Positions 1 through 64,000 of a DNA stretch of 64,000 nt are shown piece by piece. How positions within the stretch are numbered: position 1 is the first letter of the stretch; each line of letters opens with the position of its first letter. Source of the stretch: Paracyclopina nana (taxonomy: Eukaryota; Arthropoda; Copepoda; Cyclopoida; Cyclopettidae); the NCBI GenBank assembly GCA_019096065.1, contig JAGUCH010000002.1, positions 2,182,501 through 2,246,500 of the forward strand. The letters run 5' to 3'. The translations under genes and the position numbers were made by a program. Under the pieces are notes generated by a model. It saw only the letters and a list, made by a program, of their open reading frames with translations, was not told the origin of the DNA and made no database searches.

Positions 1-210
1 TTGATGGTTCGTAGTTACTTTGTTACTGCCTAAAGTAAGTGACGCAGTTTAACTAATAACCACCACGTGCGACTCTGACGCGGTTTTCCCCCCACCGCAC
101 CGCGCGTAAATGCAGCGCGACGCATCTCGATGCGTCAAATTCGTCCTTTTACAGGAGTGAAATTAACTGAGGCCAAACAAATCGGTGCTAACACGTAAAA
201 AGCATTCATG
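1..210. other. Left host flank of the LTR element
   Basis: Host DNA to the left of the insertion. I see no gene or conserved RNA in it. It ends with CATG (207-210), which is repeated at 45761-45764 just past the far LTR; this is the target-site duplication of the LTR element. On the other side of the insertion this sequence would continue directly into the 3' flank of the cytidine deaminase gene. Confidence 0.7.
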
Positions 211-1126
211 TGGTGTGCGACGGTCACACCCTCTGAAGCCTAGGATGGTTAGCATCGGCTTCATGGTCGCGGTACCGTTCGCAGCCTCCGGGTGCTGGCC
301 GGATGTCTACCCGCCTTGGACCCAAAGCCGCAGCCTCGGTGCTCCAACTCCGGCGAGATACATCACATGGCAAGCTTCAGTGCTGTAGACCTGTGATTGG
401 GCCTCCTACCCACGTCCTCAACGGCCTCAACAGCCTCAGACGAGGATGCATAACTGCCCAGGAAACCTCTATACAAGTTATGGTCGAACAAAGTCAAACA
501 AGGTTGTCTTATTCACTCAGCTTTTAACACCACACAAATTAATGGCAGCAAATACAAAGAAATAAGTACTGCAGTAAATATTCTTGTGGCCATCTTCTTC
601 ATGCCTCAGCACACTTTGGAGAACTTTGGTGGGACAATAGCAGGGCAGAGCTCACTCAATGGGCCATGTGCACTTGGTCCATGTCTTGTTTCTCTGAAGT
701 CCCCCATCGAACTCCCCGAGTCTTCTCCTTCTTCTCCACTCGATGCATCGCAGCAAGTTCCATCAGCTTCCATCTGCTTCTCTCCGTTATCATGCAGCTG
801 CAGGTCCTCTCTATGTAGCAGCTAGCAACTCCTCCACACAATGGCTAGCAACTTCTCCACTCAAGGTCAGGTGAATTGCCATAGGTAAGGCTCAACGCAT
901 AGGTAGTAGCAGCAGCAGCAGCAACAATCAGAGAGTTGGAGGAGATGAAAAGGTGTTTTTAAGAAAGGAGGTTTTGTGATTTTGAGGTGGTGATGTAGCG
1001 GTGAATGGGCAACCTTCCGGACTTCTGGCGGATCCACGGGCTCCACGGTTTCCTCTGGAGGGGTCCAATCAAGTCCTATTCTGGTCGTAACGTGCACCAG
1101 AGACATGATGTACTTATTGCCCATCA
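211..1126 (-). repeat. 3' LTR (916 bp)
   Basis: Direct repeat of 44845-45760 at an offset of 44634; I saw no mismatch by eye. Read on the minus strand it starts TGATGGGC and ends CACACCA, the TG...CA ends of retroviral-type LTRs. A short CAG/CTG-rich stretch lies near 908-925. Small open frames inside it are identical in both copies but have no recognisable product, so I do not call genes. A purine-rich tract abuts its minus-strand 5' side at 1127 and CATG lies beyond its other end. Confidence 0.93.
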
Positions 1127-1140
1127 TTCCCCGGCCCTAA
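1127..1140 (-). other. Polypurine tract of the LTR element
   Basis: On the minus strand the sequence directly before the 3' LTR reads TAGGGCCGGGGAA, a purine-rich run ending exactly where the LTR's TG begins. This is the usual place and make-up of the plus-strand primer of LTR retroelements. Confidence 0.7.
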
Positions 1141-1249
1141 CTTTTTCAGCTTTTGAAATAGTTTTTTAAGCTCTAAAAATATAAAAAAGGTGTCATTGAT
1201 CGCTTACATCACATTAAGGTTGATACAGTTATTATACTAACGTCGCGCC
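1141..1249 (-). other. Retroelement 3' region left of the Polinton
   Basis: A short stretch of the LTR element between the polypurine tract and the Polinton. It ends with the left copy of the Polinton target duplication CGCGCC (1244-1249). It belongs to the 3' end of the retroelement, just past the glycoprotein gene, which lies on the other side of the Polinton. Confidence 0.7.
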
Positions 1250-1705
1250 TGTTGTATAGTACCTACACCACTCTGACACAATTGCGGTAATTAGAAAGCC
1301 CCATAGTAGTGCGTGGGAACCAAAATGCACTCAGGGGTAAGTGCAATTTGCACCCTTGTGGGGGTGCAAAGGTGCAATTGCACCAAGGTGCAAAACAGGT
1401 GCTTTCTCAGGGTTGCACCATAGTTTTTAGTGCATTGCACTTTTGGTGAGGGTCAGTCACCTTGAGTTGCTACGGGGATAAAGAGCTCAAAATGGAGGAA
1501 ATAGTCAAATTTGTTGCACCCATGAATCACAAGTATGCTACTTTGGAAAGTAGACTCAACTCATTTGTCACCTGGCCCAAATACTTAATCCAAACCCCAC
1601 TTGAAATGGCCAAAGGCAAGATTTTTTACTCTGGAGTTGCCCATATTGTTTTTTGCTATTGTTGTCATTGTAAATGGGAAGATTGGATCCGGATGGTGGA
1701 TCAGC
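1250..1705. repeat. Left terminal inverted repeat, carrying the start of an IAP gene
   Basis: Reverse complement of about 23150-23604. The first 360 bp or so look identical, and similarity is weaker after that up to about 1705. It contains a stretch of short repeats of the word GTGCA (about 1323-1440), then the first part of a BIR-domain reading frame starting at 1492 on the plus strand. The same sequence in the right repeat is the 5' part of the complete IAP gene at 22769-23362, so the terminal repeat has absorbed part of a host-type gene. Confidence 0.88.
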
Positions 1706-2737
1706 TAAAAATATGGATTTTGTGATTGGGAAAATAATGGTCAAAAAGGGGTGCAACTTATGCTGTTGGTCCTTGATAATTGCTGTAAAATTGAAATGCT
1801 ACAGACTGAAAATTATGATTGATCATGCAGTTACTCCAATTTTTCCAGCAACAGGATGAGGAATGAAACAATAAGCATGGGGTTATTGATAGGAAAATCA
1901 TGAATGTAAACCAAGATGGTGATTGATTTTGCTTTCAATATGGCTGGTCAAAATCGGCACCATCAAAAGGAGGAACTTGAATGTCTCATAATTACAACAG
2001 GACAATTGTGGAGTGCACGACAGGTGTGGTCAACTGCAGGAAAACAATATACATCACCTCTTTCATTGTGTGTAATGATGATCGAGATGGGGCTGAATAA
2101 ATCATAGTTAATAACAATTTCTATTATTATTCCAATAAGCAATTCGTGAAAAATAGCCAGAGGGGTTGAATGATGATGACACCCTCATATTAGGGATTGC
2201 CACAAAGCGTAATTATGATTGAGATGGTTTTTGTATGAATTGCAAAAATTGGCAAGTGTTTTCTTCAGAAAAAGCTCTCTTCAAAGTATATGCTAGTTTT
2301 TACCTCCCTGTCATCAATTTTGAGCTAATCTCAGCTGCTTGAGTTCCCTCAGCTACAGTTTGTGTTTCAGTTCTCAGCGGAATATCGCAGTCAGCCTAAA
2401 AACTTCGTTTGAGGTAGGTGATTTTCTTGATTATAAAATTATGAAAATAACTGTTTTTTGTTTTGGAAAAACAATTTAAATGCACATTTTTGGGGGGACA
2501 TGCACAGTAGGTGAGAAAGTTGATGTCACACGACGCCAAATCGCCAAATTCTCATTTCATCTCCAATTTTTGACTTCATGATTGGACAATTTTTTCCCCA
2601 GTTATTGTAACAATTTGTGACATCATTTTGGAACCCCCTGTTGCCCCAGTACTTTTAATGGGAAAAAACTCACTTCGATGATTTAAAATGAGAAACAAAA
2701 AGATCATTTTTTTTCCACTTATAGAAATATATGAGAA
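1706..2737. other. Non-coding Polinton segment
   Basis: AT-rich stretch inside the Polinton. I see no convincing coding frame, RNA gene or repeat. The short open frames here have no recognisable domain. Confidence 0.5.
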
Positions 2738-3540
2738 AATGGAAGAATATGCCATAGTGGATGAGAGCAACAGCCATTTAGATGAATGTCCGGAGCATAG
2801 GCAGATTTTAGACTCCGTCAACAGAATGGGACAAGTGCAAAGTAAGTTCTATGATTAAATCATGATGCAAACATTTCACTCATTGTTTCACTAAGTTTAA
2901 CGGAAAAAAATTGTTGACAATTTCTGACCTCTGCGTATACGACACGGTTTGCTGTCTATTGATCTCGTTTTTTTTTCTTTATTTTCAGCTATTCACGCTG
3001 TGCTCACAAATTTGTATAACATTGGCGACTTGGCCGTTCGTGCTTATCGCTGGTATCGCCGCTGACAAGATGCTCAAGAGCAGCAGCAACATCGCAGACT
3101 GAATGAAGACGATGAGAATGACGATGATGATGACGATCAAAGGCCAGACCAGCAGCAACGACGAGGAAGAGGCCGTAGAGGCCATAGAGGCCAAAGATTT
3201 TGGAGGTTTTTGCCAGCAAGGAGGCGCAGGCAGCCTCATCAAGGACAGCAGCAACCGCAGCAAAACGTCGAGCAGCAGCAACAACAGCAGGAGCACCCAG
3301 AAGTTGATGAGCAACAACACCAATGCTGCCACCACAATGTGGCAATTCAAATTGAAGAATAGTACAACAGACAAGCTGGCAGCAAGCAATTTTCGGTGAA
3401 CTGAATCCAACAAAAGATTTGGGGGCAGAAAATCAAGCTGCAGATTTGGGACACAGCTGGCCAAGATTGGTACAGCAGCTGGCTCACGAATGCAAGAAAC
3501 CTAACAAATCCAAACTTGGTAAAAATTCAGCAATTGTTAG
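2738..3540 (+). pseudogene. Acidic, Gln/Arg-rich coding remnant in the Polinton
   Basis: Plus-strand, exon-like segments: a short N-terminal segment ending at a good GTAAGT donor near 2841, and after a pyrimidine-rich acceptor near 2988 a segment with a helical stretch, an Asp-rich run, an Arg-Gly/Arg-rich patch and long Gln runs. Composition suggests a nucleic-acid-binding or disordered regulatory protein, but I do not recognise the family. It looks broken, so I treat it as a remnant. The long minus-strand frames here are shadows of the CAG-type repeats. Confidence 0.35.
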
Positions 3541-3587
3541 CTGTCCATGTAGATGTGAACCATGCTTTTTCTCTTTTTTATTTCCCA

Positions 3588-3790
3588 GGTGATATTTCTA
3601 ATCGGTAATAAGCGTGATTTGGAAGCACAGAGAGATGTGACTTTTGAGGAAGCTCGTCAATTTGCAGAGGTGATATGGCCTCATGTTTGTCGATGCCTCT
3701 GCCAAAACTGGAGATGGGTGGTCGAAGAGGCCTTCTTGGAAACAGCCCACAAAATCTACCACAACATCCAGGGTGACAGCTTAGACCTCA
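3588..3790 (+). pseudogene. Rab14-like GTPase fragment captured in the Polinton
   Basis: The plus-strand translation contains [18 protein letters not shown] followed by E-E-A-R-Q-F-A-E, and then [16 protein letters not shown] and SLDL. [21 protein letters not shown] and AFLETAKKIYQNIQDGSLDL are characteristic of the C-terminal half of Rab14; NKRD is the G4 guanine-specificity motif. A pyrimidine-rich stretch ending in CAG directly precedes it, as if one exon with its splice acceptor had been picked up. Only part of a Rab gene is present and it is not a working GTPase. Family assignment is from memory of Rab14, not from a search. Confidence 0.7.
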
Positions 3791-4399
3791 GGCACCAGCA
3801 CTTTTTTTTGTAGCATCAAAAAGAAGCCAACTGTAAGGGCTGATGATCACCAGCAGTGTCAACAAATTAGAACTTTTCCTTCAGCATGGAGAAGCCCCAC
3901 TTTGGGCCTTTTTTTGAATTAAAAAAGCTTGTTTTAAAGACTGTTTTTGCTTGCAGCCTTCACTTATCTGCTTATTTATCCATTTTTGATAATCATGTAT
4001 GTAAATAGAAACATTAATTGAGAATAAAAGAAAAAAGATCTTTCTTGTTGTCAAATTTGAATCTGTATCATCAATTCGAATCAGTTTTGACTGCTTCCCA
4101 ATAGACATCTTAATCATAACATCAACATTGACCATGTGGATTCCTTCAGGTCTTGAAGGGCGAAAGTGGGTAGGCCGGAAAGTGAATCAAAGCTACCAGA
4201 AAAAGTACAGTCACTTCGAATAAATCGTCAATTTGGCCTTTCGATGTCAAAATGATCATGAAATCTTTCCCTACCCAAAACTTCCCATGCTTCATCACAA
4301 GTGGGCAGTGTAATGTTATGATCATGATGTCAATAACAAGCTGAAAATTGGTGCCGATTTTTCTCAGCCATTATAGCCCTTTTATAGTTGTGCCGAGGA
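3791..4399. other. Non-coding Polinton segment
   Basis: No gene seen. An AT-rich, low-information stretch between the Rab fragment and the tandem repeats. Confidence 0.5.
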
Positions 4400-5012
4400 T
4401 TTGGTGTTTTAGGTGATTGGATGGCCTTGAAAATAACCTTTTGACCTTTTTTCTGACCAACCTCATTGTGAGGATTACAAAAAGTCCAAGCACCTGATTT
4501 CAGGTGCATAAAAGCTTATTTGTTTTTCTAATTTTACAATTCTCACTGCAGAGCATGTCGCTATTATGGTGTTAAAGTTGATTGGATGGCCTTGAAAATA
4601 ACCTTTTGATCTTTTTTCTGACCAACCTCATTGGGAGGATTACAAAAAGTCCAAGCACCTGATTTCAGGTGCATAAAAGGTTATTTGTTTTTTCAAATTT
4701 TACAATTCTCACTGCAGAGCATGATGCTATTATGGTGTTTAAGTTGATTGGATGGCCTTGAAAATAACCTTTTGACCTTTTTTCTGACCAACCTCATTGT
4801 GAGGATTACAAAAAGTCCAAGCACCTGATTTCAGGTGTTGAAAAGCTTATTTGTTTTTCTAATTTTACAATCCTGTTTGGAGAGCACGTTGCTATTATGG
4901 TATTTTAGGTGACTGGATGGCCTTAAAAGTAACCTTATGACCTTTTTTCTGACCAACCTCATTGTGAGATATACAAAAAGTCCAAGCACCTGATTTCAGG
5001 TGCGTAATAGTA
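4400..5012. repeat. Tandem repeat, about 165-bp unit, four copies
   Basis: The phrase GATTGGATGGCCTTGAAAAT and its variants recurs near 4412, 4575, 4742 and 4905. Each is followed by the same sequence: TTGACCTTTTTTCTGACCAA, then a run containing AAAAAGTCCAAGCACCTGA. Units are about 165 bp. Copies differ at scattered positions; copy 4 is the most diverged. The word CAGGTGCATAAAAG also recurs near 5890, so the array probably once ran on past the foldback. Confidence 0.88.
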
Positions 5013-5016
5013 TTTT

Positions 5017-5192
5017 ACCTGCTGCTTTTCGGGACTGAGAAGGTGCGGTAAAAATTGCGTGAGTATGGTAAACATAAAACCAAGACGAATCTTTTAACCG
5101 AGCGTAGCGAGGTCAAAAGTGAGTCGAGGTTTTATGTTTACCATACGAGCGCAATTTTTACCGCACCTTCTCAGTCCCGAAAAGCAGCAGGT
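5017..5192. repeat. Foldback (near-perfect 64-bp-arm inverted repeat)
   Basis: The left arm 5017-5081 begins ACCTGCTGCTTTTCGGGACT; the right arm 5129-5192 is its reverse complement and ends AGTCCCGAAAAGCAGCAGGT. The arms are separated by about 47 bp that contain GAGCGTAGCGAGG. It interrupts the surrounding tandem array. It looks like a small non-autonomous foldback transposon (MITE) or a hairpin-forming regulatory sequence. Confidence 0.9.
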
Positions 5193-5671
5193 ACAAATTT
5201 TATGCACTTAAACCGAATTTCCAAGTGAGTAATGAACTTGCCGAAATCAAGCGCAATTTCATAAGGGGCCGTGAACTTAAGGCATGCCGATTCCTTGGTG
5301 GGAATTGCTCAGAGATCTGAAACTTTGCATAGCTATAGAAATGTGGAATCCAAGCATGACTTAAAAGTAACTTTTTTCCAAAAACGCAATATATTAGGAA
5401 ATAAATTAATTATCAATTTAGCGTGTTTTCTGAAATAATCCAGAGATGGCTCTGCTATCTAGAAACATTGCTCCCCTCTTTAGCCTGATCAAGAACTACA
5501 AACCATAACAAAGTAGCTGAGCGACTGCCTAACACCTAACAGTAAGCAGAGGCAGCAGTAGTGAAAAAGTGAAAAATCATTGGAAAAATGGATTGAAGAG
5601 GCCAAGAAAACTACAGCGGCCTCGGAAACGTCAGGTATCCCTGCTTATGACAAGTACTTGACCAAGTTGGT
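5193..5671. other. Non-coding Polinton segment
   Basis: No gene recognised; an AT-rich segment between the foldback and the 40-bp tandem repeat. Confidence 0.5.
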
Positions 5672-5825
5672 AAAAAGTAACCCTAGGGTTCTCATTTACC
5701 ATTTACTAAGTAAAAAGTAACCCTAGGGTTCGCATTTACCATTTACTAAGTAAAAAGTAACCCTAGGGTTCGCATTTACCATTTACTAAGTAAAAAGTAA
5801 CCCTAGGGTTGTCATTTACTTCATA
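5672..5825. repeat. 40-bp tandem repeat with AACCCTAGGGTT core
   Basis: Nearly four copies of a 40-bp unit, TAAAAAGTAACCCTAGGGTT followed by CGCATTTACCATTTACTAAG; single-base variants occur in the first and last copies. The core AACCCTAGGGTT is a perfect 12-bp palindrome. Function unknown; a binding-site array is one possibility. Confidence 0.92.
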
Positions 5826-6020
5826 GCGCATCGGTAGTGCAAAAAAGCTGAGTCAACCGGCAAAGTGAATTACTCACGAGGAAATTCGGTTTACAGTGCG
5901 TAAAAGCTTATTTGTTTATCTGCTTTTACAATCCTGACTGCGAGAGAGTTCGACGCAGCGCTTTGCAGGAAAGCTGAACAAATTGAGCCAATGGAGCCGC
6001 GCTAATTATCCTGAATTTAC

Positions 6021-6030
6021 CTATAAATAG
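6021..6030 (+). promoter_or_regulatory. TATA box of the MBD gene
   Basis: CTATAAATAG lies 97 bp before the ATG at 6118 and is followed about 25 bp later by TCAGCACCATTCC, a plausible initiator. It is a near-consensus TATA box in front of a gene in an element that also encodes a TBP-like protein. Confidence 0.6.
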
Positions 6031-6117
6031 TCGGTATCACAGAGTGTCAGCACCATTCCAAATTTGGAATTTCATCTGTCAATTTCAACTGGCACAACAA
6101 TAAGAAGGAGGCTAAAC

Positions 6118-6687
6118 ATGGAAGCTACCAACAACCAAACCATGCAACATGAAGGTAAGAAAGACTATAATATTCTTTGGGGGCTTATGGCAATCGGCCA
6201 ATTTCTATGTGACATTTAGATAAACAAAACATTCAAGGAGAAATAGAGTATATTGTATGATAGTTTTTTTATTAGCTCCAGATTTTTTGTTGCTTATTGC
6301 ACCCCTTATTTTTTTTTAGAGCAAAGTGTAGTTGTAAGCCCAGGGTGGCGGAAAATTATCCGTTGGAGGCAATCAGGCAAGAGCTGTGGCAAGCCTGATT
6401 TGTACTTGATCACTCCCACTGGGAAAAAGCTTCGTTCAAGCATTGAATTGATGAAGTTTATAAGTGAACACAAGCTTTTTCATATTGATCCCAATTTGGT
6501 CAACTTTAAAATGGGAGATTTGGCGATGAAAGGAAAATTGACAAAACAAGAAGAGTTTACAAAATTCATAAGAACTAAAGGAGCATTTCAACCCTCTTAC
6601 TCTTTTAAGAAGAGTAATGTAAAAAACAGTGGCAGCAAGAAATCTAAGCAACATATTGAGCAACAAAGCAACCAATCGGAGAAATAG
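6118..6687 (+). CDS. Methyl-CpG-binding domain (MBD) protein, two exons
   Basis: Exon 1 is 6118-6154 and exon 2 is 6320-6687, joined over a GT-AG intron with a long pyrimidine run before its TAG; the product is 134 aa. Residues about 20-75 form an MBD: PGW near the start, then an Arg-rich loop with QSGKSCGKPDLYLITPTGKK, then LRSSIELMKFI and DPNLVNF. This lines up with MeCP2/MBD2-type domains (PxGW...SGxSxGKxDVYxxxPxGKxFRSxxxL...DxxxFDF), including the DNA-contacting R-x-SG-x-S and the K-x-D-x-Y stretch. The rest is a Lys/Ser/Gln-rich tail. MBDs read methylated CpG in host chromatin. Sitting inside a Polinton, it could target element DNA, block silencing, or bias integration; those roles are inference. 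Capture from the host is the likely origin. Confidence 0.85.
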
Positions 6688-6971
6688 TACCTAGCTTCGT
6701 AAATGAGATTGACATGCATGTATCCCCACCAAATAAAGAAAAATAGAGTTTCGTCAGATCTTCTTTGTTTACTTCAATGTATCTTTATTGCACCCCATTT
6801 TTTATTTTTTTTAACTTGGTCTTTTTTTTTTTGGCCTGCAAAGCTTAGTCAAATATTTGGCGCAAAAAAAAGCCATGTTCTGGCAAATTTGCCGAAAAAA
6901 ATGAGCTGATGAGTTTCTCAACTAATTGTCATGAATCTATAAAAAAATGGCCTGGAAAAAAACAACCTTTT
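6688..6971. other. Short intergenic stretch
   Basis: AT-rich and T-run-rich, between the convergent MBD gene and the 281-aa gene. No gene seen; it probably holds the 3' ends of both. Confidence 0.5.
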
Positions 6972-7817
6972 TTATTTATATTTTATGATAACTTTGACAA
7001 AAGGTGCACTATTGCCGATGCTGGACATTCTACCCCTTTTGCACTGAAACATGTTTAAAGGGCACAATTCCGGATTTCCATGGGCAGACGGTAGGGCTTT
7101 TCTGATGCAGCAAAGCTTGAACTTCCTCTCTAAAGGATCTGCTTCATTATTGGCCAAAGTTAGAAAGGTATGATGCCTCAAGTTTTGAATGTAGTGCAAC
7201 AGCTCGCTGCTGGATTCTCCATAGCAGAGTAGCGTTTCCAAGTAGGCAAAGGCTAGCTCAAAGTATCGATGCATAATGGTGCTGTTCGCCTTGGACAAGA
7301 AGCTAGCAGCATCATCCACCAGGGCTAAAGCACCATTCACCCTGCGTGAGAATAGTTTGGGATCCTCGGAAAACACCTCCATATTTTTGAATTGATGAGT
7401 AAGAATGATCCGCTTATCAAAGCCACAAAGCCCACAGAAATCAATGACAGGGAAAAATCCCACCAGCCAAAATTCCAAGGCCTCCTGTGCATGCTCCGTA
7501 GGAAACAGGCGTCCATGATAGTATCGCATGCTGGTTAGCATCCATGCAACTCGATTTGCAATCTCCAGCCTTTTAAAAGCATTGAAGAGTGGCCTCATTT
7601 CTCTGCATCCTCTAGCCAGCCTCTTCATGACATGGTTGTGAGGGGAGTTGTTGCCTTCAATCAAATCCACGGATAGAGCAAGTAAGGCGTTAAGATAGTG
7701 GTGGAGTAGCTGGAGGGTCAAGTGAGCATCCAGTTGGCCAAGGAAATGCTGCATCAGCACCAATACCTTGATCGCCTCTTGCCAATATGAGAACAGGTGA
7801 TTCGCTCGGGACGCCAT
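6972..7817 (-). CDS. Unknown Polinton protein, 281 aa
   Basis: ATG at 7817, one open frame. It is mainly alpha-helical by composition (long Leu/Ala/His-rich segments, several RxxL repeats), has no signal peptide or membrane span, and holds scattered Cys (VIDFCGLCGF, LCCIRK) but no clear zinc motif. I do not recognise a family. Its place at the edge of the gene-dense half, divergent from the 178-aa gene, suggests an accessory structural or regulatory Polinton product. A T-rich intron-like stretch lies upstream near 7910-8010. Confidence 0.55.
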   Translation of the reverse strand: MASRANHLFSYWQEAIKVLVLMQHFLGQLDAHLTLQLLHHYLNALLALSVDLIEGNNSPHNHVMKRLARGCREMRPLFNAFKRLEIANRVAWMLTSMRYYHGRLFPTEHAQEALEFWLVGFFPVIDFCGLCGFDKRIILTHQFKNMEVFSEDPKLFSRRVNGALALVDDAASFLSKANSTIMHRYFELAFAYLETLLCYGESSSELLHYIQNLRHHTFLTLANNEADPLERKFKLCCIRKALPSAHGNPELCPLNMFQCKRGRMSSIGNSAPFVKVIIKYK

Positions 7818-8062
7818 TGGTGAATGAATGCATTGAGGGGGGTGGGGGGGTGGGTGGGGTGAAATTGCTTTCTCATTATGCTCCGCTTACTTAACTGCTG
7901 TTGGTCCCTCGGCTTTCTTTTTTTGTGCACCACCGTTAACTTTTTTTTTGCCCCACTTCTATTTGCATATATTTTTGGCACCTCTCTCTTTTTTTGGTAG
8001 ATGAATTTTTTCAACTTTTTTGGCATACCGCTTTTGGCCGAGGCCTTAACCGTGGCTCGGTA

Positions 8063-8599
8063 ATGCCCTACATCAAAGGCGAGCATGAAAAATACTTTGA
8101 GGTGAAGCTGAATGAATGGATCCATTTGCCGGCTCCGACTTACTGGGGTGGCAGATACACTGCCTACGTAACAGAGGTTCAAGATCCAAACTACTACTCA
8201 CTAAGCCAGGGTCCAATAAGAATGGTGGGCAGCAGAGACTCGCCACTCGAGGCGCAAGCTGTTTTGAGGATTGACCATCCATCTTGCGAAGCTTTTCAAA
8301 TCAAAGAGGGGCACGCCCACATTGCCGTGGGTGTGAGTTACGATGAAGCTACTCCTTATATGAGGGTCAAGTTTAGAAAATTGTCCCGATTTCCCCATTG
8401 GGAATTGGTGGTAAGAAGAGGCAATGTGGGCATCATTGCCAAGTATCCCATCCGTGTCGTGGAGCAAGTGTTGACAAAAGAAGCCATGATCGATGATGTC
8501 CTCAATCAAGTGTTAGTGCCACGGTTGGAGCGATTGACGGAGGCCCAGCTGCTAGACCTTCAAGCTAGAATGAACCAACCCGACTTTAGCTGGCTGTAA
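8063..8599 (+). CDS. Unknown Polinton protein, about 178 aa
   Basis: The open frame reaches back to 7994, but the first ATG is at 8063. Beta-rich composition: aromatic-rich N-terminal part (KYFEVKLNEWIHLPAPTYWG), repeated hydrophobic-strand patterns in the middle, and a helical C-terminal segment (DDVLNQVLVPRLERLTEAQL). I do not recognise it with confidence; a minor virion protein is one option given the small frames beside it. A pyrimidine-rich tract ending TAG lies just upstream (about 7985-8001), so a first exon may precede it. Confidence 0.5.
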   Translation: MPYIKGEHEKYFEVKLNEWIHLPAPTYWGGRYTAYVTEVQDPNYYSLSQGPIRMVGSRDSPLEAQAVLRIDHPSCEAFQIKEGHAHIAVGVSYDEATPYMRVKFRKLSRFPHWELVVRRGNVGIIAKYPIRVVEQVLTKEAMIDDVLNQVLVPRLERLTEAQLLDLQARMNQPDFSWL

Positions 8600-8791
8600 C
8601 AATTCAATCAGGAGGGGGGGAGGGGAAAGGGGCATAGAGAAACAATAAAACAACAACTTTGCCTACTTTTGCCCTCTACTTTTTTAACGCAAAAAAGGGT
8701 GGTTTTACGTTTTTTTAATGCCTAAATTGTATTTTTTTGCTTCCCCTAGATTATCCTAAGGCTCAACCCACGCGGGATATGGAAGCAAGCC

Positions 8792-9064
8792 ATGATGAAG
8801 AGGCCCCACCTCTCACTCGATGCATCACCCAGGCGCCCTACCGCCGCCAAGAGGAGGAGGAAGAGGAAGAAGGCGGCGCCGGCGCGGCGGCCCGCCTCAG
8901 CAGCAGCAGCGTGCCGGCGCGGAGGCGGCGCCCGGCCGCGGCGGGCATCCCAGCGGCGGCGACGGCGGCGGCGCGGGAAATTGACGAAGAAGGCATCCGC
9001 CAGCTTCTCAGACAATGTCCTGAGCCAAGTTTTGGCGAGGCTTCGCCTCGAGGGCCATCTATAA
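8792..9064 (+). CDS. Small, very basic protamine-like protein (90 aa)
   Basis: ATG at 8792. It is extremely rich in Arg, Lys and Ala, with runs such as KRRRKRKK and RRRRRRRGKLTKK, and ends in a short helix (DNVLSQVLARLRLEG). It resembles DNA-condensing core proteins of adenovirus type (pVII/pX) or protamines in composition only. The local GC content is much higher than in the neighbours. Its stop overlaps the start of the next frame in TAATG (9062-9066), suggesting reinitiation or coupled translation. A role in packing element DNA is inference. Confidence 0.6.
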   Translation: MMKRPHLSLDASPRRPTAAKRRRKRKKAAPARRPASAAAACRRGGGARPRRASQRRRRRRRGKLTKKASASFSDNVLSQVLARLRLEGHL

Positions 9065-9716
9065 TGAAGAAGGCGGCGCGCGATGAGGATGGGGGACGAG
9101 TGGCCCTCTTTCCCGTCCCACCGAGCAGCGGCTGGGCTGGCCCCAGGTCATCGAAAGGCCTAAGCATCTTGTTATGTCGCCCTTATCTCCAATGCCCCAT
9201 CACCCCTGATTGCCCGCACCCTCTACCGACCCCTGAGCTTGCTGACCACTATATGGCAGAGGGCACATTGTACTGCCGACCTGCCTATCATCGACTCATT
9301 CTTCGCCCAAAGTACCTTTCCTTTGGCTTTTCCGAGTGGCGCTACATTGCAAAAGAAGAGCATTTGTTTCTGATGGCGGATGGCGAGCCCCGTGTGCAGC
9401 ACTTTGTGGTGCTGGGCCAGAAAGCCAATAGTTTCACCTACACGATGCCGCTCACCGAGCTACGTGAGTTCAAGGAAGCCTTAAACGAAATTGAAGGTAC
9501 TGCACATACAGCGTTTATTATGCTCATTAGAAACGTTAATATTATTATACAAGCTGATAGTTCTTCAGCAATAAAAATATCAACTCTAACGTGGAGAGGG
9601 CTAAAAGCCCATAGATGATGAGGCATTTAATCTTGTGTCGCATACACCTCACAATCACTGGCTCATTGTTTTCTTTTCTTTCAGACTCGCTGACTGCATT
9701 GGCTTCAGCCCAATGA
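9064..9716 (+). CDS. Unknown Polinton protein, likely spliced, about 154 aa
   Basis: ATG at 9064, overlapping the previous stop. The main exon runs to 9496, and a GT-AG intron (about 9497-9684, long pyrimidine tract before CAG) leads to a short last exon that continues the frame to a stop at 9714-9716. Without splicing the frame ends at 9618 instead. The protein has a compact, aromatic-rich core (YHRLILRPKYLSFGFSEW, EEHLFLMAD, HFVVLGQ) and a C-terminal helix (TELREFKEALNEIE). The core pattern could be a single-stranded-DNA-binding or PC4-like fold, but I am not sure. Confidence 0.55.
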
Positions 9717-9796
9717 AGCGTCTCTTCGATCCTCATGCTACCATTGCGATTCTCACACTTTTTCTCTTATCCCCACCAATTTTGGCTTCTTAGGTC

Positions 9797-10477
9797 ATGC
9801 CTAAAGTCATACTTTGCCCTCGTTGCCGAAGCTTTCGTGCTTCTACCTACGCTCTTCTACGCAACCATCTTGAACAATGTCCGTTTCGCCCTCGCAGAGA
9901 GGCGACCCCCTCCTTGTATCAATGCCCACAATGTCCAGCATCATTTACCAGGCAGGCTACGCTTAGACATCACGCTAAAGTCCACGTTCCTAAACGCCAT
10001 TACTTCTGCCCCACTTGCAGACGCGTTTTTCGGACATCCGTTGCCTTATTTGCTCATCAGCATCATTGTAGCGTCAGTGAGTGTGCTCCCACCCAATGGA
10101 TGGAAACAACACCCGCTGCCTCCCAAAAAAGGAGCTTCGCCGCCAATTTCAATCTGATTTCTTTCGATGAGTTTTTGTCCCAACATTTGCACAGTGTTCC
10201 TTTGGGCCGGGACACAACCTTCAGTATCGTTTTCATATTACGCATGTCTAGGGAAGAGACTACCCTCGACATGCCAATAAGACTAGCCAGGAGACGCACT
10301 TCAACCGCCCTCCCCCAATCATCTATTCTAAAGCAATCCATCTCAGAGGCTAAAGCAAGAGCTGACAGCCTCGAGTCGTTGGAAGGGAGCGGTTGGTGCA
10401 ATCTTGGCATCATAAAAATTGTGCTGGACATTTGGCCATCATTGGTGTATGTGCTCCCACAAGGGAGAAAAAAGTGA
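9797..10477 (+). CDS. C2H2 zinc-finger protein of the Polinton
   Basis: ATG at 9797, 226 aa. Three Cys/His finger units stand at the N-terminus: CPRCRSF...HLEQC, CPQCPASFTRQATLRHHAKVH (a classic C2H2 finger with CxxC-x12-HxxxH) and CPTCRRVF...HQHHC. The rest has no known domain. It is likely a DNA- or RNA-binding regulator or a structural zinc protein. Its end overlaps a T/A-rich stretch, and a CAG acceptor-like site upstream near 9790 hints that a first exon may exist. Confidence 0.7.
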   Translation: MPKVILCPRCRSFRASTYALLRNHLEQCPFRPRREATPSLYQCPQCPASFTRQATLRHHAKVHVPKRHYFCPTCRRVFRTSVALFAHQHHCSVSECAPTQWMETTPAASQKRSFAANFNLISFDEFLSQHLHSVPLGRDTTFSIVFILRMSREETTLDMPIRLARRRTSTALPQSSILKQSISEAKARADSLESLEGSGWCNLGIIKIVLDIWPSLVYVLPQGRKK

Positions 10478-10683
10478 CGAAAAAAAGACCAAAAAAAACA
10501 TTAAAAGTGAAAAAAATTATCCTCTGAGGCAAAAGGGAAAAAAAAAGGCATAAAATTGACAAAAAAATGCATAAAGAATTAAAGTATGGTTCTTGCCCCA
10601 TTTTGCACCCCTCCCAGCACACAAAACACTCTTTTTTCTCACCGACACTGGTTTTTTGTTACAGATTTTGTTTGACGACAACA

Positions 10684-11340
10684 TGAACATGGAGATTCAA
10701 TTTGGTGTGCTCCGCCCAGTGGATGTCGATCGCTTCTTTTGGTGCATTGAATTCCATCTCCAAGCAGCAAAGGACAGCGCTGAATCGGGTACCATTGCTC
10801 TCACCGGCCTTGAGGGGCTTGATGGTTTTGAATGCAGTCAGGTGTGATATAGGTTATGCAGTAGCTTCAGCTTACATGCATTTTTTTTTACTCTAGGCAA
10901 TACATCGTGGCATCTTTCAATGTTATGAGCTCAAAGCTCACATCCATGCAATGAAGAGGATTGTCAAGGATTTTATGGCACTTCATGATCCCTCCAGCAT
11001 GATGACCTCACCCTATGTCTCTCATGTTGAGGCGCACATTCAAAGACGCACCATGCTGTCGCCTTTTGCATTCGCGAGGGTGTCAGCAATGCCACTCAAG
11101 ATTGTCAACATTGCCATTGAAGCAATCTTTTGCTTCGGCACATTGGATGATGATGCACTCAAGCGCACCTCGAGACTCATTACGAGGAACATGCGCACTG
11201 CGCAAGAAACTGTGACCAAGCTGGAGGCTCTAATTCCTAGTGGTCAAATCGAGGGGGCAAAGAGCGTACGCATTGACATCGGGGTTCGCATTAGAGAAGT
11301 GGCTGATGAGGATGAAGGTTTCAATGAGTTGATTGAATAG
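10684..11340 (+). CDS. Unknown Polinton protein, two exons, about 200 aa
   Basis: Exon 1 is 10684-10841 and exon 2 is 10897-11340; the 55-bp intron has GTGTGA at its donor and a T-rich tract with CTAG at its acceptor, and the frame continues across it. The product is helical, with conserved-looking stretches FGVLRPVDVDRFFWCIEF, IHRGIFQCYELKAHIHAMK and IVNIAIEAIFCFGTLDDDAL, and an acidic end. It sits directly before polymerase B. I do not recognise the family; a replication accessory or terminal-protein role would fit the position but is inference only. Confidence 0.55.
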
Positions 11341-11608
11341 CTTTTTTTAATGCATGCGTGTCCCATGATCTCATATTATTTTCTGATACCATTTTTTTTC
11401 CCAATACCTCCACTAGTCCATATCAACTAGTCCACCAATCATGGTGCATAATGATTTATTCATCACACGTAAATAAAAGCACATTCCACTTCTCGGTCAA
11501 ATTACTCTTCATTTAGACATGTCTGTTTTGCGGGACAGGTAGGCTTTCTCAGTCTTTCTCCCGTGCATAGAATTCCCACAGTTGACTCACTCATGTTCTT
11601 TAGTCGCC
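11341..11608 (+). promoter_or_regulatory. Upstream region of polymerase B
   Basis: AT-rich. It contains GTAAATAAAAGC near 11470 and a possible 5'-UTR intron: ACAGGTAGGC near 11536 reads as a donor and TTCTTTAG near 11597 as an acceptor, just before the ATG at 11609. Assignment is tentative. Confidence 0.3.
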
Positions 11609-14600
11609 ATGAGCATTCCTAGAGTGCAACACTTGAGACATTTTGACGTCAATGAGCGCGCCTCTTTTTACTACGCTCTGGCACACGCTATTGATTGCTC
11701 ACCCCAAGATTTTAATCAACCTCCTTTCACCGAGGATGAAATTGAGTTTGTGGAAAAATTTGTTCATCAAAACGGAAGAACCTTTAATTTTGCAATCCAT
11801 CTCTTCTCCTTGGAAAATGACAACAGCGTTCAGCCAATTGTTACAGCATTGCAAGCCCCTGAAAACTACAGGCCTAAGTACTTGGTTCCCCTCTTGAGAA
11901 TTCCATCAGCAGATGGCGAAACACAATGGAGATACTTGCTCATTGAAAACATCAACAAGTTTTTAGCTCCCTACAAGCATGGAGCTCAGGAATCAAGGAA
12001 CACACGTCGCAAATTTTGCGAAAGATGCTTAAACACCTTTTATTCATTTACCAAACTGGAAGAGCATCAAAGCAAGTGTTGCGTGTATTCCCATTACATC
12101 GATGGCACGTTTCCTGTTTTTGGTCCCGAGGAAATCATGCCACGAAGAACTGATGACGGTTTGCCTCCCATTCTACAATTTAAGAATACAAATCGTCAAA
12201 TACAAGCTCCAATCGTCATCTATGGTGACTTTGAGTCTGCTCTTTTGCCAACGCAACAGCCCTGCCAAAAGTGCGTCCTGGAAAAAACTGCTATAGGTGC
12301 AAAATGCAAATGCAACTCACACTCGGATTCACCATACACGGAGCAAACTCACTCTCATGAAGCCATTTCATATTCATTTGTGGTTGTTGACCATGAAAGC
12401 CGCCTTCTTCATGAAGCTTGGGATACTTGCGATGCTCGATGTGCTGGCACCAAATTTGTCCGAGCCTTGCTGGACCTGGAGCCTTTGCTGCTGAAAAAAA
12501 TTTCGGCCTCTGTCCCAGCTGCCTTGGGAGCCAGGGAATGGGATAGCTTTTTTGACGCTCCAAGATGCTGCTTGTGTCTGGAGCCTTTTGATCCTGTTTA
12601 TGACGTGAGGTATGGTTCCCAGCATCAACTCCCTGATGGATACCAGCGCATTGTGGCCCATCATAACCACAATTCTGGGGCTTTTATTGGTGCCGCTCAC
12701 CATGTTTGCAACATGAAAGCGGCTGATTCAGCTCAGAAAATTGTGGTGGTCATGCACAACCTTTTTCACTATGATGTTTCCTTCATTCTGAAAGGCATTG
12801 AAAATAACCACGTTCGAAGCATCAAAGCTTTGCCAAAAAACATGGAAAAGCTGAGGTGCCTGCAGTTCAACAGCTTCATTTGCATTGACAGTATGCATCA
12901 TTTGAACTCAAGCCTAGCCACTTTAGCCAAGACACTGGAAGCCAGCAACCACAAATATCCGATTCTTGCCCAATCGGATCTTTGCAAGAACAAGCAAGGA
13001 ACCTTTGATTTGAGTCGAAAAGAAAAACTTTTGACTAAAGCACCGTTTCCCTACCAGTTGGTGACCAGTGTTGAGTCTCTCAAGGTATGGCATGAGTTTC
13101 CCGCTCAGGATCACTTTTACAGCGACTTGATTCAAGACTTCTCAGCTACCAAAGAGGAACATGCTAAAGGCAAGGAACTCTTTAGAATGCTGGAATGTCA
13201 GACCATGCTAGACTACATGGTGGTGTACATGCATCTGGATACCCTGCTATTGGCAGAGGTCATGCAAGTGTACCGATCGCAAATGATGGAGACGCTGGGC
13301 CTTGAAAGTCTGAGGTACATGACTCTTCCATCGATGGGGTTTGATTCATTTCTCAAGCTCACCAAGGTTGAGCTAGAACTGTTGACCGATTTGGACACTT
13401 ACAAGCTGTTTGAGTCCCAAATCAGAGGAGGGCTATGCTCTGCCTCCATGCATCACACCACTAAAACCGATGATGCCTCAGTGTATTACATTGATGCAAA
13501 TAGCCTTTATTGCTCTTGCTTTATGCTAAGCTTGCCAGTTGGTGGTTTTCGGTGGCTCTCACCGGCAGAGGTGGAGCATTTCCCCCTGATGGATATCAAC
13601 CCCTTGGCAGAGGGGAAAGGGTACTTTGTTCTTGTTGACTTGCACTACCCCGCAAGTATCTGTTTGAAGACAAGTGACTTTCCACTCTGCCCTGAATCAC
13701 TGACGGTGGATCAAGACATGGTATCCGCCTTCACTAGGCGCCTCATGAAGGACATTGAGGGACGGGATAAGTTTCAACAAAAACTGCTCACAGCAACATA
13801 TTTTCCACGCAAGAATTACATGACCCACTTGGCAACGCTGCAAACTTATCTTAGGATAGGCATGCGATTGGACAAAATCCACTCAATTTTGGAATTTGAT
13901 CAGCGCCCCTTTGGCCAAGACTTTATGATGGATTTTCTTAAACGCAGAGCCAGGGCAAAGACAAAGTTTGAAGGCAACATGCTGAAGTCTATCCCCAACT
14001 CCATTTATGGAAAAACTAATGAGCAGGTACGGAGCTACATTGAGCTGAAAGTTTCTAAAAGACCCGTTGACATCCAAAAGTGGGTTAACTCATCAAACTT
14101 CAAGGGGTTCAAAGAGCTGGGCTCAGGATTGACATTTGTTTACATGCAACCAAAGCGTGTTCACCTGAATAAGCCAATTTACCTTGCTTTTGCCATTCTC
14201 GAGTTGGCCAAAAACAAAGTTTATAATGATTTGTACTTTGAATTTGCCGCTGTTTGGCCAGACAGTCTCTCAGTTCAGTACCATGACACAGATTCATACA
14301 TCATCAAAGTGGACAAGAAGAATGCCGATAAAGATTTGCACCGTCTCAAACATCTCTTAGATACTTCAAACTTTCCAAGAGAGCATGAAATGCATGATGA
14401 TTCACGTAAAAATCACCCGCATCTTTGGAAGCTTGAAGTGAATGGTGACGAAGAAATGTGTGTTGCACTTCGACCCAAGTCTTATGCGCTCAAGATAGCA
14501 AAGCAAGGTGCAACTTTGGTGCACAAGCGGTGCAAAGGTGTCCCCTCAAGACTAGTAGAAAAAGAGTTTACATTCGAGGACTACTTTCAAACCTACATTG

Positions 14601-14854
14601 AAAAAAAGAGAAAATACGCCACTTTTTACGGCATTCGCATGAAAACTTTTTTGCTTGGGACATATGGATTCAAAAAAAAATGCCTCACCATCACTGACCT
14701 CAAGCGTCATTGGTTTGATTGTTCCAACCACAGTTGTCCGCTTGGCTCACCTGAAATTGTCATTTTCAAGGGCAAATGCAGAAGATGTTTGGGGCTATCC
14801 CGAGTGGAGCAAGAAACCATGCTGAGGGAGTGGATGAATGCAAATAATGAATGA
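11609..14854 (+). CDS. polB: Protein-primed DNA polymerase B (Polinton pPolB)
   Basis: First ATG at 11609 gives 1081 aa. Exonuclease motif I is seen in IYGDFES (about residue 205). A Cys/His cluster with HHNHNSG and HHVCN lies near 350. Polymerase motif A is YYIDANSLY (about 628), motif B is KSIPNSIYGK (about 793), and motif C is YHDTDSY (about 891); DTDS carries the catalytic aspartates. An N-terminal zinc-type segment (CERCLNTFYSFTKLEEH...C) precedes the exonuclease. Protein-primed family B polymerases copy linear genomes from a terminal protein and are the signature replicase of Polintons. The frame looks whole. Confidence 0.95.
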   Translation: MSIPRVQHLRHFDVNERASFYYALAHAIDCSPQDFNQPPFTEDEIEFVEKFVHQNGRTFNFAIHLFSLENDNSVQPIVTALQAPENYRPKYLVPLLRIPSADGETQWRYLLIENINKFLAPYKHGAQESRNTRRKFCERCLNTFYSFTKLEEHQSKCCVYSHYIDGTFPVFGPEEIMPRRTDDGLPPILQFKNTNRQIQAPIVIYGDFESALLPTQQPCQKCVLEKTAIGAKCKCNSHSDSPYTEQTHSHEAISYSFVVVDHESRLLHEAWDTCDARCAGTKFVRALLDLEPLLLKKISASVPAALGAREWDSFFDAPRCCLCLEPFDPVYDVRYGSQHQLPDGYQRIVAHHNHNSGAFIGAAHHVCNMKAADSAQKIVVVMHNLFHYDVSFILKGIENNHVRSIKALPKNMEKLRCLQFNSFICIDSMHHLNSSLATLAKTLEASNHKYPILAQSDLCKNKQGTFDLSRKEKLLTKAPFPYQLVTSVESLKVWHEFPAQDHFYSDLIQDFSATKEEHAKGKELFRMLECQTMLDYMVVYMHLDTLLLAEVMQVYRSQMMETLGLESLRYMTLPSMGFDSFLKLTKVELELLTDLDTYKLFESQIRGGLCSASMHHTTKTDDASVYYIDANSLYCSCFMLSLPVGGFRWLSPAEVEHFPLMDINPLAEGKGYFVLVDLHYPASICLKTSDFPLCPESLTVDQDMVSAFTRRLMKDIEGRDKFQQKLLTATYFPRKNYMTHLATLQTYLRIGMRLDKIHSILEFDQRPFGQDFMMDFLKRRARAKTKFEGNMLKSIPNSIYGKTNEQVRSYIELKVSKRPVDIQKWVNSSNFKGFKELGSGLTFVYMQPKRVHLNKPIYLAFAILELAKNKVYNDLYFEFAAVWPDSLSVQYHDTDSYIIKVDKKNADKDLHRLKHLLDTSNFPREHEMHDDSRKNHPHLWKLEVNGDEEMCVALRPKSYALKIAKQGATLVHKRCKGVPSRLVEKEFTFEDYFQTYIEKKRKYATFYGIRMKTFLLGTYGFKKKCLTITDLKRHWFDCSNHSCPLGSPEIVIFKGKCRRCLGLSRVEQETMLREWMNANNE

Positions 14855-14979
14855 GGACTTTTTTTCCCTTTCTTATTGTCGTGCTTATTTACTACAACAA
14901 CCCATTTTTTTTTTATTCGGTTTTTTTTGGTTTTTATTTCAATCTCAGATCATAATAAAAAAATTCCAAGTTCACATAA

Positions 14980-15726
14980 CTAATGACTCCTCTTGAAAAT
15001 TAGATTGAGCACAACTTCTTCTTCAGGATGCTCCTCATCAAAGTTTACGAGCGCGCCTTCCAGAGTTCTGAGCTCAAACTCAATTCTTCTTACGCTTGAA
15101 ACTAAGATGGGTAAAAAGTGATGCGATGGTGGCTCATATGAAATGAAACCCTCTAAATTAGTTGTTTCAATTGGTACAATTCCAAGCGCTGGGAGCGTAA
15201 GCTTTCCAATGGGTTGAATTGGGACAGCATTGCAAGACACAACTATGCAATTGGGCGAAATACTGCTTCGCTGAACAGGCCGAGGAAATTCAATCTTGTG
15301 GCCATGATATTTAGCGCTCATTTGCTCTTTTTGAATTTGGGCACCCAAAAACTGGGCCAATTTTGCGCTCATAGAGAGGGTAAGCCTTGCATTGCTCTCT
15401 GGTGGGTGGAAAATGATGCACTGGTGGATGGGCTCCAAGTCCAACTTGACTCTATAATTGCTTTGCGACGTTACAGATTGCTTGAGCTCACCCACAGAGA
15501 GTATGCCTGATGGCATAATGATGTCAAATTCCTCAGCCATCTTATTTGCACTAGGGGCATACTCTTTGAGAATATGAATTCGCCTTTCTTCAACCGAGAG
15601 GTTGTTTGAAAACCGAGGGCTGAACATGACTGTTGCAAGGGCTAGGCTCCATTGCCCTACACTCAATTGAGATCCAAAAGAGAGAGAGGCAATTCTTCTT
15701 GCCTCCTCTTGATGTTGCAGTGGCAA
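14980..15726 (-). CDS. Capsid-associated protein A (minor capsid candidate)
   Basis: Open frame of up to 248 aa on the minus strand; the exact start is not fixed. Beta-rich in its second half, ending in RRIEFELRTLEGALVNFDEE followed by a VVLNLIF strand. This closing pattern (a strand, then D/E-x-x-G, then a short loop and a last strand) is shared with the next gene upstream and is common in Polinton minor capsid/penton-like proteins. It lies convergent to polymerase B. Assignment to the penton-like class is inference. Confidence 0.5.
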   Translation of the reverse strand: MPLQHQEEARRIASLSFGSQLSVGQWSLALATVMFSPRFSNNLSVEERRIHILKEYAPSANKMAEEFDIIMPSGILSVGELKQSVTSQSNYRVKLDLEPIHQCIIFHPPESNARLTLSMSAKLAQFLGAQIQKEQMSAKYHGHKIEFPRPVQRSSISPNCIVVSCNAVPIQPIGKLTLPALGIVPIETTNLEGFISYEPPSHHFLPILVSSVRRIEFELRTLEGALVNFDEEHPEEEVVLNLIFKRSH

Positions 15727-16446
15727 AGAATGTGTGTTCTCTCTTTTCTCCCATCGGTCTTGCTAACAGTCTGATAATTGTAGGCTTTGTGTTTGGTAGA
15801 AGTCTCAGTGGGTTTCCTTCAGAGTCAGATAACTGAATAACAAACTCAGATTCGAAATCTTTGGAAAGAGCAAAAAAGTGGGCATTTTTAAATTGCTTTT
15901 CAACATACACATGTTGCTGAGGCGATGCAACTTCCATGGATGCAATGATGGGTGGCCCAACAAATGGTGGGTGCAAAAGTTGGGGACAGGTCAGGTGCAC
16001 AATAGGCTTGTACAGTGTCGGCAGTGAATCTGAAAGGTTACCATTACTTGACAAGAAAACATAGTGTTGAGACTTGACCTTCCAGTGACGAATGCTCAAT
16101 GAGAAGTATGTTTCACCATCAACTTGGTGCTTTCCGTTGAATGATGCAACCTGGCTTGGCTCTGTATTTCTCCACAAGAACTTGAACAAACCTTCATGCA
16201 CCCACAAGTATGGGAAAGGGATTTGCAGAGTGGGATAGAGCAGGTAGACAGCATCTCTGGCAGGATCATAAGTTACTTTTAGGTGTGTTTGATTAGTGTG
16301 CTCTTTTGAGAGTAAAATGTTAAGTGAAACAAGGACAGGGGTACATGTTGCAGATAAATACCGGCTGAATTGAGCAATGACTCTTTTGAAACATCCAAGC
16401 CAGTATCAAGTAGTGCCATGGCCGGCAGATCAGGATTGATAGGCAT
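15590..16446 (-). CDS. Capsid-associated protein B (minor capsid candidate)
   Basis: Minus-strand coding region whose longest clear open part is 15590-16207; coding signal reaches upstream to about 16446, so a further exon or another start is likely. Beta-rich, with FKNAHFFALSKDFESEFVIQL, then SDSEGNPL and PTIIRLLARP, the same closing strand-turn-strand pattern as protein A. It overlaps protein A in another frame at 15590-15726. The two could be related parts of the vertex or internal capsid, which is inference. Confidence 0.45.
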
Positions 16447-16575
16447 AGATTCGTTGATGAAACTAGATGAAAAGCAAACTGAAAGCACCCCACATTCTAG
16501 GCCCCGCTCTTGGGCAACTTCACGCTAGCTAAATGAGGTGTTTCCGGTTTAGAAGTTAAGTGGAGAAGCATCTTT

Positions 16576-17655
16576 TTATTGTTTCTTGAAATTTTTACGA
16601 TGCAACTTTACTCTTAATGATGGTGGAGCCCCTTGAAAGTTGATGGTCCAATAGTCACCTTCTTTGCTTAGGATTTTGCCCACATGCAATTGAAGTGAAA
16701 GCTTGACCCCAGTGAGCTCTTCATTGCGAAACCTCCCCTCCAATGTGTCCTGGCCCTTTAAGTCAGTGAGAGTGTACAAGGGAATAGGCATTGTGTCGGC
16801 GATTTCCTTCACAATAAAAAGTTCGTTGGTAAAGTGGGCATTGAAGGATCGACCAAATTTGCCAAGGTCCCTTGAGATCCTGACAAGCTGTCCCACTTCA
16901 TACTTAGGCTTGCGCTTTGTTATCGATGCATAGCGCAACAAATTTGCCTCACGGATTCGCAGTTGCTCTTTGTGATCACGTTCCGCTTTTACAGGGCTTG
17001 TTCCTATGGCCCGATGTACCCGAAAGTTGTAACTTTTCACAAGTTTTGGGAGCACCTCAACAAAGGAGCTGGTGCTGTATTCAGTGCAGTATCTTGAAAT
17101 GAGCGATTTTAGAGTTTTGATGAAGGCTTCAGCAAAGCTAGCCTTCCCTAGGGTTCTTGGGACATGAAGCTTGATGCCTTTGGAATCAAGCCACAACCTA
17201 AATGGCCTATTGAGGAACTCGGTTCCCGCATCAACTATCAGTTTCCTAGCCTGGTGAATTTCTTCGTCAAACACCTTGGAGAAGGCGGCTAGCACAGTTG
17301 GTCCACGTTTGTTCTTTAATGGTACCACCCAAGCGAATCTGGTGAAAGAATCAATGATCACTAATTGATACTTGAACCCCTGATTGTACTTCTCTTGCTG
17401 AAAAAATGAGCACAAGTCCGCTTGAATTTGGTCGCGTTTGTGGTATACATAAATAGGGTTGTAGATTTTACTAGGCTTGGGCTGACGATGGACTGTGAAG
17501 ACATCTACAGATTTCAAGTACTCTTCAATTTCTTCATGGGACAGCTGCCCCTTGAAGAACTGATGAATCTTTTCAACGCCCGCAAAAGCAATTGGATGTC
17601 CAGGGATCGTATATTTATCTCTAAGCAGTTTGACGGCTCTTTTTAGCCTCGGCAT
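16576..17655 (-). CDS. int: Polinton integrase (retroviral-type DDE)
   Basis: ATG at 17655, 359 aa. The N-terminal part is a helical zinc-binding-like region (KIHQFFKGQLSHEEIEEYL). The rve core contains IQADLCSFF (D80), LIVDAGTEF (D142) and KASFAEAFIKTLKSL (E176), a D-x61-D-x33-E arrangement. The C-terminal part has a QLVRISRDLGKF...FTNELFIVKEI segment like the SH3/chromo-like tail of Polinton and LTR integrases. It inserts the element and makes the 6-bp duplication seen at its ends. The gene's start overlaps the end of the TFIIB-like gene by about 13 bp. The frame looks whole. Confidence 0.95.
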   Translation of the reverse strand: MPRLKRAVKLLRDKYTIPGHPIAFAGVEKIHQFFKGQLSHEEIEEYLKSVDVFTVHRQPKPSKIYNPIYVYHKRDQIQADLCSFFQQEKYNQGFKYQLVIIDSFTRFAWVVPLKNKRGPTVLAAFSKVFDEEIHQARKLIVDAGTEFLNRPFRLWLDSKGIKLHVPRTLGKASFAEAFIKTLKSLISRYCTEYSTSSFVEVLPKLVKSYNFRVHRAIGTSPVKAERDHKEQLRIREANLLRYASITKRKPKYEVGQLVRISRDLGKFGRSFNAHFTNELFIVKEIADTMPIPLYTLTDLKGQDTLEGRFRNEELTGVKLSLQLHVGKILSKEGDYWTINFQGAPPSLRVKLHRKNFKKQ

Positions 17656-18389
17656 GATGAATGATGGGATCTTCGCTCATTCGTTTTCTCTTTTCCCTTT
17701 TTGGTTTTTGAGGCTCTTTTGGTGCCTGAGGTTGGAGGGGTGATTCTTTCTCTTCTTCGCTTGCGCTTGCACAGGGCTGAAATGTCCAAATCATGCTTTT
17801 GCGAAAACCTGGATATTGCTTCCCTTGAAATCCCGCACGTTCTTGCTACCACCTCAGGGCAAATGTCTAAGGCACTTTTTTGGGCATACACAAGTATGTA
17901 AGCAGCTACCCAGGTTGATGGTGAATGTGATGAATGCCCAGGTGGATGCTCAGCGTAAATTAGATTTTCTAGGCACAAAGCTTGCCGCCTATCTAATCCG
18001 CAAAGGGTTCCAAACCGAGAGGCCAGCAGGGCAGGATGAAAAGGCTTTGATTCGGGAAACGTTACTTTTAGCCCTTGTGTTAGTCGCTTGATCGTCAATC
18101 CACAGACCGAACTTATCTCCTTAAGTGTGCGTGGAACACTCTCTTCCTTGCACAACTCATAGAGGCACACTGCATTGATGAGTGAACGTTGTGCCAGCCC
18201 CAACTTAGCTTTCACCAAGCTTTTGAACCGCTCTACAAGCACTAATGGCATGTGAATTCTCTCGAGAAGCTGGATCATTTCATCCTCTTCGGGAGCCATT
18301 TTTTTGCTAAGACATCTAGGGCAGAATGTAAATTGTCCTAGCGAGTCTTCATAGTCAAGGCAGTGGCACTCAAGGCTTTCCTTGTCCAT
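17643..18389 (-). CDS. TFIIB-like transcription initiation factor
   Basis: The frame opens at 18395 with a non-ATG codon; the first ATG is at 18389, giving 248 aa. A zinc ribbon stands at residues 8-26 (CHC, then CPRC 13 residues later). Two cyclin-like repeats follow: INAVCLYELCKEESVPRTLK with EISSVCGLTIKRLTQGLK, and SPSTWVAAYILVYAQKS with EVVARTCGISREAISR. These match TFIIB repeats (ACLYIACRQEGVPRTFKEI, SPISVAAAAIYMASQ, EIGDIAGVADVTIRQ) closely enough to be confident. The tail (about 205-248) is Lys/Arg-rich. TFIIB bridges TBP on DNA to RNA polymerase II. The neighbour is a TBP-like gene, overlapping by about 52 bp, so the two are probably expressed together. The match rests on remembered family sequences. 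Confidence 0.86.
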   Translation of the reverse strand: MDKESLECHCLDYEDSLGQFTFCPRCLSKKMAPEEDEMIQLLERIHMPLVLVERFKSLVKAKLGLAQRSLINAVCLYELCKEESVPRTLKEISSVCGLTIKRLTQGLKVTFPESKPFHPALLASRFGTLCGLDRRQALCLENLIYAEHPPGHSSHSPSTWVAAYILVYAQKSALDICPEVVARTCGISREAISRFSQKHDLDISALCKRKRRRERITPPTSGTKRASKTKKGKEKTNERRSHHSSCRG

Positions 18390-18910
18390 TGGCAAGCCTG
18401 AGCGGACAAACTTTTCAAAAAAATTGTTTTACCACTTTCGTATGAAACTGCAAGTACTTCACCAAAAGGGGTATTCACCTTAATATACAGGCCTGAGAAT
18501 AGCTCAGAATTAAGCCTAGTTTCAAAGTTTTCAAGGTGCTCAAGGTGCAGTTGTTGCTCCAGTTGACAATCCGTTGTTACGTTGTCAACTTTCAGGGACA
18601 CAATTGGAGATTGGGCTAAGCGCTCTATAAGTTTCGTTGCTTCCAAAACTTGATGGACAGTGGAGCACCCAGTAATGTTGCAGTGCTGGCTCCGTTGACC
18701 ACCAGACCTAAAGAAACTTATACGCAACGAGTTTGAGCAATAACACTGCAAGAAATTGTGGAAACTTTTGCACCTGATTTTCTCACTAACACACCGACCT
18801 TCTATATCTGAGAGAGAGCGGGGATTGACTTTTGCACTCAGTTTAACGTTTCGAACAACAACAGTTGGAAGGCTAGGATTGAGCGTTGTTGCTTCCTGCA
18901 CACCCAACAT
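18338..18910 (-). CDS. TBP-like protein (TATA-binding saddle)
   Basis: ATG at 18910, 190 aa. Two TBP-type repeats are visible. Repeat 1 is PTVVVRNVKLSAKVNPRSL, then LRISFFRSGGQ, then NITGCSTVHQVLEATKLI. Repeat 2 is VSLKVDNVTTDCQLEQQLHL, then NSELFSGLYIKV, then LAVSYESGKTIFLKSLS. Canonical TBP repeat 2 reads [20 protein letters not shown]...ELFPGLIYRM...LIFVSGKVVLTGAK, so order and spacing match. It is strongly diverged from cellular TBP. Its 5' end faces the major capsid gene across 100 bp. With the TFIIB-like gene it could form an element-specific pre-initiation complex (inference). Confidence 0.82.
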   Translation of the reverse strand: MLGVQEATTLNPSLPTVVVRNVKLSAKVNPRSLSDIEGRCVSEKIRCKSFHNFLQCYCSNSLRISFFRSGGQRSQHCNITGCSTVHQVLEATKLIERLAQSPIVSLKVDNVTTDCQLEQQLHLEHLENFETRLNSELFSGLYIKVNTPFGEVLAVSYESGKTIFLKSLSAQACQWTRKALSATALTMKTR

Positions 18911-19010
18911 TGAACTAAGCTCTTTTTTGTTCTCAGCCCTTTTTTGATCACTATTTCAATTACAAAAGAAACAACGTTTTTAACGCATCGGAAACGTATC
19001 TTGACACGCA
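18911..19010. promoter_or_regulatory. Divergent promoter between TBP-like and capsid genes
   Basis: A 100-bp gap between two divergent start codons must hold both promoters, or the 5' UTRs must overlap. It is A/T-rich with runs of T and A. I see no consensus TATA box, which is notable in an element that encodes a TBP-like factor. Confidence 0.45.
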
Positions 19011-20315
19011 ATGGATGAATTTAGGCATCAACAATCAAGCATTTTTGATACCTATCACAAAGATGCAGGATTGCTAAATGGACGCATTGTTTATTATGAT
19101 ACCCACAATCCTCTAAAAGATAGCTCAGTGCAAGAGTTTGTCATACCACCCAATGCTGACTACATTGATTTGTCTGCTACACGATTAATTGGGACTTTTA
19201 AAATTCAAAAAAAGAAGCTTGATAGTGGAGCAGAGGAGCTATTGGGAGATACAGATGATGTGAGTGTTGTCAATTATTGTCCATCCTCCTTTTGGCGACT
19301 TGTGACACTGGAACTGAACGGTGTTCCTGTGACAGACAATGGGTCATTCTCCTATATGCAAAAGGCATACATTGAAGCTTTGCTGAGCTTCGACAACGGC
19401 TACAAAAGCAGCTTTTTAAAGCATTCATGTTGCTGGGCTGCAGACACTGCCGGCAAGGAAGGCACTAACCACAAGAGCGGAGGCAATGTTGGCTACAATG
19501 AGCGAGCTGAAATGGTGAAGCACTCCAATGAAGTTGATTTTGAAACTTTTATTCATTTGGACTGCTTGAGAACTAACAAATATTTGCTTAATGGTGTTTC
19601 ACTCAAGTTTGCCTTTCATCGCAACAGTGATGACTTTTCCATCATCTCAAGCACTGCATCTACAACCCACACCTTTGAAGTCAAGCTGACAAAACTGAAG
19701 TTAGCTGTCAAATTTATCACTCTGCACCCTAAATTGGTAGAAAAGCATCAACAGCGACTATTGAAGAGCCCAGCTTTCTTCTACCACCCATTAGTCAAAG
19801 TTAACACCATCACTGTTCCAGCTGCCATTACTTCAACCACCTTTCAATCGGTGGTGGTAGGTGATTTGCCAAGGTTAATCATTGTTGGGTTTGTAGACTC
19901 CAATAACTTAAGTGGAACATTGAGAAACCCCTACATCTTTGCAAATCACGGGATCACTGATTTGTACTTTAGAAAACACGGCGAAATTGTGCAACCTGTG
20001 AATCAAAAATTAGATTATGAAAAGAACAAATACCTGCATTGGTACACACATTTCATCAGGACCCTTGGTCTTGGTGATCACCCAGAACGCATTCCTATCA
20101 GCTATGAAAGCTTCAAAAGTGGGAACAATTTTTATTGCCTTGATGTCCTGGGCTGTGGCACATCAGCCCCCATTCAACCCCAACAAGGATCTTTAGACAT
20201 CGGAGTTGTGTTCAAAAATGCCTTAGACAAATCACTCGTCATGTTTGTGTATGCAGTCTATGAATCAGGTTTCTCAGTTGATGCAGAGCGAAGAGTCACC
20301 TTTCATGCTCCTTAA
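19011..20315 (+). CDS. mcp: Major capsid protein (double jelly-roll type)
   Basis: ATG at 19011, 434 aa. It is beta-rich through its length, with the Polinton capsid pattern: an N-terminal VQEFVIPPNADYIDLSATRL strand set, then TFKI, then WRLVTLELNGVPVTDNGSFSYMQKAYIEALLSF (typical of the Polinton capsid 'YxxYxxxLLxxxxxxK' region), a variable loop, and a second barrel with LPRLIIVGFVDSNN and the FYCLDV...GSLDIGVVFKNAL ending. It lies directly before the packaging ATPase, the usual Polinton pairing. The frame looks whole. Confidence 0.9.
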   Translation: MDEFRHQQSSIFDTYHKDAGLLNGRIVYYDTHNPLKDSSVQEFVIPPNADYIDLSATRLIGTFKIQKKKLDSGAEELLGDTDDVSVVNYCPSSFWRLVTLELNGVPVTDNGSFSYMQKAYIEALLSFDNGYKSSFLKHSCCWAADTAGKEGTNHKSGGNVGYNERAEMVKHSNEVDFETFIHLDCLRTNKYLLNGVSLKFAFHRNSDDFSIISSTASTTHTFEVKLTKLKLAVKFITLHPKLVEKHQQRLLKSPAFFYHPLVKVNTITVPAAITSTTFQSVVVGDLPRLIIVGFVDSNNLSGTLRNPYIFANHGITDLYFRKHGEIVQPVNQKLDYEKNKYLHWYTHFIRTLGLGDHPERIPISYESFKSGNNFYCLDVLGCGTSAPIQPQQGSLDIGVVFKNALDKSLVMFVYAVYESGFSVDAERRVTFHAP

Positions 20316-20326
20316 AATAAAAAATA

Positions 20327-20998
20327 ATGTTTGACGTTTCACTACATCACCCCTTTTCAATGCTGGTAGTTGGCAGTTCTCAAACTGGCAAAACTACTTT
20401 CTGCATGCGATTCCTTCAGCACTTGAACAAGCTTGTCAAAGATCCGCCCAAAAATGTTGTCCTGTTTTACCAAGAATCCCAACCAAAGTATGATTTGATG
20501 CTAAAACAAGGTCTTGTCTCACGCACCATTCGAGGCATTCCCCATCAAAGTGAGCTGAAAGACCTTGCCAGGAGCTATCTGGATGAAGATCCTAGTGGGT
20601 CACTATTCATATTAGATGACTCATTGGCTGCCTTAGATGGAAATGGTCTAGAGTTGCTCTTTGCACAAACTGTGCACCATCAAAGGGTGTCAGTCATTCT
20701 AGTTTCGCAATCCCTTTTTTATAAATCTAGAGCTATGCGTACCATTTCACTGAACTCACAGTACTTGGTGCTCTTTAGAAATCCCAGAGATGCTCGCCAA
20801 GTCACAACCCTTGCCTCTCAAATTGGAGCTTATTCCCCCTCATTCTTTGTGGAAACATTCCAAAAAGCAACTCGACTTCCCTATGGCTATCTACTTATTG
20901 ATTTTACTGTGTGGCAATCGGACGTGGTGCGTTTACGATCCCGAATATTTGATGAAGAAAGCCCAATGATCACATTCCTCCCAGCATCATGCACCTAA
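20327..20998 (+). CDS. atp: Genome-packaging ATPase (FtsK/HerA, A32-like)
   Basis: ATG at 20327, 223 aa, 12 bp after the capsid stop. Walker A is VVGSSQTGKTTF (residues about 14-25), Walker B is SLFILDDSLAAL (about 96-107), and VSVILVSQSLFYKSRAMRTI is the sensor/arginine-finger region. This is the A32-type motor that pumps DNA into the capsid, a core Polinton gene. The tight spacing suggests one transcript with the capsid gene. The frame looks whole. Confidence 0.94.
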   Translation: MFDVSLHHPFSMLVVGSSQTGKTTFCMRFLQHLNKLVKDPPKNVVLFYQESQPKYDLMLKQGLVSRTIRGIPHQSELKDLARSYLDEDPSGSLFILDDSLAALDGNGLELLFAQTVHHQRVSVILVSQSLFYKSRAMRTISLNSQYLVLFRNPRDARQVTTLASQIGAYSPSFFVETFQKATRLPYGYLLIDFTVWQSDVVRLRSRIFDEESPMITFLPASCT

Positions 20999-21019
20999 GA
21001 AGATGGGCCTTGTAGTTGC

Positions 21020-21430
21020 ATGAGAGTCATGAAGTCTCTTACACCTGAAAAGTGTGCACTGGGCTTTCTGCAGGCTGTTTGCAACGCCAAGCCCCAGGAC
21101 AGGGGTGAAATATTAAAAAGGATTGATGATGCATCAGTAGATAAAATTTGTGAGGTTATCTACAATATCAACTATTCACGTATGCCAATGCCAGGTGGGA
21201 AAAAGAGCAAACTGAAAAAATTCTACCTAGACAACAAGCAAGATTTTGACTTTTTAATGAATAAAAACAAACCTTTGAAGAGTAAACGACAACGACTGCT
21301 GAAAAAAGAAAAAGAATTAACTACCATCATCAAGACTAGCCTGCCTCATCTTAGCTTGCTGTGCCATGAGACCAAAAAACTTCAAAAGCGCAGTGCAAAG
21401 CATGGCACTTGTGACTCTCCCAGTATATAA
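21020..21430 (+). CDS. Small basic Polinton protein (136 aa)
   Basis: ATG at 21020, 22 bp after the ATPase stop. Helical N-terminal half (CALGFLQAVCNAKPQDRGEI) and a Lys-rich second half (KKSKLKKFYLDNKQDFDFLM, KSKRQRLLKKEKEL). Composition and place, right after the capsid and ATPase genes, suggest a virion-associated DNA-binding protein, but no family is recognised. It overlaps the next gene by 65 bp in another frame. Confidence 0.5.
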   Translation: MRVMKSLTPEKCALGFLQAVCNAKPQDRGEILKRIDDASVDKICEVIYNINYSRMPMPGGKKSKLKKFYLDNKQDFDFLMNKNKPLKSKRQRLLKKEKELTTIIKTSLPHLSLLCHETKKLQKRSAKHGTCDSPSI

Positions 21431-21959
21431 TCGCTTTATCAGGAAACTTCAAGAAGAAATGAGAAGGGAAGAAGAAGATGAATTGAACCGACTGAATGAA
21501 ATGGGAGCAGCTGTAAGCATGTCAGAGCCTCCTCCACCAGTTGAGGTGCAAGAGCCAGAGAGGCAGCAAAATGATGAGCTTCTTCCAACATCAGGGGAAG
21601 CTCAATTGCAGCCGGTGACTGAGGTACCACCACCGATTGAAGAAGTTGCCCCAGAGCCGCAAATGATGCCAGAATCAAACACCATCATTGACCCCATGCA
21701 AGAACCACCCATGGAGATAGAAGAGGCACCACGCTTTGCTTGCTCCCTCTGTGGCTCTGAATTTACCCGTGGTAATTCACTAAAGCGGCATTTAAAAAAT
21801 ATTCATGCCCTTGGGGAAGCTCAGAAACGAAAAGTTGCCTCAGCCAGAGACCCAAAGACTCGCATTATGCCAGATTGGTATGATCGTCGTGCATTAGATA
21901 ATCATGCAACAAACAAAGTGAGAAAAACAGAGTCCAATGACTACAAAATGTGGAACTAA
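21366..21959 (+). CDS. Pro/Glu-rich protein with C-terminal C2H2 finger (197 aa)
   Basis: ATG at 21366, overlapping the previous gene. An N-terminal helix (NRFIRKLQEEMRREEEDELN) is followed by a long disordered Pro/Glu/Val-rich middle and one classic C2H2 finger near residue 125 (FACSLCGSEFTRGNSLKRHL ending in KNIH; CxxC-x12-H-x4-H). A basic tail follows. This could be a scaffold or regulator. The single finger is like the one in the 226-aa Polinton protein, hinting at a shared source. Confidence 0.6.
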   Translation: MRPKNFKSAVQSMALVTLPVYNRFIRKLQEEMRREEEDELNRLNEMGAAVSMSEPPPPVEVQEPERQQNDELLPTSGEAQLQPVTEVPPPIEEVAPEPQMMPESNTIIDPMQEPPMEIEEAPRFACSLCGSEFTRGNSLKRHLKNIHALGEAQKRKVASARDPKTRIMPDWYDRRALDNHATNKVRKTESNDYKMWN

Positions 21960-22006
21960 GCTTTCCGAATAAACTTGTATGATACATGTAAGAAATTTTT
22001 ATTTAT

Positions 22007-22546
22007 TTACGACAAAAAAGCTCTTACAGCACCAATCAACTGAGTTCTGCAGACAGGGCAGGTGTAGACTGAGGTTCCACAAACTAAACATGACACCACA
22101 TGGTGACATGGCAAAAATAGCATGCCAATTTCTCTGTGGTAGCATATTTTGCACTCATTTTTCAACGTTGACCTCCTAGCTTCTTCTATTTCATCATCTC
22201 CTTCATCCTTTTTCTGTTCACTGAGGATCCTGCTCGCTGTTGATCCAGTTAGCCATACTTGTCTTATGAACCGATCCCCTTTCATCAAACGGACATAGGG
22301 GCAGGTGGGGAACCATAATGTATGCTCAACCCAAGGATCCTCATTAGGCAACCATCTATGTATGCCACCATGGCAATAGTAGCAGTAGACACTATCTCCA
22401 CACCCAGAGTAAAAAAATCCTGCCTTTGCCATTTTAATAGGGCGTTGGGTTAAGCCAATAGGCCAAGTTGCAAATGATTTGAGTCTACTTTCCAGAGTAG
22501 CATACTTTTTGTTCATGGTTTCTCTAAATATAATTATATGATCCAT
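22007..22546 (-). CDS. iap: BIR-RING inhibitor of apoptosis, copy 1
   Basis: ATG at 22546, 179 aa. One BIR domain: residues about 12-80 with CYYC, then 16 residues, then H-x6-C (C-x2-C-x16-H-x6-C), the canonical zinc-binding pattern. A C-terminal RING follows: CKICYHREIGMLFLPCHHVV, then C-x2-C and CPVC. The BIR-RING layout is that of cellular and baculovirus IAPs, which bind caspases or pro-apoptotic peptides and act as ubiquitin ligases. It is related to copy 2 (the cores are clearly similar, with matching N-terminal stretches such as KYATLESRL), so it arose by duplication within the element. Blocking death of the host cell is the likely role. Confidence 0.92.
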   Translation of the reverse strand: MDHIIIFRETMNKKYATLESRLKSFATWPIGLTQRPIKMAKAGFFYSGCGDSVYCYYCHGGIHRWLPNEDPWVEHTLWFPTCPYVRLMKGDRFIRQVWLTGSTASRILSEQKKDEGDDEIEEARRSTLKNECKICYHREIGMLFLPCHHVVSCLVCGTSVYTCPVCRTQLIGAVRAFLS

Positions 22547-22768
22547 TTTTTTTAGCTCTCTCTCCTCCAGTCATCAAGAGGTGACTGACCACACAAAAAG
22601 TGCATTGCACTGGACCTGTGCTTTTGTTCATGAGAAAGCACTTGTTATGCACTACTTTTGTACCTGTGTGCATAAAACTACCAATTCTATTTTTTTACCT
22701 CATTTTGGTTCTGGGATGAAATTGAGACTTTATTTTCTGAGAAAACCTAATGAGCACATTAAAAAGAA

Positions 22769-23362
22769 TTAAGACAAAAAAGCTCTTGCTCCGCCAGTCA
22801 ACTGAATCCTACAGATAGGGCATCTGTTGACTGAGGTTCCACAAACTAGGCAAGACACCACATGGTTACAAGGTAAAAACATCATGTTGATCTCTCTTTT
22901 GTAACATATTTTGCACTCATTTTGGATTGTTGAGGTGTTACATTCTTCTTCTTCTTTCATTGCAAAATAGGGTTTTTTATCCTTCTCCTTCGTTCGTGGA
23001 TTCTTTGAGCAAATCATGCATGTTATGCATTCAAGTATTGAAAAGTCGTCGTCATTCTCTGCTCTCTCTGTGACAGTCTCTACATAACACTTTCCCTTCA
23101 TCAATCGGACATAGGGGCAATTGGGAGACCACAGAATATGTTCCTCCCAAGGATCAAACATCCTGATCCATTCTTCCCATTTATGATGACAATAATAGCA
23201 AAAAACAATATGACCAACCCCAGAGTAAAAAAATCCTGCCCTTGCCATCTCAAGTGGGGTTTGGATTAAGTATTTGGGCCAGGTGACAAATGAGTTGAGT
23301 CTACTTTCCAAAGTAGCATACTTGTGATTCATGGGTGCAACAAATTTGACTATTTCCTCCAT
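22769..23362 (-). CDS. iap: BIR-RING inhibitor of apoptosis, copy 2 (in the terminal repeat)
   Basis: ATG at 23362, 197 aa; the upstream open frame to 23392 has no ATG. BIR: CYYCHHKWEEWIRMFDPWEEH then 6 residues and C. RING: CKICYKREINMMFLPCNHVV, then CLVC and CPIC. Its 5' half lies within the right inverted repeat, and the same DNA is present in mirror image at the left end. So the gene's promoter and N-terminal part are shared by both element tips. A middle acidic/charged spacer differs from copy 1. Confidence 0.92.
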   Translation of the reverse strand: MEEIVKFVAPMNHKYATLESRLNSFVTWPKYLIQTPLEMARAGFFYSGVGHIVFCYYCHHKWEEWIRMFDPWEEHILWSPNCPYVRLMKGKCYVETVTERAENDDDFSILECITCMICSKNPRTKEKDKKPYFAMKEEEECNTSTIQNECKICYKREINMMFLPCNHVVSCLVCGTSVNRCPICRIQLTGGARAFLS

Positions 23363-23604
23363 TTTGAGCTCTTTATCCCCGTAGCAACTCAAGGTGACTG
23401 ACCCTCACCAAAAGTGCAATGCACTAAAAACTATGGTGCAACCCTGAGAAAGCACCTGTTTTGCACCTTGGTGCAATTGCACCTTTGCACCCCCACAAGG
23501 GTGCAAATTGCACTTACCCCTGAGTGCATTTTGGTTCCCACGCACTACTATGGGGCTTTCTAATTACCGCAATTGTGTCAGAGTGGTGTAGGTACTATAC
23601 AACA
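23150..23604. repeat. Right terminal inverted repeat
   Basis: Mirror image of about 1250-1705, ending TGTTGTATAGTACC when read from the outside. It is followed by the second copy of the 6-bp duplication, CGCGCC (23605-23610). It contains the GTGCA-word cluster (about 23414-23530) in front of IAP copy 2, which might act as its promoter region. Confidence 0.88.
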
Positions 23605-23610
23605 CGCGCC

Positions 23611-25479
23611 TCCCAGGCCACTCATTCGCACAGTAAGGCGCTGATTTTGGTCAGCATCTTTCTTGCGATCTCCTCTATTGTAGCGAAGCCGTGAGCTGGA
23701 CGTATTAGGTCTCACATAGCCTCCATCATCATAACATCGGCTGCATACTCGCCGCCTTTTCCAAATCAATATGCCCATACACGTGAATCCCAGTGCTGCA
23801 GACAATAGGCTCACCGTCAGGATTATTTCCCAATTATTGAATAAACCTCCAAGTTCATCTTCAGGGAATTTTGTAAAGAACTTCACCATATCACTTTCCC
23901 AAGGAGAGTCCTCGTATCCAGTACTTTGAGTTCCAAGGGAAACCTTACAATTGCTAAGGATCTGATAGGATCCTGGTTCCAATACCACCGAGTTCTTGAA
24001 GTCATTTAAACAAGTCCTATTAATCATTGCACTTGAGACCAAATTTAAGAACCCTTTATAATTAGCACATCCCACATCAGTGAGCGTGTTAGTTTTAAGT
24101 GGCTCTAATTCACAGGCGTCAAAAGGGTCACCCAGAGCTAGCCCTAAAAGTACTTTAGCACAGTGCTGGACTCCTTCTGTCAAGTCAAAGTCCTTGTTTT
24201 CACACACGGTTAAATTATGGTCATGAACGAAGCAATCACTATAGATGGGTATTTCCCGAGACACAAACACTAGATCATTTCGGCGGGTCAAATACCTATC
24301 ATGCAGTAAGAATCCGTTTTTGCTTCGTGACACAATATGATATGTGACCTCAGGGGTAGGGTCCATTTCTTTATACCCAACTATTCCCTGAGTGACAAAG
24401 TCTCCACTCTGCTCAGTGTTCGCCAACGGTTCATAAACATTAGTAATGGTGGCCGCATTTCTGTCACTATTATGCGCCAGGGTTGGTAAGCTGAACCGTG
24501 TGCCTGCCTGCCCAAAATTTCTGGCAAATTGCACAACTGTGTCAGCATATGACAATACTTGCTGCAGATCATTTGGTAATAATCCAGACTTCAAAAATAC
24601 CTTGCTAAAACCTTTCAGTAGTCGAAAGGCCAAAGAAACTTTCGGTGGTACTCTCAGTGGAGTGGTATTTGCGATCATGCCATCGGTGAATTTTGTCGAT
24701 TTACCTGATTCTGCTAGGGCCATCACGGCGTTGTAGGCCTTTTCAAGGAAGCTTTTCCTCCCAGACAATTCAGATTTGACAAAGTCCTTATGGGTGATGA
24801 CAAAGTCATTTTGGACACATATCGTTGCCTTCCCATCACTGTGTGGTGCATGGGCTTTAACTGACGTCATGGTCCTCGGCCCTTGTCCCACAGTGAAATA
24901 CCCCGTGATACACGGGTAACCTGCAATTATCTCATCGTCCGGTTTTTTCTCATACCCCACTTGAGGAAATGTGGTTTTCCCATCCAAGGACATAGGTACC
25001 TCATTGACAATTCGAAACTTTACACATAAAGTCACCTTAGTGGCAAGAGGGCTTTCCTTTGCCGTATAACGTAATAGTTCTAGAAAAACGTCCATGTCTT
25101 CATAAGTTTTAGGGGCAAATGGTACAAACCCTTGACGTTTGGAGCAAGCTTTGTCGATGGTGTTAGGGGTACTCTCTTCACCAACTGCCAACATATTCCC
25201 AATATGGACCAAGTCCTCCTTGTCCTTAACTTCTTTTACCACGGTGTCAATATTATTCAGGACGCCAATTGTTGATTGCAAAAGGCCACTGTAATCCTTC
25301 GTATCTAACACCATAGCCTTTTTCACCATTCTAGGATGGTGGACCACTCTAACTGGAACTAGGGCATGTCCGGAATGGCAAAGTGCCTCATCCAGTACGA
25401 ACTGAGTATTTGGGTAGTTGGACAGGCCCCAAGTGCCAGATCCCAAAAGGGTGAGTATGAAGACCAATTCAAGCAACAT
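23611..25479 (-). CDS. env: Envelope-like type I glycoprotein of the LTR element
   Basis: ATG at 25479, over 620 aa. Signal peptide: MLLELVFILTLLGSGTWG. A large Cys-containing ectodomain has several N-x-S/T sites. One membrane span stands near the C-terminus (IILTVSLLSAALGFTCMGIL), followed by a basic RRR tail with CSRC. The 3' end of the gene meets the Polinton insertion at 23605-23610, so its last part lies beyond that element. I could not place the ectodomain in a named fusion-protein family; a glycoprotein of the chuvirus type captured by LTR elements is one option, unproven. It has its own TATA box, so it need not rely on splicing from the LTR. Confidence 0.7.
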
Positions 25480-25535
25480 CTTACCAGCACAAATTCTGAT
25501 CAGAAACTATATGGGCCCCAAGACCGCTAACTTTC

Positions 25536-25543
25536 CTTATAAA
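25536..25543 (-). promoter_or_regulatory. TATA box of the glycoprotein gene
   Basis: On the minus strand GGTTTATAAGG lies about 60 bp before the ATG at 25479. Spacing and sequence fit a core promoter with a short 5' UTR. Confidence 0.55.
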
Positions 25544-25716
25544 CCCAGACAAGTGTGGGCACGCCACCTTACTATGTCTAGACACTCTTTGCTTTTTTCC
25601 ATTGGTTTTTATTATCATAGCATGTCGACATGTATGGTAAAAAGTTAAGAGTATTGGCCCACAACCAAGTATTTTATCAATATGTACAATTCGATTCTGA
25701 AGGGTAATTTCATTTT

Positions 25717-26871
25717 TTAGAACTGCCCGACAAATCCATTAATCGCCTCAGTGAATACCTTGATGTCGCTGGGGGTCATTTCCTCCATTTTAGCCTGGAG
25801 GAGATAGTTCACACGCTCCTTATTCTTATCGACTTTGGAGCGCTTAGCGTGCAATATATCTGGTCCATTCGTTCCTGCACCAAAAGGGCGCCCGCGCGCT
25901 ACATCGGCGTACAGTCTAGGTCCTCGCCTTGGTTTTTGTTGCCAAGACTTCTCCACAAACGCAGCTAGTTTTTGGGGCCTGGCCCCGGCTGTGTACCTCA
26001 CGCATTGCGGATATGTCCCAATGGCTCGATCGACAAACTGGGCTACCATGGTAGGCAGGAGTGCGGTCATATCGATCTTCACGTCCAATTTTCGTGGTGC
26101 TTGAGCCACACCATTGTTAAGGCAGGACGGCGGTCCCACATACAGTTGCAAGTAAGGCGACGTCAAATCATGGAACATCCGCGGATCCCAAAATGTTGAG
26201 TCCAATGTTGGCATGATCTGAATGCAGCCTCGCTTGGTATAATGTTTTGAGACTACCACAGGGAGTTGAGCTCCACCCTGTCCACGGATTCCATGAACAT
26301 AATACCCAACAGCTGTTGGGCTCTGGACGGCAGACCAACTCCTGACATTGGCCAACTTATGGACATTCTCGTCATATTCCATCTTGTCAGGCAAGTTGTA
26401 GACTGGTAGATTGTCTAGCATCGGAAATATAACAAGAAAATCGGGAATCTCCCCTCCTTTACTCACTGGCTCGATAATCAATTCAATGCAGTCAAAGTTT
26501 TTCACCTTCAATGGCCTACGAGGCTCGGTCCGTTCATAGGGTTCTCCATTTATCCTAATCGTTAGGTCAAAAGGCACCTCCTTTCCAACAGTCATGACCT
26601 CTTTCGTAGCTATCTTCAACAGGCTTGCATCATAATGCTGCTGTATAGTAGCCCTGGTCCGGCTCGCCTCCCTCGCATAGGCCTGTAGACCCTCCATGTG
26701 GGGAGGCCTGATCAAATCCTCAAATGGCAATGGGTACCCCAAACTGGAGGATACCCTTTCCAATGGGACCTCGAGGGGTTCCTCTTGGTCCTGGTGCCTA
26801 GTTGTCTGATTCTGGGGCTTGGTTCTCAGTATTGACAGCAGGCATGTTGCGATCCATAACTGGCCCATCAT
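25717..26871 (-). CDS. Unknown 384-aa protein of the retroelement cassette
   Basis: ATG at 26871. Mixed alpha/beta, with basic C-terminal stretches (QQKPRRGPRLYADVARGRPF) and a middle region rich in aromatic and Val/Pro segments (FDCIELIIEPVSKGG, LTSPYLQLYVGPPSC). No signal peptide or clear membrane span. Position between the acidic frame and the glycoprotein, and the basic tail, would fit an internal virion (nucleoprotein- or matrix-like) protein, but I do not recognise the family. It overlaps the acidic frame upstream. Confidence 0.5.
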   Translation of the reverse strand: MMGQLWIATCLLSILRTKPQNQTTRHQDQEEPLEVPLERVSSSLGYPLPFEDLIRPPHMEGLQAYAREASRTRATIQQHYDASLLKIATKEVMTVGKEVPFDLTIRINGEPYERTEPRRPLKVKNFDCIELIIEPVSKGGEIPDFLVIFPMLDNLPVYNLPDKMEYDENVHKLANVRSWSAVQSPTAVGYYVHGIRGQGGAQLPVVVSKHYTKRGCIQIMPTLDSTFWDPRMFHDLTSPYLQLYVGPPSCLNNGVAQAPRKLDVKIDMTALLPTMVAQFVDRAIGTYPQCVRYTAGARPQKLAAFVEKSWQQKPRRGPRLYADVARGRPFGAGTNGPDILHAKRSKVDKNKERVNYLLQAKMEEMTPSDIKVFTEAINGFVGQF

Positions 26872-27017
26872 CCTTTAGGAGCTCACTAACCTCATGCTCG
26901 TTGAACTCTCCAGTCTTATCAGTCTCCATCATGGAGACCAATGCAGATTCTCCTTCCATGGATTCGGTGATCAGAGACATCCTTAGGTTATCGAGGCTAT
27001 TCAAGCTATCGCTCATT
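26798..27017 (-). CDS. Short acidic protein of the cassette
   Basis: From ATG at 27017, about 72 aa, strongly acidic (SMEGESALVSMMETDKTGEF, EVSELLKDD). The open frame reaches 27094, but that part spans a TATA box, so the transcript probably starts near 27028. It overlaps the 384-aa frame by 74 bp. Role unknown. Confidence 0.4.
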
Positions 27018-27051
27018 TCCAGACTGTTGCTGTAGGGCCGTAAACTGCCCT

Positions 27052-27215
27052 TTTTATACGCATCTTTACAGGTATGCCCCACACTCTCGGGCATTTAAAT
27101 GCGTGGGTTGTCCCTTTAAAAAAAACCCAAGGTCATTTTTTGTCTGGGTAAAAAAGAACAAGGTAAGTAGACTTATACCACTTCCTTATAAGATGGGCGC
27201 GTGCGCGCACGCTCA
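27052..27215. promoter_or_regulatory. Divergent TATA promoters of the cassette
   Basis: On the minus strand GTATAAAAAGGGC (27052-27060) precedes the acidic and 384-aa frames. On the plus strand CCTTATAAGATGG (27185-27195) precedes the spliced gene at 27382. A perfect 14-bp palindrome, GCGTGCGCGCACGC, lies at 27199-27212. This is an internal back-to-back promoter pair in an LTR element. Confidence 0.6.
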
Positions 27216-27381
27216 TCGTCGGGTTGCACGGACATTTTTGACTTCCTAGGTCGTGAAACGTAGCGAGGGTGCAACAGGCAGTTGCAACTCTCAGCTTTCA
27301 CTTAATGTTAATCATTCTCCCATCGGACTTCGTCCAAGTTGGTCACTTTTCTAGAGATATTCCAATCCCAATCAACTCGCG

Positions 27382-28431
27382 ATGGTCATTTTAGCCTGGG
27401 TTTCTCTAACTCCAGAGGGCAGCTCAGCAGAGGCTCCCACGGATGTTCCAATCCAGTCATCTACAGTGGATCCTGCGCTTGTGGATTCTCAAAACACGGG
27501 CCCAATAGGTCCTAATGTTGCTATTCCTGAGAGTGGCATTTCTGAAGCTGAGGGTGGACCTGGGTTTGACCCAGCTCCTGTCGATCCCTTTGAGGTGGAG
27601 GTGTTTGACCCCCGAGATTTAATGCCAGCGGTACCAAATGGTTATCGTCCCGTTGCCCCTCAGAGGGACTGGATCGATGAGGTTTTCAATTATCACCGAT
27701 ACGGTGTAATGGGGTGGATCGGTCTTGGAGCCTCCATTGGGATGGCTTTGGTAAGTTCAACTTTATGGCTAGTTTTGCAACTATGGCCAAATTTTATTTA
27801 CCACCTCTTCCTTACAGATTTTGCTTGGCATGTTGGTGTACTTCTGCGTGTGGACATCACGATGGTGCCGTAGGTTTGTGGCCACGTTTCGAGCTATTCG
27901 TACGGAGTCAGCGGCTGCCAGTGGAGCCATGCAAATGCTTCCAACAAAGGCCCCATCTGAGCATGCAGCGGTATTTCACTGCTGTACACCAGAGGTCCGA
28001 GCTTTGCCACCAGCCCCGATTATGCGTGACCCTGATGTCCATTCGCTCCAAATGGCAATGGCTGCCATGGACCCCTATGGAACACTACGCCGGAATCCCA
28101 GCATCATGTCCGGGCTGGCCCACATCTATGACGTCCCTAATCCCAAGGGCTGGGTAAGGACCTATCAATTTATGAACTGTAAACGGATTACTCATGTACT
28201 CTTTTTCATGCACCTTTTCAGGTACCTGCTACTGAAGGGTGCGGGCCGCGAACTTTGAAGAAACGATCTCGCCGGGCTCGAGCCCGAGATAACCGTCGCT
28301 TGGATTCGGCAGCAGGGTCCATTCCGGACAAAGACGAAGTCAATGAGGCTGAACCTCTCTCGATCGCAGATGAGGACCAGGACTCAGCTGGGTCCAAGGC
28401 TTCCCAAGACGTTAACAGCGATGCCAACTAA
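27382..28431 (+). CDS. Spliced single-span membrane protein, three exons (304 aa)
   Basis: Exons 27382-27750, 27818-28153 and 28222-28431, separated by GT-AG introns of 67 and 68 bp; all three read in one frame. The N-terminal part is Ser/Pro/Glu-rich. A hydrophobic span crosses the first splice junction (GLGASIGMAL, then ILLGMLVYFCVW), followed by a basic, Trp/Arg-rich stretch. The last exon is basic then acidic (KKRSRRARARDNRR, with Asp/Glu after). It is antisense to gag and pol, with its own TATA box upstream and an AATAAA near 28746 downstream. Family unknown. The layout suggests a type III or tail-in membrane protein with a nuclear-signal-like basic cluster. Confidence 0.62.
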
Positions 28432-28925
28432 GGATCGCCATGAACTTGCAAGACGAAGATCACTCTCTTTTCGCACGCATTTACGCTTGTTTTCTGTAAC
28501 TTTTGCACTTTGTTCTTCTTATCGCGTGCCAATTCTCACTTTATACTTGCATTTCCTGCAGTCTTCGCGGACTTTTCCACTTTTTCGAGATCTCGCAAAC
28601 TTTTCGAGGCCTCGCAGACTTTTCGAGGCCTCGCAGACTTCGAAGCCGGCTTTTGGCACTTGCACTCGTCTTGTTTTTATTTTGATCTCAAAGCTTCCAA
28701 TATACTCGAGTATATACTATAGTACTTGTATTCTATATATATATAATAAAGAATTCGAATTCAAGTGGGGTAGCAGGTATTAGCGAAGCCGTTATCTTCA
28801 TCTGACAGCGCTCCCAGGCTTTACGTAGAGGCGCATAATAAAGAGAGGCTTTTTTACACGAAATTAGGCCGATTTCGGACCGGATTCATCTGGTAGCGAG
28901 CCTTGTTTACTAAAAAGTTCAAAAC
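28432..28925 (+). other. 3' region of the spliced gene; short repeats and poly(A) signal
   Basis: Contains two copies of TTTTCGAGGCCTCGCAGAC (about 28599-28637) with a diverged third just before, a run of alternating T/A (about 28694-28745) and AATAAA near 28746, the likely poly(A) signal. No further gene in this part. Confidence 0.5.
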
Positions 28926-29634
28926 ATGGCGGGCTTCCTTCACGGTTTGTTCGTAAGTTTTTTATTTCGAATTGAATCCGTTGAATCCTTTCATAAAACT
29001 GTATCTTTTCATTGGGAATGTAGAATCCTTCAACCACAACAGTGGCCCCCGCCACTGAGGCTCCCGTAGGGGCGCCCCCTGCGGCCGAGTCCGCGGCGGG
29101 GTGGCCCCAGCCACCTGCGGCCCCGCCCGCAGCCCCTTTGGGCAACGAGGAGTGCCCTCCCTGCCCCGTTCAGGGCTTCGTAAGTGCATTATTCGTTATC
29201 TATTTGGTCAAAGCTCGAAAGCTCGACTTTTTCTCGTATTGCAGGCCGAAGAGATCCTCTAGGGCGTGGCCCTGAATGTGGCAGGGGCGGCCACCTATTA
29301 TTTGGTGGCCCTGCCCGCCCTCGCCTGGGTCCACCGGGCCAGGCCCAGGGGCCTGTATCGGCTCGTCAGCCGGGTGTGGGACGAGCCCACGGACCTGCCC
29401 AGGGTCTCGGCCTGGGTCCTCCACCTGTTTGTGGGGGAGGAGGACCCCCTCGAAGGAGTCGTCTAGTAAGTCTAACTTATTCATTTAAGCTATCACAGCT
29501 TCACTATATTCGCCTTATCTTTTGCAGAAATCGTCTCGTTATCGGTAGGCCACCGCACCGGCCAGGGCTGGCCCCAACGTGGCCCAAGGCCAGCCCGCCC
29601 CCCTCGCCAGGAGGCCTCCCATTGGGACAATAAA
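28926..29634 (+). other. GC-rich spliced transcription unit, coding frame uncertain
   Basis: Starts with an ATG at 28926 and a GTAAGT donor nearby. Further donors (GTAAGT at 29180 and about 29466) pair with pyrimidine-rich acceptors about 65 bp later, and AATAAA stands at 29629. One part is Pro/Ala-rich, another reads as a membrane-span-plus-basic stretch (VAGAATYYLVALPALAW). GC content far exceeds the neighbours. It recalls the layout of the 304-aa gene (disordered part, membrane span, basic part), so it may be a diverged relative. It does not look whole, and I do not choose a protein. Confidence 0.35.
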
Positions 29635-31912
29635 GTCCACGTTCATTGTACTTTTGTGTCTACTGTGTTTACCGCAACTCATTTCGCGTTTACCTCAGCA
29701 GATAGCTCAGCCTTATGAAGCTCAGCACCTTTCTAGTCAAGTTCAGCAGTTCATTATCATAGCCAAGCACATTTCGAGTCCAATTTTTTACATTTCATGG
29801 CCAAAAGGACCGTAGACCATATCTCAGGTGTCAAGAATTGCATTTTAATTGCATAATTAATCATTAGCGAATCATTAGCGGCCCAAATCCATAGATTCGG
29901 GCCTGTAAATAAGCTAGCATTCCAGCTCGACCTTGACGGCCTTGACACTGCAAACGATGCTTCAATGTTCAAGAAAAGCGTTTACTATAGCCCTGCATTC
30001 CAGCTCGGGCTTGATGCAGCACCATATTTGAGTGTCTGCGATTACTACCGGCCAAGCGTTGGTGCTTATGGGCTACCAATGCCAATTTGGCATCCTTTTT
30101 TCCTTGGGCATTCCGGCTCAGCCTTGAGTGCGGCGAAGGAAACGTAGTCCCTACAGGACTGGAAAACCGGCCGTATGTCATTGCACATAGCAAAAGCAAG
30201 CTCAAGCACTAGGCAATGGCACAATATTCTTTTCCATATCAGGCTAGAAGACGTGTATTTTTCATTTTCTCACATGTCAGTCTACAATGTGTGCTGACCT
30301 AGCTTGTTTTGCTAGTGCTGTGTTTAGCGTAAATTGAATTCTCCACCAAAAAAGAGGGGATTCATGTGGCAACTGCAAGATAGCCACATTTCAGCACTTC
30401 TTTTATTTAACAATATGCCTAATCTTTGTGCACTTTGAACCTTTTCATCTGTTAGTCCATCTGGCGATCATTAGCGGTATCATTATAACATTAGTCATTT
30501 TCATTCTCTTGACTTTTATGCAACGTTTGATTTTATTCCTTGTACCCGCCTAATAAATCCCGGAATTTGGGTCACCACTCGAGTCAAGTATGGCCATTTT
30601 TGAGTTTTAGATAAGTTCAAAAACCTTCCCAGGTGAATTGTAGGTGCACCGGCGGTTCCACTCTTCATTGTTCGTTTTAGCCTTGGGCAAAACGTTTTTA
30701 GTTCGTGGTTAGGCGCATGGTGGCGCCACCATTCTACATCTCCAAGCGAAGCCGCTCAAACTGGATTTTTCTAGTGTGGGAGCGTCTCTGGATTTTTGTT
30801 CCATAACAACTTTTTGCCCCCCTTGGAGTCGGGTATCTGTTCAACAGAAACTGGCTCAGCGTCTTTGCGCCATGCAACTCACATTTCAGTCTATCTTGCT
30901 CAAATGTTTTTTGTCTAGCCATTTTGAACAGACTCATCGATTACGTTTTTATCTGTTATCACTGAATTGCATAGCTATTATAGCTCTGCATTCCAGCTCG
31001 GTCTTGATGCGTGCATCAAGTTCGGGTGCTCATAGCCGAAATTAATTTAAAAGATTGAGGTTATCAGCACCAATCTTTTCAGCTAATTTCGGTTAGCACT
31101 AATAATAAGATCCATAAAGCAAATTTTGCACCTTTATGTGCTAGTGTTCAGATTTATAGTTTTTGTGGCACTTTGCCATTTCCAGTTTTATCTAGAAATT
31201 TTGTTTACAATACTTTCTCAGAGCGCGAGTGCGCTCAAAATTTGTGAAATTTTTGGGGCGCAGGCTGCATTTCCTGCGGCTACGTATATATACTCCCCCC
31301 TCCACAATTTTCTGCATTTTGTGGGAACTGTAGTGAGCAGTCACACAAAATTCAGGTAAGTATGTTTTCGAATCTTTAACTATAAAAGATTTAGCAGCTA
31401 GGCTAATTTTATTCAATTTTTTATTTGTACTATGGCGCCCGTGGGCACCCTCCATGATATCAAAAACCTAAATCGTGCCACTGTAAGGAAGGAAGGTCGG
31501 CACATACTAAAGTTTATTTTTATTTAGAATTACGATTTCCAAAACAAGTTCAGTTGTCACACATAGACTGTTGTGGCAATCGAACTTAAAATGGTATTTT
31601 ATGGGGAAACACTTGTTCAACCCCCAAAATACCCCAGTGGTATCCAAAGCTGAAGAATTCACCAGCATATAGGATTTTTGTTGTCTTTATTAGCCACAAG
31701 GGAGCGGCCTATTCCAATAGAGAGTGGGTCCCCACATTTTGTTGAGGCAAGAAGGCCATAGTTTGGGCTGATTATTCGCCCAGGCACAAAGCTGTACTTA
31801 GTATTTCAAAATCCCTTTTAGGGAGATGAATCCCATTTTTGTACAGATTTCCATGTTCCATCCTACTCAAAGTCCGGAGGCGTCACGCCTAGACCTGCGT
31901 TATGCAACCAGG
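29635..31912. other. Retroelement segment with repeated motif and promoter-like site
   Basis: No convincing gene. The motif GCATTCCAGCTCG with a CTTGA partner appears three times (about 29920, 29995, 30988). An AATAAA lies near 30552. Near 31284 a TATATATA box is followed about 70 bp later by TTCAG and a GTAAGTATG donor, then an ATG at about 31433 with another donor shortly after. This looks like a third plus-strand promoter and short exon, but no full frame follows that I can support. Confidence 0.4.
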
Positions 31913-32840
31913 TCAAGGTCGAGACACTCTGATATTATAGGCACAGTAGTCGTTGCAACAGAGTTTTTGTTTTATGGCATATACTACTGTGGTATCGTTT
32001 CCATGCCAGAACATGTGTGATTTATAATCGTCCTTTTTTATCGATGCCCAATCCTCATTTTTAGAGGTTGTGTATTTTCCTAATTTCTTCTGGAAGTTTT
32101 CAATATCGTTCCAAGATTTTATATAGTAATGCGGCCAACACAAGCCCTCATGCGTATTGTGAGGTTTATTGTGTCCCACTTGCACAGTGCCTAGTGCCAA
32201 CTTTTGCTGTACTAAGGTACGAATGTCCCAGTAGCTATCAACCCACGCGAGGCATGGAGTGGATAGCGGTTCCATTTGGACATAGCTCAGTGGAGCTTTA
32301 ACCATAGTTTTCAAAACATAACTATTCAGATGGGGCATTACGCCCATCTGCAACTTCCCTCTTGCATGGCGTGTTTATAGTACTTTACTTTATATAACTT
32401 ATATAATAGTTAACTTTATTCAGGCCAATCGGCCTATCGTCTATTGTAAGCTTGGCCTCCTACTATAGTAGTAAGGGGCAAGCACACGTAAGTACCGGTC
32501 AAATTTTGATTTGCATCGGTATTTATCAGGAAACAGGACAAAATTATTTGTCCCATCAATATTGTAAAAATAACCTACGCAAACTTCATTTATTTTGTCA
32601 AAGCAAGCGAGGTTTGGTTTGTTGTTGGATTGAACAATCCCTGGAGGAAGTCCAAATCCAGTGCCTTGTGGCTTCCATCATTTTTATACATACTTCTAGA
32701 ACCGCTAACGAACTGCAGAGAGTATGTTTCGTTAGTTGTTTTCTTGCTGTCAATGTACTGTTCAGCAACTTATCACCTTTATGCATATTGTACCTTACTG
32801 GCGGGCATGTGAAGAGACATTGCCCGTTCGTGTCCATTTC
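31913..32840 (-). pseudogene. Cys/aromatic-rich coding remnant downstream of pol
   Basis: Minus-strand open segments (the longest is 31913-32353) are rich in Cys, Trp, Tyr and His (GLCWPHYYIKSWNDIENF, NDTTVVYAIKQKLCCNDYCA), with one splice-like donor and acceptor. Composition suggests a secreted or ectodomain protein, perhaps an old envelope-type gene after pol. It looks degraded; family not recognised. Confidence 0.35.
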
Positions 32841-33020
32841 TATGATCTTTTTGGCAAGTGGCCAAATTCAGGTCCGCAATCGACATTTTGCATTAACTTA
32901 CTTTTGGGTGCGCTTGATTGGTAAAACGGTGCGCCCATATTGGACTGACAAAGTAAAGGTAGTGACCCCATAAAATATGGGCACTAAGATTACCGTCATC
33001 ACGTCCTTTCTTACGAATCT

Positions 33021-36000
33021 CTATTTAAACTTCTTAAAAGCTAGCTTGTATAGGTCATCATAGGTGAGACGCAGCCGCTTCATTTCATTTATGTTGCTAT
33101 CATCTTGGTGATCCATGCCAGTCGCTTTAAGAAACTGAATATAATCAGGGACTGCAGCCATGTTTTTATTCAGTTTCCAATTAGGAACTACCTCTTCTAG
33201 TAACTCTCTCTCTTTTTGGTCTGGCCTTTGGTTCGTATTTGTAAACCTAACACGGGCGAATTCCTTGTCCTCCCGATCTAAAGGAGCTATTCGTGGAATA
33301 TTAGGGAAGTATTTTTGTTCTTTACCAGCTTTACTTTTCTCTTTCCCATACTTTCTTATGCCCGCTAACCTTCTGTAATCTACAGTTTCTTTTCTCTCCC
33401 GCAGTTGTCGTCTGGGAAGGATCCGTATTGGAGTGGGCTCACTAATCTCAGGTCCAACTGTTGGTTGGACAGCGGCCGAGGATTCTGGTTCCTTTGGTTC
33501 GGCGAATGATGTGGCTGCCGAACTACTCGGCTGGTCAGAAGACACCAAAAGGTTCGTGTCAAGGAGCTGTTGAACATTCTGTGAAGGACTTGTATCCTGT
33601 TCAGTTGTCAATGCTGCTTCGGAACGAGTCAATGCTTCAGAGGGATCAGGCTGAGCAATCGCAGGAAGACCCGCAGGTACGTTCTTTTTATTATACTTTT
33701 GAAACCCTGCCAGGGAGCGATAATTAACGTTTTTTCTTCTTCTTAGGTTATGAGGAAGAAAACTTAATGGAGACAACTTTTCTGGTTCATACGGAGCCCG
33801 TACAACAGCCTCAGGTGGCTTCTGAGTACCCGGTTGTGGAACTACTGGGCCAGTTTGCCTGAAAGTGGGGTGTGCAACCCCAGGAGTAGCTTGATGAGTA
33901 AGGTGCTCCTTTTCAGTCATAGCCAGGTCACCCAAAGGTGTAACCTTTGCCGAGGGGTGCTCAAGTACGTTTGTGCTTGGCACAGTTTGTGGTACTCCCG
34001 CATTTGGTAACTCACTATTTTTTGGTTGCAAATCAGGTTTTCTGACCGGACTTTTCATTATAGTATACCGAACTTGAGGCTCCCCTCCTTCAGCTCCATA
34101 AATCTCCGGTTTCGGGGCACTGGGCCCTTCCATAGGATTATCGATTGGTGGAGAGGGAGGCCGTTTACGTGGTGAGAGGTCTAACTGGCGTCGTACAATA
34201 TCGATTGCTTTTTGAACATTCTGTTTAATGCTTTTTGTCAACGGTGTACGCCGCAGATTTTTACGAGCAGTATAATAAATTGTAGTTGTGTCATCACTAT
34301 CACTACTTTCATTTTCATCATCGTGTGTATTTCCGCCGAATGGATCAGTAGGCAGTGCTAATTGCATACTTTCCAGGCCAGCAGATAAAGATTCTAGGTC
34401 AGTGTCAAATTTGGAAGGTGCGATGAAAGATGCTGCTTTTTCAACAATCTCCTCTATATTATCATTGTCCTTATTAGGAGTTGCAGACATACTTTGGTCA
34501 GGAGTGTGATATTTCTCCGGACTTTCAGGTATATCTGGCACACGTTGATCACGGTATTGGCCACGAAAGGCCCACTTTACAGGGCTGACCCCTGCAAGTG
34601 TCCCTTCACTGACGTTCGAGCGATCAGGAGTACTAATATGGTCAGGTTTGACACTTGGTAAATTCGGGTATAATCTTTCTTGTTGGGCCATTTCAGCAAA
34701 AGTAGGAGGGCCACGTTGGCTCAAGGCCAGCATGTCCTCATAAAATGCTTCATTGGGCCCTGTATTTGCACTTAGTGCAATTGCTTGTTCAATAAAATCA
34801 TCAGTGCCAGTGTCAGACAAAGAATCACTTGCTTCTTTGTGGAGAATATTATTACCAGCATTGTCAGCTAGGTATTTTTCTTCTAACTTCTTACGGTCAT
34901 ATTGTTCCCACTGCTTTTGCACGAGTTGTTTATTTTCCTCCTGTATTCGCAAAATATCTGAGGGCTTAAACAAGCTCGCTGCCTTTTGCATGAGAATAGA
35001 ACCAGAGCGCTTATAGGTTTGGTGAATCGCACTTGGCTCTGTGTCCATTGATGTGGACTGTGAAATCAATGAACTTTGCGAGGCCACTATACTAGAGGCC
35101 TTTGTATGACCCCGCAAACTATAATCATGACTTTCAGGGGCTGCCCCTTCAAGAAATTCGATAACCTCATTCCTTGCTTTTTTACGTAGAATTTCTTCCG
35201 GAGTGTAAGGTCGTTTCAAGAGGTTGGACAACTTTTCCGGAAGAAATCTATATAGTTCATGGAATCGATATAACTTGACATGATCTAAGCTTACTTCACG
35301 AGTAAGCCCATCATAAAGGTATGGCTTTACAGTCACAGTCGAATGCTGTCCAATGTCAATAACTTCAAACAAATCATCCATAAATTTATACCGTTGTTTA
35401 TTTATGGGATGTTTTATAACTAACACTAATGATCCAATCTCTGGTTTAAAGGAAGGTCTTTCAGTAGCCTTCATTTTTTCTAAGTGGAACTGTTCTTCTA
35501 GATCATATTCACGCATGCGTTGACGCCATTCGGCTTTATGAATTTTGTCCTCGCTTTCACTAAGTATTTCAAATACATCCCGTCCTAAATGATAGAACGG
35601 CATTTTATCGAAAAATAACGAAAAAGGTGTGGGGGTGATCTTCACCCCTTTATCATCAGTATATGCCAAATAAGTAAGAGGGCGATTATTTATTGCGTAA
35701 ATAGAAGTCTTAAACACATCGCATAACCTCATATTGTATGAGTTGGAGTTTAGGACTAATGCACTCCTTATTATTCGTATAGCATTTTCAGCGTAAGCGT
35801 TCGAATGCTTGTATGGCGATAAAGTTCGGTAATGACATAACTCCTTAATTTTATAACGATCAACAAGGCGTTGGAGGGCCTTATTAGTCGTTAGCTGGGC
35901 ACCATTATCTGCAAGTAATGTTTTTGGCACCCCAAACAAAGAAATTACTTCTTCCATAGCATTCGCTACCTGCTTATATTTAGCATCCAATAGTGGTTTA

Positions 36001-39000
36001 GCAATTATCATCTTAGAATAAACATCGACAAATACCAACAGGTCTTTTGCAGAAGACCCTTTGACTAAAGTGTCATCGAACTTGGCCAAATCAATCATTA
36101 CTAATTCCCATGGCTGAGTCGGGATGCGGAAACGCCCCTTCCCAACAAACCTAGTATTAGCTTGGCGGTATAAAGCGCAATGCATGCACGCACCAATAAT
36201 TATACGACTGATTCTGGCTGAGTAAGTTGAATACATAGATTGAGTAAAAAGGGTGTTGGTCTTTTTACTCCCCAAATGGTTATGTAACAGATGAATACAT
36301 GCCATAAGGTACACACAGTTAGGCATACTCATATACACTTTTGTATTAGTAGCAACACTGAAGGGTAACTTTACATTCTTGCGTATAACCAACAGGGCAC
36401 CGTCAAGGACACGATATTTTACCGCAACATCTAGTGGTACTTTCTCTGGAGGCGAAAGCATAATTAGATTTATTATCTTTTGTGTTTCTTCACAATTTTG
36501 TTGCAACTTAATGAGTAGGTTGCGTGTAATTCCTGGTAAATGTGGCGATATTCGCCGTTTAACAGTTACTGTATCTACTCTTAAGTTATTTTCTATATGA
36601 TTTACTGGTGAGTCAAAATCAGCTTCCCCATGAAACGAATGAGATAGTTTTGAAAGTATCTCGTCCTCAAGAAATTCATCATCATCATGTTTTGCTTGAA
36701 GTAAGGTTGACGTGTCGTCGTGCACAAATGGCGGCTTCGTGCCGATCATGTCAACCCATTTGTCATTTAGGCAATGCAACCTTTTCTGGAGTAGAGTCTT
36801 ACTCATAGTTCCAGAATTCACAAGTGTATCATACACATGTGTAAGTAATTCCTGTGTCGTTAGCACCTTATCTTTGATTGCATCGGGCAGAGGGTATTTA
36901 TTTGCATAAATATCCTTCGTAATCTGCCCCGCAATAGAGTAGGGCGCATAAAATACAGTTTCACCTTCTGGCGTTTGATGGTACTTATTTAATAATACAT
37001 CAACTACTTCTACCTCTGTGCGAGGTACAGCTCTCAATTTCCATGCTACAGGCAGGGAATAAATACGAGCTGCTAGTCTATGAGTGAAAGCATCTTTACC
37101 AGTAAACGAACTAGCCAGCACGCTGGCTATTGATAGACAATCCGTAACTATGACTAGTCGCTCATAGGCGAATAGTATGCTTTTAAAATGGTTTATCATT
37201 GTTAAAACTCCTAATGCTTCACGCTGAAACGAGTGGTACGAGAGGCAAACTGATAAAGGAAAGCGTGCGCTGTGTGCACCAACACACACAGCTTTACCAT
37301 CCTCATTCACCTCCATTAATAAAGCTGAGGTGCTAATTACCCCAGAATCAACCACTAAATAACCTTCTTTAAAACGTGGCAATGCCAGTGACATACCTGT
37401 TTTAATCTCGTCTATTACTTTATAGAAACATTTTTCTTGGAAAGCAGTGAAGGTGAACTTTCCTGTTTTCCCTTGCGCTGTTTGTAATACATCTAGCAGT
37501 GGAGCTGTGTATGTAGCCATATTAGGACAGTACTGGCTTAACCAGTTTGTCATTCCAATAAACTTTTGCAGCTGTTTCTTGGTTGTGGGAATAGGGAAAT
37601 CATCAAATGCAGACCTGAATTTATCGGGCATTCGCATAGTCATAATCCCATTTTCGTCAATAGATATTAGGTGCCCTAAGACTGTAGCTTCTTTAACACC
37701 TAATTGTGTCTTTTTAATTTGTAATAGGGCATTTAAGTCCTTGAGGCTTTGAAACAACTTCCTCAGATCACCTAAATGTCGTATGTAATCATCCAATGTA
37801 GCAGGCCTAGGCTTGCCAGGGTTCTTACAGGCCACAACCAAATCGTCTACATATACACATGTAAAGGGCAATATCTCAGGGTTAAGGGCCTGTTGGAGGA
37901 GCTCTGCGAACATTCTCGGAGCAATGGCGATCCCTTGTAGGCATGACTTACTTTTCAGAAAGACTGATCTATATATACTGCGAGGGGACGTTACTGCAAA
38001 GCAGCACATATCAGCACTATCAGAGTCCACAGGTAAGTTATCGTATCCGGATGTTACATCGAAAGATGACATTAAACACGAATTAGATAACATCCCTAGC
38101 AAGGTAGGGATAGGTGGCACTATGTGCTCCGAAGTCGTAAATATCAGATTTTTATTAAAAGATGTTAAGTCAACTAGTAGCCGAGGCTTGCGTTGCTTCA
38201 TAGGCAGCTTTTCATCATTTGGCCTTGAAGTCAAGAAACAAGGGCAAGCCGAGTACCTATTAAGTGACTTATCCACAATTTCAATTAATCCAGATGACAG
38301 CATTAATGCTATTTTACGGTCAACCTGCGTAGTTTCATACTCCGACATGTTAAATACTTTTGGCACTAATGGTTTATCATCCTTTAACTGGAACTTCATG
38401 GGTTCGACATTCCATAGCCTATATGATCTAGGATCCTCCGAGAATATAGTCTTATATTCTATTAAGAGGTCCCTAAAGTCTTCTCTGACCTCATCCGGAA
38501 TGTGTTCTAGATCCATGTTCAGGATCGTTTCTGGTTTCAATGGAAATGTATAACCTGCTACTCCATTTAAAACACGGAGAGGGTCAAATTCACTAGGGAA
38601 TTTCAGAAGGAGATTATAAACCTCATCATATAGTTTTTGGTTATTTTTCTCATCCTTAGAAAGCTCCAGGCTAGCTGATACAAGGTCTAGTTCAGAAGGA
38701 CTTTTTAGAACTGTTTGTCTGACACTGGTATCCACAATAGGACCTTCGTAAATAGTAGTGAAGCTCTTAAGTGGCACTTTGATGCCCATGTTCTTTGCCA
38801 AGCAAGGCTTGCACGAGCAACCATGTGGTTCAAGTACAAATGGTATAAATTTACCAAATTTTGTCTTTATATCCTCTTTGGTAAGGTCATCAGGGTACAT
38901 TTGTAACCCAGATAACACTAGCAATGCAGCGGTGGTTGCCATACAAAGTGGGTCACCTACATGCACATCGCCATCCATAAGTGTTCTGATCCACACGTCG

Positions 39001-41024
39001 TCGGCCACATTTTGGTACCGTAATTGACCAATTATTATGTACATAAGCGTGGTTAAGTAGCCAATATTCTCAGCATGTTCGCTAGGGACATGGAATATTA
39101 ACTCAACATTGTTGGACAACTTAAACATGATACCATGAGCTCCAAGAACATTTAGTTCAAAATACTTATCTAGTTCATTTCTTTGATAAGCAAGGGGGTA
39201 ATTCTCATACTCATGTATCATCATAGTTATTATGACCCTATCCATCCCATTGAGGTAGGATTCAATAGGACACAAGGCAATGGTCATGCATGGTGGGCAA
39301 ATATACTTATATTTTAGCCATACTACTTTGAGTTTATCCACCATCATATTCATCTTTATTACAATGCGCTTTTGTTCGCCAGACAGAAGTTTATGCCCTG
39401 GGACAATAACAGCCCACGGTAATTCATCCCATTTTTCTCGTTTCATAAATTTGCTAATTATCACATCAGTTATCTCTTCGTAACCATCACTTTGGTTAGC
39501 TGAGATAAATACGTAATTTCCTTTTCTACTAATCAAGGGCTTGTGGCTTCCCCTTAATGGCTCATAGGCATTGAAAAAATGCATATCAGTAAAAGAAAGA
39601 CCATTTATATCCGTAAACTGCACAATTACGTGCGAATCCAAATAATTGCAGTAACATGACTCCATTTCATGCTCCAGGGCCTTTAAACTAATGTTAGCCA
39701 CATGGGCTGCAACCGTACTCTTAAATTTCTGTTTCTTGACAATCCTGGCTCGCCCAATCACTGCATGTGCATTTAAGTAGATGGGATCCTCAGTATTATT
39801 CCCAATATTTACTGGGAAAGTACCTTTACGAGTGACTGCAGTAAGTGCCCCCTCAGAGGTCACTCCGCGGTACTCGTTACTAGGCATAAAGTTTAAGTAC
39901 TTATCCACCAATCCGGAATAAACATTTCTCTGGTGATGAGTACGACCAAGGTCGTCATCTTCGTCAGAGTCAGAATCTATTTGGATGTCATTACTGATGA
40001 CAGGTAAATCATGAGGTAAACTAGCCATGGTGGTCACTTCTTCTCCAGGGAGTAGAGTGATCCCTTCATTTATTGCAACTGGGTAGAAAGCCTCTTTTGA
40101 TAGTAAGAGTGGAATTTTCTTATGTTTGGACTTTCCAGGGAAATCCATAAAGTGCTTTCCATCTTTACTAGTCATCCGGACATTATTGTCCACTAATAAC
40201 GAGTTTCCTATCATTAATAGTGTATCGCAATCAGATACAAGGAAAACAGCCTGTCTGATTAAAACACGATTCCCAAATGCAACTTGAATAGAGACAGCTT
40301 CATTCCCTGGGAATTCTTCCCCATTAAAGTTCTTAATTACATAATTAGTTTCAACTCGAGGTAGAGTGTAACCAATCTTGTCTTCGATCAGTTTTACAAG
40401 GGTGCGTGATATTATCTGCACCATTGCTCCACTGTCAAATAAAGCATGCAAACGTATTTTTCCAGTTATCTCCACTGGTATAAAATACCTTTCACAAACA
40501 TTATGTAGTTTTAATGAGTATATACTCAGCACGTCATCTTCAAGTTCCGGATTCGGTAAAGGTTCAAAATGTGTTACTGGCTCTGCTTCATTAGCATTTA
40601 CTGAGGCCAGATGTGTAACGATACCATCATTACTACAAGTTTTTTGCTCATCACTCGTGCTACCTTTTACAAAGTAGTACCATAAAGCTATTATTGCTCC
40701 ACTACAGATTACTGTAATTGGCCAATAATCCCAACCAAATAAGCAATATTGACATATTGTTATTGCAAACAGTATTATGCTAATCTCAATCACAGTCATA
40801 GTATGCTGAGGAACAAACCGACTTTTTCTACCCCTTATTGCAAGGACCAGAGCCTTTTCGTCCTCACTTCCACTAGTCATAATTTCAGCATTTTTTACAG
40901 ATTGCTCCTTTAAATAATCAAAGTAAGCTCGTCCTACTTCTTTGTTACATTCTCCCCTCATAAATGAAGGCAAGATGTAACTATCTTTATCATTCTTATT
41001 GGGATTTTTTGTACTTGGTCCCAT
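33021..41024 (-). CDS. pol: Giant Pol polyprotein: membrane spans, protease, RT, RNase H, integrase, long tail
   Basis: ATG at 41024, 2667 aa, sharing one base with the gag stop (TAATG). Residues about 77-120 hold two hydrophobic spans (IEISIILFAITICQYCLF and PITVICSGAIIALWYYF), which is unusual for pol. The aspartic protease is LFDSGAMVQII (about 196). In the reverse transcriptase, LLVDLTSFNK, SSFDVTSGYD and VYVDDLVVA (about 1057) carry the catalytic Asp residues, then LGHLIS. RNase H follows. The integrase has ELVMIDLAKF, LLADNGAQLT and AYAENAIRII as its D, D and E sites (about 1645-1745). From about 1900 to the end is a long charged, Pro/Ser-rich tail with paired repeats RxxLRRRKNVNYRSLAGFQKY and LRERKETVDYRRLAGIRKY. 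Looks whole. Confidence 0.88.
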   Translation of the reverse strand: MGPSTKNPNKNDKDSYILPSFMRGECNKEVGRAYFDYLKEQSVKNAEIMTSGSEDEKALVLAIRGRKSRFVPQHTMTVIEISIILFAITICQYCLFGWDYWPITVICSGAIIALWYYFVKGSTSDEQKTCSNDGIVTHLASVNANEAEPVTHFEPLPNPELEDDVLSIYSLKLHNVCERYFIPVEITGKIRLHALFDSGAMVQIISRTLVKLIEDKIGYTLPRVETNYVIKNFNGEEFPGNEAVSIQVAFGNRVLIRQAVFLVSDCDTLLMIGNSLLVDNNVRMTSKDGKHFMDFPGKSKHKKIPLLLSKEAFYPVAINEGITLLPGEEVTTMASLPHDLPVISNDIQIDSDSDEDDDLGRTHHQRNVYSGLVDKYLNFMPSNEYRGVTSEGALTAVTRKGTFPVNIGNNTEDPIYLNAHAVIGRARIVKKQKFKSTVAAHVANISLKALEHEMESCYCNYLDSHVIVQFTDINGLSFTDMHFFNAYEPLRGSHKPLISRKGNYVFISANQSDGYEEITDVIISKFMKREKWDELPWAVIVPGHKLLSGEQKRIVIKMNMMVDKLKVVWLKYKYICPPCMTIALCPIESYLNGMDRVIITMMIHEYENYPLAYQRNELDKYFELNVLGAHGIMFKLSNNVELIFHVPSEHAENIGYLTTLMYIIIGQLRYQNVADDVWIRTLMDGDVHVGDPLCMATTAALLVLSGLQMYPDDLTKEDIKTKFGKFIPFVLEPHGCSCKPCLAKNMGIKVPLKSFTTIYEGPIVDTSVRQTVLKSPSELDLVSASLELSKDEKNNQKLYDEVYNLLLKFPSEFDPLRVLNGVAGYTFPLKPETILNMDLEHIPDEVREDFRDLLIEYKTIFSEDPRSYRLWNVEPMKFQLKDDKPLVPKVFNMSEYETTQVDRKIALMLSSGLIEIVDKSLNRYSACPCFLTSRPNDEKLPMKQRKPRLLVDLTSFNKNLIFTTSEHIVPPIPTLLGMLSNSCLMSSFDVTSGYDNLPVDSDSADMCCFAVTSPRSIYRSVFLKSKSCLQGIAIAPRMFAELLQQALNPEILPFTCVYVDDLVVACKNPGKPRPATLDDYIRHLGDLRKLFQSLKDLNALLQIKKTQLGVKEATVLGHLISIDENGIMTMRMPDKFRSAFDDFPIPTTKKQLQKFIGMTNWLSQYCPNMATYTAPLLDVLQTAQGKTGKFTFTAFQEKCFYKVIDEIKTGMSLALPRFKEGYLVVDSGVISTSALLMEVNEDGKAVCVGAHSARFPLSVCLSYHSFQREALGVLTMINHFKSILFAYERLVIVTDCLSIASVLASSFTGKDAFTHRLAARIYSLPVAWKLRAVPRTEVEVVDVLLNKYHQTPEGETVFYAPYSIAGQITKDIYANKYPLPDAIKDKVLTTQELLTHVYDTLVNSGTMSKTLLQKRLHCLNDKWVDMIGTKPPFVHDDTSTLLQAKHDDDEFLEDEILSKLSHSFHGEADFDSPVNHIENNLRVDTVTVKRRISPHLPGITRNLLIKLQQNCEETQKIINLIMLSPPEKVPLDVAVKYRVLDGALLVIRKNVKLPFSVATNTKVYMSMPNCVYLMACIHLLHNHLGSKKTNTLFTQSMYSTYSARISRIIIGACMHCALYRQANTRFVGKGRFRIPTQPWELVMIDLAKFDDTLVKGSSAKDLLVFVDVYSKMIIAKPLLDAKYKQVANAMEEVISLFGVPKTLLADNGAQLTTNKALQRLVDRYKIKELCHYRTLSPYKHSNAYAENAIRIIRSALVLNSNSYNMRLCDVFKTSIYAINNRPLTYLAYTDDKGVKITPTPFSLFFDKMPFYHLGRDVFEILSESEDKIHKAEWRQRMREYDLEEQFHLEKMKATERPSFKPEIGSLVLVIKHPINKQRYKFMDDLFEVIDIGQHSTVTVKPYLYDGLTREVSLDHVKLYRFHELYRFLPEKLSNLLKRPYTPEEILRKKARNEVIEFLEGAAPESHDYSLRGHTKASSIVASQSSLISQSTSMDTEPSAIHQTYKRSGSILMQKAASLFKPSDILRIQEENKQLVQKQWEQYDRKKLEEKYLADNAGNNILHKEASDSLSDTGTDDFIEQAIALSANTGPNEAFYEDMLALSQRGPPTFAEMAQQERLYPNLPSVKPDHISTPDRSNVSEGTLAGVSPVKWAFRGQYRDQRVPDIPESPEKYHTPDQSMSATPNKDNDNIEEIVEKAASFIAPSKFDTDLESLSAGLESMQLALPTDPFGGNTHDDENESSDSDDTTTIYYTARKNLRRTPLTKSIKQNVQKAIDIVRRQLDLSPRKRPPSPPIDNPMEGPSAPKPEIYGAEGGEPQVRYTIMKSPVRKPDLQPKNSELPNAGVPQTVPSTNVLEHPSAKVTPLGDLAMTEKEHLTHQATPGVAHPTFRQTGPVVPQPGTQKPPEAVVRAPYEPEKLSPLSFLPHNLRRRKNVNYRSLAGFQKYNKKNVPAGLPAIAQPDPSEALTRSEAALTTEQDTSPSQNVQQLLDTNLLVSSDQPSSSAATSFAEPKEPESSAAVQPTVGPEISEPTPIRILPRRQLRERKETVDYRRLAGIRKYGKEKSKAGKEQKYFPNIPRIAPLDREDKEFARVRFTNTNQRPDQKERELLEEVVPNWKLNKNMAAVPDYIQFLKATGMDHQDDSNINEMKRLRLTYDDLYKLAFKKFK

Positions 41025-43588
41025 TATTGTTTACGAGCAGGTCGCGTCTTCCAACACTGTTCTCCCCTAAACTCAAGGTGCAATCCTTTACACAATGGGC
41101 ACAATGTGCCATCGTTCCTAATCGAGGTCAAATTTGTGTTCGGGTAATTCGTACACTGTGTAGCGTAATGCAATTGGTTGCAGAACAAGCACCCATTAGT
41201 CTGAAGAGGGTTTCCTTCAGGCAACTTAGATGTATCTATGTTAAAAGTTTTTCCCAGCCTATTTATTTTCTCGGATGGTGATTCAGCTTTCATCATAGCT
41301 ACTTCAACAGCTTGCCTACTCAATTCAAAATTTGCTCGAGCCAACTCGCTTTGTAGCTCATTTATTATTTTAGCACTTCGTTGACTACGGCCAGAGGCTG
41401 CCGACATAGTGCTAGCACTGTCTAACACCTCTTCTTCAGTAGCTTCAACCATAGCAATTCTAGGTTTGGCACGCATATTGGGTACCATTGGCAGCCTCTC
41501 CTCTTTATGAGCCCTATCCAGGTCCCTTGGCACATAAGTACCTAGGTCACTACCAATTAGGTTCATCATGATATTGTAGGCGTGCAAACTCCTAGCAGGT
41601 ATATTCGCTCTCAGCAGATAGTCGTTGTATTTGTTTACTAACGACTGGTAATTCTGAGGCCAATGACGTCCTAGGAGTGCAAAACCATCAGAGATGGCTT
41701 CAGAGACTGCATGAGCATCTCCGCCATCTCCAATGGTTGTGCTATGTATCTTCATTCGCAGTCGAAGAATTGCCTTAAGTGTGGCAGTGAAGCACTCAGT
41801 AGGCTTCCGGATCATCTCCTGAATGAGGAAATATGGATCCTCTTTACGCACAAACTGCGTGTAGTTAAAGATATCTTGCCATAGCAATTCCATACCATCT
41901 TTTCCTTCTCCAGCCATCCCCTTAAAATACTCACTAGTATTCTGGGATGAAGCCTCACACATGGCTGTTAACAAAGCTGCATGAGACCAATGCTGTCTGC
42001 CAGCCTCGTTCGCCATATAGTCCAGAAAATTTATTATATTCTCAGCAGTTAATGAGGAACTATGTAAATCAAACTTTTTAGTATATTTGTGCCTAATCTC
42101 CTTCATTGACTGTGAGCTTGCATACTTAACATGGCCATTCGTAGGTGCAGCGATGTAACCTCTCATGGTAGTCGGATCATAAATGCTCCTAGAAGTGTCA
42201 GCTGATACTCCAGCGGCCACACTTATCTCAGGGGTCTTTAAGTAGCCTTCTGCCAATATTTGCTTTTGGAGAGAAGTAAACTCATCCCTCGTGCTAAGTA
42301 CACTAAACAGCTTCTGCATCTCAATCATTTTCTTTCCTGAGGATAAGTTTGGGTCAACCATCTGAAGGATTACTCGTCTGGCTGATTCCACATCCTTAAT
42401 CTCGTCGGTGTTAATTAACTTCAGCCTCTCTGAAATCGGAGCAGACTCATCGTAGATGACGTCAGTTTCCGGCACCATTCTTTCCTTCGTCGCAGCATCT
42501 ACTATGCTTAAGGTTCTTTCTAAATTCTTACTGAAGATAGACTCTACTTTTGCCCCAACCATGTGCTTAGCCGTGATTTGTGCAGAGGCAATGATTTTAT
42601 TTGCCGTGCTTGCATCATGCATTTTCGTGTAGTAAGCTTTTACCGTGTTCAATTCCTGAATATTCAAATGGCCTCCTGACAACATCTTTTGTACCATCCT
42701 ATGTACAACTTCCATTGGAGGAAGCGTGACAGAATTAGTCAAGTTGTGCAAATCACGAGGATTCATTTTAGTCGAGGTTAGGACTGACTTATTTTGGCCA
42801 TTCAGATCAACACCTGTAGTGAACTCATGATGGTTAGTCCCAGGTGGACTTGCTATCGAAGACATATCTGGAACAGCATTACTCGTCTCATTGTTTGGAA
42901 AATGTACACTCTGGCCTGAAGTTTTCTGTGGCTTCAGGTTAAGCGGCTCATTTAGGAAATAATCGATTTGTAGGCCATAAAGCCTCGCTACAATGGAAAA
43001 TCCATCTCCAAATGCCCGTATCTTTAGCCAATTCCTGGATATCAATGTCGCAACCATTTCATGCGTCCCTGACATTGCGTAGGTCATGGAGCTTCCATCA
43101 ACTTCTTGGATACGCTGCAGATCTTTCTTTTCCTCAATACGAGTTAGGAACTCATCCAGACCAAAACAAATGCATAATAAAGCACAGGTCGTGCTTGTCA
43201 ATGAATTAGGGTCAAGTGCATCAATATATTTAACCACATTTACAACCTGGCCTACTGGATCTTTAAGAGGCATAGTCCTAATGATTGCCGTAATATGATC
43301 ATCCAACGGTCTAATTGGCTCCCTAGGAACAATTACTATCCGAGTCCTATCCCAGACAGCTGCTATTTGTGCTGGGGTTACCGTAACAAACTCTAGTGCT
43401 TCAGGGTAAGCAACGTGTGGCAGAAATCTTTGCAAGACAGTCCTGCTGGTCCCATTTGGGTGGCATTGGGATAAGTACCCTTGAAAAGTGTCCTCACTAA
43501 TCCCAAGATGTTGCAACAATCGATCCTTTACTTTCGTAACTTCCTCAGCCAGAGTAGGTCCAGTGATCCTAGAATCCTGATTAGCCAT
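41024..43588 (-). CDS. gag: Gag polyprotein (854 aa)
   Basis: ATG at 43588. The middle part is mainly helical. A coiled-coil-like segment near residues 740-785 (KIINELQSELARANFELSRQ) precedes two zinc knuckles at the C-terminus: CLFCNQLHYATQC (C-x2-C-x3-H-x4-C) and CPLCKGLHLEFRGEQC. Paired knuckles of this spacing recall BEL/Pao gag, while pol is gypsy-like. It is about twice as long as many gags. It packages the element RNA. The stop overlaps pol's ATG by one base. Looks whole. Confidence 0.82.
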   Translation of the reverse strand: MANQDSRITGPTLAEEVTKVKDRLLQHLGISEDTFQGYLSQCHPNGTSRTVLQRFLPHVAYPEALEFVTVTPAQIAAVWDRTRIVIVPREPIRPLDDHITAIIRTMPLKDPVGQVVNVVKYIDALDPNSLTSTTCALLCICFGLDEFLTRIEEKKDLQRIQEVDGSSMTYAMSGTHEMVATLISRNWLKIRAFGDGFSIVARLYGLQIDYFLNEPLNLKPQKTSGQSVHFPNNETSNAVPDMSSIASPPGTNHHEFTTGVDLNGQNKSVLTSTKMNPRDLHNLTNSVTLPPMEVVHRMVQKMLSGGHLNIQELNTVKAYYTKMHDASTANKIIASAQITAKHMVGAKVESIFSKNLERTLSIVDAATKERMVPETDVIYDESAPISERLKLINTDEIKDVESARRVILQMVDPNLSSGKKMIEMQKLFSVLSTRDEFTSLQKQILAEGYLKTPEISVAAGVSADTSRSIYDPTTMRGYIAAPTNGHVKYASSQSMKEIRHKYTKKFDLHSSSLTAENIINFLDYMANEAGRQHWSHAALLTAMCEASSQNTSEYFKGMAGEGKDGMELLWQDIFNYTQFVRKEDPYFLIQEMIRKPTECFTATLKAILRLRMKIHSTTIGDGGDAHAVSEAISDGFALLGRHWPQNYQSLVNKYNDYLLRANIPARSLHAYNIMMNLIGSDLGTYVPRDLDRAHKEERLPMVPNMRAKPRIAMVEATEEEVLDSASTMSAASGRSQRSAKIINELQSELARANFELSRQAVEVAMMKAESPSEKINRLGKTFNIDTSKLPEGNPLQTNGCLFCNQLHYATQCTNYPNTNLTSIRNDGTLCPLCKGLHLEFRGEQCWKTRPARKQ

Positions 43589-44822
43589 TCTTATCTTGTA
43601 AAAAGCGTGACGGAGTCACACGAAGTATTTCTTATCTCTTAGAGGTGCAACGGAGTCACACGCAATATTCTGGTCTTAGTACACTACTGTGTGTACTAAA
43701 TTCGGCAATACCGAATTAAAAGCTATACGCTGTTCAAAGCACAGGGAAGCTTATCCTAGTTACTACGCCGCGTCAAGTGACACAGAGAAAAAGGTTGCAA
43801 TTGCTAAGCTCGTTTATTTATTTTTTGTCAAGGCTATGAGCGGCCAAGACAAAACACACACTCACACACACGCACAAATGTACTCACTTATTATATTATA
43901 AAGAAAGGTTTAGGGTTTAGCACTACTGGTGCTACAGGTGGTAGGGATGGTAATTTCTTCTAAGTCTCTGAAACAAAGGTGCATCAACTTTTTACGCAAA
44001 AAAGGTATGCCACTTCGCCAACCAGTGTCGACTCAGTGAATGAAAAAATAAAAGTTTGCCCACTCCTCCTCGAGTTGCGGGCCGGCCAACCTTCCCTGTG
44101 CCCTCGGCAACTTGTCCAAGGTTAGCCAGTTTTTTGGGCCCCAAACACGCATTTTCCTTTGTGGCTCCCACTCTGGCTCCACGCGTGGCCTATTTGGGGT
44201 TTGTTGACTCACAACGGAGTCATGGATTACATCATCTTCTTCCATCTGTGTGGCCAAACCCACGGACGAGACCCACTAGTGTCGCAACACTCTTGCGCTC
44301 ACTCGCCCCATTATGGATAGGCAACAGAGGCTCAGGTCGCAACCTGCACCTTGGCTGGCTTTCCGGCTGCCATGGCACCCATACTCCAAGCTATGCCATG
44401 CGGAGCCTGCACGCATGCATTCACCTCCGGGAAAGACAGTGTCATTGTTACTTTGTGTAGGCCCATCATCATAACAATGGTCCATGGAAGACATCATCAA
44501 CGGGCTGGTGGTACGTCACGGCCTGTACCTTCTTGCACTCCCCGCGCGCCAGTTCCAACCCGCCAACGGCATCAATGCGCAATTTGGGTCTAAGGGAATC
44601 TAAAGCCTACGCACCACATAGGCCCAAATGCCATCGGAGTGACCCCCATCGGCTCGTCAGCCTTCGGGATTTTGCTTTTGTACTGTAGTAGACACACCCT
44701 GATCGCAATCAGCGTGCGGCCCAACCTGCGCCGCAGAGCAGGAATCTTGATCCACACCAAGACATTTTCCGGGACTTCGTAGTATTTTGGTCATCAAACC
44801 TTTAGGAGAGAGAGTGGCCTTC
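43589..44822 (-). other. 5' leader of the LTR element
   Basis: About 1.2 kb between the primer site and gag. It holds a short CA-rich microsatellite (about 43853-43874) and two copies of GGAGTCACACG(A/C)A near 43613 and 43651. No gene seen; the small frames have no recognisable product. It probably carries packaging and translation signals. Confidence 0.5.
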
Positions 44823-44841
44823 AATCCCTCCGGGGCCTCCA
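44823..44841 (-). other. Primer-binding site for tRNA-Thr
   Basis: Three bases inside the 5' LTR, the minus strand reads TGGAGGCCCCGGAGGGATT. Its complement, AATCCCTCCGGGGCCTCCA, has the shape of a tRNA 3' end (T-arm, acceptor, discriminator U, CCA) and resembles animal tRNA-Thr, whose genes end CGGGGCCT. It is a primer site, not a tRNA gene. Confidence 0.75.
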
Positions 44842-44844
44842 AAA

Positions 44845-45760
44845 TGGTGTGCGACGGTCACACCCTCTGAAGCCTAGGATGGTTAGCATCGGCTTCATGG
44901 TCGCGGTACCGTTCGCAGCCTCCGGGTGCTGGCCGGATGTCTACCCGCCTTGGACCCAAAGCCGCAGCCTCGGTGCTCCAACTCCGGCGAGATACATCAC
45001 ATGGCAAGCTTCAGTGCTGTAGACCTGTGATTGGGCCTCCTACCCACGTCCTCAACGGCCTCAACAGCCTCAGACGAGGATGCATAACTGCCCAGGAAAC
45101 CTCTATACAAGTTATGGTCGAACAAAGTCAAACAAGGTTGTCTTATTCACTCAGCTTTTAACACCACACAAATTAATGGCAGCAAATACAAAGAAATAAG
45201 TACTGCAGTAAATATTCTTGTGGCCATCTTCTTCATGCCTCAGCACACTTTGGAGAACTTTGGTGGGACAATAGCAGGGCAGAGCTCACTCAATGGGCCA
45301 TGTGCACTTGGTCCATGTCTTGTTTCTCTGAAGTCCCCCATCGAACTCCCCGAGTCTTCTCCTTCTTCTCCACTCGATGCATCGCAGCAAGTTCCATCAG
45401 CTTCCATCTGCTTCTCTCCGTTATCATGCAGCTGCAGGTCCTCTCTATGTAGCAGCTAGCAACTCCTCCACACAATGGCTAGCAACTTCTCCACTCAAGG
45501 TCAGGTGAATTGCCATAGGTAAGGCTCAACGCATAGGTAGTAGCAGCAGCAGCAGCAACAATCAGAGAGTTGGAGGAGATGAAAAGGTGTTTTTAAGAAA
45601 GGAGGTTTTGTGATTTTGAGGTGGTGATGTAGCGGTGAATGGGCAACCTTCCGGACTTCTGGCGGATCCACGGGCTCCACGGTTTCCTCTGGAGGGGTCC
45701 AATCAAGTCCTATTCTGGTCGTAACGTGCACCAGAGACATGATGTACTTATTGCCCATCA
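44845..45760 (-). repeat. 5' LTR (916 bp)
   Basis: Matches 211-1126 with no mismatch that I could see. It ends three bases before the primer-binding site. On its other side lies CATG (45761-45764), matching 207-210. The LTR should hold the promoter for gag and pol; I could not fix a TATA box with confidence. Confidence 0.93.
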
Positions 45761-45851
45761 CATGTACCATCTTTTATTTTATTTACAGAAAATCATTGAA
45801 TTATCATCATGGCTTTTCCAAATAATTCTCTCTTAATTCTCTCTTTTTTTA

Positions 45852-46371
45852 TTATTTGTTGTGAAATGCCAAAGTGAGGCGTTTGGGTGAGAAACAATCG
45901 GGCAGCAAGCTGGTCAAGCTGGTTGATTTGACCCTTTTATCCGAGGCTCGCACCAGATAAATGGGAATATCTGGGTTGAATTCCGCCAAAAATTGCCTGC
46001 AAGCGCCGCAAGGGCCGCAAAATTCCCCTGGCAAATCTGCAGCTATCGCAATAGCTGAAAACGAATCCAGGCCCTGGAAATAATTGAACTCTTGAGCTGA
46101 TCCCACAAAGAAAAGTGGAAAATCTCACCTCTGATACAGCTTTGACACAAGCTGTTCTCTCGGCGCAAATTGCGAGTCCATAAGATGCATTTTCCACGTT
46201 GCAGCCAGTGACCAATTTCCCATCCGTGGACAATAAAGCTGCACCAACTTTGAATTGGCTGTAGGGCGAATACGAGGCATTTCTCGCTTCCAAGCTGTGC
46301 TCGCACAAAGCTCGAGCCTCCAAAGGGAGCTCTTCCATTGGAGTGTCTGCCATCTTGAGCTCACCGTTCAT
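45852..46371 (-). CDS. cda: Cytidine deaminase, two exons
   Basis: Exon 1 is 46129-46371 and exon 2 is 45852-46073; 154 aa. The zinc site is CAERTA (Cys-Ala-Glu, where Glu is the proton shuttle) plus [12 protein letters not shown] (the two further Cys ligands). [18 protein letters not shown] and FSAIAIAAD are family hallmarks. It turns cytidine and deoxycytidine into uridine forms in pyrimidine salvage; usual length is about 146 aa, active as a tetramer. Host gene. AATAAA signals lie at 45773-45783 on its strand, only about 10-20 bp from the LTR element's insertion site, so its cleavage site may now lie in LTR sequence. Confidence 0.95.
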
Positions 46372-47412
46372 GACTAATGATTAGAGCTAGGCAAATATTG
46401 TCTTACTAATCGTGGATCAATTGCAAAACTGCCCCCGTAATGAGCTCGATTCCAACACGAAAACGCGTAAAAGAAATGTCCATTTTCCTTTATTGATACG
46501 ATTGACTTTTTCGATAAGTCGAGCTGATTTATGTTGGGGTCAAGCTTACATTCATGAATTATTTTGATATTTCATAATTTGCTGTTGTTATCAGAAGGTG
46601 GAAAAACTCTGGCCGCAAAAAAGGAAAAGCCGCAGCAAAGGGTTTTTACGCGGAAAAATACACTTACCTCGGGGAAAAGTTGTAAGAGTGAAATATGAGA
46701 TATGTTTGTAATACAAGTGTTGAAATGTGATCTTTGACAAGTGACTAGATTTGTAAGAAATGTGCGAAAAGCGTTCAAACTGGAAAATATTTAGTCACTA
46801 CATATTGTTTGTTGCACAGTGGGATAATTTATAGCAAAGTATCTAAACTGATAAAAAGATCAATAATTTATTTCACATCAGTTGAGGATTTTCTTTTACC
46901 AAGCTCACTAATTTTCAAGCATACACATTTTAATATCTTCATCCAATTGATTTTTGCTTTTGTATTTTGTTTATCTGCTAATACAGCAATTTTTGGAAAC
47001 AAGCTTCACTGTGAAATGATGACCAATTAATTTTTTGACCGCATTAAACTGGATCACTTCAAGTTTTTCACCCCGTTTCCATGTATTTTGCCTTGAGGAA
47101 GAAAACAGGGAATGCAAAGCAATTATCACTGGCCATAATTGTTTTAAAATAACTGTAGACGAACTAAACGTGATTTTTACGAGGTTGTCTCATTTCTAAA
47201 ACGTTTGGGCACGAAATCAATTATATAGCCCTAAAAAACAAGAGAACGATTTTGGCCAGATATTGTGTTCTAATTTATTTCAACTGCACAAAGATCCGTT
47301 GTAAAATAAAAAGGCATTTGGGTAGATTAAATCGATGCCTCTTTAGTAGAAGGGATCCTGATTAAAAAAGTATTGATGAACAACTAATTATTATGCAATT
47401 TATCATGTATCA
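46372..47412. other. Intergenic region
   Basis: AT-rich DNA between the cytidine deaminase start and the 3' end of the secreted acidic protein gene. No gene, RNA or repeat recognised. It should hold the deaminase promoter. Confidence 0.55.
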
Positions 47413-49054
47413 TTATTGATCCAGTTTTTCCACAACATGGGTGATCCGCAAGATCATCTTCTCCACGAGGCTGGGCATCACTTTTTTTATCCTCGACACC
47501 ATGTACCCACTCATGCTCACTTTGCTCCAGGGGTTCAAAGGTATGGAAGAATCATACGTGGGCACAAATTTCGATTTTTCAGAGCTCATTCTCACTGAGG
47601 TCACATGGATTTTCCCAGATGCTTCCTTGAAACTGAAATCAATTGAAATTAGCTAGGAAATGTTTTTTTTGTCTTGCCTGAAAATCTGACCTTATTTCAA
47701 TTTTGGGGGACTTGAAAATGGCTGCCACTCTCCCCTTGAATGGCACTCCTGGTCCAGTTGTGCTATCCACTGTGGAAGTTAAGGCAGACATGCAAATGTA
47801 GCCTTTATACTGGCTAAAGCTCTTGCGCACTTTGCCACAAGTTGAAGCCTTGCTCAGTCCGAATAAGGTCAAGTTTTTGTAGCTCATTGACAAACCCTTG
47901 CTTGTTAGCTGAAAGGAAGGTACCAGACTTGAGAAGTTTAAAAATTGGCAAATATTCATAGGTTTAGCCAAAATCAACGCAATTCATGGCCATGAATGAC
48001 AATCTGGTAACTCTGTGGCCAGATAACAACAAAACGCTCAGTTTTACTCACAACGGGGTCAGGAGTGATTTCAGCCATCTTTTTCACAAATTCCTCCCAA
48101 GATTTTTGGACTCCTGTGATTCTGGCCTCATTTTGAGCTTCACCTGAGTAAGCTGGCTCATCATCATCATTAGACTGAGAATCTTTGACTATAGTTTCTT
48201 TTGGCATGCTTCTCCTCATGTCAGTGCTCTCAGAGCTGCCATTTTCAAGCTCCTTGATGATGTCAGAGATGACATCAGAATCCTTGGATTTCAAGGCTTC
48301 TTTCATCTTTGCATAGATCTCAGCCATTTTGGCCTTTGAAGGCTGAAAATTTGACAAATATGCTTGGAAGTTCTAGACATATTTTTTACAGGCAAACCTT
48401 GTAATGAACCACTACAGTTTTGCCAGTTTTCACCACTCGTTCTTCAGTCTGCTCAGAGTTGGGAGCATCCTCGGGATCTTGGTACTCTTTAGACTGCCTA
48501 AAAAGGCTATCATCATCTGGATCCTCATCATCACTGTCACCCTTGAGCTCTTGAACAACCTCAGCATCTGAGTCATCAAAAGAGTCATAGCTTGTACTGC
48601 CTTTATACATATTCCAAAACTTTTGGGTTGCCCCACCTCCAAAAACATCACTTTGCAACTCCTGCAGTATTTGGATCCATTTTTTGCTTCCAAATTATTA
48701 TTTTTTTCAGTAATCACCTGGTTATCTCCAATTGGGTCAGCTTGAGGATTAAACCCAAGCGCTGAGTTTCCTTCGAGAAGTTTCAAATAATCACCATAAT
48801 CTCCACCAAAATCACCCATTGGTGAAGCTCCTGTGGGTCCAGCTAATTCTCTTTTCTCTTCATCACCTAAGTGATTAAATAATAATGAATGTATGCTAAA
48901 AAAAGCCAAATTTACCTTTTTGAGGGCTGAAGCTAAAAGCAGAAGAGCCTTGAAGCAAACTCATGTATTGTTTGACATCACCACCAAAATCTGATAAATC
49001 AGTTCTGCCAGAGTGAAAGAAATAAAAAAGGAAAAAGAAAATCAGCCTCTCCAT
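47413..49054 (-). CDS. Secreted acidic protein with possible JHBP/lipid-binding C-terminal domain
   Basis: Six exons: 48916-49054, 48718-48866, 48398-48661, 48052-48342, 47691-47908 and 47413-47632, all GT-AG and in frame, 426 aa. Signal peptide MERLIFFFLFYFFHSG. Two short repeats follow: DFGGDVKQYMSLLQGSSAF and DFGGDYGDYLKLLEGNSAL. The middle is very acidic and Ser/Asp-rich (DDSDAEVVQELKGDSDDEDP). The C-terminal half has NLTLFGLSKAS, a CMSALTSTV strand and IKKVMPSLVEKMILRITHVV, which recalls arthropod JHBP/takeout or group-7 allergen lipid-binding proteins, at low certainty. Likely exported, function unknown. Confidence 0.6.
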
Positions 49055-49206
49055 GTCCAATCCTATGGCAGTTGTATAAGTGAGTGACAATTATGACAAC
49101 TTTGAAAAAAAACCAGGTGCTTGCTTGAAATCCTAGCTTTTAATGTAGGGTGGATAATTTTACAAAATCCGGAAAGACAATTCACATCTGTTCTTTATTG
49201 CCTTTT

Positions 49207-50136
49207 TCACAATTTAGAGTCCATTCCTGGAACTTTGCCACCAAATTTGTCCCTCATTTGGTAGACAAACTTGTGGACATCATCATAATGGGGATTCAAG
49301 TCTTTCTTCACCCTTTCCATGTATTCCGCCAATACTGGCCTGTCCTTCTTGACATCATACCTTTAAAAAAAATGTACACGTACATGAAAACCAATTATTA
49401 TTTTTTTTGGTAAACTAATTACCCAGCCATGGAGGGTTGCTCGAGTTCACAGCAAGCAGCTATGTCAGCCACCGTAATTGTGTCTCCAATCAAGTATTTT
49501 TTCTTGCCATTCTGAAGCCAGATTTGCTCAATGTCATCCAGAGCTTTCACCATGCCTTTTTCAAACCTGGCCACACTTTTTTCATTTGGAGGCTTCTGTG
49601 TCATGATTGGAATAAGCCACTTTGCCTGCAGAAAAAAAAACCATTTAATAAAACATTTTCAAATCATTTAACTTTTACTATCTTACTTGAAAATACATGG
49701 CACAGTTAATTCTTGTGTTCAAATGCTGCCAATGAAGATATTCTTCCACTTTTGCTTGAGCCAAAGGTTCCTATGTGAGCAGATCATACAAAAAAAATTT
49801 CTTATGCCAAATTTCATCCAAGTTACCTTGGGATACCAAGATTCCTGCACAGGAAATACATTTGTGATGTATCTCAAAATGGCCATTGATTCTCTCAAAG
49901 AAGTCCCATTATGCTCAGCAAAAGGAACCTGGAAAAATCCTTGGATTATTCAAAAAAGATAGATATTGATGTATTACCTTTCGGAAAGGGTTTAGCTTTG
50001 ACATTTCTGGTGACAAGTGTTCCCCTTTGGCAAGCCTGAGTTGCTTGAATTCATGAGGAACTTTAGCAACTCTGCAAAACAATACCAAAGCCCTGGATGG
50101 CTGAGACATCAAATCAGCAAAAATCTTGATCGTCAT
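49207..50136 (-). CDS. gstt: Glutathione S-transferase, theta class
   Basis: Five exons: 49978-50136, 49827-49928, 49687-49770, 49423-49625 and 49207-49360; 233 aa. The N-terminal thioredoxin-like domain has IKIFADLMSQPSRALVLF with the catalytic Ser of theta GSTs after SQP, then NPFRKVPFAEHNGTSLRESM (cis-Pro and the ES glutathione-binding pair). The C-terminal helical domain has YLIGDTITVADIAACCELEQ, the GST N-capping motif. It conjugates glutathione to electrophiles in the cytosol. Length and splice sites fit a complete host gene. Confidence 0.94.
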
Positions 50137-53100
50137 TTTTTAGCATGAACTTTGATTCCCGAGATAAAATTGTACTCAAAAACAACAAACCTTACTCAGT
50201 TGGATTTAAGACGCAACTTTAAAAAGGAACTCACTGAACCTCGGAAAAGAAATTTTGGGTTTATTTTTATATATTCGCTTAACAGAATTTGCAAAGCAAA
50301 CACTATTATTTCATTAAAGCCAACAAGAGACCCGATTTTGAGCCAAAAGCAGGAGTGATTTTATGCATACCATCATAATTAATCCCCTTTCAATTTTCAA
50401 ATTAATTTGGTCCAAAATTTCCTCTACCAAATCAAAAAAAAAAAAAACTCGCTTTTCTCCACTTCTAAGTGTAATGCCAATGTTCAATTCAATCTTAAAA
50501 TATGAAATATTTATTAAAAATTACTTTAACAAGATTGCCTTGCTCAAAATCATCAAGGCCAGGCAAAATCCCATAGAATATCCGAGTTCTTATATATTAA
50601 AGTATCCTCCAAATATCTAAAACGTATTGATTTCACCAGGAACTGATGTGGAGCAACTTTCTTCATGAAAATTGGGCAAAGTTGTCAGGTTTTTCCATGT
50701 CTTCCCGCCAATCAAGACTTCAGCCGTTTTTCCTTCTCACAAAGATAAAAAAAATTTCAAAAAGGGGAAAAATTTAACCACGTTAAGCCAATCTTCATTT
50801 TGCCTGGATTCAGCAGCTAAAATTACCATTCAGTCAGGCTGCAAATTCATTCTAGTACCGAGGCTGAAATCATTTATGTTTTTGCCTTCCAAATCAATCA
50901 CAATACAATGGTTTTCTAATCCTGATGGAATTATTTTTAATTTGTGATATATACAATTACTAGATGTGACATTCTAATTTAGTCCAAAATTTAACTGCTC
51001 ACAGACCATTGCAAGCCATTTTAAATAGGCCTCTTTCATTGACACTACCACAAATACTGCTAAATCCACAGCGAAAGATTTGCAACAGTGTCTCAAGCAA
51101 ATTGTACATAGGATCCCTATTAGAAGACGTGCTAAGCTATAATTTATATTTATGAAAAAATCGCTATGCCCATTATTCAGAGCTAAAGAATCCTATCCCA
51201 CAGATTCCTCAAAATGAAATCCCAATTCAAAAATTCCTCGCTGAATTCCAGAACTATGTATCAAATAATATCAAAGTTGCAATAAGCAATATTTTTACAT
51301 CCTAAAATTATTCCTTTCTTTTTGCTTACCAAAGTGAAAATGCAACACTGAGCAGTCTTGCAATTGATTCATTAATGTAATTTATTGCTTATTGCACTCC
51401 AAGTCCAATTAAGCTAAATGCGGAAAAAATCAACCAAATTGATTCTTATTTAAGAATGGGCCATTACGCTGTCAAAACAAAAAGGAGTTGGCAAATTGAC
51501 ACCACATAAAAACTAGTCGCATTCCAGGTGGTCTTGAAAGCCCAGTTCATCTATAAAGAGGTCAATAATATGTAGATTTCGAGATCTACAAAAGCTCCCA
51601 GTTTGAGAGAGAGCAGCATTTTCATGGACAAATATGAAGTTCAATCAACAATATTATGGAATATGAGTTGCCAACAATTATCAACAAAATATCGCGCGAT
51701 ATCATGCTGATATTTGTGAACTAATTTTTCAGATTTTGACTTCCGAATCGGTCTATTGGTACCAAAATCCATCCTACACCAAAAGCTATTTTTTCAGTTT
51801 CTTAGTATTTCTCTCAGATAATTTGCTCGAATATCAATTATAATATACTGGCGAAACAAGCCATTTACCAATAATTTATGATTCTCTAAAATAATAATTT
51901 CCTGATGAATCCTTAAAAAATGATATATTTACTTTTAAGATGACTAAAAATCGATCAGATTTCAGCATATCCTGTAAAATCAGCTGACGACAACTGATCG
52001 TCATAGTAGAACTATTAACAATTTTAGTCAAGTGTTTTAGATAACTTTCTGAGGAGTTGGGGGCATACATGAACACGGCTCTAAAATGCTTTTAGATGGT
52101 CCCCATTTTACGCCCATAGATGGCACTTCAGTTGCTTATCTTTCTCACAGAAAAGATGGATTTTCAAAAACGAACCCAAACAATTCTAAACCAGTTTACC
52201 CACCACAGCCCAGATATTACCTAACCCTCGATCTGATAAAGGGAATATTTTAATTGGGGTGAGCCAAGTTTTGCCCCCTGGAAGTGTGAAAACAGGCAAA
52301 TATTACCAGACAGCACCTAGCAATGTCCAGTATTTTAGGTTTACATCAAAAACATGTTTTCTGAAAGATTCGAAATCTGTAATGATGGCTAATGAGCACA
52401 GACTAGCACATAAGCGGGTCAGAACTTTTGTTATGTAAGACTGCGGCGTAAAACCAGCATTGCCAGTAGCAGAACCAGTCCAATGTAAGTAGTAGCTTCA
52501 GTCAAGAAAAGCTACAGGAGCCGAGACAAGTTAAATAAGGCATTTTTCAGCGGCAAACAATATTCCAATGGAGCAGCACATCAATATGGACAAGAAGGAG
52601 AGGTATTCATTCTTCATTTCTGCTTTTTATTATCAGAGGTCATTAAAAATAGTAATATTCAGTTCATCAGCGCCATCTAGTGGGCGACTCGATAACTTTT
52701 CTGAAAATATATACTTTTTGACTGAAATAGGTATGGTATGATATTTTCTGATTGAATTATTTTTAGCCATGTTTTCATTATTGGTAGACTTCTAATTTAA
52801 GGTAATTGTGTACCTAGACAAAATGCAATTTTAGCTGAGTAAGCTTCGAGCTCAGAAACAGGAAATGTTGGTTATGAAAAAAATTAGAACTGTGCAGAAT
52901 GCATTTGGCTATCATCATCATTTTTCATTCAACCAAATATGGCTAATTATTTGTCCGGTTGTCAACAAGCTTCTATTTTTAGCAGGATTTTTTGAACCCA
53001 TGAAAAAAATATATTCCTTTTTTGAGCTGATTGACCTTTTTTCTATTATTTCTTTAAGCTTAAGAACATGGATTATTTCTAACAATACTATAACTTTCTT

Positions 53101-53623
53101 AATGAATTTGCTTAATTTTTGCCCAGTTTTGAGGAAACTGCTAAAAAATCCCACTTTATGAATTTTTCGTATCATTCTGCCCGAAACTTTTCGTGGATTT
53201 CGAGGACGCAGCTTTAAAAAAGTACGTTCAAAAGCATGGCAAAATCTTATCAAAGAGTACATAAAGTTTTTGCTACATTAGCCAAGTTGGCTCGTTTTTT
53301 GCTCGGAATGGGATCATTTAAAGTCGCAGTTCGATACAAAAAATGCTGATAGCCACAATGAGGTCGCGCGTCGTTATTGTTATCTCGAGAGACATCAGGT
53401 CAATATATAGTATAAACCTGCCTACCTAATTGATTTTCGTGACGTCAACTGTGACGTCAAGTGGAAACCTGTTAAAATGCCCCTGGATTATCATCAGTGT
53501 TTTCACGCATTTTCAACATGTTTTTCAACACAAGTGTCAACTCCAATCAATTAATACTAAACATATGTCGGTTTGCTTCCAAACAGGATTGGCATATCAT
53601 AAAATGTATCATCTCTCTTACAG
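50137..53623. other. Gene-poor AT-rich region
   Basis: About 3.5 kb with no convincing gene, RNA or clear repeat. Many short open frames look random. First exon(s) and promoter of the glutaminase gene probably lie toward its right end (about 53000-53620). Confidence 0.55.
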
Positions 53624-56600
53624 ACGCAAATTTGTATCCATGCTTTTTGCATTGTGCAAAAACGAGGATAATGACTTGGCCAACATGCGATTCTTCCTAG
53701 AAGTAAAAATGAGCCAATTGCCAGCTTGAAGTAGAAATAATATTGATTTCATATTAGGAAATTCGCAAAACTGGCATTCGCCCGTTTGCTGATCCAAGGT
53801 TGGAAGAAGTCATTGCTCAAATGGAGAAATTCAAGCCCAAGCCCAATGTGAGCTTGGAAACGTTGCACTTGGACTTTAGCCAATTCCAACAGGTGTTAGC
53901 TGGCAACCTACCACTACTGGTGAAGATTTTCCGCAACGATTTGGTCATTCCTGAATTTCAACCTTTTTGTGAAAGCATCACGAGATTGTACAACAAGCAG
54001 AAAAACAACTTTAGCGGCGAGGTACAAAAAAAATCTGCCCTTTAATTAAGAGAGATTAGTTGAACATTTTGGAATTAGCCTGCTGCCTACATTCCTCAAT
54101 TGGCGAGAATGCCCAAGGAGAAATGGGGCATTTCCATTTGCACTGTGGACGGCCAGAGGTTCTCCATTGGAGATGTCCATGACAAGTTCACCATTCAGTC
54201 CACAAGCAAGCCAATCACTTACTCACTCACTCTTGAGGAGTTGGGCACTGATGAGGTGCATAAATACCAAGGCAGGGAGCCTTCAGGCAGAATGTTCAAT
54301 GAAATTGTGCTAGATCACAACAGTAAGCAGTTTTAAGTACCACACAGAGCGTTTCAGAGAAATCAGATTGATTTTTACCCCAATTTCCCATTTTTCGATT
54401 GTCAGAAATGCCCAAAAAAACAAGCAAAATACTGATTGTTTTTTCAAAATGCTCCGCTCGAATAACACCCAAACTAGCAAATCTGCAGAAGATGAATCAT
54501 TTTATCTTGTTAGATCAACCTCATAATCCCATGGTCAATTCTGGTGCCATCATGTCTGCGAGCATTTTGCTGCATTTGGTCAAAAAAGAGATGAACATGG
54601 CCCAAAAGTATGACTACGTTTTCTCATTCTTTAAGGTGAATTGCTTTTAGAAAAATCTCGGGTCTTACCTTAATTTGAAGCTGGTTTGTTATGCCTTAGA
54701 AAATGGCGGGAGGAGAGTATCTTGGATTCAACAACTCCATTTTCTTGTCTGAAAGGGACACTGCGGACAGAAACTTTGCACTTGCCTACTTTCTGAGGGA
54801 GAACAATTGCTTTCCACCACCATCACCAGATATCAACATCCCTGACATCCTGGATTTCTACTTTCAGGTACTTTTTCGAATTTCACTCTGAGCCCGTTCG
54901 CCGCAAAAAACAAGCGAAAAAACTGAATTTGATGACATTTCGAGCGCGCACTGGTCACGACTCGGGCGCGCGTTGTTTTCAAAACAACAATCGATAATTG
55001 GCGCATCCTTTTTTTTCTCAGACTTGCTCTTTGGAAATGACAGCAGAAAGTGAGAGCATCATTGCTGCCACTCTTGCCAACGGCGGTACTTGTCCCATCA
55101 CCAGTGAGCAAGTGATGAAACCAGAATCTGTCAAAAATGTGCTCAGCTTGATGCTCTCATGTGGACTGTACAACTATTCTGGAGACTTTGCCTTCAAGGT
55201 GGGCTTGCCTGCCAAGTCCGGAGTGTCTGGAGCTTTGGTCCTGGTGATTCCAAACGTCATGGGAATTTGCTTCTGGTCTCCACCTTTGGATGAGATGGGC
55301 AACACAGTGAGAGGCGTCCAATTTTGCGAGGAGTTTGTGAAGCTCTATAATTTCCAAAAGGTTTCACCATTTCACTCCTTCAAAAATACTCCTTGATTCA
55401 TAATACCAAATTAGGTGACTGGAGAGCTTCTCTACGGATCTTCTCTTCAGATGGATCCAACCAAGAATAAGTATGAGGTTGCCAGTCAATTGATCATTCA
55501 TCTTTTGATGGCAGCCAGTGCTGGAGATGAAACTGCCCTCAAGTGGTAAAATCCCATCTATACCAGCTTAATGTTTCTGATTAATTATCATTGTTTAAAT
55601 TCAGTGCTTACCAGCAAGGAGTAGACATGAATTTGGGTGACTATGATGGCCGCACTGCTCTACACTTGTCCTCAGCTGAAGGCCACGTTAGATGCGTCAA
55701 ATTCTTGCTTGAAGTCTGCAAGGTTAAGCATGATGTCAAAGACAGGTTAATTCTATTGAAATCCTAACTTTAGATAAAAAGCTAAAATCATTTGGTTCAG
55801 GTGGGGGCAAACGCCTTTGTCTGAGGCCATTTTGTTCAAGCATACCAAGATTGCTTCCATTCTCAAGAGACATGAGAGGGCCTTGGCAATGCAAAATTCC
55901 AAGGATGGCAGCAAATGGAGTGAGAACAGTGGTGAAGCTCTTTGGAGGAAACTAGTTGAACGGAAGTTCTTGAAGACTGAAGAGAACAAGAAAAAGCTGC
56001 CCGTTTTCAAGGTAAAAAACTAAAAAACCTTGTAAAAAACATAAACAAATGAGTTGTTTGTGGTCGCAACTCTCATCTACGTCAAATTCTCACGCAACCT
56101 CATAAATTACGCAGCAAGTGCAAAGGTAAAAATAGCGCATGAAAAAATGTACCCAAACCAGATTGAAGCTAATGAAACCAGTTCAGAAATGGGCCTTTGT
56201 CTACTTTTTAATTGGCAATTAGATTTTTTTTATTATCAGCTAAGTAATAACATGACAACAATAATTACGAGACATTTTCCCCTAGTTCAATCCAGCATTG
56301 GTGAATGAGGAAAAGGGGAAGGATTTCAAGAAGCCCTCAAAGGGTGAAATGGACTCACTGAGAAAGGCATTGGCAGATCGAACTTCAACCAGGCTGGATT
56401 CTGGCGGGGATTTGTGCACCCTCAATGAGAGTGATGAGAAAGACAACAATGGCACCAATGGTGATTTGGACGATGATGATGCTGAGGAGATGGTCAATGC
56501 TGCCAAGAAAATTCAGTCCAAATTCAGGGAGTTGATGAGGAGAAGATCATCTGCTACACCATTGGCAGGTGAGGACGAAAATGCCCTCAAGAATGGACAT

Positions 56601-56732
56601 GAAAATGGACACGAGAATGGCCACAAAAATGGTCATGGAAATGGACATGGCATTGAAAATGACTCAGGTAAAAGCTATGGATTTTTCAAGCGCAAATGGA
56701 CCAAAGTTGCCAACTTGTGTAAATTACTCTAA
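53624..56732 (+). CDS. gls: Glutaminase with ankyrin repeats (5' end not resolved)
   Basis: Ten exons seen: 53624-53702, 53758-54021, 54079-54322, 54514-54635, 54700-54867, 55022-55360, 55415-55545, 55605-55745, 55801-56011 and 56286-56732. The beta-lactamase-like glutaminase core contains [23 protein letters not shown] (catalytic Ser-x-x-Lys), [24 protein letters not shown] and [12 protein letters not shown]. Two ankyrin repeats follow ([20 protein letters not shown]). The last exon adds an IQ-like helix ([18 protein letters not shown]) and an Asn-Gly-His repeat. It turns glutamine into glutamate and ammonia, usually in mitochondria. The mitochondrial leader exon was not found. A start at an ATG near 53605 is possible, but an upstream exon is more likely. 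Confidence 0.93.
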
Positions 56733-56900
56733 ATATACTTTACTTAATTTTCCTTGACATTTCAGGAATCTCTGCTTAGAATATTTTGGCTTCATTTTGA
56801 TCACGAGCAGCTGCAGCAACAATTATTTTCTTATGATGTGCTATAGTTTGTAAGGAATACATTACGAAATAAAGTATACTACAGTTTATTCTCCTCAAAA

Positions 56901-58848
56901 TTAAGAAGTTCCATTCACTTTTGCAATTGAGAAAGAAGGAGGCAATTTTATGGTAGAGCTTTTCCTTCTGATGGACAAATTGGGCAGTTTTCCAGTCAAA
57001 CTTTCCACATCTGAATCAGCTTCAGAGTCATAGTTGTTCTTGTCTCCATCTACATCATCAACCTCAAGAGCAGCACCTTGGCCAATGAAAGACAACTTTT
57101 GATATCTTCCTCTCAAAGTTTTGATCATTTCAGCTGCATGATCGGAATCCCTGGTTTCCACCACAACAATATCCTTAAGGCAGATAAATGTAATTTAATT
57201 TCATAAACGGAAGAGTACGAGCTGAAAACTCCATACTTCCACAGCAAAAATGTCATTTTTCAACCATGCTCTCTCATGAATGATGTCTTTAATGGATACA
57301 CCAAGTTGAAAGAGAATATGAGCCAATTCAGCCATTCCTCCTGGTCTGTCACTGATTTGGACTGAAAACTTCATCAATCTGCCATCTGCAGCCAAGCCCC
57401 GGTCCAAGCATCGACCCAAAATTGTTGTATCAATGTTGCCACCACACAGTGGAATAACCACCCTGAAAATTTACATTATTCGGTGAAATGCTCCTTTGCA
57501 AATTCACTTTACTTTTTGCCCTTGAGTTCTGGTAAGAGGCCTTGCAATACAGCTGCAACTCCAGTGGCGCCACCTCCTTCAACAACGGCCTTTTCCATCT
57601 CAATGCACCTCAAAATGCTTATAGCAATCCATTCTTCAGAGACGCAAACCATCTTGTCAATCAGAGGCGCTAAAATACAGAAAAAACTGCGTAGAACCTG
57701 CGCGTCAACTTAAACCGAGCCGCGTAGAATCTGCCCGCTAATAATAGTAATTTGTTACCTGCTGTAGCAACAGCGTTACATCCAACTGTGGGAACTGTCA
57801 AACCATCGGCAATGCTTGGAGTGGTCACAGTGAACACTGGTTTTCCAGCAATCAAAGCATTGGTGAAGCTTGGACACCTCTCTGGCTCTACTCCCTAGAT
57901 TAAGTGCATGTGAAAAGGCAATTATTGCTTTTAAATGGTTTACAATGATTTTTATGTCTGGTCTCATAGTTTTCAGTGCTACTGCGCAGCCTGCAATCAG
58001 CCCACCTCCACCAACTGGAATGACAACAGCATCAACATCAGGAACTTGCTCGATTATCTCCAATCCCATTGTTCCTTGGCCTGCCAAAATGTTGGGGTGA
58101 TCAAATCTACAAAGGAGTTTGTGTTTGCATATAGTCAGATGATTAACATGATATTCTTACCCGTTGATATACATCAAGCCTCTCTCCTTTCCAATTTCCA
58201 GAGCTCTTTCCCTAGACTCCCCAATGTTTTGACCATGAATCACCACATTGGCCCCGAATTTCTTGCAGTTTTCCACCTTCATGATTGGTGCCACGACTGG
58301 CATCACCACAGTCACAGGAATATCTAGAATGAATTATTGATCAAAATTATTCTAAGAAATAAAACTTTCTATTACTCAGTAGTCCCCCATGGTAAGCTAA
58401 TGCAAGAGCGTGATTTCCTGCAGAAGCTGAAATAACTCCAACTTTCTTCTGGGCATCATCCAGCATCATCAAGGTGTACCTAAAATAATTTATTATTAAG
58501 AAAAGAAAGCATTGGAAGCTTTATTCAGTACCTAGCTCCACGCTCTTTGAAGCTCCCAGTGTATTGCATGTAATCCTTCTTGAGGAAAATATCCATGCCA
58601 GTCATCAGTGACATGTGTGACCTCTAAATCAAATTAATGAAAAATCTGTGACGTCATTGGAAGGAATTTGCTTACGTCACAGGGGGTTCTAACGATGCCA
58701 TCTCTTATGCGGTAGGCCGCAGCACTGACTTGGTCAAATTCCACAACTCTGAAACTCTGCATTTTTAGAAAGCCCCTTAAATAGTGCTATAATGAACCTG
58801 GACCAACCTTGGGTTTTCAGGATCACACCAGGGATCTGCAGCAGGCAT
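56901..58848 (-). CDS. L-threonine/serine dehydratase (PLP, fold type II) with ACT-like tail
   Basis: About ten exons: 58808-58848, 58676-58756, 58532-58623, 58376-58479, 58161-58323, 57944-58106, 57759-57894, 57513-57669, 57237-57462 and 56901-57173; about 478 aa. The PLP lysine sits in YTGSFKERGARY; ISASAGNHALALAYHG and VVIPVGGGGLIAG are the cofactor and phosphate loops. After the catalytic domain, FSVQISDRPGGMAELAHILF is an ACT-type regulatory domain. An acidic, Ser-rich tail follows (NNYDSEADSDVESL). It deaminates threonine or serine to 2-oxo acids; serine racemase is a close relative, but the ACT domain favours dehydratase. Splice ends are by eye, and one is uncertain by 2 bp. Confidence 0.92.
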
Positions 58849-59148
58849 CTTGATCCACAATTGTTTAACTTGTCACTTTGGTCGCTCTCAACCAAATGAC
58901 CTGAAAACAGGTACAACCACCTCTCAATATAATGAGTGTAATTGAAAGGTAAAAACGAGTTTTTCTGACCAAGAAAACAAACACAAGACGATACTAATCT
59001 TGCTTTAAAAACACTATATTCTGAAACAGACCAGATTTTTGCTCCACACCTGTTGTACGCGGTGGCCCCGCATAATTGTAGAGAGGTTGCGCGAGCGAAA
59101 GTGATATAAATATTGCGATGTTTATTTTCACAACAATCAATCAGCAGT

Positions 59149-60501
59149 TTAGCCCAATTGAGATGGTGTCAAGCCAGAAGTGTTTCTTCTCTGCTCATCA
59201 GCTCCAGAAGCAACAAGGAATCTCGCAATGTCAGAGTGTGTAGTGTGCCAGGCAGTGTGTAATGGTGTATTTCCTGGATTGAATTTCAGTTTGAAGGTAA
59301 GGTGATGTATATATTAACAAATTTACCGATGAGATCTTGGTAGTTCAAGTTGGCTCCAGCATCCACCAAAATCTTGGTCAGTTCCAAGTGCCCATTTTGG
59401 GCAGTCAGATGAAGTGGCACAAGCTTGTGAGCATTTGGAGCATCCACATTTGCTCCAGCTTCAATCAGCTGCCTAGCAACCTAAATGCAAAAAAAATAAT
59501 AATTTTAGATTAAGCTAAAATAAACCTAATTTTTCTTACTCCAATTTGTCCATTTTGAGCTGCCAAGTGTAAGGCAGTGTTGGCATGCAAATCTTTATAG
59601 TTGACATCAATCTTTTTGGCTTTCAAAAGGGATTCAGCCACTTCATCCCAGCCATTTTGGGCAGCCAAATGTAAAGCAGTGTTTTTGTGGTTATTTCCTT
59701 TGTTGACATCAGCTCCCTTCAAGATTAGATCTTCAATAATTCCTGCCCTGCCATTTTGTGCAGCAATGTGCAAAACAGAGTTGCCATACTGATCTTCAGT
59801 GTTGACATCAGCGCCATCTTCAATCAGCTGTTTGGCTTCCTCCAACTCATCATTGAGCACCAAATTCAGCAGACTTTTCCCGCTGAATTTGGGCGAGGCA
59901 AGCAGCTGCTCAACTAACTGGTCTTCTGAGCTGAGAACAGTTTTTGGTGCAGCTGTTGCTCTCCTATTTTCAGAGCCAACATTTTTTGACAAAACACAAA
60001 ACCTTAACCCTGAAAGATAGTTTTAAAAATATTTTTTTTATTGATTTGTATGATAAGTAATTCACCTCTGCAAGCATCAGGTCTTCCAGAATCTTCTTGG
60101 ATGTCCTCAGAAGCTCCATTGTTTCTGTTTCTCAGCCTGTCAATTAAGCTGGCTCTAATGGAAGAAGTTGGTGCTGGTTGCTGGTTTTCATTTGGTACTG
60201 ATTCAGCTGTCACAATGAGAGTATCTCCCTCTCTGGTGATTCCTGTGTCTTCTTCAATGCTTTCTTGAATGTCATCATTTCTATTTGGTTGGGGGGCTGC
60301 TTGCTCTTGCTGAATGCCATGATTCTCAGCAAATTCTGACTTTATTTTGCACAATGGCAGCCTTAAAGCTGGCATGGGGAGGAAGCTCGTTAATCTAAGG
60401 TAAGGTTAAAAAATGAATCAATTTACCTATGCAAGGGTTGATAGCTTGAGGTGAGGCCAAGTGGAATAGAGTTGTTGCCAAAACAAAGTGGACTACATGC
60501 A
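59149..60501 (-). CDS. Secreted or membrane-targeted ankyrin-repeat protein
   Basis: Five exons: 60426-60501, 60066-60368, 59540-60009, 59327-59480 and 59149-59273; 375 aa, with all junctions in frame. It starts with a signal peptide, MHVVHFVLATTLFHLASPQA, odd for an ankyrin protein. A disordered acidic segment follows, then about five ankyrin repeats (GNSVLHIAAQNGRAGIIEDL, NTALHLAAQNGWDEVAESLL, ANTALHLAAQNGQIGV, VPLHLTAQNGHLELTKILVD, NTPLHTAWHTTHSDIARFLV). Two or three repeats are near-identical (ALHLAAQNG), suggesting recent internal duplication. Ankyrin repeats bind proteins; the partner is unknown. Confidence 0.85.
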
Positions 60502-61893
60502 TCTTTGTTTTCCTTTCACTGACTGGGGCACCTTGGCATGTCCAAATTTTGTGTAGTACCAAAAGTCGTTTGACCACATTTATGGACTGTGTTTACTCAC
60601 CTACAGACGCGGAAATCTAACAGCGCGCAACCATACTAAAAAATTACATAAAAGGTTGCGTGACTTAACTGCAACGTTTGCGAGCTCACTGCACTTAAAT
60701 AAAACTTGATATCCGCACAATGCAAAATTACTTTGAGCAAAACAAGGCTTTGAAATGCAGTTATTTCCTCCTCAAGGTAACCAAGTTATCCATAAGTACT
60801 GTTGCTGATACGCTAAAAGGCAAAAAAAAACGAGGTGTGTCGTTCTCATGAATATTGCTCATTTTTCACAATGGATGACTTCAGAAATATAGCAACAGAA
60901 GGAAAAAAATCTTATTGATGCTCATTCGATTTCGTGCTTTTTCAGTTATTTTCAAATTAGCTTTGGGCCATTTTTCTTTCAATAGCTTTAGTTGCCTTGA
61001 ACGCCCACATATCGTGATTTGAAGAGCCCAAGGATGATGCCCCTATAATGGGTAGCTACTTAGTACTTTCAACTCTGCGAGAGGGAACGAGCCGGAAAAT
61101 CTAAGGCACTCACAGCTACTTTAAAAACGCTTGAAAAGCTATTTTCACCCCACTTTTGATGCCATTTGAAGCCACAATCACAGCCCCCAAAAATATCTTA
61201 TTTTTTACACAAATTGAAAAAGGACTTTTTCATATAATGATTCACAAAAAGGGTTGGTCTTGCATGATAAAGACAAGAATGACGGCTTGGCTAAATACTT
61301 TGGAGTTATGGTTGACTTGTGGCAATGTCCGATCCATCATGTCTTGAGTTAAGGTTATGTGGATGTGTGTGTGTGTGTGCGTGTGCATGATCTGTCCAAC
61401 ATCACCTGTGTTCCAAGATTCTTCGTGACTTTAAGCTGTTTTCGTGATTGTCAAATTTCTGCAACTGACTGTCAGCACTCGGGTAAGGCACAACATTAAT
61501 TGATTGATTTGTTTGCTTTGCTCGTTTCTCATCAATGTCAATTCAAGGTAGAAAATTGAGCGCAGAAAATCATAGAGGTGCATATATTATTGATAAGACT
61601 ATTTGCTTAGGATGTTACACTGTTTTTGCAGCTTTGTGGAGCCGCTTGCAGCATAAAAGTCAATTGCTTTTAGTCCTATTTTTGCGTCGTCTAAATTAGG
61701 GCCTAATAAAAGAGCTTCTTTACTGTTGGCAAAATTAAGTGGAGGTTAGTAGTTAGAACGAGATAAATATTATGCTGCAATATGTGTGTGAAATTTTAGC
61801 CTCCATTAAACTCAAGTGGCTTTTTTGCTTCGGAGAAAGTCTAACACGTGTTGCCCCAAATAGAAAGATAAATGATTCATTTTCAGACTGAAA
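60502..61893. other. Intergenic region with (GT)n microsatellite
   Basis: Between divergent genes. A GT/TG-rich run (about 61359-61388) is a simple repeat. No gene seen. It must hold the promoters of the ankyrin and FABP genes. Confidence 0.6.
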
Positions 61894-62553
61894 ATGGCAG
61901 TCTCCCTCACAGGAACATACAAGCATCACAAAAACGAAAACTACAACGACTACCTCAAAGCTTTAAGTAAGTAAACACGCTAGGCGCCACAAAATTCGTT
62001 AACCCTTCTAGCGTCTAGACTTCATGGCGCCGTTGGTAAAGAACTCAGCGTCAGCCTGGCGCCGTGTTAACTATATTTTTTCTTAGATATGGGGTGGTTC
62101 AAGAGGCACACCGCAAATTCATCACACCCCACTGTGGTAGTCACTGAGGGCTCATCAGGCACAGTCAATTTCAAACGCACTTGTGGCATCAAAACGATAG
62201 AGCAGACCATAAGTTTGGGTGAAGAGCACTCGGAAACTCTTCCAAATGGGGAAATTGCTCAGGTAAATAATGATAGCGTTTCACTGATGGCTTTTAGCAT
62301 GTCCTTTTTGCAATGCAGGGAATAACTGTGAGGGAAGGTGATTCGAATTTAATAACTCGGCTGGAATCTGCCAAATTGGGCAAAATGGAGATGATTCGGG
62401 AGTTTTCAAAAGAAGGCATGATTCTGGTGAGAGTTTTCTCTTTTCTCCAATTCGATGCAAAATTAACATTACACTTCTGTATGTCATTATTTCCAGTACA
62501 TCAAGCTACTTGATCGAGACTTTGAAGCCATCAGGCACTTTAAAAGATCTTGA
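61894..62553 (+). CDS. fabp: Fatty-acid-binding protein (calycin family)
   Basis: Four exons: 61894-61966, 62087-62262, 62319-62426 and 62497-62553; 137 aa, the normal family size. N-terminal LTGTYKHHKNENYNDYLKAL matches the FABP start (GTWKLxxSENFDEYxKALG). Strands such as PTVVVTEGSSGTVNFKR, then ISLGEEHSETLPNG and EMIREFSKEGMILYIKL, follow the ten-strand barrel, and the four-exon layout is the classic one for the family. It binds fatty acids or other small lipids in the cytosol. The usual C-terminal Arg-x-Tyr is replaced by a shorter end (RHFKRS). Confidence 0.85.
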
Positions 62554-62669
62554 AAAACTTACCCATCAATTGACTCTATTCAATCTGACAAAAATTCAAT
62601 ATTGTGAAAATCAGTATTTTTGCTATCTCTCATCATGTCAAAAGTTGTAACTAAATACAAGAAAGTAGT

Positions 62670-63888
62670 TCACAGTTTTGCAGCTAGAATTTGAACCATT
62701 TTCTCAGCGGAGTCCAGACATCCATCAAAGTTTGATTTGGCCGCAAATCCATCCCCACCAGCAATCAAAAGTGGATCTTCACATAAAACCACAGCATTAG
62801 GACAATCTGCAAATGGCGATGCCACTTGAGAGTAGCGCCATCTTTGACATTTCACTGACTTGGGCTCAGGCCAATCCGGATATTTTGCTTTGTAATGATT
62901 CACCAGGATGTCTTGCACTTGCTCCACAGGAGTGTCCACGTGCTTTTCGCCCCATATAGTATTGGTATGAAAAATCACAGAAGTGGGCTCATTTTGGGCC
63001 AAATTGCTTTTCAGGCCTGAGAGGGCCGCGTAGCAAAAAATGGGATCATCCTTGATGTAATCAGCAGCCACAGGATGATCCTGGCCAGTTAGTTGTATGC
63101 TTGGCTCAAAATTGTCATAAAAGAGAGCCAAGCCATATCGTGACGTGTACTTGACTTGGCCAAGCTGACTGTTCATGGATTCTTGCAAAATCTGGTCCAT
63201 GCCACCGAGTTGCAAAATTTGAGGCACTGGCATGGTCAAAAGAGCCACATCAAAGACTTCTTGTTCACCACTCTACATCGAGTTAATTTAATTTTTGAAA
63301 ATGAAGTCCAAGCAAATATAGCACATTAGATGATTACCTGAGTGGAAATTTGAAGTTTTTTGTCCTCAGTCAGCTTGATGTTATTGATATGCCTACCAAA
63401 GCACACTGGGCTTGCAGATTTGCCAAAAAAGTGCTTCACCAGTGAAGAAGTTCCTTTGGGAGCCACAAAATCCTGCTTTGGCCCAGACACCTTGAAATTC
63501 TCAATTTTTGAGCTCATTTTGGCTAAAATTCCCTTTTGCACAAGCTCATCATAAACCTGTCTGAAAGCATAATTTTTAAGGTAATTATTCATAAAAAATT
63601 AGTTTTATTTTACTTGTGCTTGGTTTCATAGCCTGGAGTCATGGTGATGTACTGTGCTCCCAAATCAGCAATGCAATTGGGGTTATTAGGGCTTCTTGAG
63701 GTTGACATTCTCCCACCAGCTCCTCTAGCCTTGTCCCATATAGAAAGTTGAACATTTTTGCTGCTGCACAACTTTTCAGCCATAAATGCAGAGGTGGCAG
63801 CACTGGTTAAACCACCCCCTACCACTAAAACCAACATTCATTTGAAATTAATTGAATTTATAAATTACTTACGCAATATTTTGGTCAT
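62670..63888 (-). CDS. rnls: Renalase-like FAD-dependent oxidase
   Basis: Four exons: 63873-63888 (16 bp), 63614-63824, 63338-63560 and 62670-63272; 350 aa, all in frame. The N-terminal Rossmann motif is LVGGGLTSAATSAF, with WDKARGAGGRMSTSRS (GG-doublet of amine-oxidase-type flavoproteins). Later stretches are LGAQYITM, FDVALLTMPVPQIL and a C-terminal ADCPNAVVLCEDPLLIAGGDGF, the FAD-closing region. This fits renalase, which oxidises faulty NAD(P)H isomers; other small amine oxidases are possible. The last part of the window beyond its start (63889-64000) is upstream DNA. Confidence 0.88.
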
Positions 63889-64000
63889 TTTATCTAGATT
63901 TGTTTTTGTTGTTTTGAAACTTGAAAGGTGACAGGGCTGGCAGAGTTACCAGACACCGCCAAATACTTTGAGAAACAGCCACACACAATACTCTGTGGTA

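Follow-up and report, generated by a model that had tools for sequence, protein, structure and literature searches.

Why would a Polinton encode its own TBP-like and TFIIB-like proteins within a host that has TBP and TFIIB genes of its own? This question is raised by a stretch of 64,000 nucleotides from the copepod Paracyclopina nana (contig JAGUCH010000002.1), hereafter the window. Because distant relatives of the element in the same genome also carry the pair, the sequences suggest that the element probably steers host RNA polymerase to its own genes.

The element spans 22,355 bp (1250..23604) and, as a preliminary description of the locus had proposed, is a Polinton, which is established by its ends, target-site duplication, integrase and polymerase. 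Its limits were read from a repeat pair, the ends and the duplication, and a search for terminal inverted repeats (TIRs) returned the same ends (C2:2183750-2206104). The TIRs (1250..1610, plus strand; 23244..23604, minus strand) are 361 bp long after trimming of a 366-nt pair at 99% and are common to six elements, and the 6-bp duplication CGCGCC, read for the window copy only, lies on both sides (1244..1249 and 23605..23610). A type-B DNA polymerase of the Polinton kind (11582..14854, plus strand) matched PF03175 at 12686-13696 with an E-value of 2.8e-17 when a 337-aa piece of its frame was used and of 2.9e-15 in a six-frame search; neither the whole frame nor a 782-aa piece produced an hmmscan match. 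The retroviral-type integrase (16576..17655, minus strand; Pfam rve, 3.4e-10) is followed by the TFIIB-like gene (17643..18389, minus strand) and the TBP-like gene (18338..18910, minus strand), and a divergent region of 100 bp (18911..19010), the presumed promoter region, separates the latter from a putative major capsid gene (19011..20315, plus strand). The pair had been placed between integrase and capsid genes, and its position fits that description, although the capsid, double jelly-roll assignment included, is recognised by no library and is named from its place, size and neighbours, with relatives at 14 other places. A candidate packaging-type ATPase (20327..20998, plus strand) matched AAA_22 (2.6e-4) and Pox_A32 (8.4e-4), both under the curated Pfam cut-offs, and two IAP-like proteins with BIR and RING domains are encoded on the minus strand (22007..22546 and 22769..23392). 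Among 17 ORFs of the element that were scanned, no RNA polymerase was recognised and Pfam recognised no adenain-like protease; Rfam returned nothing at gathering scores within 1200-23700.

Both minus-strand frames are open and overlap as described. The TBP-like frame encodes 190 aa from its ATG, and the TFIIB-like frame is open from a TTG at 18395, with its first ATG at 18389. Counted from this ATG, the two frames overlap by 52 nt, and the TFIIB and integrase frames overlap by 13 nt.

The identification as TBP held up against profiles, as did the claim of two saddle repeats, the first of them through relatives and alignment. In the window copy alone, Pfam TBP matched repeat 2 only (8.3e-7, aa 106-173). 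A family profile, built from seven of the copies in this genome, matched solved TBPs at 2.9e-15, and a profile-profile match to TBP ran over the full length. In the top match to solved TBPs, repeat 2 of the query accounts for both aligned stretches; a single stretch of the profile (15-194) covers both repeats of the archaeal TBP 2z8u. Residues 11-95 of the family E protein match the first repeat of a TBP model, and residues 11-194 match a TBP model. Repeat 1 of the window protein is assigned from its relatives and the alignment, as it is not recognisable in that copy alone. Pfam by itself is weak for the family D protein (0.025).

For the TFIIB-like protein, the two cyclin repeats of the preliminary description were recovered, whereas the zinc ribbon proved degenerate (CxC...CxxC) and without a Pfam ribbon match in the window copy. 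Families C, E and F match Zn_Ribbon_TF (1.1e-4, 1.5e-4 and 2.9e-3), each below the curated cut-off. This copy alone matched human TFIIB at 2.8e-8 and Pfam TFIIB at 23.5 bits, just below the cut-off of 23.6; a family profile, built from six of the copies in this genome, aligned both cyclin repeats with residues 104-287 of human TFIIB at 9.6e-25. Pfam by itself is again weak for some relatives (family D TFIIB, 0.18; family C TFIIB repeat, 0.041). AlphaFold2 models made from single sequences were poor (pLDDT 38.7 for the TBP-like and 46.4 for the TFIIB-like protein), and in Foldseek TBP and TFIIB ranked first without significance (E 0.12 and 0.35); the low-confidence TFIIB-like model contains ten core helices.

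Neither ground on which the preliminary description would have been given up applies: the profile matches are significant, and the pair is not confined to the window. It adjoins 14 of the 15 places found in this genome with the capsid query. These fall into six families, with capsid identities of 25-59% to the window protein. The profiles behind this count were made from seven (TBP) and six (TFIIB) of the very copies counted, but in most families the pair was also found independently by single-sequence and Pfam searches. Frames are uninterrupted for TBP at 11 of these 14 places and for TFIIB at 10. Seven aligned Polinton TBPs, with each of the six families represented, group in a single clade (100/100), in trees without giant-virus rows, as none were obtained from IMG/VR. 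The TBP and TFIIB trees disagree on the placement of families C and D, and neither alternative is rejected. Where measurable, purifying selection acts on both genes, with dN/dS values of 0.18 (D1-D2) and 0.11 (E-F) for TBP and 0.17 (D1-D2) for TFIIB; those of integrase and capsid are 0.05-0.08. In another Polinton lineage of this genome, the 3.9 kb that were read contained no such pair. Among the viral contigs of IMG/VR, no relative of the TFIIB was found by sequence and none of TFIIB, TBP, integrase or capsid by profile, but the patterns were few and this is weak evidence of absence; no relative of host TFIIB or host TBP was returned either, again with few patterns.

We then consider what the pair does. 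Four positions that we take to be DNA-intercalating are aromatic in all seven aligned Polinton TBPs, whereas two of them are lost in host TRF2, the product of a TRF2-like gene that the host has beside its canonical TBP (the labels TRF2 and Brf1 are our own, presumptive assignments by reading). In the same alignment, the first Asn is present in 7/7 and the second in 6/7. The Polinton TBPs lack an intact acidic pair at the place in the C-terminal stirrup that contacts TFIIB: its first Glu, present in 13/13 cellular sequences (host TBP, TRF2 and 11 archaeal), is Asn or Gln in 7/7, and its second Glu is kept in 6/7. The facing TFIIB residue, which we presume to be Arg ordinarily, is Lys, Lys, Lys, Gln and Leu in five Polinton TFIIBs.

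This pattern of conservation lends support to a candidate initiation complex that is specific to the element and works with host Pol II. The TBP homologue would bind and bend promoter DNA of the element, and the bridge from it to host RNA polymerase II would be the TFIIB homologue that the element encodes, not the TFIIB of the host. Genes of the element, most likely the capsid, ATPase and neighbours transcribed away from the pair, which may be late genes, would then be expressed free of the host's regulated initiation. We consider it reasonably likely that the proteins are such a dedicated pair, bringing host Pol II to the promoters of the element, and perhaps orthogonal to the host's. This reading builds on sequence homology, on the recurrence and order of the genes and the purifying selection on them, on DNA-contact positions that are conserved and a TFIIB-contact position that is not, and on the host having factors of its own. 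A more far-reaching proposal, to which we give an even chance, is that the pair is a core gene set in an ancient lineage of animal Polintons, has become orthogonal to the host's through the changes at the stirrup Glu and the Arg opposite, and acts as a minimal virus-specific initiation complex, able to capture host Pol II with no viral polymerase.

The pair could instead act as a decoy or dominant negative that shuts off host initiation, by competing at host promoters or by binding host Pol II. The TFIIB zinc ribbon docks on polymerase, and the degenerate ribbon of families A and B, where few residues separate it from the first cyclin repeat and leave little room for a B-reader and B-linker, would be in keeping with a non-productive TFIIB. 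The ordinary ribbon cysteines are retained in families C, D and E, however. Furthermore, every family has kept the DNA-contact positions and altered the one that contacts TFIIB, which argues for a working, separate pair, and we regard a decoy as unlikely.

TBP-fold proteins bend DNA, and in families A-D the genes for TBP, TFIIB and integrase follow one another on a single strand, both of which would suit a role in DNA transactions rather than transcription, with a DNA-bending complex at the terminal repeats or origin aiding integrase or replication. In families E and F, however, TFIIB and integrase are separated by a further frame. Moreover, three derivative elements that share these TIRs have an integrase and a nearly complete polymerase but neither TBP nor the core of TFIIB; they still occupy three sites, although help in trans is possible. 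We judge this role to be quite improbable.

It is very unlikely that the pair serves RNA polymerase III, with a Brf1-like factor, or simply adds to the dosage of host TFIIB and TBP. TBP does serve all three polymerases, but the TFIIB family profile matched Brf1 at only 1.4e-3, far behind its match to human TFIIB, which fits Pol II, and the window proteins are 16% (TBP) and 23% (TFIIB) identical to those of the host in the alignment, unlike extra copies. A recent, functionless one-off capture of host genes, for which no supporting evidence was found, is already refuted by recurrence of the pair at the same place in six divergent families, and has a negligible chance in view of the single TBP clade, purifying selection and low identity to host factors.

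No shared promoter motif above chance was found upstream of 17 element ORFs, some starts being assumed: the best 8-mer occurred in 9 regions (shuffle mean 7.8, maximum 11), the best 7-mer in 12 (mean 11.1, maximum 13) and the best 9-mer in 7 (mean 5.8, maximum 7). We count this against a dedicated pair, together with the poor structure models and the degenerate ribbon of families A and B with its little room for B-reader and linker. The weak Pfam matches of some relatives, the discord between the two trees and the Polinton lineage that showed no pair in the part read are further points on that side.

Giant viruses have TFIIB genes, and eukaryotic DNA viruses with TFIIB or TBP-like genes resemble the Polinton in this respect, but their genomes are much larger than its 22 kb. 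TBP is reported in 59% of mirusvirus genomes, one of which measures 431.5 kb, and that gene cluster in 0% of Nucleocytoviricota (PMC10132985); for African swine fever virus, a TBP-like protein has been predicted (PMC5825884). Vaccinia VITF-3 and VETF/Rap94 are likewise virus-encoded TBP/TFIIB pairs (PMC12917281), the large subunit of VITF-3 having a three-part TBP fold, but poxviruses encode their own RNA polymerase, whereas no polymerase gene of that kind was recognised among the 17 ORFs scanned in the element. KSHV ORF24, a TBP-like protein that acts on host Pol II at viral late promoters and needs its TBP phenylalanines (PMC12529657), is one of the six members of a viral complex (PMC6541308). 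The beta- and gammaherpesvirus pre-initiation complex resembles the Polinton system, as a functional analogy only, in its reliance on host Pol II and a TBP-like protein; ORF24 may not bind TFIIB directly (PMC12529657), whereas the Polinton pairs a two-repeat TBP with a TFIIB homologue.

Literature on Polintons or Mavericks and general transcription factors, covered as titles and abstract openings, with term look-ups in PMC10675990, PMC10132985, PMC11071308, PMC10120064, PMC12220804, PMC4642659 and PMC8097293, yielded no report of such a pair; PMC12638062 and PMC12085832 mention both Polinton and TFIIB. TATA-binding proteins are named for elements that lack double jelly-roll capsid genes and are linked there to mirusviruses (PMC10675990). 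The pair may offer a natural, possibly orthogonal TBP-TFIIB system in an animal nucleus, small enough for work on promoter specificity, and could be a source or sink of the TBP and TFIIB genes of larger viruses.

The window element shares TIRs, polymerase, integrase and accessory genes with vertebrate Mavericks/Polintons, and its candidate ATPase and putative capsid genes would correspond to theirs (PMC8097293). The account of the gene content in that paper names neither TBP nor TFIIB, and the words 'transcription', 'TATA' and 'TFIIB' are absent from its text. The commonest ends of the vertebrate elements begin AGT or AG (PMC8097293), whereas those of the window element begin TGTTGTATAG.

The Polinton at 1250-23604 measures 22,355 bp in all, ends in inverted repeats (TIRs) of 361 bp and has CGCGCC on either side. 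It encodes an rve-type integrase, a type-B polymerase (PF03175 at 2.8e-17 on a piece, the whole frame giving no match), an ATPase with weak matches, a putative capsid recognised by no library and, at 22007-23392, a tandem pair of BIR-RING (IAP-like) genes, the second partly within the TIR. The two overlapping minus-strand genes reported in the preliminary description are real, and both frames are open: a TBP-like gene at 18338-18910 (190 aa) and a TFIIB-like gene at 17643-18395 (250 aa; first ATG at 18389). The capsid and TBP genes are divergent, with 100 bp between them, and TBP is followed by TFIIB and then integrase, with overlaps of 52 nt (TBP/TFIIB) and 13 nt (TFIIB/integrase). In family B, one of six Polinton families (A-F) of this genome that bear the pair, the TBP/TFIIB overlap is 40 nt and the start context, TTG-CCA-ATG, is that of the window copy, which belongs to family A. 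Upstream regions of the element ORFs yielded no motif above shuffles.

Taken alone, the window TBP matched Pfam TBP at 8.3e-7, via its second repeat, and the window TFIIB matched human TFIIB at 2.8e-8. Profiles built from seven related TBPs and six related TFIIBs of the same genome gave significant matches that bear out the assignments proposed earlier: at best 2.9e-15 against solved TBPs, with both stretches of the top match formed by the query's second repeat, and 9.6e-25 against human TFIIB (residues 104-287). One stretch of the TBP profile (15-194) covered both repeats of an archaeal TBP (2.9e-12 for that chain), and the TFIIB profile also matched archaeal TFB (5.4e-11), yeast TFIIB (6.1e-5) and a Brf1 fusion (1.4e-3). 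In profile-profile comparisons, the TBP family matched the host TBP/TRF2-like pair with an E of 1.6e-8 and the TFIIB family matched the host TFIIB/Brf1-like pair with an E of 4e-16. These resemblances are not chance, and we regard the identity of the two proteins as nearly certain. Pfam matches were uneven across relatives, both for TBP (B 6.3e-6, C 1.2e-8, D 0.025, E 1.4e-10, F 2.9e-10) and for the TFIIB repeat (B 4.4e-10, C 0.041, D 0.18, E 2.1e-4; one F piece 1.6e-5). The cyclin part of the TFIIB make-up described earlier stands, while the zinc ribbon is reduced in family A to CxC...CxxC, and there is too little sequence ahead of its cyclin repeats to accommodate a complete reader and linker. 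Family D TFIIBs (L013:251-1420, minus strand; L014:2004-3179, plus strand; both stretches of this genome) have two CxxH...CxxC stretches N-terminal to the cyclin repeats, as if the ribbon were doubled. AlphaFold2 models from single sequences had pLDDT of 38.7 and 46.4, with secondary structure like the TBP second repeat and like two five-helix cyclin folds; Foldseek ranked a TBP (E 0.12) and human TFIIB (E 0.35) first, a ranking that carries little weight.

Searches covered the genome from which the window comes (92 Mb in 10 contigs), and all counts from them are lower bounds. TFIIB, TBP, integrase and capsid queries landed on the same places, with at least 15 for capsid. Using profiles built from the pair, we found both genes adjoining capsid at 14 of the 15 (A, D and F three each, C and E two each, B one), which argues against a one-off insertion, the outcome that the preliminary description had held against its own reading. 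The fifteenth, degraded place (C3:8996259) showed neither gene within the 3.4 kb examined. Of the 14 places, 11 have an uninterrupted TBP frame and 10 an uninterrupted TFIIB frame; TFIIB is broken into pieces in every F copy and in one of the two C copies. Both proteins are identical among the three A copies. Family-to-family identities span 21-70% (TBP), 18-44% (TFIIB, F excluded), 28-82% (integrase) and 25-83% (capsid); the capsid rows of C, E and F are of part length. At C9:805000-835000, two family C elements lie in mirror-image arrangement, together spanning about 30 kb.

In a tree of Polinton, host and archaeal TBPs, with no giant-virus rows, the phylogenetic check raised earlier returned the Polinton TBPs as a single clade (100/100), with long branches that make its position among TBPs no more than tentative. 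Among families, the FastTree trees of TBP and capsid share a topology that places C with A+B, and those of integrase and TFIIB share one that places D there (supports of 0.86-0.95 at those forks); under a better model, the C/D forks had supports of 67-93. AU tests rejected the alternative in none of the four genes (p = 0.22, 0.07, 0.12 and 0.29). A and B are joined in all four trees (left open for integrase), and E and F wherever both are included. Given this agreement and the AU results, the simplest reading would be one old acquisition followed by vertical descent; the alternative is that TBP-capsid and TFIIB-integrase halves were exchanged between families. The C-versus-D conflict, which is not significant, divides between TBP and TFIIB.

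The TBP alignment comprised seven Polinton sequences, drawn from the 14 copies and representing every family, together with 11 archaeal TBPs, host TBP and the TRF2-like protein. All four positions that we take to be intercalating are aromatic in 7/7 Polinton TBPs; at these positions the TRF2-like protein shows a gap, W, H and F. The first DNA-facing Asn is retained in 7/7 and the second in 6/7. In the C-terminal stirrup, the first Glu position holds Glu in 13/13 cellular rows and Asn (A-D) or Gln (E, F) in 7/7 Polinton rows; the second Glu is retained in 6/7. The TFIIB arginine facing the stirrup Glu, presumably R169 in human numbering, corresponds to Lys (A, B, D), Gln (E) or Leu (C). According to published work, TFIIB interaction depends critically on conserved acidic residues of TBP (PMC12529657). 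These substitutions are consistent with a pair that has diverged from that of the host, in a comparison that is alignment-dependent and draws on few sequences. In TBP repeat 1, HxNxTG replaces the host's KMVCTG, and its H, N, T and G are invariant across the seven rows. Between family D copies D1 and D2, dN/dS was 0.18 for TBP (0.11 for E-F) and 0.17 for TFIIB. Integrase and capsid, by comparison, gave 0.05-0.08. For D2-D3, changes were too sparse to yield most ratios, and synonymous sites were saturated in the A-B comparison. TBP and TFIIB seem to change faster than integrase and capsid in D1-D2, where proteins differ by 8% and 2%, respectively.

The host genome has a canonical TBP and TFIIB of its own, plus genes that we read as TRF2-like and Brf1-like, which indicates that the Polinton pair is additional; as aligned here, the window TBP shares 16% and the window TFIIB 23% of residues with their host counterparts. 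The best explanation, which we consider somewhat probable, is that an element-dedicated TBP-TFIIB pair would use host Pol II. Rival readings are that the pair acts in integration or replication, that it serves Pol III, or that it causes host shut-off. For a dedicated pair on host Pol II, the herpesvirus ORF24 system is nearest in mechanism, and poxvirus TBP/TFIIB pairs are nearest in composition; poxviruses, however, supply their own polymerase, whereas a Pfam scan of 17 element ORFs recognised no RNA polymerase. No description of a Polinton bearing both genes came up in the portions of the literature searched.

Another lineage (C9:6279k, C9:1663k, C1:16555k, C4:2812k) has integrase, matches capsid weakly (1e-6 to 1.1e-5) and has polymerase matches within about 10 kb. 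Profiles detected no TBP or TFIIB within the 3.9 kb examined at each of the four places, and none of the TBP or TFIIB matches listed by the genome-wide searches falls there. In L042, a stretch of this lineage, capsid, integrase and a frame read as ATPase share one strand. Family A TIRs are common to three further elements (C7:4629676-4651482, C3:1716846-1738649, C9:2260531-2282347). In each, one polymerase frame survives (99% over residues 1-1082 of 1090, interrupted by a stop in one element), as does at least one stop-free integrase match. These derivatives pair one good with one decayed polymerase, and integrase matches lie near both ends in inverted orientation. None of the three matched capsid, ATPase or TBP, and all that remains of TFIIB is its C-terminal 73 residues; the capsid-ATPase-TBP-TFIIB stretch was lost by deletion, with one junction readable near 1500 of L006. 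Mobility therefore does not seem to require the pair in cis, though it may be supplied in trans. The deletion only hints that the pair belongs to the virion or late module, because the deleted genes are neighbours.

Within the window element, two adjacent frames at 3405-3813 give Ras-family matches (2.4e-5 and 6.3e-6) and look like a split host gene fragment, presumably of Rab14 type. Around it, retroelement parts with an RT/RNase H/rve polyprotein lie at 23578-25479 and 33024-41024, identical 300-nt repeats lie 44.6 kb apart (211-510 and 44845-45144), and the final codons of a frame that we read as glycoprotein-like, which has no Pfam match, fall within the Polinton TIR. The Polinton seems nested within a large LTR-type retroelement. 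ARAGORN called a plus-strand tRNA-Asn at 33423-33503, within the retroelement polyprotein frame, a call that is probably spurious or derived.
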